DNA from: Sulfuricurvum kujiense DSM 16994
Lineage (GTDB): Bacteria; Campylobacterota; Campylobacteria; Campylobacterales; Sulfurimonadaceae
Assembly (NCBI RefSeq): GCF_000183725.1
Contig: NC_014762.1
Span: 2,108,001 to 2,172,000, forward strand
Reading direction: 5' to 3'
Length of the DNA stretch: 64,000 nt
Shown here piece by piece: positions 1-64,000 of this stretch (the first letter of the stretch is position 1; the number at the start of each line of letters is the position of its first letter). The position numbers were made by a program, and so were the translations under genes. The notes under the pieces are model-generated. The model ran no database searches. It saw only the letters and a list, made by a program, of their open reading frames with translations, and was not told where the DNA came from.

Positions 1-14
1 TTTATTAAACTCAT
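1..14 (-). CDS. Start of a further gene, cut by the window edge
   Basis: An ATG (complement of 12-14) follows the cyclase stop codon by 2 nt and has an AAAGGA ribosome-binding site about 6 nt upstream, inside the cyclase end. Only four codons are visible (M-S-L-I), so no function can be given. The spacing suggests a fourth gene in the FecR/TPR-barrel/cyclase operon. Confidence 0.45.
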
Positions 15-16
15 AC

Positions 17-2236
17 TTATCCTTTGGTGGTGTGAACAAAAACGCCGTTAAACGATTCGGGCGGATTTTGGATGTAATGTTCGCACCGATCAATATAGAT
101 CTTATAAATCGATCGGTTGGTTTTATTCTCCCAACTCTCTACTTCTTTAAATAGTGCAAGTGCTTCCGCAAATAATCCTGTTTTATACAATTCGATAGCT
201 TCATGATACCGTTTCAATTCTTGATCCAACTCCTCTTTACTCACCGGATAAAGAGTATGTTTCATACGACGATCAAAATCGTGAATCTGCCAAATCTCTA
301 CCGGCTCGCTTTTTCCTTTGACGGTTACCAAATCCAAAAAGCGGAAAATGTACTCCCCTTTGAGCGCTTGCTTCGTAAATCCCGAGATATTGAGCCTGGA
401 GTTATAATATTTGCATAACGATTCCAAGCGTGAACCCAAATTGATCGTGTCTCCGATGACCGTATAATCGCTTCTTCCCCGTGTACCCATCTCTCCGACA
501 ATCGCAGTACCGGTATTTACCCCGATCCCTATATCCACAATGGGAAGACCTTTTTTATCAGACATCTCCGCTACTTTGGCAAAATCGGGATTTTTTTTCA
601 AAGCACTGTTGAGCTTGTCCAATCCGTGCAACTGTTCCAATGCCGCGCCAACCGCTTTATCCGCATGATTCTCGATCGCCAGCGGCGCATTCCAATACGC
701 CATAATCGCATCTCCGATGAACTTATCGACGGTTCCGCCGCTTTTAATGATTATCTCGGTCATAGGTTCCATATAAGCGTTCATAAAACGGATCAGCCCT
801 TTCGGGTTTCCCAATACTTCGGATATATTGGTAAAATTTCGCATATCGGAGAAGAAAATAGTTATCTCCCTCTCTGTTCCCGCCAATATGTCTTCCGTCG
901 TCGACGAGAGAATATCATTCATAACCGCAGGGCTCACTTTTCGGGCAAACTTGCCTTTGATCATCTCTTTTTGCTTGTTCTCTAAAAAATAATTAATGAC
1001 CTGTCCGGCAAGGAAAAGTGCAATCATCGCCAACAGAGGAATAAGGGTATTCAGTACGATCCCCTCTCTCATCATCAAATAATAGTGCCCTCCGATTATT
1101 CCCGCATTCAATGCAATAAATGCGGCAAACGAGGCCATGGCGCCGGGTAACAGCAAAATTGCGAAAATCAAAAACGGCACCACCAGAATCGTAACGATAT
1201 CGACGCCGACAGCCCAGATCGGCTGGGCGATAAACGTTTGATTGATAATATTGTCCATCACATTCGCATGGACTTCAACCCCGGGATAGGCACTGTCAAA
1301 CGGCGTACTTCTCAGATCCAGCAGCCCTGCGGCCGACGTTCCCAGCAGTACTATTTTCCCCTCTATCAAAGAGGGGTCGATCTTTTTGTTATAAACGTCG
1401 GCGGCAGAGATATAACGGTAACTTTTTGCGCTTCCCCGGTAGTTCACCATCATCCGAGCGTAAAAATCGGTCGGTATCACACGATCGCCTACCATAATTC
1501 TATTCACCCCGCGGTCATCGTATTCCAGAGTTATTTTACGCTCGTTCAGCATAATGCGGATCATTTCAAGGCTCAGCGACGGATAGATAATTCCGCCGTA
1601 TTCCATCACTAACGGGACACTGCGGACCACACCGTCCTTATCGGGGAGAGTATTAAAATAGCCGCTGGAATAGGCATTATCCTGAATCAGAGGAATATTG
1701 AGAACCGCTCGGTAAGGCTTAATCAAAAAAGAGCTTGCAGGTTTGTTTTTTTCGATGATAACCGCGTTCGTTGTCGGAGTATTTTCAGGTGCGACTCCAT
1801 CATTGCTAAGCGCAAAAACATACCCGACAATCGCAGGGGTCTGTGCGATGGTTTCCCCCAGCATCCTGTCATAATCGGCAACATTGGTATCGGCGATTCC
1901 CAATTTTCGAAATACCGCTTTGGGAGAGCTGTTATCGGGTTCGGCAAATACAACATCAATTCCTATGATAGCAGCCCCGTACCCTTTCAGATTTTCCAGA
2001 AGATGTGCTACTTTATCACGGCTCCACGGCCATTGCCCGAGTTCTTTGAGACTTTTCTCATCGATATCGACAATAACGATATTTTGATCTCCTTGTATCT
2101 CCCCTCTCAATAGAAACATAGCGTCATTTATTTTATGTTCAAACGGCATAAATACAGACGGATATTTGAGGTAACCCACCAAAGCAACCGCAGCAATTCC
2201 TAAAGTCATCCAAAGATGAAAAAGGATTTTTTTCAT
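17..2236 (-). CDS. CHASE2-domain adenylate/guanylate cyclase
   Basis: Predicted membrane receptor making a cyclic nucleotide (cAMP by family expectation) in response to a periplasmic signal. One N-terminal membrane segment (about 8-24) is followed by a periplasmic CHASE2 domain (about 30-340, with the typical IVIVDIDEKSL and GQWPWSR stretches), three membrane segments (about 350-425) and a class III cyclase domain (about 455-660). Catalytic residues look intact: metal-binding Asp in FFSDMRNFT and in GDAIMAYW, the Lys of TVDKF, and the Asn/Arg of DTINLGSR. A TPR-like tail follows. It lies 1 nt after the TPR/beta-barrel gene, so the two are surely co-transcribed with the FecR gene. Domain calls are strong; the signal sensed is unknown. 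Confidence 0.9.
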   Translation of the reverse strand: MKKILFHLWMTLGIAAVALVGYLKYPSVFMPFEHKINDAMFLLRGEIQGDQNIVIVDIDEKSLKELGQWPWSRDKVAHLLENLKGYGAAIIGIDVVFAEPDNSSPKAVFRKLGIADTNVADYDRMLGETIAQTPAIVGYVFALSNDGVAPENTPTTNAVIIEKNKPASSFLIKPYRAVLNIPLIQDNAYSSGYFNTLPDKDGVVRSVPLVMEYGGIIYPSLSLEMIRIMLNERKITLEYDDRGVNRIMVGDRVIPTDFYARMMVNYRGSAKSYRYISAADVYNKKIDPSLIEGKIVLLGTSAAGLLDLRSTPFDSAYPGVEVHANVMDNIINQTFIAQPIWAVGVDIVTILVVPFLIFAILLLPGAMASFAAFIALNAGIIGGHYYLMMREGIVLNTLIPLLAMIALFLAGQVINYFLENKQKEMIKGKFARKVSPAVMNDILSSTTEDILAGTEREITIFFSDMRNFTNISEVLGNPKGLIRFMNAYMEPMTEIIIKSGGTVDKFIGDAIMAYWNAPLAIENHADKAVGAALEQLHGLDKLNSALKKNPDFAKVAEMSDKKGLPIVDIGIGVNTGTAIVGEMGTRGRSDYTVIGDTINLGSRLESLCKYYNSRLNISGFTKQALKGEYIFRFLDLVTVKGKSEPVEIWQIHDFDRRMKHTLYPVSKEELDQELKRYHEAIELYKTGLFAEALALFKEVESWENKTNRSIYKIYIDRCEHYIQNPPESFNGVFVHTTKG

Positions 2237-2237
2237 T

Positions 2238-3548
2238 TTAGAAACTTAATACGGCACTTAGCTGCGCAGTTATTTTGTCATACGTATACGGTGCCTGATT
2301 TGAATGATTTTGGATATATCCCACTATGGCATTGACCGACAAATCATTTTGAAGCTGCTTGCTCAACCTCACCTCATAATTCTCCCGAGTATCATGACGG
2401 CGATTTTCGAAAAGGATGTCTTTATCCTCATAAGAGGTGGAACTGTACGTATACGCCAATGACGTTCGGATCTGATTTGAAAACGCTTTAAAAATTTCCG
2501 CACCATAGCTGTATCCCCGGCTCGATACGTCGCTCCGGTCGCTGAAAAGTTCATTGTTTATCGTATAGGAACCGTTTACAGAGACGACGATCGGGTCTTC
2601 CCCGAAAGCTTTTTTGTACGAGGTATAAATACTGTGGCTGGAAACGTCAAGACCTTTATCGTCATCATAATATCCCCGTTTATACGTATACCCCCCTTCG
2701 ATCTGAGAGATCGTATCGATCGTATACGTTCCATTCACCGCGGAAGAGAGATTGTAGGTATATCCTTTGTTATCGATATAGACACGGTCATAGGTCAGAG
2801 GGAGCCGAAGCCGGTAGCCCGAAACGGACCATGTGGGGCTCAGGCTGTATGAAAAAAGCGAAAGGTTATTTTTACTCTCTTTAAAATTGCTTTTCGCATA
2901 CCCTACGAGACTGTTATCTACGCTCCATCCGCCGCGATCACCGAAATCATAACCGTAATTGAGCACCGTCATAGCAAAAACGCTCGTGTCGCTTATTTTT
3001 TCGTTTCCGTTGATCCATAGGTTAAATGAAGGGATAAGGAATTCTTTGTTCCCGATATCATTGTTGGCGTTGGAATCATATCCTCCCCCAAAAAACAATA
3101 CGCCGTTAAAAGTGCTTCGGCTGAGACGTTTGTCCAGATTGGATTTGAACGTCAAAACGGTCTCCCTGACGTTTGAGGGTAACTGCCCGCTGAGTACCGT
3201 ATCGAGTTCTGTATTAGCCAGTTCGTACTGCCCTATTTCGCTGTAGAGGCGGGCCAGTTCCAATCGGCTTCGGTTATGGTTAGGATTGATGATTAAAACC
3301 CGGTCAAATGCGGCTATCGCTTCATCATAGAGCTTTAACTCCAGAGCGCAGCGCCCCATCAGAAAGTTGATCTCGGGATTTTCGGGAGCTTGGTCGTTTA
3401 ATGCTTCCAAAAGAGGATAAGCTTCCTGATACGATTGGGCGGCATATGCCGCATTTGCTTTTTGATAAAGTTCCTGCATTGTAAGCGTATCATTACCGTA
3501 TGTAGCGGCCGTGCATAAAAGTACTACTGCAATAAGGGAAAGTTTCAT
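2238..3548 (-). CDS. TPR plus outer-membrane beta-barrel protein (Slam/T11SS-like)
   Basis: 436 residues. A Sec signal peptide (about 1-18) precedes tetratricopeptide repeats (about 24-145), then a long run of alternating amphipathic strands from about 150 to the terminal Phe, typical of an outer-membrane beta-barrel inserted by BAM. The stretch GGGYDSNANN opens the barrel. N-terminal TPR plus C-terminal barrel is the layout of Slam (DUF560, type XI secretion) proteins, which move surface proteins through the outer membrane. The start codon overlaps the stop of the FecR/TbpB-like gene by 1 nt (TAATG), so it is likely its dedicated partner. The architecture is seen; assignment to Slam is inference, and a porin-like TPR protein remains possible. 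Confidence 0.7.
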   Translation of the reverse strand: MKLSLIAVVLLCTAATYGNDTLTMQELYQKANAAYAAQSYQEAYPLLEALNDQAPENPEINFLMGRCALELKLYDEAIAAFDRVLIINPNHNRSRLELARLYSEIGQYELANTELDTVLSGQLPSNVRETVLTFKSNLDKRLSRSTFNGVLFFGGGYDSNANNDIGNKEFLIPSFNLWINGNEKISDTSVFAMTVLNYGYDFGDRGGWSVDNSLVGYAKSNFKESKNNLSLFSYSLSPTWSVSGYRLRLPLTYDRVYIDNKGYTYNLSSAVNGTYTIDTISQIEGGYTYKRGYYDDDKGLDVSSHSIYTSYKKAFGEDPIVVSVNGSYTINNELFSDRSDVSSRGYSYGAEIFKAFSNQIRTSLAYTYSSTSYEDKDILFENRRHDTRENYEVRLSKQLQNDLSVNAIVGYIQNHSNQAPYTYDKITAQLSAVLSF

Positions 3549-6500
3549 TATCGTGTTCCTTTAAATACGCCTATTGCTCCTTGAGTGCCGGCGGTAGCAC
3601 TAAAAGAACCACCGACCGATTCGGCATTAGGACCATAAAACTGTCCACTCACTATACTGGCACTGCCAGACTGGAGAGTCCCTCCCCATGAAACAGAATC
3701 GGTATTCGACAGAGAAAAACCTGTCGAGCCCACGGAACCGGATGGTGAAATTTTCCATATCTGCGGTGTCGGTTCAGTAGTTTTAAACTGTATATAACTT
3801 GTATTTTTCAAAGAACCCGCTCCTCCTCCGAAATCAAAATCCAGTTTGACAGCATTGTCAGTTGTTGTCGTATCAATAGCGTAATGCCCCGTTCCAGTAT
3901 TCACATCCCCTATCACGTGTCCATTATACGTATATGATGTTGTCGTTCCTGATGCTATTAACGAGGCTATATGGCCTGATGCATTATTCTCTTGCCCACC
4001 TACCCACGTACTTGGAAGAACTGTAAGTGTCGAGGCACTGACATTATCGATATATCCCCAGTATCCCCATGAAACGTAATCATTAGTTGCAGGGGGATAG
4101 GTGTCAAGTGCAACAAAGTAACCTTTCCCGCTTGCGGTTCCAAAAGTAGCGAAATAGTCATCGTTGATATAGGCACTTTTAGTCCCTGCCCCGTCTTGAA
4201 ACGTCACCGTTCCTAAATTATGAGCCGTTAGATCGATACTGCTTGTCCCCAATATCCCTGTATCACGGTTTATGGCAAATACCAAATTGGATGATGCCGC
4301 CGAATAGACCGTCCAGTCGCTTTTAACCGCATTGGCATACCCGCTGAACGCTAAATTACCCGTCAGATCCGATGTAGTGAGGGCTACATCTCGATAAAAG
4401 CCACCCCCCCCTATGTTGTACGATGTTCCCGCACCGTCTGTCACGAGGCTGGAACCGCCGAGTCCCTGTGCTTTATCCCCGTATATATACCCCGATACCG
4501 CTGTTCCTATTTCTAAGTTGGTAAAGTCATAATAGCCTGACATATCTTCACCCGTAAATTTAGCGTTTTCCGGCGTATTCGTATCGGCAGCGATACGGCC
4601 GACACCAATTGAAAAATGGCTGCTGGACTTATCCATACTAATGCCCAAAAGGTGTCTGTTACCGTAATTTACCGTAATAACATCTGTACTATCTACCGGG
4701 GAACGGTAGGTTGCGACTTCTCTATTCGGAAAAAGGGTGGCAAGGGCGCTATATGGGGTAATCATACCGAACCATTCACTGTAATCGAAAATCTTCCCAT
4801 ACGTGGCGACAGTATTGGGATATGTGCTGTAATAAAGGACAAAAAACTGCTGCATATTATCAGTATAGAGTTTCGGCAATACTGAACTTGCTATCGATAC
4901 GCTTCCATCCGGCGAGGTAAATGTCATCGCCGGTACTATTGTCCCCAAATCCGAATATCCGCTGTACGTTGTCCCTGCTTCGGTATTTGGAAGCGATACA
5001 CTCCAATCCACCGTTTTAAATTCATACGGAGGGGAAACAGCAATATTTCCCACATCGTAAAAATAGAGCGAATTCCCGCCGCTTTGGGTAGAAAGGGTAT
5101 TTTGTACGAGGGTATAACTGCCTGAGCCTAAGCCGTAAAAATATCCGATATTATCAAAGCTATGGATCATCTTACCGCTCAGCGTTACATTTCGGCTTGC
5201 ATTGTAAATCGTCGGAGGGACATAGTCGGAGACACAGTTAGGATAGACCCCTGTCGTTCCGCTTGGGCAGGTTAACGCCACACAATCGGGATAGGTCCCT
5301 GTCGTTCCGCTTGGGCAGGTTAACGCCACACAATCGGGATAGGTCCCTGTCGTACCGCTCGGACAGGTCAACGCCACACAATCGGGATAGGTCCCTGTCG
5401 TTCCGCTTGGGCAGGTCAATGCCACACAATCGGGATAGGTTCCCGTCGTACCGCTCGGACAGGTCAACGCCACACAATCGGGATAGGTCCCTGTCGTTCC
5501 GCTTGGGCAGGTTAACGCCACACAATCGGGATAGGTCCCTGTCGTTCCGCTCGGACAGGTCAACGCCACACAATCGGGATAGGTCCCTGTCGTTCCGCTT
5601 GGGCAGGTTAACGCCACACAATCGGGATAGGTCCCTGTCGTACCGCTCGGACATTCTTGCGCCAAAACTTCCTGGCTTACGGTCTCTTGCTGGAGTGTTT
5701 GAAAACTGGTGTCAAGCGCGGTTAAGGCCGCCGCCGGAATGAGAGGCATTAACGGTGGAGCAAAACCTCCACCTGAAGTGCCTGTGCCTGTTCCCGTAGT
5801 TCCGCCCGATGTACCGATTCCACTGCTCTCAGTCAGCCCACCCAATGGTGCCGTAGCTCCGCCTAATGAACCACCGTCTCCTGATGAACCAGAACCTGAA
5901 CCGTTTCCTGATGAACCGCCTGATGGAGAACCTCCATCAGGATTCTCCGGCGGCGGAGTTCCATTAAGTCCCAACTCGATCAAATCAGCCGACTGAACAT
6001 CTCGAGGAGGATTCGGAGGGGCACTATGAGGCAAAACAATCAAACGACCCATCGGTAGAATGAATTCCCGTCCCGTTATGTGCGATCGGACGCTGATTGA
6101 TCCTTTTTCACACATAATCTTGTCTTCATTCCGACCGATTTTTCCGCGGATAATCGTTCCACGGATACCGATCGTCGCCGTCTTCGTTTCAAGCGTAAAA
6201 TTTTCAGGAGCCGTTTTACCGATTTTTCCCGTAATCGCTTTAAACGTCCCCTGATTAAAACTGAATTTCGCTTTTGGTTTTACGGCTTCATTGACGTACT
6301 CTTCAACTTTGAAAACCGCTTTACTTCCTAAGGTGATAACCGTTTTATCGTCAAATATGAGCTGCACATGACCGTTAATTCCCGTGGAGAGGGTATCTCT
6401 CTCTTCCAGTTTCATGCCGGTCTGCAACGGTGATACACGCCCACTCCGTTCTAGAGAGCCTTCCCCCTTAAGCAACGATACTTTTCCGACCGATCCATAA

Positions 6501-6553
6501 AGTGAAAAGGAAAATAGGAGTAAAAAAAGAAAAATATGGGTAAAAAAAGACAT
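3548..6553 (-). CDS. FecR-domain surface protein with Cys repeats and TbpB-like C-terminus
   Basis: 1001 residues. Signal peptide (about 1-20, no lipobox), FecR domain (about 22-150), a Gly/Ser-rich linker (about 198-270), nine 16-residue repeats beginning CPSGTTG (300-444), then a long beta-rich region. The last 45 residues read like the C-terminal lipoprotein barrel of transferrin-binding protein B: FYGPNAESVGGSF followed by a Gly-rich turn and a terminal Arg. Such barrels are the recognition element of Slam substrates, and a Slam-like gene follows directly. FecR domains are otherwise known from sigma-factor regulators and peptidoglycan- or surface-related proteins; no sigma factor lies here. 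Predicted to be exported to the cell surface; the ligand is unknown. Confidence 0.75.
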   Translation of the reverse strand: MSFFTHIFLFLLLFSFSLYGSVGKVSLLKGEGSLERSGRVSPLQTGMKLEERDTLSTGINGHVQLIFDDKTVITLGSKAVFKVEEYVNEAVKPKAKFSFNQGTFKAITGKIGKTAPENFTLETKTATIGIRGTIIRGKIGRNEDKIMCEKGSISVRSHITGREFILPMGRLIVLPHSAPPNPPRDVQSADLIELGLNGTPPPENPDGGSPSGGSSGNGSGSGSSGDGGSLGGATAPLGGLTESSGIGTSGGTTGTGTGTSGGGFAPPLMPLIPAAALTALDTSFQTLQQETVSQEVLAQECPSGTTGTYPDCVALTCPSGTTGTYPDCVALTCPSGTTGTYPDCVALTCPSGTTGTYPDCVALTCPSGTTGTYPDCVALTCPSGTTGTYPDCVALTCPSGTTGTYPDCVALTCPSGTTGTYPDCVALTCPSGTTGVYPNCVSDYVPPTIYNASRNVTLSGKMIHSFDNIGYFYGLGSGSYTLVQNTLSTQSGGNSLYFYDVGNIAVSPPYEFKTVDWSVSLPNTEAGTTYSGYSDLGTIVPAMTFTSPDGSVSIASSVLPKLYTDNMQQFFVLYYSTYPNTVATYGKIFDYSEWFGMITPYSALATLFPNREVATYRSPVDSTDVITVNYGNRHLLGISMDKSSSHFSIGVGRIAADTNTPENAKFTGEDMSGYYDFTNLEIGTAVSGYIYGDKAQGLGGSSLVTDGAGTSYNIGGGGFYRDVALTTSDLTGNLAFSGYANAVKSDWTVYSAASSNLVFAINRDTGILGTSSIDLTAHNLGTVTFQDGAGTKSAYINDDYFATFGTASGKGYFVALDTYPPATNDYVSWGYWGYIDNVSASTLTVLPSTWVGGQENNASGHIASLIASGTTTSYTYNGHVIGDVNTGTGHYAIDTTTTDNAVKLDFDFGGGAGSLKNTSYIQFKTTEPTPQIWKISPSGSVGSTGFSLSNTDSVSWGGTLQSGSASIVSGQFYGPNAESVGGSFSATAGTQGAIGVFKGTR
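5222..5653 (-). repeat. Nine tandem 48-bp coding repeats
   Basis: Nine in-frame 48-bp units encode C-P-S-G-T-T-G-T-Y-P-D-C-V-A-L-T; the last is divergent (VYPNC then SDY). Each unit carries two Cys, 18 in total. Two DNA versions alternate irregularly (gttccgcttggg versus gtaccgctcgga), a sign of unit shuffling or slippage. Because 48 is a multiple of 3, other frames also stay open, giving false ORFs on both strands. Confidence 0.97.
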
Positions 6554-6668
6554 AAAAGCCCCTTCACAGCATAATTATCTATGATAGGGGAAATACACTT
6601 AAATTTAATTGATAGTTTATAGCAGAAAGGTGTACTTAATTACCGGAAGGAATCACATCGGCTAGGGT
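6554..6668 (-). promoter_or_regulatory. Intergenic region upstream of the FecR gene
   Basis: This 115-bp A/T-rich gap follows manC and precedes the FecR-family gene, both on the minus strand. A GAAGGGG ribosome-binding site sits 6-7 nt before the FecR ATG. A GATAAT-like -10 box lies near 6575, with no clear -35. No hairpin terminator for the manC operon is visible. A promoter is expected here, but its exact position is uncertain. Confidence 0.4.
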
Positions 6669-8081
6669 TTACGCCCGTCCGTATTCATCCTGATAACGGA
6701 CGATATCATCTTCTTCCAGATAGGTTCCCGATTGTACCTCGATCACTTCAAGAGGGATTTTTCCTGGATTTTGAAGCGAATGTTTCATCCCCAAAGGGAT
6801 GTGAATCGATTGATTTTCACTTAAAATATGGTTTTCATCTCCTAAGAGGACGCTGGCTGTCCCTTGGACGATAATCCAATGTTCAGCGCGGTGATAATGC
6901 ATTTGGAAAGAGAGTTTTTCACCCGGATTGACAACGATCCTCTTCACCTGAAAACGATCTGCTTTGTCCAAAGTGGTATAAAATCCCCATGGCCGGTGTA
7001 CCTCTTGATGTTTATCCACAATGTTAGGATCACACACTCTCAACGCGCTTACCAAATCTTTTACCTGCTGCGACTGAGATTTGTCGGCGACAAGAACCGC
7101 ATCGTCCGTAGCGACTACAATCAGCCCTTCAACACCGGAAACCGCAACACGTTTTGAGGTACTTCGGATATACGAGTTATGCGTATCGAGCGCCACAACA
7201 TTCCCGATCAGTACATTGCCAGACTCATCTCTCGGTGATATATTCCACAGTGCATCCCATGACCCTACGTCACTCCACATCCCGCTATAAGGGACCATAG
7301 AAACATTTTTTGAGTGCTCCATTATCGCATAATCAATCGATTCCGCAGGGATAAGCTCAAATTTTTGGGCATCAAATCGGATAAAATCAAGATCCTGCTG
7401 CTCGGACAATACGGCAGATTCACACGCTTTATAAATATCCAAGCGGTATTGTTTCAGCTCGTTTAGAATAACCGAGGCTTTAAACATGAACATACCGCTG
7501 TTCCAATAATGCCCCCCCTGCTCCAACATCTGTATCGCGACTTCTTTGCGGGGTTTTTCGATAAATGCGCCGACTTTATACCCGTGAATACCGATTGCAT
7601 CGGCGGTACGGATATATCCGTACCCCGTTTCGGGAGAACTCGGCGTCACCCCGAACGTCACGAGAAGATCATCATCGCTCAAACGCTTCGCCGATTTAAT
7701 CGCTTCCATAAACGGCTCAACCGTTTCAATCGCATGATCCGACGAAAGAACCAGCATATGGGCATCCGGATAGCGTTTGACGATATCCAACGATGCCAGC
7801 GCAATTGCAGGGGCCGTATTTTTTCCGAACGGTTCTAATAATATCCGCCCTTTTATCCCGCATTGGCGCATCTGCTCGGCAACAATGAAGCGATGTTCTT
7901 CATTCGCCACAACAACCACATCACTTAACCCTTCGACACCCTTGAGCCGTTCCAGGGTTTGTTGAAACATCGTCTCTTTTCCGTAAAGGCTTAGAAATTG
8001 TTTCGGATAGGCTTTACGTGAAAGGGGCCATAAGCGGGTGCCTGAACCTCCTGATAAAATAACAGCAACGACCGGAACCAT
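6669..8081 (-). CDS. manC: Mannose-1-phosphate guanylyltransferase / mannose-6-phosphate isomerase
   Basis: Bifunctional type II enzyme. It makes GDP-mannose from mannose-1-phosphate and GTP, and interconverts fructose-6-P and mannose-6-P. The N-terminal nucleotidyltransferase has the signature VILSGGSGTRLWPLSRKAYP (about 6-25); the C-terminal cupin (about 360-470) has the metal-binding QMHYHRAEHW stretch. Length 470 is usual for the family. Its start touches the TolC stop, making it the last gene of the type I secretion operon. GDP-mannose is the substrate of Gmd at 35135, so it probably feeds GDP-rhamnose/mannose polymer synthesis. It may also supply the neighbouring glycosyltransferase. 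Confidence 0.95.
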   Translation of the reverse strand: MVPVVAVILSGGSGTRLWPLSRKAYPKQFLSLYGKETMFQQTLERLKGVEGLSDVVVVANEEHRFIVAEQMRQCGIKGRILLEPFGKNTAPAIALASLDIVKRYPDAHMLVLSSDHAIETVEPFMEAIKSAKRLSDDDLLVTFGVTPSSPETGYGYIRTADAIGIHGYKVGAFIEKPRKEVAIQMLEQGGHYWNSGMFMFKASVILNELKQYRLDIYKACESAVLSEQQDLDFIRFDAQKFELIPAESIDYAIMEHSKNVSMVPYSGMWSDVGSWDALWNISPRDESGNVLIGNVVALDTHNSYIRSTSKRVAVSGVEGLIVVATDDAVLVADKSQSQQVKDLVSALRVCDPNIVDKHQEVHRPWGFYTTLDKADRFQVKRIVVNPGEKLSFQMHYHRAEHWIIVQGTASVLLGDENHILSENQSIHIPLGMKHSLQNPGKIPLEVIEVQSGTYLEEDDIVRYQDEYGRA

Positions 8082-9391
8082 TATTGTTCTCCTTTAGAAA
8101 TTGCCATGTTTTCCAAAAATGCGATATTTTCGCTGTTGAGTTCGCCCGTCACGTCCAATATGCTTAAATAATTGTTGACCAATTCATATCCCGCATCAAT
8201 AGTATCCCGTTTAACTTCGTACAATTTTGCTTTGGCTTCCAGCACATCCAGCAAACTTTTCAGTCCTGCTTTGTTTGCTTGTTCCATCGAATCCAAATAG
8301 AGCTTAGCCGATTTTTCGGATTCTTTCATCACTTGAAGGGTTTCAACATTGAGCTGGCTTTCAGCCCATAGCTCTTCAAAGCGCTGTTTGGTATCCAAAC
8401 GATTGTATTCTACATCGTTTTGCGCCGCTTCGAGCAACATTTTCCCCTCGCGGACGCGTGATTGAGTGTATCCGCCCTCAAAAATCGGTATCGACATCTG
8501 AACGATAGCCTGATTATCATATTTATGGGCAACGCTATCTTGCGTATAGGTCTCTTTTCTCGCAAGACTTAAATCAACTTTCGGATAATGCTGATATTTT
8601 CGAACGGCTACTTCATGCGTTGCCGACTCTTCAGAGGCCATTGAAGCCTGTAACGTCGGATTGTTTCCGAGTTTGCTTTCCCATTCCATACCGTCACGGA
8701 ATAATTTGCCTGGATCAACCATCGAAAAATCAAAATCCGGCAAATCGCCTACCGGCTCTTTAATATAATGTTCAAGCCGAAGTGCCGCCACTTTCGAACG
8801 TTTTTGTTCGGCAAGCAACTCTGATAATGCTTTGTCACTATGCACTTTAGCTTCAAGCAGGTCAATACGGTTGGTCAAGCCGAATTTTAGTTTCTCTTCC
8901 TGTTCTTTATATTTGGCGAGATAATACTCACTTTGAGACGTGAGCATCTCGACATTACGTTTTGTTCTTAAGAGATTGAAATAGGCTTTAGCCACATCCA
9001 GCCCGAGTTTTTGCGCCTCGGATTGAAACTCATAAGTAGCGGCTTTTTGACGTGATTTCGACGAATCAATGCCCCGCCATAATTCAGGATGAAAAATAGG
9101 CTGTGATGCTGAAAGCGAATAGCTTTTATAATTTTCGTTTACCGGTGATCGGAGATAATCGGCATCGTATCCGTAACTCCCCCAAGAAAGAGATCCTTGA
9201 ACCTGCGGATACAGTTTAGCTTTGCTTTGCGTAACCGTCTCTTTAGTCGCTTCCATTCTAAGCGATAAAGAGCGCAAATGGGGTTCATTTTTAAGTGCTA
9301 AGTCATATGCATTGCTTAACGTCAGAGGCTGTGCACCCAAAGCAAGAAATCCGCACGCTATTATGGACATTACACCGTAGCCTAATTTCAT
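8081..9391 (-). CDS. TolC-family outer-membrane efflux protein of the type I secretion system
   Basis: 436 residues with a signal peptide (about 1-20) and two repeated halves of long alpha-helices with short strands, as in TolC. Recognisable stretches are TLSNAYDLALKNEPHL at the start, SASQPIF near residue 90 and the mirrored VQMSIPIFEGG near residue 295. It forms the outer-membrane exit duct for the ABC/HlyD pair upstream. The start overlaps the preceding glycosyltransferase gene by 4 nt (ATGA), so translation is coupled. Trimeric assembly and role follow from family knowledge. Confidence 0.92.
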   Translation of the reverse strand: MKLGYGVMSIIACGFLALGAQPLTLSNAYDLALKNEPHLRSLSLRMEATKETVTQSKAKLYPQVQGSLSWGSYGYDADYLRSPVNENYKSYSLSASQPIFHPELWRGIDSSKSRQKAATYEFQSEAQKLGLDVAKAYFNLLRTKRNVEMLTSQSEYYLAKYKEQEEKLKFGLTNRIDLLEAKVHSDKALSELLAEQKRSKVAALRLEHYIKEPVGDLPDFDFSMVDPGKLFRDGMEWESKLGNNPTLQASMASEESATHEVAVRKYQHYPKVDLSLARKETYTQDSVAHKYDNQAIVQMSIPIFEGGYTQSRVREGKMLLEAAQNDVEYNRLDTKQRFEELWAESQLNVETLQVMKESEKSAKLYLDSMEQANKAGLKSLLDVLEAKAKLYEVKRDTIDAGYELVNNYLSILDVTGELNSENIAFLENMAISKGEQ

Positions 9392-10521
9392 TCTTCATCC
9401 TTCATTAGTTTCTCGATATGTTGTGAAAATTCTTCCCGAAAACGGCTTTGCGAAAACTTCATCGCCCACTCCCGGCAATTTTCGGGATCAAATTTATCTG
9501 CATTGGATTCAAAAATCCCTATCGCCTCCGCCAAAGATTCTACATCCTGATAAGGTACGAATACCCCTGTCGGATCGGTTTTATCCAGCCCTCTCACCGT
9601 CTCCGCCGCTCCGCCGCAGCCATACGCAATTACCGGGGTTCCGCATGCTTGTGCTTCCAGCGGGGCGATGCCAAAGTCTTCTTTAGGCATAAAAATAAAT
9701 GCTTTTGCAAAAGAGAGCTTTTGCAGCATTTCATTTCGTCCAAGATATCCTTCTAATTTTACATTAGCCGGAAGGTTTTTAGAGAGTTCATTGTACATAG
9801 GCCCATCACCGATTACAATGAGCTTCTTGTCCGGCATAGTGCGAAACGCTTCGACGATCAAATCGATCCGCTTATAGGGGACCAGACGCGAGACAGTGAT
9901 GTAATAGTCCCCTTTTTCTTTTGAAAAAGGAGAACCCTCGACATCGACAGGCGGGTAGATAACACTCGCTTCTCTACCCCATGATTTTCGGATCCGTTTA
10001 CGGATAAAATGTGAAATTGCGATTATTGAGTCGGGACGGAGCGAAGAAGCTGCATCCCACAATCGAAAACGGAAGAACCAATGCCGGAGAAAAAAACGTT
10101 TTAAGCCGCTACCCAATACGCCGATGCGGTCATGCTCGTAGGTCAAATCCCACGCATAGCGCATCGGAGAATAAATGTACGCCAAATGCTTTTGGTCCGG
10201 ATGGACGATCACCCCTTTGGCAACCGCATGAGAGTCAGAAATGATCAAGTCATATTTTTCCAAATCAAACTGTTCGATCAAAAACGGCATCATCCATATC
10301 ATTTGACGGTACCGCTTTGCAAGAAAAGGAAATGACTGTAACGGGGATGTAAATATACGATGTCCCTTAAGCCATTGGCGCTCGTTTTCGGGAAGTATAT
10401 CGACCATCGTATAGATGTCGGCTCCGGGATAGAGCTTTAAGAGCTGTTGCAGCGTATATTCAGCTCCGCCCATAGCCGTAAGCCAATCATGAACAATGGC
10501 AACCCGAAGGTTACTGCTCAT
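9388..10521 (-). CDS. Glycosyltransferase family 4 inside the secretion operon
   Basis: 377 residues, GT-B fold. The N-terminal half begins VAIVHDWLTAMGGAE; the C-terminal half has the sugar-nucleotide site with the E-x7-E signature in FGIAPLEAQACGTPVIAY (about 285-305). It transfers a sugar from an activated donor, probably GDP-mannose given manC two genes downstream. It overlaps the HlyD gene by 11 nt and the TolC gene by 4 nt, so it is an integral member of the type I secretion operon. It could glycosylate a secreted protein or act in O-chain assembly; sequence alone does not decide. Confidence 0.9.
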   Translation of the reverse strand: MSSNLRVAIVHDWLTAMGGAEYTLQQLLKLYPGADIYTMVDILPENERQWLKGHRIFTSPLQSFPFLAKRYRQMIWMMPFLIEQFDLEKYDLIISDSHAVAKGVIVHPDQKHLAYIYSPMRYAWDLTYEHDRIGVLGSGLKRFFLRHWFFRFRLWDAASSLRPDSIIAISHFIRKRIRKSWGREASVIYPPVDVEGSPFSKEKGDYYITVSRLVPYKRIDLIVEAFRTMPDKKLIVIGDGPMYNELSKNLPANVKLEGYLGRNEMLQKLSFAKAFIFMPKEDFGIAPLEAQACGTPVIAYGCGGAAETVRGLDKTDPTGVFVPYQDVESLAEAIGIFESNADKFDPENCREWAMKFSQSRFREEFSQHIEKLMKDEE

Positions 10522-11857
10522 TAAATGCCCTATCAGCCATATACTTAAACGGATGGATCAGATAATCCATGAACGTTCTGCTGGCAACTACGATCATCGC
10601 ATCAACAGGATTACCCGGCTGTATCGCCAAATGATTACGCATAAGCTCTTTTTGGCCTTCTGCAGTAACACGGATTTTGGCCGGATAATAGAGGCTCTTC
10701 GTCGCTTCATCCGTTACAGCATCGGGGGCGATCTGGACTAACTCACCCATTACGACATTAAGTGATTTGACATGCGAAAATCCCGGAAATTTAATCTCAG
10801 CTTTGAGTCCTTCATGTACATTAACAATATCGGTCGCCGCAATTTTCACATCGATTATCAGAGGTTCCCCCTCAGGGACGATCTCCATTACCGCCTTGCC
10901 GGGAGGGATAATTCCCCCAATTGTATGCATTTGGAGATTAGTCACGATACCTGCCACCGGAGCAGTCATTTTTGTCCGGTTCGATACATCCTGAAGCGCG
11001 AAAATACGGGCACGGTTATCCGATAATTTAGCCTGGACGTCACCCAATTCAGAAACAACTTCTTGCATAAATTTTTGTCTTTGGGCGATGATCTGCGCTT
11101 TTACTTCGCTGATTTGCGCTTTTGCACGCCCGATGTCAGCTTTTGCATTGGCGATATCCCCATCTGTACGCACTTTTTCGCGTTTAATATCCCGCAGTCT
11201 CATTTTATCGATCAGCTGCTGCTGATAGAGTACTTCCCACTCTTTGATCTCATCATTATACGAACGGGAAAGGGATGTTTTGCTTGCAACGATCGCTTCT
11301 AAGCCTTCTACTTGATTACGGAGCTGTTCAATCCGCTCATTCAAAACCTGCTTTTCATCGATAAGCTGCTGCGCTCTGGCATGAAACTCTCTGCGTTGTG
11401 CTTCCATTATCAGCAAGCGTGAAGCCGGATTTTGCATTTTGTCCAGATCCGGGTCGAATACAATAGAACTTTTACCGTCACGTTCGGCAATCAAACGTGA
11501 TTCTAAACCCAAATTTTCATAATACTGTGCCAAAACAATCTGAAGTTGAGCATCTGCTTGCGTATTATCAAGCTCTATCAATTCCTGCCCTGCTTTTACA
11601 CTGTCACCGTCTTTAACTAAAATCGATTTTACAATCCCGCCTTCCAGATGTTGGATCATACGGTTACTAGATGCTACGCTTACCTTTCCTGAAGCTGCTA
11701 CGGCACTGCTCAAAGGGGCAAACGCACCCCATACTCCGAATACTCCTACTAAAAGTGCAAGAACTATTAAGCCGAGACGTCTGTAATTACGGTCTTCCGT
11801 TTGGGGGGAAGGGGGAGTTTCCGGGGAAACGAGTTGAGCATTTTCTGTTTGGCTCAC
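10511..11857 (-). CDS. HlyD-family type I secretion periplasmic adaptor
   Basis: 448 residues: a short cytoplasmic N-terminus, one membrane segment (about 27-50), a split biotinyl-lipoyl-like domain (ASGKVSVASSNRMIQHLEGG near 55-75), a long coiled-coil hairpin (about 110-290) and a C-terminal beta-barrel domain. This is the PrtE/HlyD layout. It joins the inner-membrane ABC exporter to TolC. It overlaps the ABC gene by 4 nt and the glycosyltransferase by 11 nt. The substrate is probably one of the DUF4214 proteins nearby (14086 or 21282). Confidence 0.94.
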   Translation of the reverse strand: MSQTENAQLVSPETPPSPQTEDRNYRRLGLIVLALLVGVFGVWGAFAPLSSAVAASGKVSVASSNRMIQHLEGGIVKSILVKDGDSVKAGQELIELDNTQADAQLQIVLAQYYENLGLESRLIAERDGKSSIVFDPDLDKMQNPASRLLIMEAQRREFHARAQQLIDEKQVLNERIEQLRNQVEGLEAIVASKTSLSRSYNDEIKEWEVLYQQQLIDKMRLRDIKREKVRTDGDIANAKADIGRAKAQISEVKAQIIAQRQKFMQEVVSELGDVQAKLSDNRARIFALQDVSNRTKMTAPVAGIVTNLQMHTIGGIIPPGKAVMEIVPEGEPLIIDVKIAATDIVNVHEGLKAEIKFPGFSHVKSLNVVMGELVQIAPDAVTDEATKSLYYPAKIRVTAEGQKELMRNHLAIQPGNPVDAMIVVASRTFMDYLIHPFKYMADRAFNEQ

Positions 11858-13578
11858 GATTGTGCTCCTTGTTGTTCTTGGATAGGCTGCGGTTTTGGAG
11901 CAAGCGCTGCTAAAACCTCGTCACGCGAACCAAACAGCTGCAGCTGTCCTTCACGCATAAAGGCGATCTTATCGGTAATCCCCAAAATAGAAGGACGATG
12001 GGTAATCAGGACAACGGTCGTGAGCCGCTTTTTGAGCTCTAGAATTACCTCTACGAGGGCGCGTTCTCCTACATCGTCAAGATTGGAGTTCGGCTCATCC
12101 AAAACAACGATTTTCGGATAGCAGTAGATCGCCCGCGCCAATCCGATACGCTGGCGCTGACCTCCTGAGAGAGCGATACCGCCCGGCCCTATCGGTGTAT
12201 CGTATCCTTTAGGCAATTTCAAAATCATCTCGTGTACGCCTGCCACCTGAGCCGCTTCCACGACCATCTCCGGTTTCGGATCCTCATAACGGGCGATATT
12301 TTCACTGATCGTACCGTCAAAAAGCTCTACATCCTGCGGCAAATATCCGATATGGCTTCCCAAATCGCCGCGGTCGTAATGGGAAAGCTCCGCATTGTCA
12401 ATACGCACTTTTCCGTTAATACACGGCCATACACCGAGCATCGCACGGGCCAATGACGATTTCCCCGCAGCACTCGGCCCGATCACACCGACCGTTTCTC
12501 CCGCTTTGATCGACATACTTACACCACGAAGCGATGGAACTTGTGATCCAGGAGGAACGACAACAATCCCTTCCAAGTCAATGAATCCCTTCGGTGCCGG
12601 AAGCGGTGTAGGACGGGTTGGTTCCGGAAATTCGGCCAACAGCTCGCCGAGGCGTTTGTAAGCGATCCGCGCGGACGTAAACTGTTTCCAGGTACTCGTC
12701 ATCAAATCGATAGGAGCCAATGCACGTCCCATAATAATAGATCCTGCAATCATCATCCCCGGAGTCAATTCACCGACAATTGCCAAATAACCGCCCAATC
12801 CCAAAACCAACGATTGCATCAGCATACGAATAATTTTACTCAGATTCGACCACAAGCCCGCTTCGTCACTCGCATTGGACTGCTCGTTCAAAAACGAGAT
12901 GTAGCGGCTGTACCAGCGGCGACGTACATTCGCATGCATCCCCATCGCTTCAATAATCTCAGAGTTACGTAAACTTGCCTGCACAAAGCTTTGCGATGAC
13001 TGATAATAGCGATTCGATGCTTCCAATCCAGCTTTCGTCCGTTTCTCATTAATCAATGTCAGTGACAGCGCAACGATTACGGCAAAAACAGCGAACCACC
13101 CGAAATAAGGATGAAACAAAAACATAATGGCGATATAGATCGGCATCCAAGGGGTATCAAAAAATGCAAATAACGGAGTACCGGTCAAGAATTGGCGTAT
13201 TTGGGTCAAATCGCCTAACGGCTGCGCCGTCGCTTTGCCGGGATAGCGGTTTGCCAAAGCGAACATCGCATCGAAAAGACGGGTACTCATCTGTGAATCA
13301 ATTTTATTTCCCACCCGAATCAAGATACGCGAACGGACAAACTCCAGCGTCCCCATCACCGCAAACATCGCTACCACGATCAGGGTCAGCATCAGCAATG
13401 TCTCTTGCGAACGGCTCGCCAATACCCGATCATACAACTGAAGCATATACAAAGACGGCACCAACATAAGAAGATTAATAAATAAGCTTACGAAACCGGC
13501 AAAATAAAAAGATTTTTTTAGAAGTAAAACCGTCTTTTTTAATTCATTTTCATTGTTTTTTTTGGAGATGTTAGACAT
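11854..13578 (-). CDS. Type I secretion permease/ATPase (PrtD-like)
   Basis: 574-residue half-transporter. A six-helix ABC transmembrane domain (about 20-320) is followed by an ATPase domain with Walker A GPSAAGKS (about 368), signature LSGGQRQR (about 469) and Walker B IVVLDEPNSNLD (about 493). It lacks the N-terminal C39 peptidase or C39-like domain, which puts it with PrtD/AprD exporters of proteins carrying an uncleaved C-terminal signal, like C. fetus SapD for the S-layer. It is the first gene of the 5-gene operon running to manC. Confidence 0.94.
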   Translation of the reverse strand: MSNISKKNNENELKKTVLLLKKSFYFAGFVSLFINLLMLVPSLYMLQLYDRVLASRSQETLLMLTLIVVAMFAVMGTLEFVRSRILIRVGNKIDSQMSTRLFDAMFALANRYPGKATAQPLGDLTQIRQFLTGTPLFAFFDTPWMPIYIAIMFLFHPYFGWFAVFAVIVALSLTLINEKRTKAGLEASNRYYQSSQSFVQASLRNSEIIEAMGMHANVRRRWYSRYISFLNEQSNASDEAGLWSNLSKIIRMLMQSLVLGLGGYLAIVGELTPGMMIAGSIIMGRALAPIDLMTSTWKQFTSARIAYKRLGELLAEFPEPTRPTPLPAPKGFIDLEGIVVVPPGSQVPSLRGVSMSIKAGETVGVIGPSAAGKSSLARAMLGVWPCINGKVRIDNAELSHYDRGDLGSHIGYLPQDVELFDGTISENIARYEDPKPEMVVEAAQVAGVHEMILKLPKGYDTPIGPGGIALSGGQRQRIGLARAIYCYPKIVVLDEPNSNLDDVGERALVEVILELKKRLTTVVLITHRPSILGITDKIAFMREGQLQLFGSRDEVLAALAPKPQPIQEQQGAQS

Positions 13579-13655
13579 ATGTCGACGCTACCTTTGGTGT
13601 ATAAAATAAGCAAATCACTATTATTTGTATACTATCAATCAAAAAATAATTTGAA

Positions 13656-13661
13656 ATTGTA
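13656..13661 (-). promoter_or_regulatory. Candidate promoter of the type I secretion operon
   Basis: On the minus strand an extended -10 (TGC-TACAAT) lies about 80 nt before the ABC exporter ATG. A perfect TTGACA occurs at 13684-13689, but the 22-nt spacing is too long for a standard pair. The same GCTACAATTTC string also occurs upstream of the DUF6447 gene (around 14004-14009), so the two units may share control. Confidence 0.4.
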
Positions 13662-13738
13662 GCAAACTTTGTATTTACTTTCCTGTCAAACTGTTGTTTT
13701 TTTAAAAGGGGAAAAAGTAGTAAAAAGTAAAGAAAGTG

Positions 13739-13767
13739 CTAAATAATGGGATAACCCCATTATTTAG
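13739..13767 (-). terminator. Perfect 12-bp stem-loop after the DUF6447-type gene
   Basis: CTAAATAATGGG (13739-13750) and its exact complement (13756-13767) flank a 5-nt loop; the stop codon of the small protein lies in the stem. On the minus strand a T-rich but interrupted tract follows. It may terminate, or partly attenuate, transcription before the exporter operon, or protect the mRNA 3' end of the upstream genes. Confidence 0.6.
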
Positions 13768-13960
13768 ACGCTCTTTTTTTAGGCAAGAGTGAAGTCAGCG
13801 CCTGCGAATACGCATTACGCGCCGTTTGCATAATCGCCAGTTGTACATTCAAATCAGCAATTTTTTGATCTACAACCTGAATCGATCCGATTTGAGCTTT
13901 TGCTTCATCAGATAAATCCGCTAACTTGTATTCTTTTTTGTCGATGGTAATAGTTGACAT
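13760..13960 (-). CDS. Small DUF6447-type protein
   Basis: 66 residues, starting MSTITIDKKEYKLADLS, with a helical, heptad-like middle (QVVDQKIADLNVQLAIMQ) and a basic tail KKRASK. No signal peptide or membrane segment. It resembles the small DUF6447 family, which by recollection often lies next to DUF4214 proteins and type I exporters; the function is unknown. It sits between the 607-residue DUF4214 protein and the exporter, which suggests a cytoplasmic partner, for example a chaperone or regulator of the secreted protein. That role is inference. Confidence 0.7.
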   Translation of the reverse strand: MSTITIDKKEYKLADLSDEAKAQIGSIQVVDQKIADLNVQLAIMQTARNAYSQALTSLLPKKRASK

Positions 13961-13982
13961 ATTTCTCCCATAATCTATACAT

Positions 13983-13997
13983 AAAGTTTAAAACTTT
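13983..13997. promoter_or_regulatory. 15-bp palindrome upstream of the DUF6447-type gene
   Basis: AAAGTTTAAAACTTT is a palindrome with 7-bp arms around a single A. It lies 22-37 nt before the start codon and just downstream of a TACAAT -10 box (complement of 14004-14009), so near or within the first transcribed bases. It could be an operator or a 5' mRNA hairpin. Confidence 0.35.
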
Positions 13998-14085
13998 GGC
14001 GAAATTGTAGCCAAAAAAATTAAAAGAAACTTTTTTTCAATCGAATCATACTCTATAGTGATTATTTTATAGCCTTTCCAAAAAA

Positions 14086-15909
14086 TTAAAAATGTGCGTC
14101 GAACGTACCGGTTTGATTTCCGACCAAATCGATTGTAAAATTATAGGACGGGTCTGTATTCTGCGGCGTAACATAAAGTCTAAATACCTCTGTGTTTACC
14201 ATGTGTAAAACATCCCCACTCGATGCCATCGTTGCGTCAAAACTTCCGTTTGTATTTTTCGTCACTGTTACACGCACCGTTCCGTTTTCACTAATCGAAA
14301 TTACATTCGGCTGAGACGAATCGATCTGAACTGCCGATGATCCGGTAACCAGATTCACCGATGCAAAATCGCTTCCGCCGTTCCCCCAGTCACCGCCGTC
14401 TGAACCGCCGTCAAACGTATCGTTGCCGCCATGCCACATGAATGCATCGTTACTGTTAGTCCCTGTAACACTCTGGTCCGATCCGCTGCCGTGTATGTTA
14501 ATAATAAATGCGGATGCTGCTCTTTCCCCCAGCATTGCCGTTACATCCACAGTCGACCCGAACGCACTTACCTCATAATCGACCCCTCCGCTTTGTGTGA
14601 CACCCTCACCGGCATAGTAGCTGCCCCCATTAACCAACGTTATCCCCGGCAGAGCGCTCTGCATCTCCCCTATCGTGATATCTTTCAACAAATAAAACGG
14701 TTCGTAAATGGAATTTCCGTCACTCTCCCACACCGCATTACCGTTTACATCGCTGTATAGGGCCATACTGATCGGCATATTGTCATTAAATATATCACCT
14801 AACGTATAAATCGTTTTTGTAAAAGAACCGTCCGCATTTAGTGTTATTCCGTCCATCGTGTTAAAACTGTTTTCTAAACTGTACAACTGTATTTTTGCAT
14901 CTGAGGGAACTGCAGCAGCCGCACCGCTCGGATCGCTAAAACTGACATTTCCGCTCAAAACCTCTTTGACCAGCCCTTCAGCAAGTAACTCAGCCTCGCT
15001 GCGGGGGCTCAGAATCGCAGAATACGAAACAACCAGCTCGTTATACTGATCGACTACGGTGCCGAGTGTCGTGTCGCGCTCGACTCCCGCATCATTGTAT
15101 ACGGTCTGACCGCCGCTTTGGGTAACATAGGTCAACGTGTCGGTAGAGGTATGATCACCGGCTGTCGTCATAAGAATCAGTTTGCCGTTTTGTATCGTCC
15201 ACGTCTGAGTGTATTCAAACGGCTCTTCGCTCGTCCATCCCGACGCTCCGAAACTTGCGTAAGATACCGTATGGGTTACTGTCCCATCGGCATTATAAAT
15301 CATCTTGTGCATCGAATCCAGCCCATCCGCAAATGTCGAATCGCTGTAATCGGTGTTATACAGATAGGAAGTCGTACCTGCAACCGCTTCATAGGTCAAG
15401 GTACCCGTAGTCGATGTCACAGACGAAATGAGCTGCAAAGCCAAAGTAACGGTAGCTGCATCGGCACCAACAGCATCCATTACCGTACTGGCGAGGTTAA
15501 CATCGTTTAGATCGTGGTTTGCGAAATCGAGTCCGACCGTCTGTTTGTTGGTCAAAATAGTCGCATCCTGCCCCAGCGCCGTATTAAGTGCTCCGTCGAT
15601 AAAAGCGAGTATGGCCGTATCTCTCGATACCCTGCCCGCATCCAGTTCTCCAACCCAGTATGCCAATCCCGCAGCCTCCGGATCTCTGTTAAAAAGGTTA
15701 TTGTATATGGAGGTCACAAAATCGGTATTGCTCGTACCCGAGGGATACCTAGTCTGCGTTTCCGGCTGATCGAAAAAGCTCTGCGCAATCCCTTCCCGAC
15801 TCAATCCCGAGTCATACACCCAGTAGCTTAGGCCCGCAGCGTCAGGTGCCCGGTTAAAAGTTGCAACATAAAGTTTTGCGATGTCATTATACGAAGGCAT
15901 TTTTTCCAC
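14086..15909 (-). CDS. DUF4214 protein, candidate type I secretion substrate
   Basis: 607 residues without a Sec signal. The N-terminus (about 5-150) has two DUF4214 units, each with the (F/N)RDP/APDAAGLxYW pattern (FNRAPDAAGLSYW, FNRDPEAAGLAYW). The middle is Thr/Ser/Gly-rich and beta-like. Near residues 480-515 short Gly/Asp runs (HGGNDTFDGGSDGG) recall RTX repeats. Very few Lys/Arg or Cys occur in the second half, as in secreted surface proteins. It lies just upstream of the DUF6447 gene and the type I exporter and has a strong promoter, so it is the best candidate for their substrate. Exact function unknown. Confidence 0.75.
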   Translation of the reverse strand: MEKMPSYNDIAKLYVATFNRAPDAAGLSYWVYDSGLSREGIAQSFFDQPETQTRYPSGTSNTDFVTSIYNNLFNRDPEAAGLAYWVGELDAGRVSRDTAILAFIDGALNTALGQDATILTNKQTVGLDFANHDLNDVNLASTVMDAVGADAATVTLALQLISSVTSTTGTLTYEAVAGTTSYLYNTDYSDSTFADGLDSMHKMIYNADGTVTHTVSYASFGASGWTSEEPFEYTQTWTIQNGKLILMTTAGDHTSTDTLTYVTQSGGQTVYNDAGVERDTTLGTVVDQYNELVVSYSAILSPRSEAELLAEGLVKEVLSGNVSFSDPSGAAAAVPSDAKIQLYSLENSFNTMDGITLNADGSFTKTIYTLGDIFNDNMPISMALYSDVNGNAVWESDGNSIYEPFYLLKDITIGEMQSALPGITLVNGGSYYAGEGVTQSGGVDYEVSAFGSTVDVTAMLGERAASAFIINIHGSGSDQSVTGTNSNDAFMWHGGNDTFDGGSDGGDWGNGGSDFASVNLVTGSSAVQIDSSQPNVISISENGTVRVTVTKNTNGSFDATMASSGDVLHMVNTEVFRLYVTPQNTDPSYNFTIDLVGNQTGTFDAHF

Positions 15910-15932
15910 CTCTCTTCATTAGTTTTAAATTA

Positions 15933-15960
15933 ATTATATAACGGCTATCCAAAAAGTCAA
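15933..15960 (-). promoter_or_regulatory. Near-consensus sigma-70 promoter of the 607-residue DUF4214 gene
   Basis: On the minus strand TTGACT (15955-15960) and TATAAT (15933-15938) are 16 nt apart. A purine-rich AGAGAGGTGG ribosome-binding site precedes the ATG at 15909. The -35 box is only about 10 nt downstream of the RAYT stop codon, so the promoter lies in the short RAYT/DUF4214 gap. Confidence 0.8.
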
Positions 15961-15970
15961 GAGCGATTTT

Positions 15971-16711
15971 TCACCGAATAATTTTATTAATAGCTGTTCT
16001 AGAAAGCCCTAAAAAATCTGCAATATCGGCTTGAGTATATCCGTACCGGTAACAGGCTCGGATTTTTTCATTGCGTTCTCCTTTTTGATCAAAAAAAGTA
16101 GATATAGGCTTATGAAGATATTTTTTATCGGTTGTATCTTTATTTATACGATGCATTTTATAAATTGATTTCAGTATCTCGTTTTGTAAAGGTGTGTCAA
16201 TAAATTCACTATATTCACTATCTTGCATCGTATGTATCTTTGACTGATCGATTATATAACTAAACGTATGACTGGATTGTGAAACGATCTGATATGAGTG
16301 ATAAGGATATTCGTTGATATTTTTGACTATCCCTGCAGCGATCGGATTACGTTCAATGTATTTGGCAACCGTCCAAAACTGTGTTTCATCATGAATCGGA
16401 AACGATTTGAAGCGTCCCTGCCATAAATGACCAGTTCGTTGATATGTTTGGTTGAAATATTTGGAATAATTTACATTTAAATATTTAAGTGCATCAGATA
16501 GATTATCGGACACCGTCTCTAGTAATAGATGGTAATGATTGTTCATCAAGCAATAGGCATGGAACTGTATACCGTATTTTGTTACCAAATCTCCGAGATA
16601 TGCCATAAACTGATCATAATCACGCTGATCTAAAAACACTTCTCGGCGTTCTACACCACGATTGATGACATGATAGGTACCGATTTCGTTATAGCGAGGG
16701 GGACGTGGCAT
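15971..16711 (-). CDS. REP-associated tyrosine transposase (RAYT), family 1
   Basis: 246 residues, Y1_Tnp (IS200/IS605-like) domain. It has the metal-binding HUH pair in NNHYHLLLE (about 57-65), the likely nucleophile Tyr in VAKYIERNP (about 115-123), and the typical start MPRPPRYNEIGTYHVINRG. The last 25 residues form a helix-turn-helix (YTQADIADFLGLSRTAINK). RAYTs process REP-type hairpins as single-copy domesticated or semi-mobile genes. Two palindromes of the AAGGTG-CCTGA-CACCTT type lie just upstream, and further copies and 5' remnants occur at 17.5-18.2 kb. An extended -10 TGC-TATAAT (complement of 16737-16742) lies 26 nt before the start. Intact. Confidence 0.92.
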   Translation of the reverse strand: MPRPPRYNEIGTYHVINRGVERREVFLDQRDYDQFMAYLGDLVTKYGIQFHAYCLMNNHYHLLLETVSDNLSDALKYLNVNYSKYFNQTYQRTGHLWQGRFKSFPIHDETQFWTVAKYIERNPIAAGIVKNINEYPYHSYQIVSQSSHTFSYIIDQSKIHTMQDSEYSEFIDTPLQNEILKSIYKMHRINKDTTDKKYLHKPISTFFDQKGERNEKIRACYRYGYTQADIADFLGLSRTAINKIIR

Positions 16712-16758
16712 CTAATCTCCTTCTAAATCAAAAGAAATTATAGCATGTTGGTTTACAA

Positions 16759-16797
16759 AAGGTGCCTGACACCTTAACAAAAGGTGCCTGACACCTT
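16759..16797. repeat. Two REP-like palindromes in tandem
   Basis: Two copies of the 17-nt palindrome AAGGTG-CCTGA-CACCTT (16759-16775 and 16781-16797) are separated by 5 nt. They lie between RAYT family 1 and the first small membrane-protein cassette. The second copy overlaps the end of that cassette's reading frame and provides its last codons and stop. Confidence 0.9.
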
Positions 16798-17022
16798 AAA
16801 TTCCTTAAATTTAAATTTGTTATGCATCGATTTTGATATCCATATGAAGACTGCAATAGCAATCAAGATTACAGCGATACCTAACCAAAACAAAAGACCA
16901 ATATTTTTATCATCGTATAATTTTGCGACACCAGCACCGCTAGCTAAAACGATGGCAACTATAATGTTCAAATATGTCTTCAGAGCACCGATATGCTCTT
17001 TAACTTCATCTAATTTACTGAT
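16774..17022 (-). pseudogene. Cassette A: small two-TM membrane protein, start codon lost, 3' end replaced by a REP palindrome
   Basis: Aligning with the next cassette shows a reading frame of 82 codons from 17022. The ATG is changed to ATC (plus strand gat at 17020-17022 instead of cat), then S-K-L-D-E-V-K-E and two membrane helices (NIIVAIVLASGAGVA; GLLFWLGIAVILIAIAVFIW). The last residues KVSGTFC come from the REP-like palindrome, so the native C-terminus is gone. The promoter box TGA-TATAAT (complement of 17029-17034) is intact. A shorter product starting inside is possible but would lack the N-terminal helix. Confidence 0.65.
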
Positions 17023-17101
17023 ACAGAAATTATATCAGAAGAAAATGAAAAGAAATGATGATTGAAGATAACCGATATTTATAAAGTAGGGGGAAGTAAA
17101 A

Positions 17102-17115
17102 AAGGACAGACCCTT
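17102..17115. repeat. REP-like palindrome variant
   Basis: AAGGACAGACCCTT lies just after the 29-residue microprotein stop. It differs from the other two palindrome types but shares the central G(T/A)CAG(G/A)C core, suggesting a relic or a third family. Confidence 0.5.
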
Positions 17116-17118
17116 ATT

Positions 17119-17208
17119 TTACTCTTGTGACAATTTATAAACACCGAAAAACATCACACCCATTGTAGCAATACCTATAATAATCAAAGCAATCGTTGGC
17201 GCATCCAT
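17119..17208 (-). CDS. 29-residue single-TM microprotein of cassette B
   Basis: The frame starts at an ATG overlapping the TGA of the 76-residue gene by 1 nt (TGATG), with an AAAGGA ribosome-binding site about 7 nt upstream. The product begins MDAPTIALIIIGIATMGV and ends VYKLSQE: a single hydrophobic helix with short polar ends. Overlap and ribosome-binding site point to translational coupling. An analogous 34-residue gene follows the larger gene in cassette C, which strengthens the case that both are real. Function unknown. Confidence 0.65.
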   Translation of the reverse strand: MDAPTIALIIIGIATMGVMFFGVYKLSQE

Positions 17209-17438
17209 CACAGTTCCTTTATCTCTTTTGTTTTTTTCGAAATACTAGTCATCAATAGTACTATCACAGTCAAAGTCAAAACTGCAAACCCTACTCCACT
17301 CCAAAAAAGAGTATCGATGATTTGATCATCATAACGTTTGATTAAACCACCAACGATAACTACCAATAAGCCAAATCCGATAGTCATGGCAACACGGAGT
17401 GTGTTTAGTATTTCTTTTACTTCATCTAATTTACTCAT
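17208..17438 (-). CDS. Cassette B: small two-TM membrane protein
   Basis: 76 residues: amphipathic charged N-terminus (MSKLDEVKEILNTLR), two membrane helices (about 17-33 and 42-64) joined by a charged turn (KRYDDQ), and a Lys/Glu-rich tail. It is a paralogue of the frames at 16774, 17664 and 18181. It has a TGA-TATAAT promoter 6 nt before the ATG, so the mRNA is probably leaderless, and a coupled 29-residue microprotein downstream. No known family recognised. The small-membrane-pair layout recalls type I toxins, holin-like proteins and small stress proteins, but nothing here proves any of these. Confidence 0.75.
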   Translation of the reverse strand: MSKLDEVKEILNTLRVAMTIGFGLLVVIVGGLIKRYDDQIIDTLFWSGVGFAVLTLTVIVLLMTSISKKTKEIKEL

Positions 17439-17444
17439 ACAGAA

Positions 17445-17503
17445 ATTATATCAGAAGAAAATGAAAAGAAATGATGATTGAAGATAACCGACATTATGTG
17501 AAG
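17445..17503 (-). promoter_or_regulatory. Promoter and conserved upstream box of cassette B
   Basis: Extended -10 TGA-TATAAT (complement of 17445-17453) with 6 nt to the ATG. An upstream box GACATTATGTGAAG (plus strand, 17490-17503) recurs at cassettes C and D. In B the distance from box to -10 is 11 nt longer than in C and D. Confidence 0.65.
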
Positions 17504-17521
17504 CTGAGGGGTGGTTTATAA

Positions 17522-17538
17522 AAGGTGCATGACACCTT
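17522..17538. repeat. REP-like palindrome
   Basis: AAGGTG-CATGA-CACCTT, one base different in the loop from the other copies. It lies between the microprotein of cassette C and the promoter of cassette B, where it could also act as a terminator hairpin. Confidence 0.85.
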
Positions 17539-17556
17539 TTATATGTGAACTAAAAA

Positions 17557-17661
17557 TCACTTATCGTGATTGATTCTCCAACCCGAAGCATCGTGTTTTG
17601 CTAAATAGACTAAAACTCCTAATGTAGCTGCAGCTAAGGTTAGTGCAAATATTTCAACCAT
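17557..17661 (-). CDS. 34-residue single-TM microprotein of cassette C
   Basis: ATG at 17661, 2 nt after the stop of the 84-residue gene, with a strong AAGGAGGAA ribosome-binding site inside that gene's end. The product begins MVEIFALTLAAATLGVLVYL and ends with a polar tail GWRINHDK. It occupies the same position relative to its larger neighbour as the 29-residue microprotein of cassette B, but its sequence differs. Probably inserted in the inner membrane; function unknown. Confidence 0.65.
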   Translation of the reverse strand: MVEIFALTLAAATLGVLVYLAKHDASGWRINHDK

Positions 17662-17663
17662 GA

Positions 17664-17918
17664 TCATTCCTCCTTTTCAAGTTCATCAAGTTTTTGCTCA
17701 ATCTTCGTCTCAATATTTTTATAGTAAAAAGCTATAAAAATAAAACCAGAAAATCCAATAGAACCTAAGATTAGCATATAAATTGGTTTGTCGCCGGATA
17801 ATACTGAATATACCAAAACAACAATTGCTGAAGCGATAGCGAATAGGATGTTGAACCAATCCTTCCTTGCTTCTCTTAAACTACCGATCTCTTGTAAAAG
17901 TTTATCTTTTTTACTCAT
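17664..17918 (-). CDS. Cassette C: small two-TM membrane protein
   Basis: 84 residues: charged N-terminal helix (MSKKDKLLQEIGSLREARKD), two membrane helices (about 22-41 and 46-66) and an acidic/basic coiled tail (IETKIEQKLDELEKEE). Same architecture and promoter arrangement as cassette B (TGA-TATAAT, 6 nt, ATG). Co-encoded with the 34-residue microprotein. The sequence is clearly diverged from B, so the cassettes are old paralogues rather than a recent duplication. Confidence 0.75.
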   Translation of the reverse strand: MSKKDKLLQEIGSLREARKDWFNILFAIASAIVVLVYSVLSGDKPIYMLILGSIGFSGFIFIAFYYKNIETKIEQKLDELEKEE

Positions 17919-17924
17919 GTGACA

Positions 17925-17972
17925 ATTATATCAGAAATAGATAGTTATGAAGATAATGGACATTATGTAAAG
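17925..17972 (-). promoter_or_regulatory. Promoter and conserved upstream box of cassette C
   Basis: Extended -10 TGA-TATAAT (complement of 17925-17933), 6 nt from the ATG. The upstream box GACATTATGTAAAG (17959-17972, plus strand) is 28 nt from the -10, the same spacing as in cassette D. Confidence 0.65.
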
Positions 17973-17990
17973 CGGAGAAGAATGTTACTA

Positions 17991-18066
17991 AAGGTGCCTG
18001 ACACCTTTATCCCCTAAATCAAAAGAAATTATAGCATCTTAGTTTACAAAAGGTGCCTGACACCTT
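17991..18066. repeat. Two REP-like palindromes with a RAYT upstream-region remnant between
   Basis: Palindromes at 17991-18007 and 18050-18066 (AAGGTG-CCTGA-CACCTT). The stretch between, from about 18012, repeats the RAYT family 1 upstream region (aaatcaaaagaaattatagc and following bases, compare 16725-16776), without any coding part. Confidence 0.85.
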
Positions 18067-18067
18067 T

Positions 18068-18116
18068 ATTTGACATGATATGTACCGATTTCGTTATAGC
18101 GAGGGGGACGTGGCAT
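18068..18116 (-). pseudogene. RAYT family 1 remnant (first 15 codons)
   Basis: The first 15 codons (MPRPPRYNEIGTYHV) and the upstream region of the RAYT at 15971 are repeated here, then run straight into a REP-like palindrome. With the palindrome at 18164-18180 on its other side this forms a hairpin-flanked mini-element of about 130 bp that has lost the transposase body. Confidence 0.85.
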
Positions 18117-18163
18117 CTAATCTCCTTCTAAATCAAAAGAAATTATAGCATGTTAGTTTACAA

Positions 18164-18180
18164 AAGGTGCCTGACACCTT
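18164..18180. repeat. REP-like palindrome
   Basis: AAGGTG-CCTGA-CACCTT, joined directly to the 3' end of the broken cassette D and upstream of the RAYT remnant. Confidence 0.88.
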
Positions 18181-18367
18181 TACAAAAAAGTGTTAAAACT
18201 ATTCCTACTAATCCAACAATGGCTATCCATATTGGAACTTTACCGAGTAATACCTGATAAAACGAAGCGAAGCTACCCGTTCCTACGGTAAGAAAAATAA
18301 GAAAAATATTTCTGTATTCCTCTTTTAAAATACCAATCTATTCTTTTAAATAATCTTTTTTACCCAT
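18181..18367 (-). pseudogene. Cassette D: broken small two-TM membrane protein
   Basis: From the ATG at 18367 the frame reads MGKKDYLKE, then a TAG stop, then continues in frame with IGILKEEYRN and two membrane-helix-like stretches (IFLIFLTVGTG; WIAIVGLVGIVLTLF) before running into a REP-like palindrome. It is a paralogue of cassettes B and C, disabled by a nonsense codon and by loss of the 3' end. Its promoter (TGA-TATAAT, complement of 18374-18382) and upstream box (18408-18421) are still intact. Confidence 0.7.
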
Positions 18368-18460
18368 AACGCCATTATATCAGAAAGAGATAATTTTGAG
18401 GATTATGGACATTATGTGAACGGAGGGAGGTTTACAAAAAACACCTGACTACATTTTCGC

Positions 18461-19204
18461 TTATTGATGCACATATTTGCTAACAGCAGAATGACTTAGG
18501 TTGAGAAACGAAGCAATTTCAGATACTGTATATCCATACTCATATGCACGTTTTGCATTTTCAGATCGATTATTATCTTTATCTTCCTCAAATAAAGTTT
18601 CTAGGCGTTTGTATAAAAAAGTTAGTTTTCCATCTTTTTGTACTATTTTTGGTGTATCGTAAATCTTAGCAAGTATGTCATCACTTAAATCAGTTGATAT
18701 GTAATTTTCATACTCTTGCAATGTCATGTCATATATTTTAGAATCGCTGACTAATAAAGCTTCTTTATAGGTTTTTCGCTCATAAAAAGATTGGTAAGGA
18801 TATTCAATGATATTTTCAACCATTGATACTTTTATCGGATTGCGTTCAATGTATTTAGCAACATACCAAAAGTGAATATCATCGTAGAGGTAGTACGAAT
18901 GGAACCTTCCCTGCCACAAATGACCAGACCGCTTATATTTTTTATTGAAATAGATCGAATATAGTGAGTTTAGCCGCTGCATTGCCGCCGAGATATTAGG
19001 TAGAGCTGTTTCAATCAATAGATGATAATGATTGGTCATTAAGCAATACGCATGTACAATTAAATGAAAATCACGCTTTATCTCTATAAATAGTGAAAGA
19101 AATGTATCAAAATCATCGGGCTCTAAAAAAACATTTCTTCTCTCAACCCCTCTGGAAATGCAATGATAATATCCAGGTTCAGTAATACGATATTTTCTGG
19201 GCAT
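18461..19204 (-). CDS. REP-associated tyrosine transposase (RAYT), family 2
   Basis: 247 residues, Y1_Tnp domain. It starts MPRKYRITEPGYYHCISRG; the HUH motif is in TNHYHLLIE, the probable catalytic Tyr in VAKYIERNP, and a C-terminal helix-turn-helix is present (YTVSEIASFLNLSHSAVSK). It differs strongly from family 1 and is associated with another palindrome, GGGGTCAGACCCC (19275 and 19795). It appears intact; a partial second copy lies immediately upstream. Confidence 0.92.
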   Translation of the reverse strand: MPRKYRITEPGYYHCISRGVERRNVFLEPDDFDTFLSLFIEIKRDFHLIVHAYCLMTNHYHLLIETALPNISAAMQRLNSLYSIYFNKKYKRSGHLWQGRFHSYYLYDDIHFWYVAKYIERNPIKVSMVENIIEYPYQSFYERKTYKEALLVSDSKIYDMTLQEYENYISTDLSDDILAKIYDTPKIVQKDGKLTFLYKRLETLFEEDKDNNRSENAKRAYEYGYTVSEIASFLNLSHSAVSKYVHQ

Positions 19205-19274
19205 ATACTATCCTCTCTATTTTGATAATTATAGCAGAGTGTATTTAAGTCTAAAGCAAGAAATGTTTCAATAT

Positions 19275-19287
19275 GGGGTCAGACCCC
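19275..19287. repeat. REP-like palindrome, type 2
   Basis: GGGGTCAGACCCC, upstream of the intact RAYT family 2 gene and at the junction with the truncated copy, whose stop codon it supplies. Confidence 0.85.
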
Positions 19288-19724
19288 TATTTTTTTCGCT
19301 CATAAAAAGATTGGTAAGGATATTCAATGATATTTTCAACCATTGATACTTTTATCGGATTGCGTTCAATGTATTTAGCAACATACCAAAAGTGAATATC
19401 ATCGTAGAGGTAGTACGAATGGAACCTTCCCTGCCATAAATGACCAGACCGCTTATATTTTTTATTGAAATAGATCGAATATAGTGAGTTTAGCCGTTGC
19501 ATTGCTGTTGAAATATTAGGTTGGGTTGTCTCAATCAAAATATGATAGTGATTAGTCATTAAACAATACGCATGTACAATTAAATGAAAATCACGCTTTA
19601 TCTCTATAAATAGTGAAAGAAATGTATCAAAATCATCGGGCTCTAAAAAAACATTTCTTCTCTCAACCCCTCTGGAAATGCAATGATAATATCCAGGTTC
19701 AGTAATACGATATTTTCTGGGCAT
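19287..19724 (-). pseudogene. Truncated RAYT family 2 copy
   Basis: 145 codons identical or nearly so to the start of the RAYT at 18461, including HUH (TNHYHILIE) and the catalytic Tyr region, then TAG formed at the type 2 palindrome. It lacks the C-terminal third including the helix-turn-helix. It might still be translated, but is most simply a duplication product. Confidence 0.88.
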
Positions 19725-19794
19725 ATACTATCCTCTCTATTTTGATAATTATAGCAGAGTGTATTTAAGTCTAAAGCAAGAAATGTTTCAATAT

Positions 19795-19807
19795 GGGGTC
19801 AGACCCC
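19795..19807. repeat. REP-like palindrome, type 2
   Basis: Second copy of GGGGTCAGACCCC, at the outer end of the 520-bp duplication. Confidence 0.85.
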
Positions 19808-19817
19808 TATTTTCTGC

Positions 19818-19867
19818 AAAAAAGCTAAAAAGATCCCTGAGCCTATTAATACCTTTAAAGCTTTTTT
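19818..19867 (-). terminator. Possible terminator of the protease gene
   Basis: AAAAAAGCT (19818-19826) pairs with AGCTTTTTT (19859-19867) across a 32-nt loop; on the minus strand the stem ends in a T-run after the protease stop codon. The long loop makes it a weak call. Confidence 0.35.
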
Positions 19868-21068
19868 AGACCCACAAACTGTCATTATCAATAATAGTCC
19901 GAACAGCTGTAAGCATTGTTATCCCTTCGCCGAAACTTCCGCCTACCGGATTAAATACATCCAAATAAAATGTTTCATCCATCTCGGACACTGTATCACC
20001 TATCACTTCAACAGGGATGAGGGCTTGATTTTCATCCGGATACAATACCAATCTACCATGTGTCTCTATATAATCCTCTCCTCCGACAGCACTGCCGTCA
20101 CGCGTAGAAAAATCAACACTAAGCCACTCAGCAGGGTCACTACGAACTCCGGTAAATGTCAGCATAAAATAGACACTTTGCGTCCCACTATTCCCTTCTA
20201 CTATACTTTTTTGCACCTCTAATGGTGTTTGTGGAGGATCAATATAGTGTGCACGTATATTTTGATCAATCCATTGCTGCTGTGTGCTAACACTCTGCCA
20301 TCCAGCCACTTCTCCGAAACTGCTATTAAGGGTATTATCAATGTCGGGGTGAACATATCCGGTTCCAAGGTTCGTTACATAGCTCGCAATACCGGCCACT
20401 TGATCACCGATAAAAGCTGGCCCACCACTATCACCAGGTGCAATAAGTCCTTCATATATTCCGATTCCTCTGTCCCATCGACCCATAAGCTCACCTAATG
20501 CGTCATGTTGAATGGTGCCGTCATCAAAATCGGCCATTAATTGCACTCCGTTCACAGGTGCCCATCCCATAATTGAACCCAAATTGAATTTTAAATCCGC
20601 ACCATCTACATCAAACTTATTTTGTGCTTTGAGCCGCAATGGTGCAACATTATAGATCTCATCGACGCCCGCTTCACCACTGCCGTGTCGACCATAACCC
20701 ACTGCCGTAAACGTCTGAGATATCTCATCACTTTGACGATACAAGGTGTACCGCTCGGCATCCGTAGGGGCGGAAGAGAGCCAAATCAGGGCTAAATCAT
20801 AGTTTTCATTTCTCGCATCATAGCCAGGGTGGATTAATATCGTATCGGATACAAGAGTTGAGCTCGTCCCTACAGTCTCAAAATAAACGGTAGCACTGCT
20901 AGTATTTATATTGTCAAAGAGATGTGCGGCGGTCAATACCGCACGCCCATCATACAGGAGCACTCCGGTGCCGTAATAGCCGCCTGCCGAAATTCGGACG
21001 ACACCGTCATACCCCTCACCTGGCAAAGCACGGCTACGTATATCAGTATATAGAATTTGTGTAGTCAT
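19866..21068 (-). CDS. Trypsin-like serine protease with C-terminal Calx-beta domain
   Basis: 400 residues from the preferred ATG at 21068; an in-frame ATG 8 codons upstream is possible. The trypsin-fold domain (about 20-265) has a complete triad: His in VLTAAHLF (about 49), Asp in NYDLALIWL (about 91) and Ser in APGDSGGPAF (about 210). A Calx-beta domain follows (about 285-398, ending IIDNDSLWV). There is no Sec signal peptide; together with the Calx-beta end and nearby DUF4214 proteins this suggests type I secretion. Possible role: processing of surface proteins such as its upstream neighbour. Function beyond proteolysis is inference. Confidence 0.85.
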   Translation of the reverse strand: MTTQILYTDIRSRALPGEGYDGVVRISAGGYYGTGVLLYDGRAVLTAAHLFDNINTSSATVYFETVGTSSTLVSDTILIHPGYDARNENYDLALIWLSSAPTDAERYTLYRQSDEISQTFTAVGYGRHGSGEAGVDEIYNVAPLRLKAQNKFDVDGADLKFNLGSIMGWAPVNGVQLMADFDDGTIQHDALGELMGRWDRGIGIYEGLIAPGDSGGPAFIGDQVAGIASYVTNLGTGYVHPDIDNTLNSSFGEVAGWQSVSTQQQWIDQNIRAHYIDPPQTPLEVQKSIVEGNSGTQSVYFMLTFTGVRSDPAEWLSVDFSTRDGSAVGGEDYIETHGRLVLYPDENQALIPVEVIGDTVSEMDETFYLDVFNPVGGSFGEGITMLTAVRTIIDNDSLWV

Positions 21069-21214
21069 TTGTTTGGAGCCTGAGCATTTCAATTATTAGG
21101 AAGATTATATCATATCGGTTTGTAAATGGTGTCTAGAGATATTAATATGAGTAAGTAATATTTTTTGATTTGGATTGAGATAGGTGATGATCAGGAATGG
21201 ACTAAAATGAAGAA

Positions 21215-21245
21215 AGCCTCTACTCCCATAAAGAGAGCAGAGGCT
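21215..21245 (-). terminator. Intrinsic terminator of the large DUF4214 gene
   Basis: AGCCTCT (21215-21221) pairs with AGAGGCT (21239-21245), with an inner GCTC/GAGT extension; a T-rich tract follows on the minus strand (21201-21214). It lies 37 nt after the stop of the 1372-residue gene. Confidence 0.75.
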
Positions 21246-21281
21246 GATAGATTCTTTAAGTCCGAAGACTTAGAAGAAGAT

Positions 21282-24200
21282 TTACGCGATTTCGATAGTG
21301 TGGCTAGTAGCATTGAACGAAGCGTGGCTAAGATCAACAAGACCAGTGATTTTAATAATATCATCAGTACCATTAGTAAATGAAGTAGCACTTGAATCAT
21401 TTTCAACTACATAAGTGTTTCCTTGGAATTGGAACCAAGTTACATCTGTAGCAGCACTAGTTTTAATAGCTTCATTTGCATAGTCTTGGAAGACAGCAGT
21501 TGAAGCAAGAGTAACAGCAGTCGCTTTGAATACTGTTGAATTCGTAAGGATAACATCTCCAGCTGAAAGATCAGTGATAGTTGAATATGAGTTAACATTT
21601 GACAACTGAGTCGTCATGTCAAATGTATCGTTACCCGCCCCACCTGTCAATGTAGCAAGAGTACCAGCAACAAGTGTATCGTTACCTGCTCCAGCGATTA
21701 ATGTTTGAGCACTACCTGCAGCAGTAAGATGATCATCACCAGCACCACCAGTGATAGTGGCACTGTTTACAGCAGAGCTGAATGTCAAGTTACCAGTCAA
21801 AGCAGATGCATTAACAGACGTCAATGAAGCACCAGCAGCTGTCAAAACAAGATCAGAATTACCATCGATAACAACTGATTTAACAGCAGCATCTGACAAT
21901 GTCATTGTCGCTTCGCTGATTGTTGCAGCACCAGTAGTTGTGTTAACAGGTGTAATATCAGTCGCAGTAATATTCACTGTTTCAACACCCGCAACATCAA
22001 CTGTTCCGAAAATAAGATCTGCAGCATTCACTTTTGTAACGATGTTGAAGCTATCCGCCGTTGTGCTTGTAGCATCAGTCATTGTAACTATCGCGCCAGA
22101 ACCAGCATCAGTAAGTTCCAATGTACCGTTGTTAGCCATGTTACTAATAGTAAGTGCCGGACTTGTACCACCAGTCGCAGCGCCAGTAGTAGTTGTAGCA
22201 ACAGCACCAAATGTTACACCAGTACTATCAGTATCAACAGTAGTAGTGTTACCTTCATCTACACCTGCATCGTATGTTACTGTTACAGTATCAGTTGCAG
22301 CGTTGTATGCTACTGTATTAATCGTTGTAGCAGAGTAATTTGCAGCAGCGATAAGAGCACCCACTTGGTCAGCTGTTAAACCAGCTGTAACCGCAACAGC
22401 TACACCCTCAATAGTAATGTTACCTGCGTTAGAATCGTAAGCAACTGCATTATCCGCTATTACAGCTGCACCCGAAGAGACTGCAGTACCGTCTACAACA
22501 GTTACAGCACCAAAGTTTGCCGTAGCAGGGTAAGTAATTGTTACAACACCTAAAGCAGATGTAGCAGTAACAGCCGTTGTAGTCGTAGCTGGACTTGTTA
22601 ATATTTGTCCATTTATAGCTGCAGCAACTGCAGCAGCTATTTGTGTTTGATTTTCAGTACCCAGTAATGTCACAGTAATACCGCCTACAATAATAGTACC
22701 AGCAGTAGTAGTTACCGTATTTGTATCAAAATTGATAGTTTGTTGTTCAGGAACTGCAGCACCTGTACCCGCTGTTACTGTAAACGTTTGAACTTCAGCA
22801 ATTGCACCACCCGTAGAATTCGCACTTACAACATAAGAGATATCATCCATATTTGCAAGGTTTACTGTACCAACAGCAGCTGCAGCACCAAGGCTCAATT
22901 TCTCAAAACTTGTAATTTTAGTTTCGAATGTTGTTGTTGCAGAAGCCGTTACCGCATCAGCAGCAACCATAACCAATGTATCTGTACCATCTCCAGCGAT
23001 CATTTCTGATGTCAATGCAGTAGTACCAGTAGCCAATGTCAATGAATCGTTACCAGCACCAAGATTTACCGCTTTATCAACAGTAGTTGATGACAATGTT
23101 ACAGCGTCTACACCTGCACCACCGGTATACGTTGCAAGGTCAGCATTAACCGTTGCAGTTACCGTTCCTGTTGTTGCTGTAGTGTTAACCGCAGTAACGT
23201 TTGCACCTGATGCATCAATTGTCAATCCAGCAGAACCTGATACTGTAACTGTTTCAAGAGCTGTCAAAGTTGCACCTGTCAAATCAACCGCTTTACTACC
23301 AGCAACAGTCAATGTTTCAACACCAGCTGCTGTCAAAGTAACATCTGAATCAGTACCAGCAGTAGTGATGTTTAATGTAGTGTATGTAGCACCCGTTGCA
23401 ACTGTTGAACCTGTAGTTAAGTTATCCAAGTTTAATGCCAATGTTGTTGCAGCAGTATTTGTAACCGTTACGCCAGCTGCGCTGTTCGCAAGTGTCAAAG
23501 ATGTCAATGCATCAGAAGCAATTGTAGAAGTACCATAAGCGTTCAAAGAAACCGTTGACAATACATCTGTACCTGTGATGTTACCATCAACAGTTACTCC
23601 ACCGTTAACAACACCGAGAACACCTGTTACACCTGTTGCACCTGCAGTACCTGTCGAAACAACAGCAAGAGTAGCATTTGTTGCAGCTGTTACTGCAGCA
23701 GTACCATTTACAGCTGTAAATGTAACTGAACTGTGTGTTGCATCAACCGTTGTAACAGCACCCGTTGTCCAAGCTGCAGCAGATGTACCTGTATATACAC
23801 CGTTTGCAGTCGGTCCCGTACCTGCTTGTTTGTCACCAGCAGTTAAACCACTAAATGCAGCAGCAACTTCAGCAGCAGTAAGATCTTTTCCAGCAGTAAA
23901 TGTCAAACCATTAACAGTAACAGCAGTACCAGAAGTAACCGCAGTAAACGTAGCAGTCGTTGTAGCAGCAACAGCAGTAGCAGCAGTTACAGCAGCTACA
24001 GCAGCTTTAGCAGCAGTTTGGTTTACCGTGATTGAAGTTGTAGCAGCACCACCAGTAGCAGCAATCGCAGCACCAGTGATAACACCAGGAGCACCTGAAG
24101 TTGATGCCGTTGTAATAGCTGCAGCAGAAGCTGTAATGTTTTCTGTAATAGAGATAGATGAACCACCTTCAACAGTAATGGCAGCTGCGGTTCCAGCACT

Positions 24201-25400
24201 TGCTAAAGCTTCGTTAGCAATAACCGTAATAGCACCACTTGCCATATCCGTTGCAACGTTAGCAGCTCCAGTGTCACCAACTTTAATAGTACCCGTAGTA
24301 CGCCCTGATGTAGTAAGATCAACCGTTGTACCACCATCGATTGCGATATTTCCTGTTGATTGGTTTGTATCGGTTACAGTGATAGTGCCAGCATTTACTG
24401 CTCCACCACCGATCGTGATAGCAGTTGTAGCAGTTGCATCAGAAACTGTTACATTTTTACCACCATCAACGATGATTGCACCTGTAGAACCAGATACAGA
24501 TACATCTGTTGTTGTTGCAGCAGTTACCGTCGCAGCAGTTGAGGTCGTAACAGCAATAGATCCAAGACCAGTTACATTTGTACCACTCACATCTGCGGTC
24601 ACAGTATTGTCACCACGGATTGTCATACTTTCAATGTTGCTGATTTGCGCAGTTGTAGACATCTTATAAGCAGCACCGCTAGCACTTGTAAGCGATAAAG
24701 TATCTGTACCTGCGCCACCATCAAGAACATCAAGTCCACCAAGAGTGTTAACTGCTGCAGTGATATCATACGCAGCAACAAAAGTATCGTCATTCGCAGT
24801 ACCTGTGAAAGCTGCTCCAGAATCTACACCCGTAGTAAGTGTGTAAACTTGGCCTTGAGAAGCTGTGCCTGCAGTAACAGAATCAGATACAGCCGTTCCT
24901 ACTGACGCTTGAGCAGCCGTCAATGTAGCTTGTGAATCTGTAACTGTTGACAACCACGTTTTCGCTGATGATACAGCTGCAGTACCGCTATACCCTAGGA
25001 TCTCAGCCGTTGTGTCCATAGCATCTGTAAATGCTTGTGCCGCAGTTGTTTTGTTGCTAAGTGCCGTAACGTCTGTATTTTGAGCACCTGTCATGATGGC
25101 CCATGCTACATTTCCAACGTTAAATGTACCGTTATCTAGTCGTGTTGACCAGTATGTCAAACCGTCTAATTCCGCATCTCTGCCAAAAAGGTTATTGTAA
25201 AGGCTGTTTACGATAAATGCACTTGACTGGCCAGCATATGCGTTTGCATACTCTGCAGATGCGCTAAAAGCATTGATAACCGCTGAAGGGCTACCATTTG
25301 CCGCCGTTATTTGTGCTTCCCAGTACTGAAGACCCATCACATCAGCAGGTCTGCCAAAGTATGCGATGTACATTTTTTGAATATCTAAGTTTGTTGCCAT
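21282..25400 (-). CDS. DUF4214, Ala/Thr-rich S-layer-like protein, probable type I secretion substrate
   Basis: 1372 residues from the ATG at 25400, which has an AGGAG ribosome-binding site; a longer frame to 25499 would begin inside the promoter. The N-terminus (about 1-150) has DUF4214 units (YFGRPADVMGLQYW, LFGRDAELDGLTYW). Then about 1000 residues of Ala/Thr/Val-rich beta-repeats, almost no Cys and few basic residues. Near the C-terminus RTX-like stretches GGAGDD and GGAGND occur. The last 60 residues (FQGNTYVVENDSSATSF, DDIIKITGLVDLSHASF) resemble type I secretion ends of S-layer/RTX proteins. A very strong promoter, terminator and large size fit an abundant surface-layer protein or giant adhesin. 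The exporter at 6669-13578 is the likely route. Confidence 0.8.
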   Translation of the reverse strand: MATNLDIQKMYIAYFGRPADVMGLQYWEAQITAANGSPSAVINAFSASAEYANAYAGQSSAFIVNSLYNNLFGRDAELDGLTYWSTRLDNGTFNVGNVAWAIMTGAQNTDVTALSNKTTAAQAFTDAMDTTAEILGYSGTAAVSSAKTWLSTVTDSQATLTAAQASVGTAVSDSVTAGTASQGQVYTLTTGVDSGAAFTGTANDDTFVAAYDITAAVNTLGGLDVLDGGAGTDTLSLTSASGAAYKMSTTAQISNIESMTIRGDNTVTADVSGTNVTGLGSIAVTTSTAATVTAATTTDVSVSGSTGAIIVDGGKNVTVSDATATTAITIGGGAVNAGTITVTDTNQSTGNIAIDGGTTVDLTTSGRTTGTIKVGDTGAANVATDMASGAITVIANEALASAGTAAAITVEGGSSISITENITASAAAITTASTSGAPGVITGAAIAATGGAATTSITVNQTAAKAAVAAVTAATAVAATTTATFTAVTSGTAVTVNGLTFTAGKDLTAAEVAAAFSGLTAGDKQAGTGPTANGVYTGTSAAAWTTGAVTTVDATHSSVTFTAVNGTAAVTAATNATLAVVSTGTAGATGVTGVLGVVNGGVTVDGNITGTDVLSTVSLNAYGTSTIASDALTSLTLANSAAGVTVTNTAATTLALNLDNLTTGSTVATGATYTTLNITTAGTDSDVTLTAAGVETLTVAGSKAVDLTGATLTALETVTVSGSAGLTIDASGANVTAVNTTATTGTVTATVNADLATYTGGAGVDAVTLSSTTVDKAVNLGAGNDSLTLATGTTALTSEMIAGDGTDTLVMVAADAVTASATTTFETKITSFEKLSLGAAAAVGTVNLANMDDISYVVSANSTGGAIAEVQTFTVTAGTGAAVPEQQTINFDTNTVTTTAGTIIVGGITVTLLGTENQTQIAAAVAAAINGQILTSPATTTTAVTATSALGVVTITYPATANFGAVTVVDGTAVSSGAAVIADNAVAYDSNAGNITIEGVAVAVTAGLTADQVGALIAAANYSATTINTVAYNAATDTVTVTYDAGVDEGNTTTVDTDSTGVTFGAVATTTTGAATGGTSPALTISNMANNGTLELTDAGSGAIVTMTDATSTTADSFNIVTKVNAADLIFGTVDVAGVETVNITATDITPVNTTTGAATISEATMTLSDAAVKSVVIDGNSDLVLTAAGASLTSVNASALTGNLTFSSAVNSATITGGAGDDHLTAAGSAQTLIAGAGNDTLVAGTLATLTGGAGNDTFDMTTQLSNVNSYSTITDLSAGDVILTNSTVFKATAVTLASTAVFQDYANEAIKTSAATDVTWFQFQGNTYVVENDSSATSFTNGTDDIIKITGLVDLSHASFNATSHTIEIA

Positions 25401-25452
25401 TAAAGACTCCTCTGATTTGTCGTAATTTTGAATATCCTCGAGAGATACCATA

Positions 25453-25466
25453 CTAAAAGCTTTTAG
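25453..25466. promoter_or_regulatory. 14-bp palindrome in the 5' leader of the S-layer-like gene
   Basis: CTAAAAGCTTTTAG lies in the predicted untranslated leader about 20 nt after the inferred transcription start, next to AGCGCT. Leader hairpins stabilise some S-layer mRNAs; an operator is the alternative. Confidence 0.4.
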
Positions 25467-25489
25467 CGCTAATTCTCTGCACTGTGCTA

Positions 25490-25519
25490 ATAATATCACA
25501 CTTTAAATTAAGATGTCAA
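25490..25519 (-). promoter_or_regulatory. Strong promoter of the S-layer-like gene
   Basis: On the minus strand a perfect TTGACA (25514-25519) lies 18 nt from TATTAT (25490-25495), which is itself preceded by TGA (extended -10). Transcription would begin near 25483, leaving a leader of about 83 nt. This excludes the longer upstream start codon at 25499. Confidence 0.8.
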
Positions 25520-25547
25520 TTAAACTTCACTATATTGCACCAAATCA

Positions 25548-25661
25548 TCAAATATTACGCATAGGAACCGATAAAGCCTGTTTAGGATTCCAAAAGATAA
25601 CCTTCTCCCCTGCAATCCCTAAAGCTACGGTTTCCTCCGGATGTTGGAAAAAAAAACGATT
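25548..25661 (-). pseudogene. Coding-like remnant in the 25.4-25.8 kb gap
   Basis: This stop-bounded frame has no start codon near its beginning and protein-like composition: HPEETVALGIAGEKVIFWNP, then KQALSVPMRNI and TGA. It may be the C-terminal end of a deleted gene, left upstream of the S-layer-like gene. The family is not recognised. The rest of the 380-bp gap (25401-25780) holds the S-layer promoter and A/T-rich sequence with several TATAAT-like boxes near 25671-25770. Confidence 0.3.
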
Positions 25662-25780
25662 TCACACTTTTTTTATAATCAATGTTTAATATCAGTATTT
25701 ATAATTACGACATTGTAATATTCGTCGCTGCTAAAGGATCAATACGCTAAAATAATATTTTATTTCAATAAATAATAGGG

Positions 25781-26023
25781 ATGGATATGCCAAAAACTAT
25801 TAAATCACGTTTGATCCATTTTATCCTTGCGTACTTACATAGACATGCACGACTCAAGAGCTTTATCAAAACCATTATGCATTCTAGTATGCCGATGCGT
25901 CGACTCAGCGAAAATATGTTGTATATACGTCCACAAATGGTGCAAAAAGAGGGTGTTTGCGGGAAAAGAGCGAAACGCGTATACTCAAAACTTCGAAAGG
26001 GAATAGATGAAGCTCACAATTGA
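25781..26023 (+). CDS. Small basic protein upstream of the three-module glycosyltransferase
   Basis: 80 residues (or 78 from a second ATG 2 codons in), rich in Lys/Arg/His, with a hydrophobic patch (LIHFILAYL) and a tail RAKRVYSKLRKGID. Similar basic tails occur, by recollection, at the ends of some polysaccharide-gene products, so it could be a detached domain or a small membrane-associated partner. It overlaps the next start codon by 17 nt, which suggests translational coupling. No family is recognised, and it may be a remnant. Confidence 0.5.
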   Translation: MDMPKTIKSRLIHFILAYLHRHARLKSFIKTIMHSSMPMRRLSENMLYIRPQMVQKEGVCGKRAKRVYSKLRKGIDEAHN

Positions 26024-29000
26024 CACACAGGGGCTATGCGGACTGAACAAACATAGAGGGATCGGGAGGTTCGGGACGGCACTCTTAGAAGAAATGCTCA
26101 AACAGCTCCCTGCGACTGACACCGTCACGGCACTGTTTAACGATAACCTGGATGCTACGACGCTATCTATTGAGACGCAGAGCATCTTTTTGCCCAAAGG
26201 GAGCCAATACCGAATCGAAAGTAGTCATTATCGCTACCGTTTAGGTGAAAAAATCGTAGCACAAAGCGTCGATGAGACGAATGCCGATGTATTTTTTGTC
26301 ATCAATTTATTCGAAGGTTTTGCAGATGGCTGCGTGTGTACTCTGAGCCATAGTTGTATCAATGTGGTTATACTCTACGATCTCATACCGCTTGTGATGC
26401 GCGATGTGTATCTGAACGATCCACGTATGGAGGCTTGGTACTTCGAACGGTTGGCACTTTTGAAAAAAGCGGATGTGATTTTGTCAATCTCGGAGCATTC
26501 AAAAAGTGATGCAGTGCGTTTACTTGAAATAAATCCCAAAAAGATAATAACAATAGGATGCGACGTCGAAGGGACTTTTGCAGAAAAAAATATCACTCAA
26601 GAGCGCAAAGAGGCCGTGCTAAAACAGTACGGCATAGATAACCGATTTATCATGTATACGGGCGGAATAGATAAAAGAAAAAATATAGAGGGGATTATAG
26701 AGGCGTATGCTCTTTTGCCTAAAATAACTAAAGAAACATGCCAATTACTCATCGTATGCAGCGTGAATGAGGAGCAAAAGCGAGAGATATCAGCATACGT
26801 GCAGAAACTCGCTGTGGCAAAAGAGTGTGTTATTATGAGCGGATATGTAAGCGATGACGTGCTTATGGAGCTTTATAATCTATGCGATTTATTTGTATTT
26901 GCCTCTTTGTACGAGGGATTTGGGATGCCAATACTTGAAGCGATGCGCTGCGGTGCACCTGTCATAGGCTCCAATAACAGCAGTATAAAAGAGATTATTG
27001 AGATATCCGAAGCACTGTTCGATCCAAGAGATGCACAAGAAATGTGCGATAAGATGGAAAAAGGGCTGTATGATGAAGCATTTCGCGCGCAGTTAAGGGA
27101 AAATTCCCTCGTGCAGAGTCAGAAATACCGTATAGAAACATGTGCAGCGAAAAGTATTTTGGCATGTAAAGAGGCTGTATCTTCCGCGAAGAAGGTGCCA
27201 GGATGCAAAAACATCACCGCAGCGACAAAAGAAAAACTTGCGTATATCTCGCCTTTGCCAGGTGAAAAAACAGGGATAGCGGACTATAGCGCCGAGCTGC
27301 TTTTTGAGATGCTGAAGCACTATGATGTAACCGTTATCACCGATCAGGCACACTATGAGAAAAAGAGAGTGCCCGAGGGGCTTATCGTGCAAGGAAGCGA
27401 ATGGTTCTTAAAAAATCATTCTCTTTTTGCACGGAGTGTGTATCATTTTGGGAATTCGCATTTTCATGCGTATATGTTTGGATTACTGGAAAAGTGCCCC
27501 GGCATCGTGGTATCGCACGATTTTTATATGAGCGGCGCTATAGGATGGCTGGATCATTATGGCGGAATACCGGGGGCATACCCTGCATCACTCTACTATT
27601 CACACGGGTACAAGGCACTCTTGCGACAAAAAGAGAATCCGAAAGAGTGCGGTTGGGAATATCCGTGCAACAAAGAGATACTTGATATGAGCGTCGGTGT
27701 GATCACTCACTCGGCCTATCAAAAAGATTTGGGGGAAACGTTTTACGGCACGGGATATTCACGTGATTGGGAGGTCGTCCCGCATCTGAGAGTATTGAAA
27801 GAGGGTGTGGCAAAAAGAGCGGCACGGACAAAACTGGGAATAGAAATGGACGCATTTGTGATTTGTTCATTTGGGTTTATGGGGGTACATAAACTCAATG
27901 AAAAAGCGTTGGAAGGATTTTTGCAATCGAGTCTTGCGGAAAATCCGCGATGCAAACTGGTGTTTGTCGGGGCCAAAAGCGATGATGCCTATAGTGCAAA
28001 CATCGTACAAAGAATCAAGCAAAGTACAGCACGCGAGAGAATCACAATCACTGGATTTGTTGATAATGAAGCCTACGAAGATTATTTGGAGGCTATGGAT
28101 ATTGCGGTACAGCTGCGAACAAAATCACGAGGTGAAACTTCAGGAACCGTTCTGGATGTAATGGCACATAAAAAAGCGACGATTTTGAATGCGCACGGGA
28201 CGATGAACGATTATGGCGAAGATGTTTGCGTCAAACTTGAAGACGAATTCAGAGTACAAGAGCTTTCTGAGGCTTTTGAGAAGTTATTTGAAGATAAAGA
28301 ATTTCGCGATGCCAAAGCGATGCAAGGCTATACCTACGTACAAAAATATCACGATCCCGCGATAACAGGCAATGCATACAGAGAAGCTATCGAGCGCATT
28401 TACGAAAAAAATCGCTATGTTAGACATAACATGCTTATCCATGATGCGATAGATTTGAGCAAAGCGTTTAATGCTGGTAATGATGATCTGAACGAATGTG
28501 CCGTAGCTTTGGCAAAAAATTTTCGTCCGCATTTGCAGATGCAGATGTTTTTGGATATATCGGAGCTTGTCAAGCAAGATGTAAAGACGGGGATACAGCG
28601 TGTCGTACGCTCACTCGTGAGCGAACTCATCAAAAATCAATCGAATCGCTATCGTGTGGAACCAGTGTACTATGAAAACGGTACTTATGTGTATGCGAGG
28701 AATTTTACAAGCCGTTTATTGGAAGCTGCAAGCACGTATGAAGACGACTGCGAAATTGAGTACGGCAAGGGAGATGTTTTTGTCGGGCTGGATTTGTCGT
28801 TACAAGAGAGCGTATTTGCTGCAGAACGATTACGGAAAATGCGAAGTGCGGGGGTGAAAATAAGCTTTGTAGTGTACGACATCTTGCCTGTGCTGCATCC
28901 TGAGTGGTGGCCTAAAGGTGCTTTTGAGCTTTTTAGCGGATGGCTTGCACATATTGTCCAAATATCAGATACCTTGCTGTGTATATCCAAGTCGACCCAA

Positions 29001-29672
29001 AAAGATGTCGAACAGTACATTTCTACGCGGGGTATCCACGATAATGTGCCAGATGTGACCTATTTTCACCTTGGTGCGGATGTAGCGAACAGCATCAGCA
29101 GCAGCGGCATAACCAAAGAGCAATCGGCACTTTTAAAGACACTGAATTTTGACAATACTTTTTTAATGGTAGGAACGATAGAACCTAGAAAAGGATATGA
29201 GGAAACTTTAGATGCGTTCGACCTACTATGGAGCAAGGGGGGCGAGAATAAACTGCTCATAGTCGGTAAACAAGGCTGGATGGTTGAGCCGGTTATACAA
29301 CGTATTAGGTCACATCAAGAGCTAAATAAAAAACTTTTTTGGTTTCATGATGCGAGTGACGAACTTTTAGAAATATTCTATGAAAAATGTAACGGACTTT
29401 TATTGGCTTCTTACGCTGAGGGCTTTGGACTGCCAATTATAGAAGCTGCGAAGTACAACATGCCCATGTTAATACGAGATATAGATGTGTTTCGCGAAGT
29501 AGCCCAAGAGTCTGCCATTTATTTCACTAGTAGAAATGCAAGTGAATTGGCGGAGGCTATCGAGAAGTGGAGCATAGGATACCAAATGGGTAAAGTCCTT
29601 TATCCCTCAGGCATACACGCTCTAAGCTGGAGTCAAAGTGCGCAATGGCTTGAACACATCGTATTAGGCTAA
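26007..29672 (+). CDS. Three-module glycosyltransferase
   Basis: 1221 residues with three GT-B/GT4-type modules. Module 1 (about 1-390) starts with RGIGRFGTALLEEML and has the E-x7-E signature in YEGFGMPILEAMRCGAPV (about 306). Module 2 (about 405-790) begins SPLPGEKTGIADYSAELL and carries a diverged RGETSGTVLDVMAHKK. Module 3 (about 850-1221) begins DISELVKQDVKTGIQRVVR and has YAEGFGLPIIEAAKYN (about 1140). Multi-module enzymes of this kind polymerise O-chain repeat units, each module making one linkage; mannose or D-rhamnose is likely from nearby ManC, Gmd and Rmd. Its end overlaps the convergent methyltransferase by 4 nt. Confidence 0.9.
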   Translation: MKLTIDTQGLCGLNKHRGIGRFGTALLEEMLKQLPATDTVTALFNDNLDATTLSIETQSIFLPKGSQYRIESSHYRYRLGEKIVAQSVDETNADVFFVINLFEGFADGCVCTLSHSCINVVILYDLIPLVMRDVYLNDPRMEAWYFERLALLKKADVILSISEHSKSDAVRLLEINPKKIITIGCDVEGTFAEKNITQERKEAVLKQYGIDNRFIMYTGGIDKRKNIEGIIEAYALLPKITKETCQLLIVCSVNEEQKREISAYVQKLAVAKECVIMSGYVSDDVLMELYNLCDLFVFASLYEGFGMPILEAMRCGAPVIGSNNSSIKEIIEISEALFDPRDAQEMCDKMEKGLYDEAFRAQLRENSLVQSQKYRIETCAAKSILACKEAVSSAKKVPGCKNITAATKEKLAYISPLPGEKTGIADYSAELLFEMLKHYDVTVITDQAHYEKKRVPEGLIVQGSEWFLKNHSLFARSVYHFGNSHFHAYMFGLLEKCPGIVVSHDFYMSGAIGWLDHYGGIPGAYPASLYYSHGYKALLRQKENPKECGWEYPCNKEILDMSVGVITHSAYQKDLGETFYGTGYSRDWEVVPHLRVLKEGVAKRAARTKLGIEMDAFVICSFGFMGVHKLNEKALEGFLQSSLAENPRCKLVFVGAKSDDAYSANIVQRIKQSTARERITITGFVDNEAYEDYLEAMDIAVQLRTKSRGETSGTVLDVMAHKKATILNAHGTMNDYGEDVCVKLEDEFRVQELSEAFEKLFEDKEFRDAKAMQGYTYVQKYHDPAITGNAYREAIERIYEKNRYVRHNMLIHDAIDLSKAFNAGNDDLNECAVALAKNFRPHLQMQMFLDISELVKQDVKTGIQRVVRSLVSELIKNQSNRYRVEPVYYENGTYVYARNFTSRLLEAASTYEDDCEIEYGKGDVFVGLDLSLQESVFAAERLRKMRSAGVKISFVVYDILPVLHPEWWPKGAFELFSGWLAHIVQISDTLLCISKSTQKDVEQYISTRGIHDNVPDVTYFHLGADVANSISSSGITKEQSALLKTLNFDNTFLMVGTIEPRKGYEETLDAFDLLWSKGGENKLLIVGKQGWMVEPVIQRIRSHQELNKKLFWFHDASDELLEIFYEKCNGLLLASYAEGFGLPIIEAAKYNMPMLIRDIDVFREVAQESAIYFTSRNASELAEAIEKWSIGYQMGKVLYPSGIHALSWSQSAQWLEHIVLG

Positions 29673-30565
29673 GACTTGAGCAAGCTTGAAAGCTTGCGAA
29701 GCCATGCGGTATATCGCCATGATTTACTTTTGAAAATGGCGTCGAGCGTGATTTCCAGATGATGAATTCTTGCCAGGATATTTGATAATTGTCTGTCTTG
29801 TTCGTGGAATTTGGCAGCATATTTTTCGTCATAGCGTAGCGCAAGCCGGGTGAGCGTCGTGCCATACTCTTTCGTAAAAGGTTCATTGCAAAGTTCGAGA
29901 ACATCTTCCGAAGCGTGTTTTTGAGCGACTATCGCGTAGTTTGGGCTTACTCCGCCTAAAACATCCATCAAAGAGATCTGATTTGAGTCGTTTAGCAGAG
30001 CATTTGAACCGTGGAGACGGAGAGTTTTTTGTTTTGAAAAGCCGCAGAGCTGCACCAAAAATTCTAAAAGCATCGGCGGCAATGGCTTTGAGTGTGTCGG
30101 ATCGATGTAAAAATCAACCGTTGAAACAATGATATTTTCGGGGTTTGGCGTTTCTAAAATCAGCAAACCACCCTCTTTTAAGACTCGCATAGAGGATTGC
30201 ACAAGTTTTGTAAGCTGTTCAAAGGGTATATGTTCTATCAAATGAAAAGCTGAAAGGATAGAAACTGACGCATCTTTCACGTCATCAAGTGCGGCTATCG
30301 CATCGGCGCATAGTACATCAAGAGAACGTTTTTGGCATTCGGAAAGCATATTTGCATCCATGTCAATTCCTTTTGCTTTGAAACCGTGTGAGGTTACTAG
30401 TTCAAGCCATTCTCCTCGTCCACACCCCAAATCTAGGCACAAAGGCACTTCCTCTATGCTCTTAAAAGGTAAAATAAAGGGAAGATACACTTCTAATCTC
30501 TTAGCTATAGATTCTCGGGAGCCTCTGTGTGTATCTTCAAAACTTTTGTAAAAACTATCGTTCAT
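29669..30565 (-). CDS. SAM-dependent methyltransferase, possible O-chain capping enzyme
   Basis: 298 residues, class I methyltransferase: SAM-binding CLDLGCGRGEWLELV (about 42-56), acidic IDMD loop, and motif LSAFHLIEHIPF. The N-terminus (FEDTHRGSRESIAKRLEVYLPF) matches a group seen in ABC-transporter-type O-antigen clusters. The C-terminus is helical and ends in a basic tail. It overlaps the upstream glycosyltransferase gene by 11 nt. Because Wzt here has an extra C-terminal domain that in known systems reads a terminal cap, this enzyme may methylate the terminal sugar. The specific substrate is inference. Confidence 0.8.
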   Translation of the reverse strand: MNDSFYKSFEDTHRGSRESIAKRLEVYLPFILPFKSIEEVPLCLDLGCGRGEWLELVTSHGFKAKGIDMDANMLSECQKRSLDVLCADAIAALDDVKDASVSILSAFHLIEHIPFEQLTKLVQSSMRVLKEGGLLILETPNPENIIVSTVDFYIDPTHSKPLPPMLLEFLVQLCGFSKQKTLRLHGSNALLNDSNQISLMDVLGGVSPNYAIVAQKHASEDVLELCNEPFTKEYGTTLTRLALRYDEKYAAKFHEQDRQLSNILARIHHLEITLDAIFKSKSWRYTAWLRKLSSLLKS

Positions 30566-31748
30566 CGTATCCCTTTGCAGTTATTATTCGCTCGTTCTGA
30601 GTTGTCCTAAGACGTATAGTCTGTATGAGTGTATCGTAAAAATTATCCCAATTATGACGTTTATAGTTTTTTCGAATGTCTGATTTTTTTTGATTATAGT
30701 GTACCGTATCGTTAAGATACGAGGAGATAATATCGATTAGCGCTTCTTTTGTATCGTGCCCGATATAGTCTACATAATCCTGCCCTACTTCTATCAAAGA
30801 ACTATTTTTTGATGCTATGGTTATATTGCCGTATTGTAATGACTCGGCTACGGGGAGCCCGTAGCCTTCGTAGCTTGAAATATATGTCACAAGAAAAGCA
30901 TTCTGATACAAGATATCAAGCGTCACATCATCAACGTCGGTTAGGTGATGCACGTAAGTATCTTTGAGAGGATGAAGATTAAGACGGTGTATAAATGTTT
31001 CTACATTCCACCCTATAGCACCTACAAAAACCAGATGCAAATCGGAATATCGCGCATGTAATCCTTCAAAAGCTTCAAGTACGAGCGGCTGTTTTTTTCT
31101 CGGTTCTATCGTCCCTACAAATAAAATATATTTTTTTGATATAAGCGGGATTGACGTAGTGTGATTCAAACGCTTTGGAATCAAAAAATCTGAACCTAAA
31201 GGGATAACCATTGAGGCGATTTTTCTTGTGTGGTTTGTTTGCTGCTTCATTGCAAAAAAATCGTTTCTTGCCGAATGTGAATCAAAGAATACAAAATCCG
31301 TATATTCAAATACTGACTCTATAAATAACGGGAAGTTCGTTTTTGTTATTTCTCGCGCTAAATCAGGCAATAAAAGAGGTGTCAAATCGTATATAAAATT
31401 ATATATTTTGTAGTTACTTTGCTTAAGTCTTTTGTATAGTTCATCTCTTTTCTGTGAAAAATTCCAAACAGAATCTATATCTAAAAAAATTTTCTCCCGT
31501 ATAATTAAAATATCAAATAAATCTATCTCTGATTGCGTACGAAATTGATAGTTTTTGATATCTTGCATAAAATCTTTGATCTCATGCTTGTCTAAACGTT
31601 TGTATGTTTGGGTGTGATCATCATAATAAAGAATGTTGAGATCGTACGTATCGCAAACTGCTCTGGATAGAAACTCTCTAATAACTCTTTGAATACCTGT
31701 TATAAGTCGGGTTTTGAGAAATGAAGAAATATCTATAAAAAGTATCAT
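30555..31748 (-). CDS. Glycosyltransferase family 4
   Basis: 397 residues, GT-B fold. Start MILFIDISSFLKTRLITGIQRVIREF has the TGIQRV motif also present in module 3 of the three-module enzyme and in the gene at 32962, so the three share ancestry. The donor-site signature is SSYEGYGLPVAESLQYGN (about 285-305). Overlaps Wzt by 4 nt and the methyltransferase by 11 nt. Probably adds mannose or rhamnose to the O-chain. A/T-richer than the rml genes. Confidence 0.88.
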   Translation of the reverse strand: MILFIDISSFLKTRLITGIQRVIREFLSRAVCDTYDLNILYYDDHTQTYKRLDKHEIKDFMQDIKNYQFRTQSEIDLFDILIIREKIFLDIDSVWNFSQKRDELYKRLKQSNYKIYNFIYDLTPLLLPDLAREITKTNFPLFIESVFEYTDFVFFDSHSARNDFFAMKQQTNHTRKIASMVIPLGSDFLIPKRLNHTTSIPLISKKYILFVGTIEPRKKQPLVLEAFEGLHARYSDLHLVFVGAIGWNVETFIHRLNLHPLKDTYVHHLTDVDDVTLDILYQNAFLVTYISSYEGYGLPVAESLQYGNITIASKNSSLIEVGQDYVDYIGHDTKEALIDIISSYLNDTVHYNQKKSDIRKNYKRHNWDNFYDTLIQTIRLRTTQNERIITAKGYDER

Positions 31749-32962
31749 TTGCTTGGTATTTCTCTAAAGTAGATCTGCGGTTTGAGTTTACAAACTCCTA
31801 CAAAATGTTCCCCTTGTATACCTGCGACCTCAAAAACGGCTGCGTTATCCAACCAATGTGCGCAGTTGTTCAAATGTGTGTCTTCGGAATGGATAGCTGC
31901 TGTGATACTGTAGTTACCGCTGCCTAAGTCGAGTGGAAGCTTATAGGTACAAATAGCGTGTGTATTTGCTCTAAAATTTATATTGAGTTTATGATGATAT
32001 GTATTCGTTCCAAAAATATCTTGTCCGAATCTATCTCGAATCATAATACCTACAGTCATGTTGTGCAATTCTTTTTTAGAATATATAAAAAGCTCTATGA
32101 GTGCATTTTCACCTGAACTTATAACATTTGAGTTGGAATTTTCGCCTCGTATCGTTATATTCGTAATTTCTGTATCAAAAGTACCGAAAGAACTTTCTAC
32201 ACCGTCTTTAATACTCATTTTTTCTTCATGGTCGTTGAGCTTTGAGATAAGAAAGTTATAGCTGTTAATAACATCTTCAGCATCTCCCTCTTTTACAATT
32301 TCGCCGTGGTTAAGCAAAATAACTCTATCGCAAAGAAGTTTGAGAGAATTGAGGTCGTGCGATACATAAATAATACTCATATTTGCCGCTTTTCTTTCGT
32401 TGAGCATTCTTGTGCATTTTGCAGAAAAGTGTGCATCACCTACACTGAGAGCTTCATCGACTATAAGAATTTGCGGCTCCGAAAAAATGGCTATAGAAAA
32501 TGCGAGGCGCATACTCATGCCCGATGAGTATGATTTGATAGGCTCATAAATATAATCGCCCAGTTCGCTAAAAGCGATAATGTCTCTGATCTTGAGGGCT
32601 ATCTCTTGCTCTGACATGCCAATAAGCGTCCCATTTAGGTAAATATTTTCATACCCAGTCATCTCACTATGAAAGCCTGTACCAAGTTCTAAAAGTGCCG
32701 TTACTCTACCATGTCTAAGTACTTCGCCAGAGGTCGCTTCGATGACGCCGGCTATAATTTTTAGTATAGTAGATTTACCTGCGCCATTGACTCCAATTAT
32801 GCCAAGCGTCTCACCCTCGTATAAATCAAAACTTATGTTTTTGTTGGATACGAACTCTTTATGGAAGTTTCTCTTACTAAAAATTTCTTTGACTCTGTCA
32901 AAATTATTTTTGTAAATTTTGTAAATCTTGGTAATATTTTTTACTTCCAGAACTTTTTTCAT
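31745..32962 (-). CDS. wzt: O-antigen ABC transporter ATP-binding protein with C-terminal carbohydrate-binding domain
   Basis: 405 residues. The ABC domain (about 1-245) has Walker A GVNGAGKST (about 57-65), signature YSSGMSMRLA and Walker B ILIVDEALSVGD. A beta-sandwich C-terminal domain (about 265-405) follows, as in Wzt proteins of E. coli O9a, where it binds the modified non-reducing end and licenses export. It pairs with Wzm at 34221. It touches the upstream glycosyltransferase gene by 1 nt. The domain implies a terminally capped polymer, consistent with the methyltransferase in the same operon. Confidence 0.92.
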   Translation of the reverse strand: MKKVLEVKNITKIYKIYKNNFDRVKEIFSKRNFHKEFVSNKNISFDLYEGETLGIIGVNGAGKSTILKIIAGVIEATSGEVLRHGRVTALLELGTGFHSEMTGYENIYLNGTLIGMSEQEIALKIRDIIAFSELGDYIYEPIKSYSSGMSMRLAFSIAIFSEPQILIVDEALSVGDAHFSAKCTRMLNERKAANMSIIYVSHDLNSLKLLCDRVILLNHGEIVKEGDAEDVINSYNFLISKLNDHEEKMSIKDGVESSFGTFDTEITNITIRGENSNSNVISSGENALIELFIYSKKELHNMTVGIMIRDRFGQDIFGTNTYHHKLNINFRANTHAICTYKLPLDLGSGNYSITAAIHSEDTHLNNCAHWLDNAAVFEVAGIQGEHFVGVCKLKPQIYFREIPSK

Positions 32963-34218
32963 TATATTTCTCTACTTTTTAGAATCAAATCTTTTGTGCT
33001 TTTATGCCAATCTTGCCAAGTGAATTCTTCTACAGACCTGAGCTTTTTGGCTTGTATTACCTTCACTAAAGCCTCAGAATCGGATAAGTCGAAATACTCT
33101 ATTTTATCACGCCCTATCTCTCTGTGGATCGGTGTATCGGAAGCTAGAACAGGGAGCTTATAAAACATGCTTTCGATAATGGGAAGACCAAAACCTTCGA
33201 TATGGGAAGCAAATATGAGGGCTTTTGCATGTTTATAGGCGTAGATGAGTGCGTTGTCATCTGCGTCTTCAATCAAAAAAAGTTTTTTATTGTAGTTGAC
33301 ATGAGATTGAATTTTGGCAATGAGTGTTTCTGTCTTCCACCCTTTGCGTCCGATCATAATATAAACTGCATCTTCACCTTTTTGCCATAAAGTGTCAAAC
33401 GTATCTAGAATATAAGAATGGTTTTTACGTGGCTCAATAGTGCTAACCGTGATATAGGTATTTGGATTATAGAAGTTATTTTTGAAGCTTTGCGAAACCT
33501 TTGTCTCGTCATATTCTGTTGCGAAATCAGCACCTAAGTAAAAATAGTCGAATTTTTCTTTTGGCATATAAGGGTCAATGGTACTTTTGATATAGGCGTA
33601 TAGCTCTTCTTTAACCGTGTTAGAGATTGCTATGTAGCCGTCTATGTATGGGATGGCTTTTTTGTACCACTCTTTTTGTGCAGCAATCAAATCAATCGTA
33701 AAAAATTCAGGGTGCGCTATAGGGATAATGTCATAAATAAGCGCTACGATTTTGACATTTTTTTGTTTAAGTTTTTCAAATAGTTTATAATTGTTGTAAA
33801 GCCATGTCGAATCGATGAGGAGCAAAATATCGTTTGAATTTATGGTAACTTTTTTAGTTGGGTCTATTTTTTTTGAAAAAAGAAGTTTGTCTGTGAATTT
33901 ATTTAAGACAATACCCAAAGTCGGTGCATATAAGTATTGTCCTAGTTTCTTTGGTAATATAAAATCTAAAAATGCTCGTGTTGTCGTGTATATTTTTTTG
34001 AATATCAGTTTGAGCTCATTATTTTTTTTGTTACCAATCGGAAAATCATCAAATTTATAGTAGTTACCTGCGTGTAAGATAACAGGAACAATTTCACAAT
34101 TCGTCTCTTTTGAAACTATGGGAATATGACGTACTATGTTTTTTACAACTCTTTGGATGCCTGTGCCTAGACCTGAGTTGTAAGTGTGTGTACAATCTAA
34201 ATAGATACAGATTGGCAT
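32962..34218 (-). CDS. Glycosyltransferase family 4
   Basis: 418 residues, GT-B. The N-terminus MPICIYLDCTHTYNSGLGTG ends at a GIQRVVK motif shared with two neighbours. The donor site is ASHIEGFGLPIIESMFYK (about 335-352). It lies 2 nt after Wzm and abuts Wzt, so it belongs to the polysaccharide export operon. Probable role: mannosyl- or rhamnosyl-transfer to the O-chain or its adaptor region. Confidence 0.88.
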   Translation of the reverse strand: MPICIYLDCTHTYNSGLGTGIQRVVKNIVRHIPIVSKETNCEIVPVILHAGNYYKFDDFPIGNKKNNELKLIFKKIYTTTRAFLDFILPKKLGQYLYAPTLGIVLNKFTDKLLFSKKIDPTKKVTINSNDILLLIDSTWLYNNYKLFEKLKQKNVKIVALIYDIIPIAHPEFFTIDLIAAQKEWYKKAIPYIDGYIAISNTVKEELYAYIKSTIDPYMPKEKFDYFYLGADFATEYDETKVSQSFKNNFYNPNTYITVSTIEPRKNHSYILDTFDTLWQKGEDAVYIMIGRKGWKTETLIAKIQSHVNYNKKLFLIEDADDNALIYAYKHAKALIFASHIEGFGLPIIESMFYKLPVLASDTPIHREIGRDKIEYFDLSDSEALVKVIQAKKLRSVEEFTWQDWHKSTKDLILKSREI

Positions 34219-34220
34219 AT

Positions 34221-34994
34221 TTAAAGAATATCTTTGATAGTTACGATCATTTTTTTGTACAAATAACCCGCTAAAATAAGCAGCAATACGGTTATAACAG
34301 TAATCATGGCTGCATCATAAAGCGAAGGAGCTTTTGCGTAGAGAAAAATCTCTTGATAGATATTGGCAAAATGAAAAAATGGGTTGTAGGTCAAAAGAAA
34401 TGGATATTTATTGGCAAGCATCTCTTTCATATATACAATTGGCGTCAGCCAAAACCAAAGCTGTATAACAACCGGCATTGCTTCTTTGAAGTCTTTGAAA
34501 AACGGCGTAAAAAGTGAGAAAATGACACCCAAAGCAAAAGCTAATACCGTTTGTAAAAAAAGAATTGGGATAAGATACAAAAAAGTAAGGGTGATGGGAT
34601 GTTGGACAATAAACAAAAATATAAGTGCTAATGTATAGGAGAGAAGAACGAGAGCAAACTCAGTGATTATAATACTAATCTGGTACACATAGGCGGGAAC
34701 ACTGATTTTTTTGATAAGGTTTGCTTTGTCCAAAATGGAGCTGTTAAGACGTATTAAAATAGTACTAAAAGAGGTCCATGCCAAAAGACCGGGGACAAGA
34801 TAAATACTATACGAATAGTTATTATCTACAATAGCAAGTTTCATTTTCATAAAATCAGAAAAGACAACCGTATAAATGAGAATAGTAATAATAGGTGAGA
34901 GGATATACCAAAATCGTCCCAATCCTGTACCTACATAACGCTCCTTAAAGTCTCTTTTTGCAAAGCTGAACGCCAGCATTATATTATATTTCAA
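34221..34994 (-). CDS. wzm: O-antigen ABC transporter permease
   Basis: 257 residues, ABC-2 type permease with six predicted membrane helices and the N-terminal amphipathic FAKRDFKERYVGTGLGRFWY typical of Wzm/KpsM. It exports the finished undecaprenyl-linked polymer together with Wzt. Start is TTG at 34994 with AAAAGG about 9 nt upstream; an ATG 5 codons in (34979) is an alternative. First gene of the minus-strand operon 34994 to 29669. Confidence 0.92.
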   Translation of the reverse strand: MKYNIMLAFSFAKRDFKERYVGTGLGRFWYILSPIITILIYTVVFSDFMKMKLAIVDNNYSYSIYLVPGLLAWTSFSTILIRLNSSILDKANLIKKISVPAYVYQISIIITEFALVLLSYTLALIFLFIVQHPITLTFLYLIPILFLQTVLAFALGVIFSLFTPFFKDFKEAMPVVIQLWFWLTPIVYMKEMLANKYPFLLTYNPFFHFANIYQEIFLYAKAPSLYDAAMITVITVLLLILAGYLYKKMIVTIKDIL

Positions 34995-35023
34995 TCATAT
35001 AACCTTTTAATATTTGAAAAGTT

Positions 35024-35099
35024 ATTATATCAGTATTGCGTTAAAAAAAGCCACCCGTTTTGTAAATAGTGTGCATGTGAGCATCTTTCATGTTATAAT
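35024..35099. promoter_or_regulatory. Divergent promoters of wzm operon and gmd
   Basis: Minus strand: TGA-TATAAT (ATTATA at 35024-35029) 30 nt before the wzm start. Plus strand: TGT-TATAAT (35094-35099) 35 nt before the gmd GTG. Both are extended -10 boxes without an obvious -35. Confidence 0.65.
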
Positions 35100-35116
35100 T
35101 TTTGTACTTAAGATGA

Positions 35117-37052
<1,936 letters not shown>

Positions 37053-37064
37053 AAAGGGATACCG

Positions 37065-38384
37065 TTGAAAGAGACTTTCGCCAGATTTTTGCTCGTCTGC
37101 TTCGATGTTCTTGCCATTCTCGTATCCTTATCCGGAGCCTTTTATTTACGCCATCTATTCAGCGGCTTTTTCACTATCCCGCCTCCCCCCGACATCGCGC
37201 TTTATTTACAATTGTATCTAATTTACGGAATCGTCCTCATTGTAATCTATTTTGAGGGGATTTATACAAAGCGGTTCGATTTTTGGCAGGAACACAAACG
37301 GATCGGCAAAGCCCTTTTAGTCGCTTGTCTAGTCGCATTGGCCGTTCTTGCACTGCAAAAAGAGACAGAATTTTACTCCCGTTTTATCCTGATCATCTCT
37401 TTCGTTCTCATGTTCATACTCATCCCTGCGGAAAAATTTCTCGTGAAACGATGGCTCTACAAAATGGGGCTATGGAGACGTCAGGCGATCATACTGGGAG
37501 AAGATCCTTTTTTTGAAAAACATGTCTTTGAAAACCCCTATTTAGGATACGTTAAAGGGGATATCAACCATGCGAAAACCCTTTTTATAGCGTCCGATTA
37601 TCGACAGGTCGGAGAAATTGAAACGGTTCTGGATCAAAGTGTCAAACGCAATCAGGAGGTGATTTTTATCCCTCTCGTCAAAAGCTATGACTTTACCGAC
37701 TCGTATGTTATCCATCTGTTCAACGCCCGAACCAACCTGATCGTCCTGGAAAACAAACTTCTCAATCCGTTGAATCGGATACTCAAAGATTCAAGCGACT
37801 ATTTACTCTCTCTGCTTTTGCTCCCGTTTGCCCTTATGGTAATGATCATTATCGCTTTACGGATTAAAAAAGAGGAATCGGAAGGGAGAGTCTTGTTTAA
37901 ACAAAACCGGATGGGACGTGAAGGAAAAATGTTTGTCTGCTATAAGTTTCGTACGATGCATGAAAACGGTGATCCCATCTTGGAAGAATATCTCCGAAGC
38001 CATCCCGAAGAGATACAAAATTATGCAATCTACCATAAATACGAAAATGATCCCCGAATCACAAAAATCGGCCATTTTCTGCGTAAGAGTTCGCTTGACG
38101 AACTGCCTCAGATTTTTAATGTTCTCAAAGGGGAGATGAGCTTGATCGGGCCTCGACCGTATATGAGCGAAGAGCAGCAAAAAATCGGTAAAAAACTTCC
38201 GATGGTTTTAGCCGTAAAACCGGGAATAACAGGACTATGGCAAGTCTCAGGTCGAAGCGACGTCGATTTTTCCAGCCGGGTTTCCCTAGATGTCTGGTAT
38301 GTACGCAATTGGAATCTTTGGACTGACTTTGTTATTTTGATGAAAACGGTTAAAGTGGTTTTACGTAGAGAAGGTGCTGTTTAA
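37065..38384 (+). CDS. Polyprenyl-phosphate sugar-1-phosphate transferase (initiating enzyme)
   Basis: 439 residues. Four N-terminal membrane helices, a cytosolic linker, one further helix (about 245-268), then the bacterial sugar transferase domain with KFRTMHENGDP (about 291), RKSSLDELPQIFNVLKGEMS, IGPRP and PGITGLWQVSGRSD. It transfers a sugar-1-phosphate to undecaprenyl phosphate and starts repeat-unit assembly (WbaP/WcaJ-type). TTG start at 37065, 12 nt after rmd, with AAAGGG upstream, so same operon. The sugar is not determined by the sequence. Confidence 0.92.
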   Translation: MKETFARFLLVCFDVLAILVSLSGAFYLRHLFSGFFTIPPPPDIALYLQLYLIYGIVLIVIYFEGIYTKRFDFWQEHKRIGKALLVACLVALAVLALQKETEFYSRFILIISFVLMFILIPAEKFLVKRWLYKMGLWRRQAIILGEDPFFEKHVFENPYLGYVKGDINHAKTLFIASDYRQVGEIETVLDQSVKRNQEVIFIPLVKSYDFTDSYVIHLFNARTNLIVLENKLLNPLNRILKDSSDYLLSLLLLPFALMVMIIIALRIKKEESEGRVLFKQNRMGREGKMFVCYKFRTMHENGDPILEEYLRSHPEEIQNYAIYHKYENDPRITKIGHFLRKSSLDELPQIFNVLKGEMSLIGPRPYMSEEQQKIGKKLPMVLAVKPGITGLWQVSGRSDVDFSSRVSLDVWYVRNWNLWTDFVILMKTVKVVLRREGAV

Positions 38385-38386
38385 GG

Positions 38387-38463
38387 TGGTGCCGGCACGA
38401 GGATTTGAACCCCGGGCCTATTGATTACAAATCAATTGCTCTAGCCAACTGAGCTATGCCGGC
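38387..38463 (-). tRNA. tRNA-Thr (anticodon TGT)
   Basis: 77-nt cloverleaf with encoded CCA: acceptor arm GCCGGCA/TGCCGGC, D arm AGCTCAGTTGGCTAGAGC, anticodon arm ATTGA-TTTGTAA-TCAAT (anticodon TGT, codon ACA), T arm with GGTTCAAATCC. A -10 TATAAT (complement of 38479-38484) lies 15 nt upstream. Its 3' end is 2 nt from the stop of the convergent sugar transferase gene. Confidence 0.98.
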
Positions 38464-38534
38464 GATTTGGAGAGCGCAATTATATTCGGGTTTTCCTTAA
38501 AAAAACCATATGCGGCATCAAAATTGAACTATGT

Positions 38535-38540
38535 TATAAT
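38535..38540 (+). promoter_or_regulatory. Promoter of the dTDP-rhamnose operon
   Basis: Extended -10 TGT-TATAAT about 30 nt before the rfbA ATG; no clear -35. It is arranged divergently with the tRNA-Thr promoter. Confidence 0.6.
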
Positions 38541-38570
38541 TTTTAAAATGAACGCAGAAAAGAGACGTAA

Positions 38571-39461
38571 ATGAAAGGGATTATCCTAGCCGGCGGAAGC
38601 GGTACACGGCTTTACCCCATTACAAAAGGGGTCAGCAAGCAGTTAGTCCCGATCTATGATAAACCGATGATCTATTATCCCCTCTCGGTTCTTATGCTTG
38701 CCGGAATCCGTGAAGTACTCATTATCTCCACGCCTCACGATCTTCCCCGCTTTGAAGAGCTTCTGGGGGACGGAAGCGATATAGGGATGAGTTTCTCGTA
38801 TTGTATCCAGCCCTCACCGGACGGTTTGGCGCAGGCATTTATCCTGGGTGAGGATTTTATAGGGTCCGATGATGTCTGTTTAGTGCTCGGCGATAATATT
38901 TTTCACGGACACGGCCTCACCAGATTGCTTGCACAATCTGTCCGAAACGTCACCGAAGAGAATAAAGCGACGGTCTTCGGATATTGGGTTAAAGATCCTG
39001 AACGTTACGGTGTCGTCGAATTCGACTCAATGGGAAATGCCCTTTCCATCGAAGAAAAACCGGCCGTTCCGAAAAGCTCATACGCCGTCGTAGGGTTGTA
39101 TTTTTATCCCAACAGCGTCGTCGAGATTGCCAAAAACGTCAAGCCCTCAAAGCGGGGAGAACTCGAAATCACAACCGTCAATCAGACGTATCTGGCTCAA
39201 AACGATCTCAAAGTGGAACTGATGGGGCGAGGATACGCATGGCTCGATACGGGAACCCATGAATCCCTGCTAGAAGCAAGTATGTTTATCCAGACGATCG
39301 AAAACCGACAAGGGCTCAAAGTAGCCTGTATCGAAGAGATCGCGTATGAAATGGGATACATTTCGAAAGAAAAACTTCTCAACCTCGCTCAGCCTTTAAG
39401 TAAGAACCAATACGGCGAGTACCTGATACGCAGAGCAAACGAAGGAAAAATCGGCGAATGA
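38571..39461 (+). CDS. rfbA: Glucose-1-phosphate thymidylyltransferase
   Basis: 296 residues. Joins glucose-1-phosphate and dTTP into dTDP-glucose, first step of dTDP-L-rhamnose. Signature [31 protein letters not shown] (in parts from residue 2), catalytic [12 protein letters not shown] and [16 protein letters not shown]. Length is standard. The stop overlaps the next start (ATGA). First of four rml genes, all overlapping. Confidence 0.97.
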
Positions 39462-40051
39462 TATTTACACGCACTGAGATACCCGATGTTATCGTCATCG
39501 ATCCGAAAGTACACGGTGATGAACGCGGTTATTTTGTCGAAACGTTTCGTGCCGACAAACTCGAAGCTTTTTTAGGGTTTACGATCCCTTTTTGTCAAGA
39601 CAATGAGAGTAAATCTTCATACGGGGTACTGCGCGGTCTTCACTATCAACTCCCGCCTCACGCCCAAAGCAAACTGGTGCGTGTCATCGACGGGGAAGTC
39701 CTCGATGTCGCCGTCGATATCCGCAAAGGCTCCCCGACCTTCGGCCGTCATGTCTCCGTTCGCCTCTCAGGCGAAAACAAACGCCAGCTGTTCATTCCGC
39801 GCGGTTTTGCCCACGGATTCGTCGTCCTCTCCGAAACGTGTACGTTTGCCTATAAAGTCGATAATTACTACAGCCCCGAATGCGACAGAGGAATCGCATT
39901 TGACGATCCCTCTATCGGTATCGACTGGCACGTCAATCACTCCGATTTGCAGCTCTCACCCAAAGATACCGAACAGCCTCTTTTAAATGCGGCGGATCTC
40001 TTTGATTTTAGCGAAGACCTCTATGCTCAAACAGGGAGTGCACATGCGTAG
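39458..40051 (+). CDS. rfbC: dTDP-4-dehydrorhamnose 3,5-epimerase
   Basis: 197 residues, cupin fold. Catalytic residues in [17 protein letters not shown] (His and Lys) and [15 protein letters not shown]; ends with an extra tail of about 10 residues after the usual RmlC length. Epimerises dTDP-4-keto-6-deoxyglucose at C3 and C5. Overlaps rfbA by 4 nt and rfbD by 8 nt. Confidence 0.96.
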
Positions 40052-40913
40052 TATACTCGTCACCGGAGCCAACGGGCAATTGGGTTCCGAGATCAAAAAA
40101 CTGAGCCGTTTATACCCGCAGTATGAATTTACCTTTTCGGGCAGAGAGACGCTGGATCTGGGCAACCTGTGTAAAATGGAAGATTATTTCGACGGAAAAC
40201 GCTTTGACGCCATCATTAACTGCGGAGCCTATACCGCCGTCGACAAAGCCGAATCCGAACCCGAGCTTGCGGACACGATCAATCACCGTTTCGTAAGTAT
40301 GCTGGCCAAAATCGCCAAAATCAAAAAATCGGCCCTGATCCATATTTCAACCGATTACGTCTTTGACGGACAAAACTACCGTCCCTACGTCGAAACCGAT
40401 CCTACCGATCCGCAGGGGGTCTACGGCAGAACCAAACAAAAAGCGGAAAACGCCATTTTGGCCACGGCTCCTGCAAATACACTTATCATCCGAACGTCAT
40501 GGGTGTATTCGTCGTTCGGCACTAATTTCGTCAAAACGATGCTCAGACTCGGAAAAGAACGCGACACTCTGGGGGTCATCTATGACCAAGTGGGGACGCC
40601 GACCTATGCAGAGGATTTGGCACGTACCGTTTTGGAACTCCTGCCGAAAATCAGTAACGAATCTCCCGAAATCTATCATTACAGCAATGAGGGAGCCATA
40701 AGCTGGTATGACTTTTCCAAAACGATCTTTGAACTCTCAGGTATCGTGTGTGACGTCAAGGCGCTTACGAGCGACCAATATCCGACACAGGCGAAACGCC
40801 CCCATTACAGTTTGCTGAACAAATCAAAAATCAAAAACGATTTCGGCATCACTATCCCGTATTGGAAAGACTCTCTGTGTAGATGTTTAGAAGAATTAGG
40901 AGCCAAGTCATGA
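40044..40913 (+). CDS. rfbD: dTDP-4-dehydrorhamnose reductase
   Basis: 289 residues from ATG 40044; an upstream in-frame start at 39987 would add 19 unusual residues inside rfbC and is rejected. Rossmann motif [17 protein letters not shown], catalytic region STDYVFDGQNYRPYVE and YxxxK in YGRTKQKAE. Last step to dTDP-L-rhamnose. The order rfbA-C-D-B, with rfbB last, is less usual than B-D-A-C. Confidence 0.96.
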   Translation: MRSILVTGANGQLGSEIKKLSRLYPQYEFTFSGRETLDLGNLCKMEDYFDGKRFDAIINCGAYTAVDKAESEPELADTINHRFVSMLAKIAKIKKSALIHISTDYVFDGQNYRPYVETDPTDPQGVYGRTKQKAENAILATAPANTLIIRTSWVYSSFGTNFVKTMLRLGKERDTLGVIYDQVGTPTYAEDLARTVLELLPKISNESPEIYHYSNEGAISWYDFSKTIFELSGIVCDVKALTSDQYPTQAKRPHYSLLNKSKIKNDFGITIPYWKDSLCRCLEELGAKS

Positions 40914-41917
40914 AAACCATTCTCGTCACCGGATGCGCCGGATTTATCGGAAGCAACTTCGTCCCCTACTTTCTCGACAAATACCCCGATATCCGTCTGA
41001 TTAACTTAGACCTTCTTACGTATGCGGGCAATCTCGAAAACCTTGCCGAAGTTGAAAACAACGACCGTCATATTTTTGTCAAAGGGGATATCTGCGACCG
41101 TACCCTGGTCGAATCACTTTTCAAAGAGTATGACATCCGAGGGGTGATCCATTTTGCCGCAGAGAGCCATGTCGACAACTCGATCAAAAATCCGGGGATT
41201 TTTGTCCAAACCAATGTCAACGGCACCTTTACCCTGATCGACGTCGCCTACAAACAGTGGATGGAAAAACCTTTTGCCTTTAAAGCCGGGTATGAGGGGT
41301 GTCGCTTTCATCATATCAGTACCGACGAAGTGTACGGAACACTCGGGGAGAGCGGATACTTTAGCGAAGAAACCTCCTACGCCCCCAATTCGCCCTACAG
41401 CGCGTCCAAAGCGGGATCTGATATGATCGTCCGTTCGTATCACCATACCTACGGAATGGACACGGTCATTACCAACTGCTCTAACAACTACGGACCGAAA
41501 CAGCACAGTGAAAAGCTGATCCCGACCATTATCCGAAAAGCCCTTGCGGGAGAAAATATCCCCATCTACGGAGACGGCAAAAACATCCGCGACTGGCTGT
41601 ACGTCACAGACCACTGTAAAGGGATCGATTTGGCATACCACAGAGGGCGAAGCGGCGAAGTGTACAACATCGGCGGGCGCAATGAACGTAACAACAATCA
41701 GATCGCAGAGCGTATCTGTACCCTGCTCGATACCATGCGCCCCCGCAGCGACGGCAAAAGCTATAAAGAGTTTATCACCTATGTCGAAGACCGAGCCGGA
41801 CATGACCGCCGCTATGCCATCGATGCGTCCAAAATCGAAACGGAACTCGGGTGGAGAGCCGATGAAAATTTTGAGACCGGTATCCTAAAAACGGTCGAAT
41901 GGTTTTTAGAGCGTTAA
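40910..41917 (+). CDS. rfbB: dTDP-glucose 4,6-dehydratase
   Basis: 335 residues from ATG 40910, which overlaps the rfbD stop by 4 nt; a start at 40883 is not supported. Rossmann GCAGFIGSNFVPYFLDK, active-site STDEVYGTLG and YSASKAGSD, and ENIPIYGDGKNIRDWLYV. Converts dTDP-glucose to dTDP-4-keto-6-deoxyglucose. It ends at a short hairpin. Confidence 0.97.
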   Translation: MKTILVTGCAGFIGSNFVPYFLDKYPDIRLINLDLLTYAGNLENLAEVENNDRHIFVKGDICDRTLVESLFKEYDIRGVIHFAAESHVDNSIKNPGIFVQTNVNGTFTLIDVAYKQWMEKPFAFKAGYEGCRFHHISTDEVYGTLGESGYFSEETSYAPNSPYSASKAGSDMIVRSYHHTYGMDTVITNCSNNYGPKQHSEKLIPTIIRKALAGENIPIYGDGKNIRDWLYVTDHCKGIDLAYHRGRSGEVYNIGGRNERNNNQIAERICTLLDTMRPRSDGKSYKEFITYVEDRAGHDRRYAIDASKIETELGWRADENFETGILKTVEWFLER

Positions 41918-41930
41918 AAACGCTTTATTT
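41910..41930. terminator. Short hairpin between convergent rfbB and sulfatase genes
   Basis: AGCGTT-AAA-AACGCT (41910-41924) followed on the plus strand by TTATTT; the rfbB stop is inside the stem. Only 6 bp, so a weak, possibly bidirectional terminator. Confidence 0.5.
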
Positions 41931-43923
41931 AATCCTTTTGTTCAATCCGTTTCTGTTTCAAATGGGAACGGATCAAATATTCCTCCGCGGCCAACGTTGC
42001 TTTGTAATACGCATTGCACTCTGATTGATACGCATTTTTGGCCTTATCAACCTCAAATGCCCCACGGTCTGAAATAATAATACCGGCATCATTAAATCCG
42101 CAATGAAGTGTATGCGGGGCCAGAAGATCAACTCCCATTGATACATAATCGGCATTGCTTAGCGTTAAATTGTAGAGTGTCGGAAAAATATCCTTATGCG
42201 ACCCGGCCACCGACGTATCGATGTCGGCCGGCTTCAGATGCTTTGGCAAATAGAGATAAAAAGGGATCAGCTTTGAGGTTGCCACCGGATCATCGTATTT
42301 CATACTCGATTCGATCGTGTTGTTGTCGGCGGTGATGACGACGACCGTATTGGAAAATGCAGGATTACTTTTGATCTCATCCATAAAGCGTCCCGCCATA
42401 TCCAACGCATACGCATAATCATGAAGCCGCTTTTCCAGCAAAGCCCGATCTCCGTTCATGTGCTTCGTCATCCCACTCGACCATACCAGAGGTCTGGACG
42501 TGTATTCGGGTGGGATATCATAAGGGGGATGATTGTTCGTCGTCATCAAATAGATGAACTGAGGTTTTTTGGCATCGGAGAGTTTTTTGAGGAGAAAATC
42601 ATACGCATACTGATCAAATACCCCCCAGCTGTGCGATGCTTTTGTTTCATCCAGTTTTAGCGCGCTGACAATTGCCCCTTTCCCCTCGACACGATCAAAT
42701 CCCTGATATTTCATAAATCCGCCGACATTCCGCCAGGAGAGATCGCCTCCGTACACATAGGAGGTTTCATACCCTTTTGACTGATAGACTCTCGCAGAGG
42801 CTTGTTTGAAAGCCGTTTGTACATAATTGCTCTGCCCGAAAGAGGTACTCTCAGGCCGTGCCGCGATATTTAAAAGAAACGGTTCCATGGAACTGATGGT
42901 GCCGTTTGAGCCGGAAACAAAATTACGAAATAGCGTGTCTTCATCAAAATGTTTTTTGAGCCGCCCCATAATGTCAAACGTCTCGCTTTGGTACTGCGTG
43001 ATCGGCATTCCGAAACTCTCAACCATAATCACGACGACATTCGGGGGATTTTTTTCAAGCTGGGGGTTTTGGCGGGTTCGCTGCGGCAATGATCCCAATA
43101 AGTCTTTCGGATTGAGCTCTCTGTTTTGGAGATGGATGCGAAAAGCTTCGGTTATATTGTTTTCATATCCCATCATCTTGATCAGATTATAATCGTTCGA
43201 TTTGCTTGTTTTATACTGTTTGTAGGATTTTATGATTGCAAATACGCCGTTTTGGGGAAGCTGATTGATAAATGGGTCCGAAGAGACATCCACAACATAT
43301 TTCGATATCGGAAAAATCCCTAACGATCCGCGCGCGGCCAAAAATGACAATGCGATCATCACGACATAGATTCCGATCTTCCCCGCAACGGGTAACGGGA
43401 GGGTTTTAACCTCCTCGGTGCGTCGGAAAACGAAAGTGATCAACTTCCAAAGAACAATACCGTATAGCACTCCCAGTACGCTTAAAAGAGGGATGTTATA
43501 GTTTTTCCATGCTATTTCCAGCAAAGCTTTCGTATCATCGTCCATCACACCGAAAATCATAATATTCGCATGCTCTGCGAAATAGGAATAAAACGCCATA
43601 TCGGCACCCAAAAACATGCTGATGAGGATAAAAACCGTCCAAAAATAACCCGTTAATATGCGGCGGATCGTCCGATTTCTGCTCCGGACCAGTTGCATGA
43701 GGGCAAGGATCAGCAGCGACACGATACTGACGTATCCTAAAACACTCAAATCCAATCGCAAACCGAACCAAAGGGCATACAGCCATTCGCCGCGCAACGT
43801 CTCGGGAAGTGCCTCATACGGAGAAAAATGGTTATAAAACCATAGGCGGATCGACGACATAATAAGTAAAAAAATGAATTGAATTTTGACGATAGCGACA
43901 ATAAAGGGGTGAATTCTAGGCAT
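41929..43923 (-). CDS. LTA synthase-family membrane sulfatase (phosphoglycerol/phosphoethanolamine transferase-like)
   Basis: 664 residues: five N-terminal membrane helices (to about 215), then an alkaline-phosphatase-fold periplasmic domain. It has the metal-site VVVIMVESFG (about 300), candidate nucleophile Thr in SGSNGTISSMEP (about 343), and VVVITADNN and GSHKDIFPTL for the other metal ligands. Such enzymes transfer phosphoglycerol or phosphoethanolamine from phospholipid to an envelope glycan (OpgB, LtaS types). In a Gram-negative the acceptor would be LPS, O-chain or periplasmic glucan; which one is unknown. A second family member lies at 55532. Confidence 0.85.
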   Translation of the reverse strand: MPRIHPFIVAIVKIQFIFLLIMSSIRLWFYNHFSPYEALPETLRGEWLYALWFGLRLDLSVLGYVSIVSLLILALMQLVRSRNRTIRRILTGYFWTVFILISMFLGADMAFYSYFAEHANIMIFGVMDDDTKALLEIAWKNYNIPLLSVLGVLYGIVLWKLITFVFRRTEEVKTLPLPVAGKIGIYVVMIALSFLAARGSLGIFPISKYVVDVSSDPFINQLPQNGVFAIIKSYKQYKTSKSNDYNLIKMMGYENNITEAFRIHLQNRELNPKDLLGSLPQRTRQNPQLEKNPPNVVVIMVESFGMPITQYQSETFDIMGRLKKHFDEDTLFRNFVSGSNGTISSMEPFLLNIAARPESTSFGQSNYVQTAFKQASARVYQSKGYETSYVYGGDLSWRNVGGFMKYQGFDRVEGKGAIVSALKLDETKASHSWGVFDQYAYDFLLKKLSDAKKPQFIYLMTTNNHPPYDIPPEYTSRPLVWSSGMTKHMNGDRALLEKRLHDYAYALDMAGRFMDEIKSNPAFSNTVVVITADNNTIESSMKYDDPVATSKLIPFYLYLPKHLKPADIDTSVAGSHKDIFPTLYNLTLSNADYVSMGVDLLAPHTLHCGFNDAGIIISDRGAFEVDKAKNAYQSECNAYYKATLAAEEYLIRSHLKQKRIEQKD

Positions 43924-43943
43924 TGAAACTCTTTTTAGGCGGT

Positions 43944-43949
43944 ATTATA
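43944..43949 (-). promoter_or_regulatory. Candidate promoter of the sulfatase gene
   Basis: TATAAT on the minus strand about 20 nt before the ATG at 43923, in the 102-bp divergent gap with the UDP-xylose synthase gene. No clear -35 is visible. Confidence 0.5.
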
Positions 43950-44025
43950 TCTAGCCTTTAGTAATTCCGAAAATTAATCATCGACACGGTAAAATAGCGT
44001 AATTAGTCAAGGCAAAGGGGTATAT

Positions 44026-44964
44026 GTGCGCAAACGTATCTTGGTAACAGGGGGGGCCGGATTTGTCGGAAGCCATCTGTGCAGACGGCTTCTGAACGAA
44101 GGCAACGATGTCATCTGTCTGGATAATTTTTTCACCGGAAGCAAAGAGAATATTATCGACCTGTTGCCCCACCCTTATTTCGAGCTGATCCGTCATGACG
44201 TGCAAGAGCCTATTTTGCTGGAAGTCGATGAAATCTATAACCTCGCCTGCCCCGCTTCACCTCCCCATTATCAGTTTGATCCCGTAGCGACAACGCGCAC
44301 GTCGGTACTCGGTGCCATCAATATGCTCGACATCGCCCGTAAATGCAAAGCCAAAATCTTGCAGGCCAGCACCAGCGAAGTATACGGAGATCCCGAAGTG
44401 CACCCTCAGCCCGAAAGCTACCGCGGCAGTGTCAGCACGACGGGGATACGCGCCTGCTATGACGAGGGGAAACGGTGTGCCGAAACGCTGTTTTTTGATT
44501 ATTACCGACAACACGGCGTCAAAATAAAAGTCATCCGTATCTTTAACACCTACGGACCTTATATGAATCCGGATGACGGACGGGTCGTGAGCAATTTCAT
44601 CATGCAGGCTCTGCGTAATCAAGACATCACTATTTACGGTGCAGGGACGCAAACGCGCAGTTTTCAGTATGTCGACGATCTCGTCGAGGGGATGATCCGA
44701 CTCATGAACAGCGATGACAGTTTTACGGGTCCAGTGAATATCGGAAATCCGGGAGAGTTTACGATGTTGGAACTGGCTCAAAAAATAATCACCCTCACCG
44801 GTTCGTCGTCCAAACTGACTTATAAACCTCTTCCGCAAGACGATCCGCTTCAGCGGCAGCCTGATATCAGCTTGGCCAAAAAAGAGCTGGACTGGGAGCC
44901 GACCATCGCGCTCGAAGAGGGGTTGAAAAAAACGATTGCCTACTTTAAGTCACTTACACGATGA
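44026..44964 (+). CDS. uxs: UDP-glucuronate decarboxylase (UDP-xylose synthase)
   Basis: 312 residues, extended SDR. Rossmann [17 protein letters not shown], family stretch [27 protein letters not shown], catalytic [16 protein letters not shown] and YxxxK in [10 protein letters not shown], then [20 protein letters not shown]. Makes UDP-xylose from UDP-glucuronate, which Ugd (53295) supplies. GTG start at 44026 with AAAGGGG 5 nt upstream. The stop overlaps the next start (ATGA). Confidence 0.93.
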
Positions 44965-46046
44965 ATAAGCCGACACATAAACAGCCGACCGCGCTCATCT
45001 GCCTCTCGCCACATATCGGGGGGATGGAGCTCGCCAGCCTCAAGCTGGCGAAAACCCTTAGCCGCTATGTCGATTTGACCTTTATCATTCAAGAAGGGAA
45101 GTTTATCCATCAGCAATGCCTGAACAATCCCGACTACCGCGACATACGTTTCGAAACTATCGCGTTTTCACGAACACTCGGCCCTTCTCTCATCCGAAAC
45201 GGGCGAAAGATCGTCAAAAAATACGGTATCAAAAATGTCATATTTTTAGGGGCTTCCGAGCTTAAATCACTCTATTTTTCATTTTTGGGGCTGGATATCA
45301 ACCTGATCGTCCGTCACGGAACAATCAAATCGACTCCGAAAAAGGACTGGTTTCATCGTCTAATCTATTCTAATGTCGCCTATCATGTCCCGATTTCCAA
45401 ATACATGTCCGGCAATGTCCAACAGATCATCCCATTCGGTCCGAAAAGCCAGATGCGGGTCATCGTCCCATCACTTCCAAAGCCGATCAGCACCCTTCCT
45501 AAAACACCTTCCGATACCCTAAGATTATTACATGCCGGACGGGTCACTGCGGGCAAAGGGATCGACAAAGCCATTTTGGCATGCGCTATTTTGGACGAAA
45601 ACAATATCCCATTCAGCTTCGACAACTTCGGGCCTGCCGATCCAAAATATGCCCAAAAGCTTGAGCAGTTGCTCAAATCTATCACCTATGCCGACAAAAT
45701 CCATATCAAAGGGTTTACCGATTCCATCTACGATGAGTATCAACGGCACGATATTTTTATTTTCCCGACACCGGATGAGGGGTATGGAAACGTTATGATG
45801 GAGGCGATTTCCCACGGGATCATCGTCATCGCGTTTGACAATACCGCCATCAGCAATTTCGGAGAGATGGGATTTCATATCCATCTCGTCGAAGATCAAA
45901 ATCTCGATGCTCTTAAAGAGCGGCTGCTGTTCATCGCGCAAAACCTGGAAAACGAAAAAGCGCTGGCGCTTGAGAATATCGGAAAAGCCTCCATTAAGTT
46001 TGCCTCGGATCGGGAAGCCTCCGAATACTTGGAACTTCTCGTTTAG
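44961..46046 (+). CDS. Glycosyltransferase family 4
   Basis: 361 residues, GT-B. N-terminus [20 protein letters not shown]; donor-site [19 protein letters not shown] (about 268-286) with the E-x7-E pattern. Translationally coupled to uxs (ATGA), so UDP-xylose is a plausible donor, by context only. Its end overlaps the convergent O-antigen ligase gene by 4 nt. Confidence 0.88.
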
Positions 46047-47383
46047 AAAAAGCCTTTAATAAAGACAGCCGTATAAAATACGGCTCCTATCCCTATGACC
46101 TGAAATAAAAACACCCTATTTTCCTGAATGTCGCGCTGAATGCTCCGATGTTTACGATCGATCATGCTGACGGCCAGCATCAATATCCACAGATGCAAAA
46201 ATACGCGCAGATTAAAGATCGTCATCGTTAACCCCATAGCGATTGCCATCGTAATCGCCAGTTGTATGAAACGGAGACTTTCATCCTTCGGCCGATATTT
46301 ATAGATTTGATAAAAAATATTCAAAAATGCCAATAAGCCGATGAGTCCGAATTGCAGCATGACACTAATGTACTGGTTGTGCTCATGGGCGATGGATTTT
46401 ACCTCGTCATCTTTCGGCAAAACACGCTTAAACACCTCATCCATTGAATCTCCCGTCCCCACACCGAACCAGAAATTATCTTTGATAACCTCTAGACTGT
46501 ATATCCAAAATCCGACACGCTGCCCCAAAGAAGAATCAAAATCAGCGGTAGGCTGGGCAAGTTTTTCAATCTCTATAACCGTTTGAGCCACTTTGTTTTG
46601 CAGTAAATCGCTGCTTTGATACATAGCCCCCGCAAAGATAGAAATTCCGATCAATGCGGGGAGTATCCATTTTCGGTGATAATAAAAAAAGAAAAAGGCA
46701 AGTAAAGGGAAAAAAGCGATGTATCCGGTTCTCCCTCCCGTCACGAAAATATTTGCCGATGCGGTAAGGGTAAAAAAGAACATGATCGCTTTTAAACGGA
46801 TATCCTCTTTGGCATACAAGACCTTTTGAGCCAATAGTACGACCGTAAAGGCGAGGACTACACCGTAATGGATATGGTGTAAAAAAGGTGACGGATCCCC
46901 TACACAAAATGCTTTATAGAAAAACCGGTCGCCGATGCCGAATTCCCACGGAATGATCCCGAAAAACATCGAATACGATAAAATTTCGCTCACCATCATC
47001 GCTACGATAAAAGCGCCGATAATCCGATTGATATAACGTCCGTCGATCACCGTTAAAAAGACAAAAAGATAAAGTACGTTTTTTACGTGGCTTATGGAAT
47101 GCCATCCGTTTATAAGGCTATCAGAGCCGATTAGCCAAATGAAATAGACCATCAGAAAATAGCTAAATGCACGGACTACCCTGTTTTTCCACACTTCTCT
47201 TGCATAATGAACGATATTTCCGCGTAAAAAAAACAAAATCAAAATAACGATGAAAATACGGCTGGTAACCGCTGCGGTAATCGGAACGAAAAACATATAG
47301 ACGACAATCAGATTGTTCATCCATAGGGTTAGCCTGTCTTTATCGCTTCGCAGCTCAAGAAATTTAGTGTACAGATGATTCAT
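46043..47383 (-). CDS. O-antigen ligase / polymerase family protein
   Basis: 446 residues, about ten to twelve membrane helices, with the PF04932-type periplasmic region (WFGVGTGDSMDEVF then EHNQYISVMLQFGLIG). WaaL ligases attach O-chain to lipid A-core; Wzy polymerases extend it; both share this fold. With LPS-core glycosyltransferases directly upstream and an ABC-type (Wzy-independent) exporter in the window, WaaL is the better guess. Its start overlaps the GT2 gene by 20 nt. Confidence 0.8.
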   Translation of the reverse strand: MNHLYTKFLELRSDKDRLTLWMNNLIVVYMFFVPITAAVTSRIFIVILILFFLRGNIVHYAREVWKNRVVRAFSYFLMVYFIWLIGSDSLINGWHSISHVKNVLYLFVFLTVIDGRYINRIIGAFIVAMMVSEILSYSMFFGIIPWEFGIGDRFFYKAFCVGDPSPFLHHIHYGVVLAFTVVLLAQKVLYAKEDIRLKAIMFFFTLTASANIFVTGGRTGYIAFFPLLAFFFFYYHRKWILPALIGISIFAGAMYQSSDLLQNKVAQTVIEIEKLAQPTADFDSSLGQRVGFWIYSLEVIKDNFWFGVGTGDSMDEVFKRVLPKDDEVKSIAHEHNQYISVMLQFGLIGLLAFLNIFYQIYKYRPKDESLRFIQLAITMAIAMGLTMTIFNLRVFLHLWILMLAVSMIDRKHRSIQRDIQENRVFLFQVIGIGAVFYTAVFIKGFF

Positions 47384-48197
47384 GCAGATTTAAACCGTAT
47401 TTGGTCACGAATATATTCCCGGCCTTATTTTTTTCAAATCTTTCCCTCTGTTCGGCCGAAGTGGGATTGTTTTGTTTTTTATGAAACAGATGAAAGGTAT
47501 TGGCACTGTTCTTGCACGATTTCAATGTCAAACCATACGCTCTAAACCGCCAATCCAAATCGACGTCATCAGGAAGCGAAGATGCACCGAAACTCTCGTC
47601 AAAGCCGTTAATCGCCACCATGGCCTCTTTATAACACGAAAAATTGCACCCGATCAAACTGGTATTTCTAAGCCGCTTTTCTATGAAGAGTTTATAGAGC
47701 AATCCGTGCGGATTAAAATATATCCCCTGTTCAAATCGGGCATTTCGGTCAAACAGCAACCCGAGCGCAAAAAACAAATAGAATTTTTCAAGTGTATACG
47801 GATGAAGCGTACCGGCTCGTAATTTTTTAGATAAATCCTCAGAGAGATTAACCCTGCGACCCGCCAAAACCGCATCTTTGCTCGCCAATGCCACATGCCC
47901 TTCGATAAACGTAGAGTACGGGATGATATCGCCGTCGATAAAAATTAGATATTCTCCCGTACTGGCTAAAATTCCGTTGTTTTGCGAACGGGATTTTCGA
48001 ACACCGTCGTCGTCTTGAAACGTGTGTAAAATCTCCAGTCCCTCGACCGTTTTAATATAATCGGCCATTGCGGGGCTGTTATTGTCTTCGGCGACAATCA
48101 CTTCAAAATTTGTATAGGTCTGTTTTTTAAGCGCCTGTAAAATCAAATCCAAAGATTGGATATCTTTATAGACCGCTATGATTACACTGACTTTCAT
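47364..48197 (-). CDS. Glycosyltransferase family 2
   Basis: 277 residues, GT-A: VSVIIAVYKDIQSLDLILQAL at the start, metal-binding FIDGDIIPY (about 93), then a region typical of the GT7_C/GT2 group with GCNFSCYKEAMVAINGFDE and DDVDLDWRF. Inverting transferase for an LPS or capsule sugar. Overlaps the next upstream gene by 4 nt. Confidence 0.87.
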   Translation of the reverse strand: MKVSVIIAVYKDIQSLDLILQALKKQTYTNFEVIVAEDNNSPAMADYIKTVEGLEILHTFQDDDGVRKSRSQNNGILASTGEYLIFIDGDIIPYSTFIEGHVALASKDAVLAGRRVNLSEDLSKKLRAGTLHPYTLEKFYLFFALGLLFDRNARFEQGIYFNPHGLLYKLFIEKRLRNTSLIGCNFSCYKEAMVAINGFDESFGASSLPDDVDLDWRFRAYGLTLKSCKNSANTFHLFHKKQNNPTSAEQRERFEKNKAGNIFVTKYGLNLHESSVH

Positions 48198-49300
48198 ATC
48201 TTCTCGTTCATTAAAATGGTTTTTAAGGCTTCAAACTGTTTCTCGTTCGAGAAAACCTTCTCTGCTTTGATTCTCCCCGCTTCGGCCAATCGGTGTTTTA
48301 ACGGTTCGTCTTTCAAAAGGGCTATTTTTTCGGCCAAACTTTCGCTGTTAAGCGCTTCGAACAACAGCCCCGTCTCATTGTCGTCAATGATCTCAACGAC
48401 ACCTCCGCTGTTGGAACCGATAACCGCCGTTCCCACCTGCATCGCTTCAATCAAAACAAGTCCGAACGTCTCCCGCTTGGAAGCGAGGACAACGGCGTCA
48501 CACGCCTGATAGAAATGGTGCGGATTTTTCATGAATCCTAAAAAGTGGATTCTCTCCCCCACTCCCAGTTTTTCCGCCATTGCTCGCAGCTGATCGGTAT
48601 ACCCTTTTTTCATTTCATGCCCAACGAAATAGGCGTGAACGGAAGGATCGTTAATCCGTGCGACGGCCTCAATTAGAAGATGCTGCCCTTTGGCTTCGTT
48701 GATCCGTCCGACCATACCGACGGCAAATGTATCCTCCATCCCCAATTCTTTGCGCAAAGCGTCAATTTCTTGGGGATCCAAAAGCTCGGGACGATCCGAA
48801 CCCATGTAAAGCACTTCGACTTTCGGTCGGACAGACTCGGGGATAAACGTCCTGATCTGATCAGCCACTTGATGGGTTACGGGGAGCATCAAATCGATGT
48901 TTCGATATAAAAAACGGTGATAAAAATCGTTTTTGAACCGGGTCATCGTCATGTTTCGGGTTTGGACAAGTTTCGGCTTGCGCTTGGAAAATACTTTAGC
49001 GCTCACTGCGATCGGAATATCTTTGGTCCAATGCAGATGGACGATGTCGATCTCGTGTTCATCGATGATCTGTGCGAGTTTTCGCGCCGATGCAAACATC
49101 ACCAGATTCGATTTTTTCTTGAGCGTCACATAGCGGTACGGGGTACCTTGGTAATACTGCTCCAGCTTACCCGAGGGATTAATAACACTGAGAACGTTCA
49201 TCGATTCATCCAGCGCTTTGGCGGCTCTGACCATGTAGAGTTCCAATCCGCCCAAATCGGGGGAGAGGCACAGTTCCAAAAGATTGATTTTTTTATTCAT
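48194..49300 (-). CDS. Glycosyltransferase family 4 (LPS core type)
   Basis: 368 residues from the ATG at 49300; an in-frame start at 49327 would lie within the upstream gene. GT-B with NLLELCLSPDLGGLELYMVRAA at the N-terminus, VGMVGRINEAKGQHLLIEA and ASKRETFGLVLIEAMQVGTAV (E-x7-E, about 280-300). Resembles WaaG-like core transferases. Overlaps the GT2 genes at both ends, forming one minus-strand operon 50033 to 46043. Confidence 0.88.
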   Translation of the reverse strand: MNKKINLLELCLSPDLGGLELYMVRAAKALDESMNVLSVINPSGKLEQYYQGTPYRYVTLKKKSNLVMFASARKLAQIIDEHEIDIVHLHWTKDIPIAVSAKVFSKRKPKLVQTRNMTMTRFKNDFYHRFLYRNIDLMLPVTHQVADQIRTFIPESVRPKVEVLYMGSDRPELLDPQEIDALRKELGMEDTFAVGMVGRINEAKGQHLLIEAVARINDPSVHAYFVGHEMKKGYTDQLRAMAEKLGVGERIHFLGFMKNPHHFYQACDAVVLASKRETFGLVLIEAMQVGTAVIGSNSGGVVEIIDDNETGLLFEALNSESLAEKIALLKDEPLKHRLAEAGRIKAEKVFSNEKQFEALKTILMNEKI

Positions 49301-50033
49301 TTTCCTGCAACTCCAGCATAAGGGCATATTTCATGTACGAACTAAACGCGGAGATGACGGCAACGTTCCAGCCGTGGATACCGTGAAACATCCCCCCTTT
49401 TAAAATCAGGGCTTTAAACAACGCGCCGAAGCCGTGAAGAAAAGGATCGTATTTCGAAGAGCGTTTCCCCTCTTCATGAGCGATTCGTGCACCGCGGGTA
49501 ATGAATTTATGGCTCGTTTTGATCATCTCGGCATAATCGGCGTACGAGTAATGAAGCATATCGGCATTAAGTGCCTTTACGTTATCTGTTTTTACTTTTG
49601 CATGTCCGCCGGAGGATTCAAAACCGCATTTGCTCCGGTTATACAGACGCGTTACCCGATCGGGATACCACAGCTTGATAAAATGTTTCCCGACATACGT
49701 TTTACGGGCGAATGAAAATGCGTCATAAGCGGTATTTTCAAGATCCAGATGTTTGATCGCCTCAATCGCATTCGTATCGAGCCTCTCATCCGCATCCAGA
49801 CTCAATATCCACTCATTTTTAGCCAAAGGGGCACCGAACGCTTTTTGCAGACCGTCTCCCAGATAAGGCTGTACGATAACTTTAGCGCCCAATGACTCGG
49901 CGATCTCGCGGGTTCTGTCGGTACTTTGCGAATCCACCACTAAGATTTCGTCACAAACGCTTAAGACCGATCGGATTGCCGCTTCGATATTCTTTTCTTC
50001 GTTCAACGTAATAATATTTGCTGTTATCTTCAT
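49293..50033 (-). CDS. Glycosyltransferase family 2 (WaaE/KdtX-like)
   Basis: 246 residues, GT-A: ANIITLNEEKNIEAAIRSVL, VVDSQSTDRTREIAES, LSLDADERLD (metal site about 83), and the C-terminal SSGGHAKVK and WYPDRVTRLYNRSK stretches typical of WaaE/KdtX core beta-glucosyltransferases. First gene of the operon, divergent from the GT4 at 50102. Confidence 0.87.
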   Translation of the reverse strand: MKITANIITLNEEKNIEAAIRSVLSVCDEILVVDSQSTDRTREIAESLGAKVIVQPYLGDGLQKAFGAPLAKNEWILSLDADERLDTNAIEAIKHLDLENTAYDAFSFARKTYVGKHFIKLWYPDRVTRLYNRSKCGFESSGGHAKVKTDNVKALNADMLHYSYADYAEMIKTSHKFITRGARIAHEEGKRSSKYDPFLHGFGALFKALILKGGMFHGIHGWNVAVISAFSSYMKYALMLELQENE

Positions 50034-50078
50034 AACACTAATGTTAGCCTATTGAGGGTTATAAATGGATTATGTTGC

Positions 50079-50097
50079 TATACTTTCAGTAAAGGAG
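50079..50097 (+). promoter_or_regulatory. Promoter and ribosome-binding site of the GT4 at 50102
   Basis: Extended -10 TGC-TATACT (TATACT 50079-50084), then AAGGAG at 50092-50097, 4 nt before the ATG. No clear -35. Confidence 0.6.
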
Positions 50098-50101
50098 TTG
50101 C

Positions 50102-51265
50102 ATGCGGGTTGCTGTCATCGTCAGAAGTTTGAATATGGGGGGAATGCAGCGTGCAGCCGTCTCGCTAGCCGAATCGTTTGCCCATGAGGGACACGAATCC
50201 CATTTGATTTACTTCAAAGAAAAAAACAGGGTTTTCACACCGGATACATCGGTCATCCTCCACCATTTTAATCTTCAAAAATTATCCATACTATCGGTAG
50301 TAGGATTGTTTTCCGAACTTTTTTCCCGCCTCCTTAACATTTTCATCCGCAACAGCTATTTTTTATGGAGTGCTCCGTTTTTATCTTTTCTTTTTCGCTA
50401 CCGGCTGGCAGCTTTAGAAAAACGATACGGTCGATTCGATCTGATCGTTATCCGCGGACAAGGGACATTTGAGACATTATGGCCGATCAAAGACCCCCGC
50501 TACTTCCAGATCACCGAGAGTATGTTCATCCCTTCCGATACCCGGTTAAAACGCTTTTATTTCAAATTTCTGTATCATCAAAAAAACGTCATCTGCGTAT
50601 CCCATGCTATTCAAGATAAGCTGCTCGCTATTTATAAACAGACCCAAACCTCTCCGAACCGCCTGAACGTCATCGGCAATCCGCTCAAAGCGGAAGAGAT
50701 TCGACAAAAAGCGGAAGCGTTCATCCCTGAAATCAGCGGATCCTACATCTTAAGTGTCGGTCGTGTTACCCCGAATAAAAACATCTCTCTTCTTATCGAT
50801 GCGTACACACTTTTGAAAAGCCAGAACAAAATAACCCAGAAACTCGTTATTATCGGAACCGGTCACGATCTGGAGAATGTCCGGCACAGAGCGGAAGAAA
50901 GCCCCTATAAGGACTCTATATTTTTGATGGGACAGATCAGCAACCCCTACCCGTGGATGAAACACGCCGATCTTTTTGTCCTCAGCTCAAAATTAGAAGG
51001 GCTTGGACTGGTACTGCTCGAAGCGCTCGCCTGCGGTACCAAAGTCGTCTCAACCAAAAGTCAAAGCGGTATTCTCGATATTATGCAAGGAGATTTGACC
51101 CGATACCTTTGCGAACAAAATCCCGAGTCGATGGCAGAACTGATCGATACGGCGCTTCACGAGGAAATCACTCTCGATTTCAAATCGCTTGTCGCGCCGT
51201 TCTCACCGCAAACAATCGTTCAAGATTTTGAACGGCTGCTGAATGTTTCCCACTCCATAACATAA
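50102..51265 (+). CDS. Glycosyltransferase family 4
   Basis: 387 residues, GT-B. N-terminus VAVIVRSLNMGGMQRAAVSL; donor half YILSVGRVTPNKNISLLIDA and LSSKLEGLGLVLLEALACGTKV (E-x7-E, about 297-315). Retaining transferase for LPS or O-chain. Single plus-strand gene between two minus-strand units; its last 46 nt overlap the convergent PIG-L gene. Confidence 0.88.
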   Translation: MRVAVIVRSLNMGGMQRAAVSLAESFAHEGHESHLIYFKEKNRVFTPDTSVILHHFNLQKLSILSVVGLFSELFSRLLNIFIRNSYFLWSAPFLSFLFRYRLAALEKRYGRFDLIVIRGQGTFETLWPIKDPRYFQITESMFIPSDTRLKRFYFKFLYHQKNVICVSHAIQDKLLAIYKQTQTSPNRLNVIGNPLKAEEIRQKAEAFIPEISGSYILSVGRVTPNKNISLLIDAYTLLKSQNKITQKLVIIGTGHDLENVRHRAEESPYKDSIFLMGQISNPYPWMKHADLFVLSSKLEGLGLVLLEALACGTKVVSTKSQSGILDIMQGDLTRYLCEQNPESMAELIDTALHEEITLDFKSLVAPFSPQTIVQDFERLLNVSHSIT

Positions 51266-52539
51266 AACAGTTCGTTGGGGCGTACGGCTCTGCGAAAATA
51301 ACTTTTATCGCGCTGCTGGATTTGCCTTTTCAACTGTTTTACAAAATGGCTCCATGCTTTTTTAACACCGAAAACCAAAGTCGAATCCCGCAAATCATGC
51401 ATGGCTTCCAGGGCATAAAATTTGTCCGATTGTTTTTTGCTGTCCAGCTGATAGGAATAGATAGCATCACACGCAAAAGGGGTGTTGAATTTCGGAGCCA
51501 ATGCGGATGTCGAAAACATCGGGCCGTACGGATAGGCTTCGGTATAAATGTGGTGATTGGTATAGCAATACAGCTTTACGTCCCTCATATCGGCTTGTTC
51601 CAAAGCCTGCACCAGAGCATACGCCGTATAGATGTGATCACTGTTGGAATCGATATCCGGATGCGCCGTAACGATAATCTCCGGTTTTATAGAAACAATA
51701 GCACTGTATAAATCCCGTACCAGCGAATCCCACGTCGCGGAGGCGGTCTCATTTTTGATAAAACCGGTATGATCCGTCCGTCTAAAGAAACGGATATCGC
51801 TGATACCGGTGGAGGTCGAAACAGCTTGTTGATCCCGGTGTTCAAACATCCATTTCAAACTCATTCCGAAATAGCCGAGCATTGCACACCGCTCTTGGGG
51901 GACATCTCCCAATGCGGGTACGCTCAACGCATCATGCACCCGCAGTTTCCCTTTCTGAAGCGCACGTTCTTGTTTTGAGCCGTACAATCCGCAATAATCG
52001 CATTTGCCCTCTTCACCGACCGTTACCGTGATGACATGACTTTGATCAGATGAGCTGTAAAGCCCGTATGCGGCGATTTCGGCATCATCGGCATGAGGTG
52101 CCAACACCAAAATTTTCTGATTTTCCGAATCAGCATTACGGAAGATGTAAAGTATTGCTTCTTTGTTGGCGAATGAACAGTGACAACCATTCAACTCGCC
52201 TTTGGAAGCGGAAAAACCGCTGAGATCAACGTAGCGGATACCGTTTACACCGTGTTCCAGATAATGAGCCTCTTCTTTTTTGCTTGAGTCAGCGATTTTA
52301 ATATAAGGCTGAAACAAATGCCCGAATAGGGAACTTTTTACGTTTATTTTTAGTATAAGGGTAGTGTTTGCAGGGAGAGACGAAAAATCGAAGAAACGTA
52401 CATCTTTTATGTCAATCTGTTCCGTCTCATGATTAAAGAGATAGGTATAGTCTTGGTTCGTTTTGTATTTATATTGTCTTTTCCTGATCACCATCATCAA
52501 AATTAAATACGACACAATACCGAATACGATAAAAATCAT
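51220..52539 (-). CDS. PIG-L family deacetylase, membrane-anchored
   Basis: 439 residues. One N-terminal membrane helix (about 1-17), a beta-rich region (to about 140), then a PIG-L/LmbE domain with the zinc motif APHADDAEIAAYG (about 152-164), a second motif TAHPDIDSNSDH (about 290) and TYRKR-free C-terminus. PIG-L enzymes remove N-acetyl groups from amino sugars; here the likely target is an envelope glycan, acting outside if the anchor is as drawn. The substrate is unknown. Overlaps the convergent GT4 by 46 nt. Confidence 0.8.
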   Translation of the reverse strand: MIFIVFGIVSYLILMMVIRKRQYKYKTNQDYTYLFNHETEQIDIKDVRFFDFSSLPANTTLILKINVKSSLFGHLFQPYIKIADSSKKEEAHYLEHGVNGIRYVDLSGFSASKGELNGCHCSFANKEAILYIFRNADSENQKILVLAPHADDAEIAAYGLYSSSDQSHVITVTVGEEGKCDYCGLYGSKQERALQKGKLRVHDALSVPALGDVPQERCAMLGYFGMSLKWMFEHRDQQAVSTSTGISDIRFFRRTDHTGFIKNETASATWDSLVRDLYSAIVSIKPEIIVTAHPDIDSNSDHIYTAYALVQALEQADMRDVKLYCYTNHHIYTEAYPYGPMFSTSALAPKFNTPFACDAIYSYQLDSKKQSDKFYALEAMHDLRDSTLVFGVKKAWSHFVKQLKRQIQQRDKSYFRRAVRPNELFYVMEWETFSSRSKS

Positions 52540-52648
52540 TGATATATTTCTTCCTTACTTTGTACTTTTATTGTTTGAATGATACCATGCTATTTGGATT
52601 GAATACTATTCTTCACCCCATGTAGTACACTAAGGCATCTTCAAACTT

Positions 52649-53275
52649 ATGAAAAAATTCATTAACAAACAGCGTTTAAAAATCAAACATTTCTGGCACC
52701 AGCGCTTTCTCAAACACCATGATTTCACTATAATATCGAATAACTGCTGGGGAACGCGCACGTATCAAAAATTCGGCATCCCCTACTCCTCTCCGTTTCA
52801 GAGCCTATTTATCTTTGCACCTGATTTTCTAAACCTTATCACCGATTTTTCGGTTGATAAACTGACAATCGAAAAATTTATTTCGTATGAAGATTCAAAA
52901 TATAAAACCGAACTCGAAAAAGAGAACCTGGATAAAGAGGACTACCCTATAGGTATTTTAAAAGACGGTACCGAACTGCATTTTCTGCATTATAAAACCG
53001 CCGAAGATGCGCTTGATAAATGGAATCGGCGCGTTAAACGTATGAATGATAAAATGATTTTCAAATTCAGTGACGGCTACGCCTCCGACGACGCTTTAAT
53101 AGAACGTTTCGATGCATTGCCGTACAAACATAAAATTTGCTTTACGGCAAAGGCGTACCCTCATTTAAAAAGTGTCGTCTATATGGACCGCTTCCGCCAA
53201 AACGGCAAAGTTGAGTTAGAATGGAAATATGACCGCAAATATATCAATCTCCACTCTTTTATCAACGCACTGTAA
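52649..53275 (+). CDS. DUF1919-family protein
   Basis: 208 residues, basic N-terminus, then DFTIISNNCWGTRTYQKFG, PSPFQSL-like PYSSPFQSLFIF and the acidic middle. This matches DUF1919, found in polysaccharide clusters and sometimes called exopolysaccharide biosynthesis protein. No catalytic role is established. No signal peptide. Monocistronic, facing the ugd gene. Confidence 0.75.
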   Translation: MKKFINKQRLKIKHFWHQRFLKHHDFTIISNNCWGTRTYQKFGIPYSSPFQSLFIFAPDFLNLITDFSVDKLTIEKFISYEDSKYKTELEKENLDKEDYPIGILKDGTELHFLHYKTAEDALDKWNRRVKRMNDKMIFKFSDGYASDDALIERFDALPYKHKICFTAKAYPHLKSVVYMDRFRQNGKVELEWKYDRKYINLHSFINAL

Positions 53276-53294
53276 GCCGCTTTACAAAAATGTT

Positions 53295-54617
53295 TCAAAC
53301 TCCGATTTGGAAGTATTCAAATCCTATCTCTGCCATCCGCTCTTTATTGAACTGATTGCGCCCGTCAAAGAAAATTGAGTTTTTGAGCCGTTTTTGCATC
53401 TCTTCGAAATCGGGGCTTCTAAACTCCTGCCACTCGGTGACGAGGATGATCGCATCGGCATTGTCGAGCGCTTCGTATTTACCGTCAACGTAACTGACGC
53501 TCGCATTGCCTTTTAGATAGTGTTTTTCGGCTTCATGACGCGCTTTCGGATCGTACGCGACGATCTTTGCCCCCTTGGCGGTCAGATCATTGATAATCGT
53601 GATCGCGCTCGCTTCGCGCATATCATCGGTTTCCGGTTTAAATGCCAATCCCCATACCGCGAATGTTTTGCCTTCGAGATTTTGCCCGAAACGGCTGAAT
53701 ACTTTTTGGGAAATGACATGTTTTTGGTCGTAATTGACCGCTTCGACCGCATCTAAGATACGCGGTGTATAGCCGAAATCTTTTGCTGTTTTCGCCAATG
53801 CCTGAACGTCTTTGGGAAAACAGCTTCCGCCGTATCCGCATCCCGGATAGATAAAGCTGTATCCGATACGGCTGTCGCTTCCGATCCCGTTGCGCACTTT
53901 ATTGATATCCGCACCGACACGTTCGCAGATATTGGCCATCTCGTTCATAAAACTGATTTTGGTCGCGAGCATGGCGTTAGCCGCATATTTGGTCATCTCG
54001 GCACTTTTAATGTCCATACCGATGAAGCGGTCATGGTTTTTCATAAACGGCTCATACAAATCGTGCATGATTTTCATCGCCCTCTCGCTGTCAGCCCCGA
54101 TAACGACACGATCAGGATGCATGAAATCTTTGATCGCGGCGCCCTCTTTTAGAAATTCAGGGTTCGAGACGACATCAAAAACCAAATCGCTCCCGCGTGT
54201 GTCAAGTTCGGCCTGGATAGCGGCACGCACTTTCTCTGCCGTACCGACCGGAACGGTCGATTTATCGACAATGACCATATAGTTTTGCATATGCTGACCG
54301 ATACTTTTGGCAACGGCAAGAACATACTGCAAATCAGCGCTTCCGTCTTCCCCCATCGGAGTCCCGACGGCGATAAACGCGATGCCGGTTGAGGCAATAG
54401 CGTTTTGGATATCAACCGTAAATTTTAACGTCCCTTTGGCATAGTTTTCCAACACCATATCTTCTAAACCCGGCTCATAAATAGGGATGATCCCTTGAAT
54501 GAGTTTGTCAATTTTTCCCTGATCGATATCGACACAGGTGACGCTGTTCCCCATTTGCGCGAAACAAGTACCGCTCACTAATCCGACGTATCCGGTGCCG
54601 ATGACTGATATTTTCAT
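53295..54617 (-). CDS. ugd: UDP-glucose 6-dehydrogenase
   Basis: 440 residues, UDPGDH family: N-terminal Rossmann KISVIGTGYVGLVSGTCFA, catalytic NPEFLKEG and Cys in YGGSCFPKDVQAL (about 265), and C-terminal AVWGLAFKPETDDMREA. It oxidises UDP-glucose to UDP-glucuronate, the substrate for Uxs at 44026. Ribosome-binding site AGAGGAAG precedes the ATG. Confidence 0.96.
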   Translation of the reverse strand: MKISVIGTGYVGLVSGTCFAQMGNSVTCVDIDQGKIDKLIQGIIPIYEPGLEDMVLENYAKGTLKFTVDIQNAIASTGIAFIAVGTPMGEDGSADLQYVLAVAKSIGQHMQNYMVIVDKSTVPVGTAEKVRAAIQAELDTRGSDLVFDVVSNPEFLKEGAAIKDFMHPDRVVIGADSERAMKIMHDLYEPFMKNHDRFIGMDIKSAEMTKYAANAMLATKISFMNEMANICERVGADINKVRNGIGSDSRIGYSFIYPGCGYGGSCFPKDVQALAKTAKDFGYTPRILDAVEAVNYDQKHVISQKVFSRFGQNLEGKTFAVWGLAFKPETDDMREASAITIINDLTAKGAKIVAYDPKARHEAEKHYLKGNASVSYVDGKYEALDNADAIILVTEWQEFRSPDFEEMQKRLKNSIFFDGRNQFNKERMAEIGFEYFQIGV

Positions 54618-54704
54618 AAAAACTTCCTCTGTAGGTTAAAAACAAAGTCTTATTTTAACTAACCGTTGATATAAATTCACTTAGAAAAAACAAAAGCAAA
54701 ACAA

Positions 54705-55427
54705 ATGAAAATTATAATTTTTACCTTAACTGTCCTGATTTTATCAGGATGCAGTACAACTCAGCTCAATAGCGGATGGGAAAGAACGAAACACGCATCT
54801 TATAATGCCGCAACCGATTATGTTACATGGGTTCCCGCCGCTACATCCGCGGCTCTTTACGCGACCGATTACGATACCGGCATGACGAACTATTTCAGAG
54901 ATCACCCTTGGTTCGGCGAAGAGGATGACGAGTTTTACAGAGGCCTCAACCACTACGAAACACTAGCAACGGCATTTTTGGTAAACGATCCCGATTATGC
55001 CCAGACATGGAAACGTGTTTTGGTCGAATTCACCGGTTTGGAAACGACAAAACAAACCTCTACATTTTTGGAAAAAAACATCCGTAAAAAATCCCCTGAC
55101 GGAACCCATAACGGCTCTATAGGCTCACACCATGCATTGGATCATTTTGCCAGTTCGGCGATGAACCGACGGAACGTCGAAAATCTGGATATACCGCAGT
55201 GGGGCAAATACACCTTAAACACGATCAGCTACGCGTCTGCCTCCGCAAGCGCTTTATGCCGCGTCCAAGACGGAGGGCACTCTTTTGCCGATCAATTGGT
55301 GAGCGCCTCGATAGGAAACTTCATGGGACTCTTTTTCCATGATCTTTTTATGTTGGATAGCATGACAAATATAGCCGTATCGATAAACGACAGCGAAGCA
55401 AAAGTACACATAGGATTTCGTTACTAA
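54705..55427 (+). CDS. PAP2-like lipoprotein
   Basis: 240 residues. Lipoprotein signal peptide with lipobox LSGC (Cys about 16). The body contains a PAP2-type third motif, C-R-V-Q-D-G-G-H-S-F-A-D (R-x5-H-x3-D), and a second motif IGSHHALDHFASSA where the usual PSGH is only partly kept. The first motif (KxxxxxxRP) is not clear. It could be a periplasmic or outer-membrane phosphatase acting on lipid A or undecaprenyl pyrophosphate, or a degenerate relative. Activity is uncertain because motifs 1 and 2 deviate. Confidence 0.65.
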   Translation: MKIIIFTLTVLILSGCSTTQLNSGWERTKHASYNAATDYVTWVPAATSAALYATDYDTGMTNYFRDHPWFGEEDDEFYRGLNHYETLATAFLVNDPDYAQTWKRVLVEFTGLETTKQTSTFLEKNIRKKSPDGTHNGSIGSHHALDHFASSAMNRRNVENLDIPQWGKYTLNTISYASASASALCRVQDGGHSFADQLVSASIGNFMGLFFHDLFMLDSMTNIAVSINDSEAKVHIGFRY

Positions 55428-55531
55428 TCCTCCGGAGCAGACCCCTCTTTATCAAAGGTTTGATCAGAAAATGATACAATATTTCCTTTATTCGGCTCAA
55501 CTTCATCTCGTCACAGAATAATCAAGGATTT

Positions 55532-57469
55532 TTGTTGAAATTTTACTCCCGCTATACCCAAATAATCGCTGCCCTGCTCATAAGCCTTATCGCCATGATG
55601 ATCCCCCGAATCACTTTATGGAGGATGTATTCCGAAGACTTTTCAGATTTAACTTTTTTTGAGTTAATCGGCTCTTTTATCATGGGTTTCAGGGTAGATA
55701 TCATCACCCTCTTTACGTTCTTATCGCTTATTATCCTTTTACTCGCCTTTCCGGTTAAATGGGTTCATAAACGCCGTTTTCGTATCGGAATGGGGATGGT
55801 TTGGAGCACCGTGCTAAGCACCATACTTCTTATCTCGTTCAGCGACGTCCTCTATTACGATTTTATCCACCGCCACATCTCCAATGAACTTTTTGCTCTG
55901 GCAAACGATACCAATATTATCGTAGAGATGGCTTTCGGTTCCTATCTTTTCTATACGATCGGCGCTTCGATCTTTTTCGTCATTTTGTCCATTCTTTTTT
56001 ACAAAATTTTCAGTGCCCCGCTCCAACATGAGAAAGTCAGTGCCAAAAGCTGGCTGGGACTGATCGTGCTCATCCTTGTTCTGTTCATAGGGATTCGAAA
56101 CTCCTTCAGTCACAAATCGTTCGGTTTGTCCGATGCCTACGCCGTCAATAAAGTGAGTTCGGGAAATTTGGCCCTAAACGGCTTCTTTTGCGTGTATCGT
56201 ACCGCCTCATCCAAAAAGGGGGGACATCATCAGCTCTCCGATTTAAACGAATCGATTCTCATAACACAAAATCTTTTGCAGAGTGACAATGCCCGCTTTG
56301 ACAGCCAAGAGGTACCTCTTTCCCGTGCCTTTGAGTCCAAACCAAAGCCCCGTTACAATATCGTGATCGTATTGCTGGAATCATGGGGTGCGGAGCATAT
56401 CGACGGATTTACCCGTTACAAAGAGCTAAATGTAACCCCGTATTTCAAAAAACTGAGCAATGAGAGTCTTAAATTTACCAATTTTTACGCTAACGGATAC
56501 CGTTCAATCTACGGGATCACCTCAATATATACCGGTGTCACCCTCCCGGGCGGATTTGATTATCTCGGAAGCGGGTTGGAGCTTTCAAATCTCAGCTATT
56601 TAGGGAAAATCGCCAAAGAAAACGGCTATAAAACGATCGCGATGCAAGGTTCGAACCGCCGCTCGTATCGGGTAGATGCGGTTAGCCATTTGGCAGGGTT
56701 TGATGAATATTACGGTGCCGAAGATATGCCGAACGTCGAAACCGTCGAGGCGGGGCGTGCGCCGAAAACGGGAACGTATGATTACAACCTGTTTCATTTT
56801 TTACATCAAAAACTAAACAGTGAGAAAAAACCGTTTATCGCATTTACTTTTACCTCGACCAATCACAGCGATTTTCATCTCCCTTCTAAAAAATTTGAAC
56901 GTTATCCGCCGGATTTGAGAAACTACAACGGATCATTAAATACCTACCTCTATGCGGACAACGCGATAGAGCGCTTTATGGAAAGTGTCAAAAAGGAACC
57001 GTGGTTTGATAATACGATTTTCATCTTTACGGCCGACCACGGAACCGGAGATGCCCTGTGCCCGATCGGTAAAGCGCTCCGTCCAAACGATAAACCTCTC
57101 CCCTCAATTGAGCATTTCAGAATACCGCTGGTAATTTATGCACCGAAAATCTTTAAGCCGCAAGAGATCAAAACACTGGGTTCCCAAAACGATATCTTCC
57201 CCTCAATACTTGATTTGTTAGGGTTTAATCAACCCTTTAGCGTCATGGGGAATTCTCTCTTCGACCCGTCCGTCAAAAACCGTTTTGTCTACTTCTACGC
57301 CGGTGACTTGATCGGCTATATCGGTAAAGAAGGATATATTAAATACAATTTCAAAACGGTTGTCGAAAGCAATGCCACGAAACACGATACGCAAAAACTC
57401 CAAAAAGAACTTTTTGCGGTGGATACCGCGGAAGCCGGTTTGCTAAAGAAAAATAAATGGGCGCACTGA
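55532..57469 (+). CDS. LTA synthase-family membrane sulfatase, second copy
   Basis: 645 residues: five N-terminal membrane helices (to about 195), then an alkaline-phosphatase-fold domain with IVIVLLESWG (about 278), a Ser instead of Thr at the nucleophile position (YRSIYGITSIYTG, about 325-337), FTSTNHSDFHLP and IFTADHGTG. It is only distantly related to the copy at 41929. Starts TTG (55532 or the next codon 55535) with AAGGA upstream. Followed with 13-nt overlap by a WaaP-like kinase gene, so it probably decorates LPS core or lipid A with a phosphate-containing group. Confidence 0.83.
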   Translation: MLKFYSRYTQIIAALLISLIAMMIPRITLWRMYSEDFSDLTFFELIGSFIMGFRVDIITLFTFLSLIILLLAFPVKWVHKRRFRIGMGMVWSTVLSTILLISFSDVLYYDFIHRHISNELFALANDTNIIVEMAFGSYLFYTIGASIFFVILSILFYKIFSAPLQHEKVSAKSWLGLIVLILVLFIGIRNSFSHKSFGLSDAYAVNKVSSGNLALNGFFCVYRTASSKKGGHHQLSDLNESILITQNLLQSDNARFDSQEVPLSRAFESKPKPRYNIVIVLLESWGAEHIDGFTRYKELNVTPYFKKLSNESLKFTNFYANGYRSIYGITSIYTGVTLPGGFDYLGSGLELSNLSYLGKIAKENGYKTIAMQGSNRRSYRVDAVSHLAGFDEYYGAEDMPNVETVEAGRAPKTGTYDYNLFHFLHQKLNSEKKPFIAFTFTSTNHSDFHLPSKKFERYPPDLRNYNGSLNTYLYADNAIERFMESVKKEPWFDNTIFIFTADHGTGDALCPIGKALRPNDKPLPSIEHFRIPLVIYAPKIFKPQEIKTLGSQNDIFPSILDLLGFNQPFSVMGNSLFDPSVKNRFVYFYAGDLIGYIGKEGYIKYNFKTVVESNATKHDTQKLQKELFAVDTAEAGLLKKNKWAH

Positions 57470-58239
57470 ACATGATGATGAAAAGCGAATACCAGCCTCA
57501 ATATGCCCACTTGACCCCTTTTTTCGTAGATATCAAAACGATCTTCGAAAACGACACGCAAAGTATCCACAAAGCACGCAACGAGCTTAAAATCATTACA
57601 TTGGATGAGCAGAAAATGGTCGTTAAATCCTTCCAGATTCCCCATCCGATTAATCGTGTCGTCTATTCCTTTTTTCGCAAAACCAAAGCGTACAAATCCT
57701 ACCACAACGCGCTGCGTCTCATTAATCTTGAAATATCGACTCCGATGCCGGTCTCTTACATCGAGTTTTACAGTGCCGATTTGTTGAAAAACAGCTATTT
57801 TATCAGCCTCTATTCACCATACGATTTTACAATCCGCGAAGCGCTCCACCATAAATGCAGCGATTATTCCGATATTTTGCGTCAATTCGCCGCCTATACT
57901 TACGATTTGCATACAAAAGGGGTATGGCACCTCGATTATTCTCCGGGCAATATTCTGGTACAGCGTATGGAAGAGGGATATCGGTTTTCCATTGTCGATA
58001 TTAATCGGATGGCGTTTCGGGAAATCACCCCTTTAGAGGGGTGTGAGAATTTTAATAAACTCTGGGCCAGGGATGAAGATATCGAAATTATGGGACGCGA
58101 ATACGCCCGTTTAAGCGGATTGGATGAAAGCGTCGCTATACGTGAGATGAAACGTCATAATGACGCGAACAAGCGGGTCAAAAATTTTAAAAAACGGCTC
58201 AAGAAAGTGCTGAAAGGCGATTTTTCAGCTCCCGCTTAA
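57457..58239 (+). CDS. LPS core kinase, WaaP/Kdo-kinase-like
   Basis: 260 residues, protein-kinase-like fold. Catalytic loop GVWHLDYSPGNILVQ (H-L-D-x4-N, about 152-166) and metal-binding IVDINRM (about 178-184) where the usual DFD/DFG is DIN. The Lys after VVKSF fits the ATP-binding Lys. It likely phosphorylates a heptose or Kdo of LPS core on the cytoplasmic side. Start among clustered ATGs (57457, 57472-57478) is uncertain. Its last 41 nt overlap the convergent heptosyltransferase gene. Confidence 0.8.
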   Translation: MGALNMMMKSEYQPQYAHLTPFFVDIKTIFENDTQSIHKARNELKIITLDEQKMVVKSFQIPHPINRVVYSFFRKTKAYKSYHNALRLINLEISTPMPVSYIEFYSADLLKNSYFISLYSPYDFTIREALHHKCSDYSDILRQFAAYTYDLHTKGVWHLDYSPGNILVQRMEEGYRFSIVDINRMAFREITPLEGCENFNKLWARDEDIEIMGREYARLSGLDESVAIREMKRHNDANKRVKNFKKRLKKVLKGDFSAPA

Positions 58240-59170
58240 CCATCTCGAACATCGCGTTTCTCCCCTCAGATTCGAGCGGAATCATAAAATGATGCTGTTT
58301 CTCTCCGATGCTTTTCCAGCGGGAAGCGGAGGCGAAAAGGGTATCGGCAAAGAAGGTAAAAGTCTCGCACCCTACCGCGCTTGCCAGATGGTAGGTTCCC
58401 GTCGAGGTACTTATAAACAGTTTAAAACTGCTCAAAAGCTTTGCAAAGTCAACGACGCTCCCGCGTGAACGGTACAGTTTCACCCTGCTCTCACCCAGTA
58501 ACGCTTTGGCCTCTTTATAGAGTTTTTCCTCATCGGGACCGAACGTCATCACGATATCGATATTTTCAAAACTCTCGGCAATACGGACCAGTTCGATGTA
58601 TTCATCAATCGTCCAGTTGGCATCGGATGATCCGCCGAAGCCCGGATGGAACGCGACGACAGGTTTGGTAATGCCAAATTCAGCGCAAAACTCACGGTAA
58701 ACTTCCTCCACACCTTCATAGCGCAATAGAGGCTTCGGAAAATTGAGGCTGATATCTGAAAAGAGCGCTCGCGCGAGTTCCAAATTGTATTCGAATTCCG
58801 CCATCTTAACCTCGCTTCGGCGCTGCGTGATTCGGCGGTTGTAAAAAATTTGCGCGATTTTGGTAGCGGGGGCGATACGGAGCGGGATACGGGCGATCCA
58901 TTGTGCCAGAGCCACACGGGTATTGGAAAAAAGCGTGATCGAGGCATCGATTTTCGCCTCTTTTATTTTAAACGCCAATTCGAGGATGTCATCGCTTGAA
59001 TCGACAATCACCTCATCGATAAAATCGCACGATTGTGCCAGTTTGGCATTTAAGGGAGCGACCAGAGCGATAATACGGTTAGAGGGATTATGGTGCTTGA
59101 GAACATACAATGTCGGAAGCGCCGTAATAAAGTCCCCAAGCTTGTCGTTACGCACCACTAAAATGTTCAT
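58199..59170 (-). CDS. Glycosyltransferase family 9 (heptosyltransferase-like)
   Basis: 323 residues, ADP-heptose:LPS heptosyltransferase fold: NILVVRNDKLGDFITALPTLYVL at the start, VVAFHPGFGGSSDANW (about 172), and the donor region FISTSTGTYHLASAVGC (about 255). Adds a heptose to LPS core. Overlaps the kinase gene by 41 nt, tail to tail. Confidence 0.88.
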   Translation of the reverse strand: MNILVVRNDKLGDFITALPTLYVLKHHNPSNRIIALVAPLNAKLAQSCDFIDEVIVDSSDDILELAFKIKEAKIDASITLFSNTRVALAQWIARIPLRIAPATKIAQIFYNRRITQRRSEVKMAEFEYNLELARALFSDISLNFPKPLLRYEGVEEVYREFCAEFGITKPVVAFHPGFGGSSDANWTIDEYIELVRIAESFENIDIVMTFGPDEEKLYKEAKALLGESRVKLYRSRGSVVDFAKLLSSFKLFISTSTGTYHLASAVGCETFTFFADTLFASASRWKSIGEKQHHFMIPLESEGRNAMFEMVKRELKNRLSALS

Positions 59171-59224
59171 ACTATCTCCTCGTTCTTAAGCACCCATTTT
59201 ACCTGATTGAAGGTAAGAAAACGG

Positions 59225-59230
59225 TACAAT
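59225..59230 (+). promoter_or_regulatory. Candidate -10 box for the glycosidase-like gene
   Basis: TACAAT lies 6 nt before ATG 59237, the same spacing as at the small membrane-protein cassettes; transcripts may be leaderless. No Shine-Dalgarno is visible. The in-frame TTG at 59207 lies upstream of this box. Confidence 0.4.
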
Positions 59231-59236
59231 TGCCGA

Positions 59237-60409
59237 ATGAAAGCACCGTTTGCCTGGGACCATTATTCCGATCAGCCCGCTATTATCAAAGATAAAGCAT
59301 TCAAGCGTGCCATGCGCCGTGATGCACTCCCCTCACTGATCAAAACGTTTTTAATCGCCCTTCTCACCCTCCCTCTTGCATTTTTTCTGATGCCGTTCAT
59401 AGGACGGCACAGAATCGACGGAGAAGACTTTTTCGGTATTGGGGTCAATCTGGACAAAGAACCCAATACAACCCCCTATCTGCTAAATGAGCTGAACGTC
59501 AAAAAGCTCCTGATCCGTCTCCCTCTTTGGGAGATGGACCGCCTGCATGAGTATGTCACGTTTATCCGCAGTTTCTCAGGAAAGCACATCACGGTAGCCT
59601 TATTGCAGGATCGTGAGCACATCACGTCCCCCTCTTTATGCCAAGACCACTTTACCCAAATTTTCGAAGCGCTGGAGGGGATTTGCGATACCTATATCAT
59701 CGGCTCCACGATCAACCGCGCAAAATGGGGATTTTTCAGTGTTAACGAATATTTGGATTTTTATGCCGTTGCCTATGCGCTGAAAAAAAGCCGCTTCCCT
59801 CATCTGAAACTGATCGGCTCCAACGTGATCGATTTCGAATTTCATTTCACGGCTCATACCCTCTTTAATCTCTCACGCATACACTTCGATGCGATAGGAT
59901 CTCTTCTGTATGTCGACCGTCGGGGGGAACCTGAAAATACCCAGATGGGATTGAATCTTCTGGATAAAATCAATTTTCTGTACTCTCTGATCCGACTGAG
60001 CCCGAAAACCGCCAACGAGCTGATCATCACCGAAACGAACTGGCCGATCCAAAATACCGCCCCTTATGCCCCGACCAGCGAATTTGAGTGCGTGAGCGAA
60101 GAGGACTATGCCTCGTACATGGTTCGGTATCATCTTCTCGCCTTTGCCTCCCAAAAAGTAAACAGTGTCTATTGGCATCAGCTGATCGCTCCGGGATACG
60201 GATTGATCGACAACCGCGAGGGTATCCGAAAACGAAGCGCTTTCGAAGGGTATAAAATAATGCTAAAGCATTTAAATGATGCACGGTTTGTCCGTTTTTC
60301 TGAACGTTCCGATGAATATCTGCTCGTCTGCTCCACCTGCAGAGGTGAATTACACATCTCGTGGAGTCTCGACTCCGCTCCGATCTACACCTATAAGGCT
60401 TCATCGTGA
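59237..60409 (+). CDS. Membrane-anchored glycosidase-like protein
   Basis: 390 residues from ATG 59237. A cytoplasmic N-terminus of about 35 residues, one membrane helix (about 37-57), then a domain with features of a beta/alpha-barrel glycosidase: FGIGVNLDKEPNT, YIIGSTINRAKWG, LIGSNVIDFEF, ELIITETNWPIQNTAPYAP (Glu in a TETNW context, as in clan-A glycosidases) and NSVYWHQLIAPGYGLID. No family name is certain. It overlaps the heptosyltransferase gene by 4 nt, so a role in LPS core or O-chain trimming is plausible. Confidence 0.65.
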   Translation: MKAPFAWDHYSDQPAIIKDKAFKRAMRRDALPSLIKTFLIALLTLPLAFFLMPFIGRHRIDGEDFFGIGVNLDKEPNTTPYLLNELNVKKLLIRLPLWEMDRLHEYVTFIRSFSGKHITVALLQDREHITSPSLCQDHFTQIFEALEGICDTYIIGSTINRAKWGFFSVNEYLDFYAVAYALKKSRFPHLKLIGSNVIDFEFHFTAHTLFNLSRIHFDAIGSLLYVDRRGEPENTQMGLNLLDKINFLYSLIRLSPKTANELIITETNWPIQNTAPYAPTSEFECVSEEDYASYMVRYHLLAFASQKVNSVYWHQLIAPGYGLIDNREGIRKRSAFEGYKIMLKHLNDARFVRFSERSDEYLLVCSTCRGELHISWSLDSAPIYTYKASS

Positions 60410-61395
60410 AAATACTCGTCATTCTTCCCAACTGGCTCGGAGACGCCCTCATGGCTACCCCCGCACTCGAAGCTCTTTGCAGTGTCTATCCCGATGCCGA
60501 ACTTACCCTTGTCGGCTCGTATGTCAGCATCGAAGCGCTCAAATACCACCCGCGATGTGTACGCCATTACGTCGATGAAACGAAAAAAGGGGGAAACCGG
60601 TTCGCTAACACTTACCGGTTCGCCAAAGAGCTGGGTGTCCATGATATGGCGATTACGTTTCGTAATCAGGTCCACTCATCCCTTTTGCTCTTTTGGAGCG
60701 GTACTCCCCTCACCGCGGGTCGACGCAGTTGGCATTCACGACTACTCCTCACTCACAGTATCAACCCTTCTCACCCTTCCCATCTGGTAGAGCAGTATCG
60801 CGATATTTCCCAAAGTTTGAGCCCTATCCCGCTTGTCATCGGAAATTTAAACCTTCATATCCCCCCTCACCGCTACAATCGTCCGATGCTCGGCATCAAC
60901 CCCGGTGCGACCTACGGAAGCGCTAAACGGTGGTATCCCGAAAAATTTGCCGAAGTCGCCCGAGCCTACAGCGATAAATACGAGATCATCCTTTTCGGCG
61001 GACCGAATGAGGTGGGGATGGCAAACGATATCGAATCACGCCTGAACGGCATCAAGGTTACCAACCTCGCCGGAAAAACGTCGATACAGGAGCTGTGCAG
61101 CTTTATCGGAGGATTGGATCTCTTCATTACCAACGACAGCGGTCCGATGCACGTAGCAGCAGCCTATCAGGTACCGACCGTTGCTATCTTCGGTCCGACG
61201 CGCCACGCAGAAACGTCGCAATGGATGAATGAAAAAAGCTATATTGTACGGCATGAGATGAAATGCGCACCGTGCATGAAGCGTGAATGTCCTCTAGGAC
61301 ACCATGAATGTATGAAAAGTATCGAACCGGAAGAAGTAATTGAAGCGGTCAAAAATCTAACTTACAACACTCTAAAGCAAGGTCGCCCGCAGTAG
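60406..61395 (+). CDS. waaF: ADP-heptose:LPS heptosyltransferase II
   Basis: 329 residues, GT9. KILVILPNWLGDALMATPALEAL at the N-terminus (the NWLGD motif of WaaF), GINPGATYGSAKRWYPEKFAEVA (about 164) and the donor site LFITNDSGPMHVAAAYQVPTVA with IFGPTRH. Adds the second heptose to inner core. Cys-rich end (CAPCMKRECPLGHHECM) as in many WaaF. Coupled to the glycosidase-like gene. Confidence 0.94.
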   Translation: MKILVILPNWLGDALMATPALEALCSVYPDAELTLVGSYVSIEALKYHPRCVRHYVDETKKGGNRFANTYRFAKELGVHDMAITFRNQVHSSLLLFWSGTPLTAGRRSWHSRLLLTHSINPSHPSHLVEQYRDISQSLSPIPLVIGNLNLHIPPHRYNRPMLGINPGATYGSAKRWYPEKFAEVARAYSDKYEIILFGGPNEVGMANDIESRLNGIKVTNLAGKTSIQELCSFIGGLDLFITNDSGPMHVAAAYQVPTVAIFGPTRHAETSQWMNEKSYIVRHEMKCAPCMKRECPLGHHECMKSIEPEEVIEAVKNLTYNTLKQGRPQ

Positions 61396-61444
61396 TGCGA
61401 AGGAGTGCCGCCAGCGTTTTGTTGTAAGGGTGATTTTCTTTTGG

Positions 61445-61472
61445 ATACTTTTCTTATGAAAAAGAAAAGTAT
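61445..61472. terminator. Perfect 11-bp hairpin between convergent genes
   Basis: ATACTTTTCTT (61445-61455) and AAGAAAAGTAT (61462-61472) around ATGAAA. It lies after waaF (plus) and the YfaZ-like gene (minus), possibly a shared terminator. A GC-rich stretch (61382-61430) precedes it; by recollection similar blocks recur in related genomes. Confidence 0.5.
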
Positions 61473-61476
61473 GTAA

Positions 61477-62064
61477 TTAAAAATCGAGCCTCATTGCAAA
61501 ATACCACGCGTCATTATAGGTGACGTTGCGTGTTTTCAAATCGGTATCGATTTTTCGGTATCCGACACCGATTCGGGCATTCTCTATCGGCTCGATATCC
61601 AAACCGATTCGACTCTCCGTATAGCTGTCCCCTTTTTTAAAACAAAGGGCTGAAGGGGCATAATAAAAAGCACCGTTAAGATAAAATCCGATCGGGGCAT
61701 TCAACGGCAGTTTCAACTCCGCTTCTACGCCCAACGGAATAGCCGTATATCCCTCGGAGTCGATTTTGGTAAATTCCCCTTTTATCCCAAGCCCCAATTT
61801 CAATCCTGAAACTCCGCGCACCGGCTGCATCACCATAAATGATACCTCCATCAACGGATCGGGATCAACAATCGTTTTAGAGTTGTTTTTATCTCCGTCT
61901 AAAAAGCGGGCGCCGATATAGGCATTGCTCATAGAATTGCCCATACGTCCCATATCCAAACGGATCTCTCCGCCCACTTCCTGATCATTGACGTTAACAC
62001 TCACTTGATGGGCCGCAAAGACGGAAGTAGCCATCAAAAATAATACGATAATCTTTTTTAGCAT
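61477..62064 (-). CDS. YfaZ-like outer-membrane beta-barrel protein
   Basis: 195 residues, signal peptide (cleavage about 18, AxA-type SVFAA), then amphipathic strands to the final Phe (YFAMRLDF), as expected for a small BAM-inserted barrel. Similar in length and pattern to YfaZ-family proteins, whose role is not established. It overlaps hldE by 7 nt, so it is co-expressed with heptose synthesis. Confidence 0.7.
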   Translation of the reverse strand: MLKKIIVLFLMATSVFAAHQVSVNVNDQEVGGEIRLDMGRMGNSMSNAYIGARFLDGDKNNSKTIVDPDPLMEVSFMVMQPVRGVSGLKLGLGIKGEFTKIDSEGYTAIPLGVEAELKLPLNAPIGFYLNGAFYYAPSALCFKKGDSYTESRIGLDIEPIENARIGVGYRKIDTDLKTRNVTYNDAWYFAMRLDF

Positions 62065-63491
62065 GTCGTTCCTTCGTTAATTCGTGCTATCGTGGCCGTG
62101 GTACTTTTCCCGTCCACAAACTGCACCAGTCTCAATTCTTTAGCAAATTCCGCTCCGACAACCGCTTTGCCTTCGTAATCGCCCCCTTTGACCAAAATAT
62201 CGGGGGCAATGTTTTTGATCAGATCATGCGGTGTCTCTTCGCTGAACAATACGACATAATCGACCGATTCGAGCGCCGCTAAAATATAGGCGCGATCGGC
62301 TTCCGTATTGACCGGACGGGTAGGCCCTTTAAGCTCTCTTACCGAACTGTCCGAATTGAGTCCCACGATCAGTACATCCCCGTAGCTTTTTGCCTCTTGG
62401 AGATACTTCACGTGTCCCACATGGAGAATATCGAAACAGCCGTTGGTAAATACGACCTTTTTTCCCTCTTTTTTGAGACGCTCAGACAGTGCATAGATCT
62501 CGTCTTTCGTTTTGATATGCATATCCGAGGTGCTTTGGTGCAGACTCGATTCATACGCTTCAATCTCTGAGAGGGTTACGGTGGCTGAGCCGATTTTACC
62601 GACAACGACGGCTGCGGCATGATTGGCAAACGGTGCCGCTTCATCGATGCTCAATCCGCATGAAAGGGCGAACGAAAGCGATGCGATCACCGTATCACCC
62701 GCCCCCGTTACATCGAATACCTCTTTGGCGACTGTCGGAAACCGGCGCATAGACTCATCGTAAATGGCAATACCGTCCTCAGAGAGGGTGATCATCGAAC
62801 ATTCCAGCGTACAGGTCTCTTTGAGATTCAAAAGAGCTTTTTTCAGACTTGCATCGTCATTGATCGCTATCCCCGTCGCTTCGGAAGCTTCTTTCTTATT
62901 AGGGGTCAAAAGATAGGCACCGCGGTATTTTCGGTAATCTTTCCCTTTGGGATCGACGAGTACTTTTTTCCCCGCACTCTTTGCAGCCGCAATCACGCCG
63001 CCAGCAACCGCATCGGTGATCACCCCTTTGCCGTAATCGGAGATGATAACGATATCGCACTCTTTGACCACCGATTCGACATACGAAACGACCGCATTTT
63101 CACTCTCTGGAGCAATGGAATCTTTGGATTCTTTGTCATAACGGAGAATCTGCTGATTGGATGCGATGATACGGCTTTTCTTGGACGTCTTGCGTCCAGC
63201 CTGACGGATTAGCCCATCAGTGCCTACCCCGATTATGCCGAGCATCGAGAGGAGTTCTTCGCCGTTTTCATCATCTCCGATGACAGCACCGACGCTGACT
63301 CGCGCACCGAGTGCCACCAGATTATTTATCACATTTCCCGCTCCGCCGAGCACCGTTGTCTCACGGGCAATATCCACGACCTGCACCGGGGCTTCGGGCG
63401 AAATCCGCTCGCATCCTCCCCACAGATAGTGATCAATCATCAAATCACCGATGACGAGAATGCGGGGATGAGAGTCATGCAATCTTCTCAT
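62058..63491 (-). CDS. hldE: Bifunctional heptose-7-phosphate kinase / heptose-1-phosphate adenylyltransferase
   Basis: 477 residues. N-terminal PfkB kinase (about 1-310: VIGDLMIDHYLWG, GGAGNVINN, DVTGAGDTVIASLS) phosphorylates heptose-7-phosphate; C-terminal nucleotidyltransferase (about 340-477: VVFTNGCFDILHVGHVKYLQ) makes ADP-glycero-manno-heptose. Overlaps hldD by 4 nt. Supplies the GT9 enzymes at 58199 and 60406. Confidence 0.96.
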   Translation of the reverse strand: MRRLHDSHPRILVIGDLMIDHYLWGGCERISPEAPVQVVDIARETTVLGGAGNVINNLVALGARVSVGAVIGDDENGEELLSMLGIIGVGTDGLIRQAGRKTSKKSRIIASNQQILRYDKESKDSIAPESENAVVSYVESVVKECDIVIISDYGKGVITDAVAGGVIAAAKSAGKKVLVDPKGKDYRKYRGAYLLTPNKKEASEATGIAINDDASLKKALLNLKETCTLECSMITLSEDGIAIYDESMRRFPTVAKEVFDVTGAGDTVIASLSFALSCGLSIDEAAPFANHAAAVVVGKIGSATVTLSEIEAYESSLHQSTSDMHIKTKDEIYALSERLKKEGKKVVFTNGCFDILHVGHVKYLQEAKSYGDVLIVGLNSDSSVRELKGPTRPVNTEADRAYILAALESVDYVVLFSEETPHDLIKNIAPDILVKGGDYEGKAVVGAEFAKELRLVQFVDGKSTTATIARINEGTTC

Positions 63492-64000
63492 GAAAGTTCC
63501 TGTTCGAATAATCGTTTGATTTCGGGAACATAGGCCGCAATCCCCTCTTCAAACTCAAATCGCGGAGCATACCCCAATATGGCTTTGGTCGATTCAATAT
63601 CGGCTTCCGTATGAAACTGATAGCGCCCGACATAAGGGTTAGGGATATACTCGCATGTAAACGATGTCCCCAGTTCTTTTTGGAGAATATCGACCATCGA
63701 TTGAAAAGAGCGCGCTTTTCCCGTCCCGACGTTAAACACACCGTTTTCCTTCGGGTGCATGGCAAGAATATTCGCCTGAATGATATCCTCGATATAGATG
63801 AAATCACGCAAAATTTTGTCGGAATTTTCAAAAAGCTTCGGATTTTTTCCGGAGAGGAGCTGATGGCCGAACTGCACGACCATCGATGCCGTTTTATTTT
63901 TAAAAAATTCACGCGGTCCGTACACATTGAAATAGCGCAATCCGACAATAGAAATATTCTCAAATTTTTGAGAATATTGGCGTGCCAAATGATCCATCAT
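63488..64000 (-). CDS. hldD: ADP-L-glycero-D-manno-heptose 6-epimerase, C-terminal part
   Basis: At least 170 residues are visible; the gene continues past the window edge, so the N-terminal Rossmann motif is not seen. ISIVGLRYFNVYGPREFFK, RDFIYIEDIIQANILAM and GVFNVGTGKARSF are typical of HldD. Last enzyme of ADP-heptose synthesis, coupled to hldE by a 4-nt overlap. Confidence 0.93.
   Translation of the reverse strand: MMDHLARQYSQKFENISIVGLRYFNVYGPREFFKNKTASMVVQFGHQLLSGKNPKLFENSDKILRDFIYIEDIIQANILAMHPKENGVFNVGTGKARSFQSMVDILQKELGTSFTCEYIPNPYVGRYQFHTEADIESTKAILGYAPRFEFEEGIAAYVPEIKRLFEQELS

Follow-up and report, generated by a model that had tools for sequence, protein, structure and literature searches.

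A putatively mobile family of two-gene cassettes with the promoter set against the start codon, in Sulfuricurvum kujiense and beyond

In Proteobacteria and Campylobacterota, leaderless genes are usually regarded as isolated cases that gain and lose the leaderless state. The principle itself is already known in the phylum to which Sulfuricurvum belongs (PMC3847290): in the part of that study drawn on here, 19 5′ UTRs of Campylobacter jejuni are shorter than 10 nt, 12 of these belong to transcripts that begin at the initiation codon, have a TAnAaT box and lack a ribosome-binding site, and only cj1247c/hp0820 was predicted to be leaderless in every species containing it (PMC3847290). Judged from the open-access literature searched, in which there was no paper on the two-gene family considered here, a mobile and unnamed two-gene family that keeps the leaderless state is apparently undescribed.

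The window analysed, a stretch of 64,000 nt from Sulfuricurvum kujiense, is part of a 2.57 Mb contig (genome size 2.82 Mb) and contains four cassettes, A to D, all on the minus strand. Cassette B (17208..17438) encodes an intact 76-aa two-helix membrane protein, identified from its ORF and its family homologs, with its start ATG at 17438-17436; the extended -10 element, TGATATAAT, lies at 17445..17453 and is separated from the ATG by six nucleotides (17439-17444). It is followed by a microprotein of 29 aa with one hydrophobic helix (17119..17208), whose ATG (17208) overlaps the stop codon of B and which has the Shine-Dalgarno (SD) sequence AAAGGA. Cassette C (17664..17918, start ATG 17918-17916) encodes an intact 84-aa relative, again with TGATATAAT (17925..17933) six nucleotides before the ATG, and its 36-aa microprotein (17557..17667, start ATG 17667) overlaps C in an ATGA and has the SD AAGGAGG. 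Cassettes A and D are remnants, so that only B and C are intact. Cassette A (16774..17022), which is related to B, starts with ATC at 17022, six nucleotides (TTCTGT) after TGATATAAT at 17029..17037, and its 3′ end is fused to a REP repeat; cassette D (18158..18367, the low end being approximate) has TGATATAAT at 18374..18382 and the same six nucleotides' distance to its ATG at 18367, a TAG at codon 10, and a REP repeat in place of its 3′ end. Both decayed 3′ ends run into GTGTCAGGCACC repeats and neither cassette has a microprotein. An earlier note on this DNA had described TGA-TATAAT, six nucleotides and a start in all four cassettes and strong ribosome-binding sites for the microproteins: the layout is indeed present in A to D, but counting four cassettes overstates the case given the decay of A and D, and the strong sites belong to B and C only.

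No SD-like word was found on inspection before the starts of the window cassettes. Scanned for generic -35/-10 pairs at 9 of 12 matches, the region has 8 promoter-like sites against a shuffle mean of 7.8. The TGATATAAT sites are not among them, which is what extended -10 promoters would lead one to expect. In the whole 2.82 Mb genome TGATATAAT-N6-ATG occurs three times, always on the minus strand and at B (17436-17453), C (17916-17933) and D (18365-18382), while the reversed control pattern has no match. The looser TATAAT-N0-20-ATG has 558 genome matches against 530 for its reversed control, and is thus hardly enriched genome-wide; it is the TGA-extended form at N6 that is special.

The conserved box that had been pointed out upstream of B, C and D is present there, as GACATTATGT(A/G)AA at + 17490-17502, 17959-17971 and 18408-18420, respectively. 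As minus-strand features these read TTCACATAATGTC for B (centre of ACATAATGT 57 nt before the ATG), TTTACATAATGTC for C (centre 46 nt before the ATG) and TTCACATAATGTC for D, with D spaced from its -10 exactly as C, in agreement with the equal spacing noted before. In the genome search that the earlier note had proposed, ACATWATGT-N15-45-TATAAT, like TGATATAAT-N6-ATG, matches three times in the genome and every time at the window cassettes; YACATAATGTC has five genome matches, three of them at these cassettes. With at most one mismatch allowed, ACATAATGT is found in loci of the genus Sulfuricurvum with centres at -46, -46, -46, -47, -56, -57 and -65 before the ATG, where the three at -46 are window cassette C and two copies in locus L017, and -57 is cassette B. 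One-mismatch matches elsewhere (L015, L058, L067 and L086) lie at other distances, and most of the family has no box, which is Sulfuricurvum-specific. Steps of 9-11 nt between box positions suggest, from small numbers, a protein binding to the same face of the DNA, and the box may be an operator, placed near -46 or one turn further out.

The upstream DNA of A and B is near-identical, with about 60 nt in common, and B, C and D have the box and TTCTGATATAAT in common. The kinship of A and B and the decay of A and D leave at most three partly related cases, making the window by itself weak evidence, so we turned to the wider family. Searched by tblastn with protein B, 17 of 100 genomes (counting that of the window) gave 36 matches in all, and a family profile built from 24 members matched 71 of 398 genomes of the order and 30 of 201 genomes in the family of one Methylobacter genome (methanotrophs). 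The distribution is patchy and multi-copy, with up to 14 matches per genome. Named genomes, when scanned, yielded 34 loci, from Sulfurimonas, Sulfurovum, Arcobacter and Sulfuricurvum, together with relatives of 58-64% identity in Methylobacter, in Methylococcaceae/Methylococcales and in a Nitrosomonas MAG; these records are mostly MAGs, and two Methylobacter (L101, L117) carry a strain or isolate name with no MAG label. The loci fetched for analysis were the given ones plus 40 chosen stretches from the matches listed, a part of those listed. Some family matches are weak, and an HMM match near the threshold may be false, as L199 shows. Of two candidate fusion proteins, L199 (892 aa) is by eye a P-type ATPase, and L200 (367 aa) is a stop-to-stop frame with an ordinary family copy at its end.

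To count promoter layouts we took 155 homologs and set aside 35 with no Met near profile position 1, one with less than 40 nt upstream and 18 near-identical ones, leaving 101 non-redundant upstreams (less than 70% identity over 40 nt). In 71 of them a -10 element (at least 5/6 to TATAAT) ends 5-7 nt before the ATG, with 39 at a spacing of 6, 29 at 5 and three at 7; the fixed spacing of six nucleotides claimed earlier holds for A to D, but in the wider family it is 5 or 6. At spacing 6, shuffled upstreams averaged 1.6 such elements and never had more than 7. Among control ORFs of at least 120 aa from the same loci the layout was found in 15/255, or in 22/255 if any early in-frame ATG is allowed, and even with this generous count the family differs from the controls (Fisher p = 4e-31). 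An SD-like word is absent from 69 of the 71 layout copies, as had been supposed for the window messages, and present in 127/255 control first-ATG ORFs. These counts, the information concentrated at the extended -10 (with smaller peaks at -1 and -17) and the -35 elements described below together support the leaderless reading of the earlier note, as a prediction from sequence.

Start codons were recounted with the same filter, keeping non-Met rows and including the methanotroph loci fetched later (n=138). Copies with the layout and no SD (n=78) have 74 ATG, one ATA, one ATC, one ATT and one TGG, with no GTG or TTG, which fits the report, in the sections of PMC4633059 used here, that leaderless initiation in E. 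coli falls below 10% activity with GTG; copies that lack the layout (n=58) have six GTG/TTG. Two leaderless-layout copies have ATC for ATG, namely window position 17022 and L049:1498, the latter otherwise intact-looking and with a microprotein, so that a near-cognate leaderless start is conceivable. In 45 sequences with N6-ATG the information is 1.1-2 bits across TATAAT, the hexamer itself being the selection criterion, while the unselected positions hold 1.4 (G-14), 0.8 (T-15), 1.0 (T-17) and 0.7 (T-1) bits and positions -6..-2 about zero. The family thus has the marks of bacterial leaderless mRNAs, which are a -10 element 5-9 nt before the start, no SD and a preference for AUG.

Comparison of related copies at different sites indicates where the unit begins. 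In 31 copy pairs of 60-92% protein identity and unrelated far-upstream DNA, similarity drops off at the extended -10. For instance, B and its homolog in L005, a locus from another genome of the genus (88% protein identity), agree at 15/17 positions from -17 to -1, at 8/23 from -40 to -18, and at 27% further out, and the copies in L017 and L018 are 92% identical in protein with a far-upstream identity of 17%. The heritable part of the unit would therefore start at about the -10.

Copies in Pseudomonadota were considered separately, as 28 non-redundant upstreams, mostly from Gammaproteobacteria and one from Nitrosomonas. Their -10 is weaker, with TAnnnT at exactly -12..-7 in 13/28 (shuffle mean 1.3, maximum 7) and an SD-like word in 6/28. 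Five of the 28 have TTGAC at exactly -35 from the ATG (shuffle mean 0.02, maximum 1), with TATTGT, TACGCT, TATTAT, TATTAT and TACTAT as hexamers at -12; by sequence, these are textbook promoters with a predicted +1 on the A of the ATG. The layout appears to be kept in distantly related bacteria, seemingly across an inter-phylum jump.

The family is not obligately leaderless, since 12 of the 30 upstreams that lack the layout have an SD. In L020, L064, L070 and L075 the -10 lies 24-28 nt upstream with an SD in between, making these ordinary leadered copies. Two loci, L096 (G219:C2:25000-36000) and L200 (G090:C2), hold arrays of divergent members starting MK(L/I)DR, and the four copies in L096 have nearly identical upstream DNA with an SD in place of the leaderless layout; within the family, these arrays are a branch that is leadered and amplified. 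In the protein tree (120 rows, 76 columns), whose resolution is poor, leaderless and SD-led copies are interspersed. Its well-supported branches require the leaderless label to change at least 11 times, some labels being rough (L111_3994 is SD via a chance word, and the methanotrophs include an 'other' class).

The AlphaFold2 model of the 76-aa protein B has a mean pLDDT of 84.7 and helices at 3-37 and 43-75, which, with the distribution of positive charges, suggests that the protein crosses the membrane twice and has its two ends on the cytoplasmic side. The first cistron is under purifying selection, with dN 0.069 and dS 0.76 (dN/dS about 0.09) between B and its L005 homolog and dN 0.017 and dS 0.34 (dN/dS 0.05) between L100 and L101; dN for the microprotein is 0.047, dS not being computable. 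Of 119 full-length homologs, 116 have a hydrophobic ORF of 22-60 aa starting near their stop, and in 109 of the 119 its start falls at -4..+2 from the first-cistron stop. Though the ORF finder favours SD-bearing starts, which biases the count of microprotein SDs, the same finder applied to 273 control ORFs gave 21 such ORFs, five with an SD and none with both an SD and a start at -4..+2. In Pfam and NCBIfam, B, C and their microproteins had nothing above any curated cut-off and the best PADLOC match had an E-value of 0.0016; PHROG gave no convincing family, and in a fold comparison the PDB entries matched were just generic helical hairpins, without any at E <= 0.001.

Several observations bear on mobility. 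At the site after glnS (recognised by eye) in the genus of the above Methylobacter, the unit is present in 4 of 30 loci and absent in 26, one of which (L171, 118 nt) is uninformative; the pattern is as expected for insertion between two housekeeping genes, and no terminal repeats were seen by eye. Neighbours are, again by eye, mostly housekeeping genes rather than defence islands, and the phage, plasmid and viral-contig collections searched held no family matches. An integron gene cassette is unlikely, the units being single and between housekeeping genes. Some neighbourhoods are shared, from genes recognised by eye: in L108 and L119 (Sulfurimonas, Sulfurovum or related MAGs) the unit lies between type IV pilin-like and priA-like genes, and the gene preceding it in L013, L032 and L103 has a similar C-terminal sequence, with an ispG-like gene next in L013 and L032. 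In the window, the cassettes are surrounded by REP-like GTGTCAGGCAC repeats and by three minus-strand ORFs for REP-associated tyrosine transposases (RAYT; 15971-16711, 18461-19204 and 19287-19724), which come with repeats of GGTGCCTGACACC and GGTCAGACCCC, and the decayed ends of A and D enter REP; the third ORF is a truncated near-copy of the second, by a tandem duplication of about 0.5 kb. However, RAYT-like ORFs were found in only 16 of the 163 fetched loci, some of which overlap in source, and for this reason we rejected both RAYT as a general mover of the unit and membership of the RAYT/REP elements. Four RAYT-like genes (in L017, in L027 and two ORFs of L122) themselves have a -10-like hexamer 5-7 nt before the ATG, and the leaderless state may thus extend to some transposase genes.

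The stretch common to copies runs from the -10 to the end of the microprotein, and we consider it likely, from the sequence comparisons, that each intact cassette forms a self-contained unit of two cistrons, about 330 bp long, of which the first is leaderless and the second SD-driven and coupled. RNA polymerase would recognise TGnTATAAT and start 7 nt past the hexamer, since six nucleotides and a -10 at -12..-7 put +1 on the A of the ATG; with the promoter abutting the start codon, the message should be leaderless. We infer that transcription does start on this A and that ribosomes initiate on the leaderless end, where the mRNA would begin with AUG and the cistron of the two-helix membrane protein would be translated as leaderless message. 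The ribosome would then terminate at a stop overlapping or adjoining the start of the microprotein, which has 24-56 aa and a single helix, where an SD lying partly inside the conserved ...KEIKDL codons would give strong coupled initiation, and the two products would form a complex in the inner membrane. A unit whose shared part runs from -10 to microprotein could be moved between intergenic sites or hosts with just enough promoter.

Other explanations of the spacing have to be considered against this. The identity of spacing could be the mere product of recent duplication inside the window, for which the 60 nt common to A and B and the box and TTCTGATATAAT of B, C and D would speak; but it recurs in non-redundant upstreams of many genera and in Pseudomonadota, so that duplication, which we regard as extremely improbable, is contradicted by the family data and accounts only for the box of the window. 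That the transcripts are leadered, by an upstream start or read-through that would put the ATG on an unstructured SD-less leader and make the TATAAT incidental or secondary, is unlikely: the upstream DNA is AT-rich and some homologs clearly have SD-bearing leaders, but against it stand a spacing held at 5-6 nt in upstreams that are not related to one another, when controls give 15/255, and gammaproteobacterial copies with a -35 element at exactly -35. The first ORF might also serve chiefly in cis, as an upstream ORF that controls the microprotein by being translated, which the start-stop overlap and an SD inside its last codons would allow; its conserved two-helix protein and the low dN/dS in both pairs argue against this, and make it very unlikely in our view.

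A further possibility concerns function and is compatible with the leaderless layout, namely that the two genes make up a pair at the membrane, toxin-antitoxin-like or for abortive infection, with one partner leaderless and weak or favoured by stress, and the other strongly driven by its SD. Toxin-antitoxin loci are often patchy and multi-copy. The family resembles them in both respects, with up to 14 matches in one genome, as well as in its two small co-directional genes that overlap or adjoin (116/119). Decayed copies beside intact ones and close relatives in other classes also speak for this reading, and 32 of 37 M. tuberculosis toxin-antitoxin pairs with a primary TSS are leaderless in the part of PMC3898074 considered here. 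Such patchiness, multiplicity and decay favour a toxin-antitoxin-like over a stress-response pair. However, Pfam, NCBIfam and PADLOC held no fitting toxin or antitoxin family, and the housekeeping-like neighbours and the absence from the phage, plasmid and viral collections speak against a classic mobile defence system, leaving this assignment doubtful. Returning to the leaderless bicistronic unit, its two proteins probably act jointly in the inner membrane, as a conditionally expressed membrane-stress or toxin-antitoxin-like pair. More tentatively, and as a possibility only, leaderless initiation may be the conserved switch of a mobile family, by which the first protein would be made mainly under stress with the SD-driven microprotein as its partner or restraint, the layout being selected through jumps between sites and phyla while hosts rebuild the -35 around the same +1.

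Because most copies appear leaderless over independent upstreams and phyla, the family offers a natural test of selection for leaderless translation itself, and of the way in which a promoter of less than 20 bp can travel with a small gene. It is also a widespread, unnamed pair of small membrane proteins, of which the microprotein partner would escape most annotation.

Among described systems, the M. tuberculosis toxin-antitoxin modules of PMC3898074 are likewise leaderless and bicistronic, as is predicted here; in what we could compare with that source no sequence relation was seen, and a toxin-antitoxin role is putative for the present family. The mycobacterial leaderless small ORFs, as described in the sections of PMC4633059 used, share a leaderless small ORF first in the transcript and an RTGA-type start-stop coupling, but belong to another phylum and to other proteins, whereas the present unit encodes two small membrane proteins and stands alone, with no metabolic operon. 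Closest in layout are the leaderless mRNAs of C. jejuni and H. pylori found by dRNA-seq (PMC3847290, in part), with gnTAnaAT-N5-9-ATG, no ribosome-binding site and an ATG start, where the transcription start is mapped and here it is predicted. With a crude motif we looked for a neighbouring uvrC, as a link between the family and cj1247c, and did not find it, homology to cj1247c being a separate question. In C. jejuni and H. pylori the leaderless state is, by the same partial account, poorly conserved between species (PMC3847290), whereas here it appears to be largely kept by a patchy, multi-copy family, also outside the phylum.

Follow-up and report, generated by a model that had tools for sequence, protein, structure and literature searches.

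A tandem series of small membrane-protein genes in Sulfuricurvum kujiense DSM 16994, each intact copy with a still smaller ORF at its end, raises the questions of whether the smaller ORF is a gene and what the pair might do. In the window analyzed here (the whole stretch of 64,000 nt), the minus strand at 16.8 to 18.4 kb carries four paralogous cassettes, two intact (B and C) and two broken (A and D). Protein B of cassette B (17208–17438, stop at 17208–17210) is a 76-residue two-transmembrane hairpin, and its stop overlaps the start (TGATG) of a 29-residue microprotein with a single transmembrane helix (17119–17208). Cassette C encodes an 84-residue two-transmembrane protein of the B type (17664–17918) and a 34-residue microprotein with one transmembrane helix (17557–17661), homologues of which have the same layout and start. 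An earlier note had described a paralogous array of two-helix proteins of 75 to 85 residues, two intact and two broken, and the ORFs match that description (76 and 84 residues); its range for the four cassettes, 17119–18421, takes in B, C, and D but not copy A, which starts at 17022.

Organization of the array

The two broken copies display the decay that the note had claimed. In cassette A (16774–17022, minus strand), the ATG at 17022 has become ATC, and a REP sequence stands in place of the 3′ end, the C-terminus, and the microprotein; DNA identity to an intact relative is 81%. In cassette D (18185–18367, minus strand; start at 18367), codon 10 is a TAG, and the 3′ half and microprotein are missing, cut off by a REP-bearing 117-bp duplicate of 16666–16782; the copy is 86% identical in DNA to intact relatives. 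Searches of the 2.82-Mb host genome for B- and C-type sequences returned the array locus and one weak, stop-containing B match elsewhere.

Genes for REP-associated Y1 transposases (RAYTs) flank the array at 15971–16711 and 18461–19204, both on the minus strand. REP palindromes punctuate it: two (AAAGGTGCCTGACACCTT) at 16752–16802, one between cassettes B and C (17515–17543), one upstream of cassette C (17984–18012), and two more at 18043–18187 together with the 117-bp duplicate of the RAYT 5′ end (18071–18187, 97% identical to 16666–16782). A Y1_Tnp transposase beside REP palindromes places the flanking genes and repeats, though not the cassette proteins themselves, with RAYTs and REPtrons; the NCBIfam model REP_Tyr_transpos scores the RAYT genes at 70 to 74 bits, slightly under its cut-off of 80. 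A truncated near-copy of the RAYT gene at 18461–19204 lies at 19287–19724 and shows an apparently recent RAYT duplication at this locus. Across relatives, the density of REP-like motifs is fivefold higher close to cassettes, and 9 of 73 cassette loci have a RAYT at a distance of 2.5 kb or less, against an expectation of 0.24, in keeping with the association that the note had suggested.

The wider surroundings are rich in surface and secreted proteins. Large, repeat-rich surface proteins of the DUF4214 type are encoded on either side of the array (21282–25499 and 14086–15909), with a type I secretion ABC transporter and a membrane fusion protein encoded nearby (10511–13578). A trypsin-like protease with a Calx-beta domain (19866–21092) separates the array from the giant DUF4214 protein, and a long secreted-type ORF at 3548–6553 contains about nine tandem copies of the 15- to 16-residue unit CPSGTTGTYPDCVAL.

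The microprotein is a conserved partner of protein B

A single-helix ORF of 23 to 35 codons is found at the stop of nearly every intact B homologue. Among 30 independent loci retrieved with a profile of protein B alone, built from a sister subfamily, the microprotein follows B in 28, and inspection added one more at +15; a qualifying micro-ORF lies downstream of only 6 of 572 unrelated long ORFs (∼1%). Most hosts in this 30-locus set have an ordinary ribosome-binding site for B, and the microprotein is still present. A mechanical search for the layout of a two-transmembrane protein with a coupled one-helix ORF, run over 550 kb of relatives' DNA from loci picked because they hold a homologue, gave 57 matches, of which 55 belong to the cassette superfamily; several further subfamilies surfaced nonetheless.

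Substitution patterns point the same way. Between the window pair and its nearest relative (88% identical), the microprotein has accumulated 3 nonsynonymous and 14 synonymous changes, and dN/dS among close orthologues is near 0.1 for both B and the microprotein, which on these substitution counts is under purifying selection. At the C-terminus of B, the codons for K-D/E-L spell AAGGA, which is the microprotein's ribosome-binding site; the Lys codon in this motif is AAG in 29 of 29 cases, compared with 18% AAG elsewhere in the same genes. Over 76 cassettes, similarities among B proteins and among microproteins co-vary (Mantel r of 0.67; best permutation, 0.14). We judge from these sequence comparisons that the microprotein is a real gene and not a chance ORF, since it is present after nearly every intact homologue, evolves under purifying selection, and has its ribosome-binding site fixed in the last codons of B. 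The coupled, conserved microprotein claimed in the note is thereby borne out, and the homologues with a downstream microprotein that it proposed to look for exist. Its expectation that standard gene finding misses such ORFs also fits the Campylobacter coli plasmid pN29710-2, in which both cassette genes are unannotated. The homologues come mostly from metagenome-assembled genomes (MAGs), so that some frameshifts may be assembly errors.

AlphaFold2 predicts protein B to be a helical hairpin (pLDDT of 92). Charge places both of its ends inside, and the N-terminus of the microprotein is predicted to lie outside. The N-terminal 15 residues of B are nearly invariant, with an entropy of 0.7 bits versus 2.0 to 2.4 bits in the helices and loop; from this contrast we infer a common cytoplasmic partner and variable recognition in the membrane. 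Comparison of the predicted fold with the Protein Data Bank (PDB) returned only generic coiled coils, all with E of about 1 or worse, and a search of the PDB by sequence gave no match.

Promoter and upstream element

Perfect TATAAT boxes precede cassettes B (17445–17450) and C (17925–17930), in both cases 6 nt before the ATG, and broken cassette D (18374–18379), all on the minus strand; that of cassette B is a predicted leaderless promoter. A perfect box lies ahead of B in 56 of 76 cassettes, and at least five of the six bases match in 65 of 76; the gap between box and ATG is 5 or 6 nt in 63 of these 65. Only 4 of 423 long ORFs have a perfect −10 box at the equivalent place. With the box this close to the ATG, the cassette mRNA should be leaderless in Sulfurimonas- and Sulfuricurvum-type hosts, as predicted from promoter position. 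About 20 leaderless cases have been predicted in Campylobacter jejuni (PMC11955535). Most of the cassettes that lack the near-ATG box, which include those of gammaproteobacteria and KSB1, a phage copy, and some others, have a ribosome-binding site instead. A compact layout of this kind, with a leaderless start and then a ribosome-binding site within the preceding gene for coupling, has definite consequences for what Ribo-seq should show.

Farther upstream, on the minus strand, cassette B carries the element CTTCACATAATGTCGGTTATCTTCA (17479–17503), with copies at cassettes C (17948–17972) and D (18397–18421); its three matches in the genome are all at the window cassettes. In several Sulfurimonas-type genomes (L121, L122, L124, L125, and L128), the element TTAACATAATGTAAATTCTCT of the array cassettes also stands beside a conserved gene of 68 to 72 codons (MSRKEQLI..). 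We therefore rejected the upstream element as a mark of cassettes only, and this second association makes it probably regulatory; TTAACATAATGTAAATTCTCT may mark a common regulator. Rfam gave no match to a known RNA element at the array.

Distribution and carriers of the cassettes

Of 200 genomes belonging to the same GTDB family, 40 contain homologues of B, an accessory distribution, and 24 contain C-type homologues, a few of which are brief stretches of similarity within long proteins. When named genomes were scanned, 52 loci came to light, distributed over Sulfurimonas, Sulfuricurvum, Sulfurovum, Arcobacter, gammaproteobacterial methanotrophs, and single MAGs of other phyla. Of 397 genomes sampled across the phylum, the sister-subfamily profile matched 85, which belong to 30 of 68 genera. 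In 13 of the 85, the match falls inside a protein of ∼420 residues, leaving about 72. One subfamily alone thus reaches roughly one-fifth of the sampled Campylobacterota genomes and almost half of the genera.

Arrays recur as one-way series. On one contig (G134:C10), seven cassettes stand in a row and represent several different B subfamilies. Every one of them has its coupled microprotein, and ahead of every one lie a REP and an element of the CTTAACATAATGC type. A second array is found at another locus (L080). Many copies are single and lie between housekeeping genes, and chromosomal sites beside priA and beside a porin/ABC-transporter pair are shared by different cassettes. DNA homology between cassette B and another genome covers 17120–17455, from the −10 box to the microprotein stop, and includes no flank. 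By sequence, one unit, comprising its own promoter, protein B, and the coupled microprotein, is inherited and moved together. A dN/dS near 0.1 does not support the note's likening of these loci to fast-evolving ones; it speaks against an arms race still under way between close orthologues, and we attribute cassette diversity to old divergence, duplication, and transfer.

Relatives also travel on mobile elements, in contexts that are single cases and not a census; annotation of many of the genomes rests on Pfam hits. Two plasmids of 3.6 to 3.7 kb with few other annotated genes, C. coli pN29710-2 and pRGF00013, carry relatives; in the former, the cassette crosses the record start and has two paralogous microproteins, one after the other, behind it. 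A prophage of Helicobacter canis has the pair, with both ORFs annotated, on the strand opposite to the neighboring genes, and a second prophage carries a relative along with integrase, ERF, SSB, YqaJ, and Bro-N genes. HicAB/YafQ-like genes adjoin a prophage copy. Still other relatives belong to clusters that also contain SLT, TraG/TraD, and topoisomerase genes. In one conjugation-like cluster (L173), a relative of 92 to 101 residues (MILARIYPFTRKDIKMKLDRVKEEIANIRR..) occurs four times (4212–4487, 7755–8057, 9667–9942, and 11999–12277), mostly starting at the stop of the preceding gene. Window protein B as a direct query matched no plasmid or phage, these matches coming from the sister subfamily, and an IMG/VR search with a window-type query found no relative. 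In Campylobacter- and Helicobacter-type families, cassettes often adjoin MOMP porin or flagellin genes (L152, L156, L160, L161, and L169), the products of which can be phage receptors; the neighborhood may be due to chance.

This carriage on prophages, plasmids, and conjugative clusters fits the part of the note that saw a resemblance to phage-response loci, and a role related to phages or other elements. The link to defense islands that it suggested was not found: defense genes are not enriched around Sulfurimonas-type loci, and among 127 neighbors PADLOC identified only isolated type I restriction–modification and mad matches.

Proposed function and alternatives

The cassette is best explained as a mobile, self-contained two-gene unit. 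In this lineage, its RNA would start at the first codon of B. Ribosomes finishing B would restart on the microprotein by means of the ribosome-binding site in the last codons of B, keeping the two products in a fixed ratio. Protein B is predicted to form an inner-membrane hairpin with both ends in the cytoplasm, against which the microprotein (N-terminus out, C-terminus in) would pack. In the least certain step, the complex would act as an exclusion or immunity module at the inner membrane, the variable helices and short outer loop meeting an incoming element, phage, or membrane-active toxin while the near-invariant cytoplasmic ends engage a common host partner. Arrays would probably grow and be shuffled through the flanking REPs and a RAYT, or by ordinary recombination.

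A membrane exclusion or immunity module is the function that we favor most, tentatively, from the sequence comparisons. Arrays of different cassettes, the mobile carriers, and the contrast between variable helices and loop and a conserved N-terminus speak for it. It is weakened by the lack of a match to any known exclusion or immunity family, the absence of defense enrichment at the Sulfurimonas-type loci, the many lone copies between housekeeping genes, the failure of the window-type query in IMG/VR, and the low dN/dS, which bears no mark of an arms race between close orthologues. Several relatives, moreover, lie beside toxin–antitoxin genes, which would suit an addiction role equally well.

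That role defines the main rival, which we consider rather unlikely: a toxin–antitoxin-like membrane pair, with one member that disturbs the membrane and a second that neutralizes the first, stabilizing the carrier plasmid, prophage, or array. A tiny bicistron of fixed stoichiometry would suit such a pair, as would a place among the few genes of the 3.6- to 3.7-kb plasmids, the YafQ, PemK, and ParE genes among the neighbors of several relatives, and the HicAB/YafQ-like genes by a prophage copy. The arrays also resemble the toxin–antitoxin cassettes of superintegrons. Intact B without a microprotein is very rare and broken B with an intact microprotein common, but this excess (about 10 to 1–2, by eye) is no larger than expected from the length ratio. 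A DNA-binding partner is lacking, both products are strongly hydrophobic, and decayed copies such as A and D have lost both.

It is quite unlikely that the cassettes are host-beneficial modulators of membrane complexes, like MgtS, KdpF, and CioY, spread by chance and with no connection to mobile-element conflict. Many single copies do sit at conserved sites on the chromosome, flanked by porin, priA, or flagellin genes, but the patchy distribution, arrays, prophage and plasmid carriage, and frequent decay speak against this. More improbable still, orphan immunity genes against neighbors' bacteriocins or contact toxins could have been gathered into arrays; small membrane proteins with conserved ends and a variable membrane part, different variants collected in tandem, and accessory occurrence in 40 of 200 genomes would agree, except that no cognate toxin gene was recognized beside any cassette examined and that conjugation clusters and prophages are untypical places for such genes. 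Chance ORFs or decayed junk between REPs, with untranslated microproteins, have next to no likelihood, for although two of the four window copies are broken, purifying selection, the fixed ribosome-binding site, and the 1% control rate refute this as far as sequence can.

Comparison with known systems

The note knew of no described system with this layout, and the literature searched, where we found no description of the two-gene arrangement, and the libraries searched (Pfam, NCBIfam, PHROGs, PADLOC, and PDB) yielded none either. In Pfam, NCBIfam, PHROGs, and PADLOC, the best E was about 0.002, all matches fell below the cut-offs, and no family was assigned. The Pfam families CyanoTRADDas_TM, 8xMP, and SieB gave weak local similarity (E of 0.003–0.01), all under curated cut-offs and attributable to generic helix similarity; SieB (PF14163) was rejected at 17.6 bits against a gathering score of 26 bits. 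A known defense system was likewise rejected, with none found. The two-gene cassette is thus seemingly a previously undescribed family and layout, absent from the searched protein-family libraries and with a microprotein that is often unannotated. The novelty lies in the family and its layout, and the biological role may yet turn out to be a familiar one.

Prophage morons and superinfection or entry exclusion proteins are also small membrane proteins, encoded on the strand opposite to neighboring element genes and carried by prophages and conjugative clusters; the cassettes differ in having no sequence family match, an obligate coupled microprotein, and chromosomal arrays. Small-protein toxin–antitoxin pairs with peptides of TisB size share the size, the bicistronic layout, and carriage on plasmids and prophages, whereas for the cassettes no antisense RNA or DNA-binding antitoxin was seen and both products are membrane helices. 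Integron arrays are likewise one-way tandem series of unrelated small accessory genes in steps of ∼0.5 kb. Each cassette here, however, has its own predicted leaderless promoter, the intercassette repeats are instead REPs and the CTTMACATAATGC element, and no integrase was recognized beside the arrays read; we provisionally rejected this identity.

The array also resembles REPtrons, with RAYT genes at the flanks and REPs punctuating it. Published work regards TnpAREP/RAYT as a transposase that has been domesticated and moves REPs (PMC8266576). For the known REPtrons, movement of REPs only is described, whereas here two-gene cassettes lie between the REPs; in other places, many cassettes lack a neighboring RAYT. 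At its most far-reaching, and this we hold to be unlikely, the family would be a new class of mobile cassette embodying a new principle of membrane defense or exclusion: leaderless units of a two-transmembrane hairpin and an obligate coupled one-helix microprotein, punctuated by REPs and moved by RAYTs, that bacteria collect as arrays of different specificities and that phages, plasmids, and conjugative elements also carry. If RAYTs, which are thought to move REPs only, do move them, the cassettes would be RAYT cargo.
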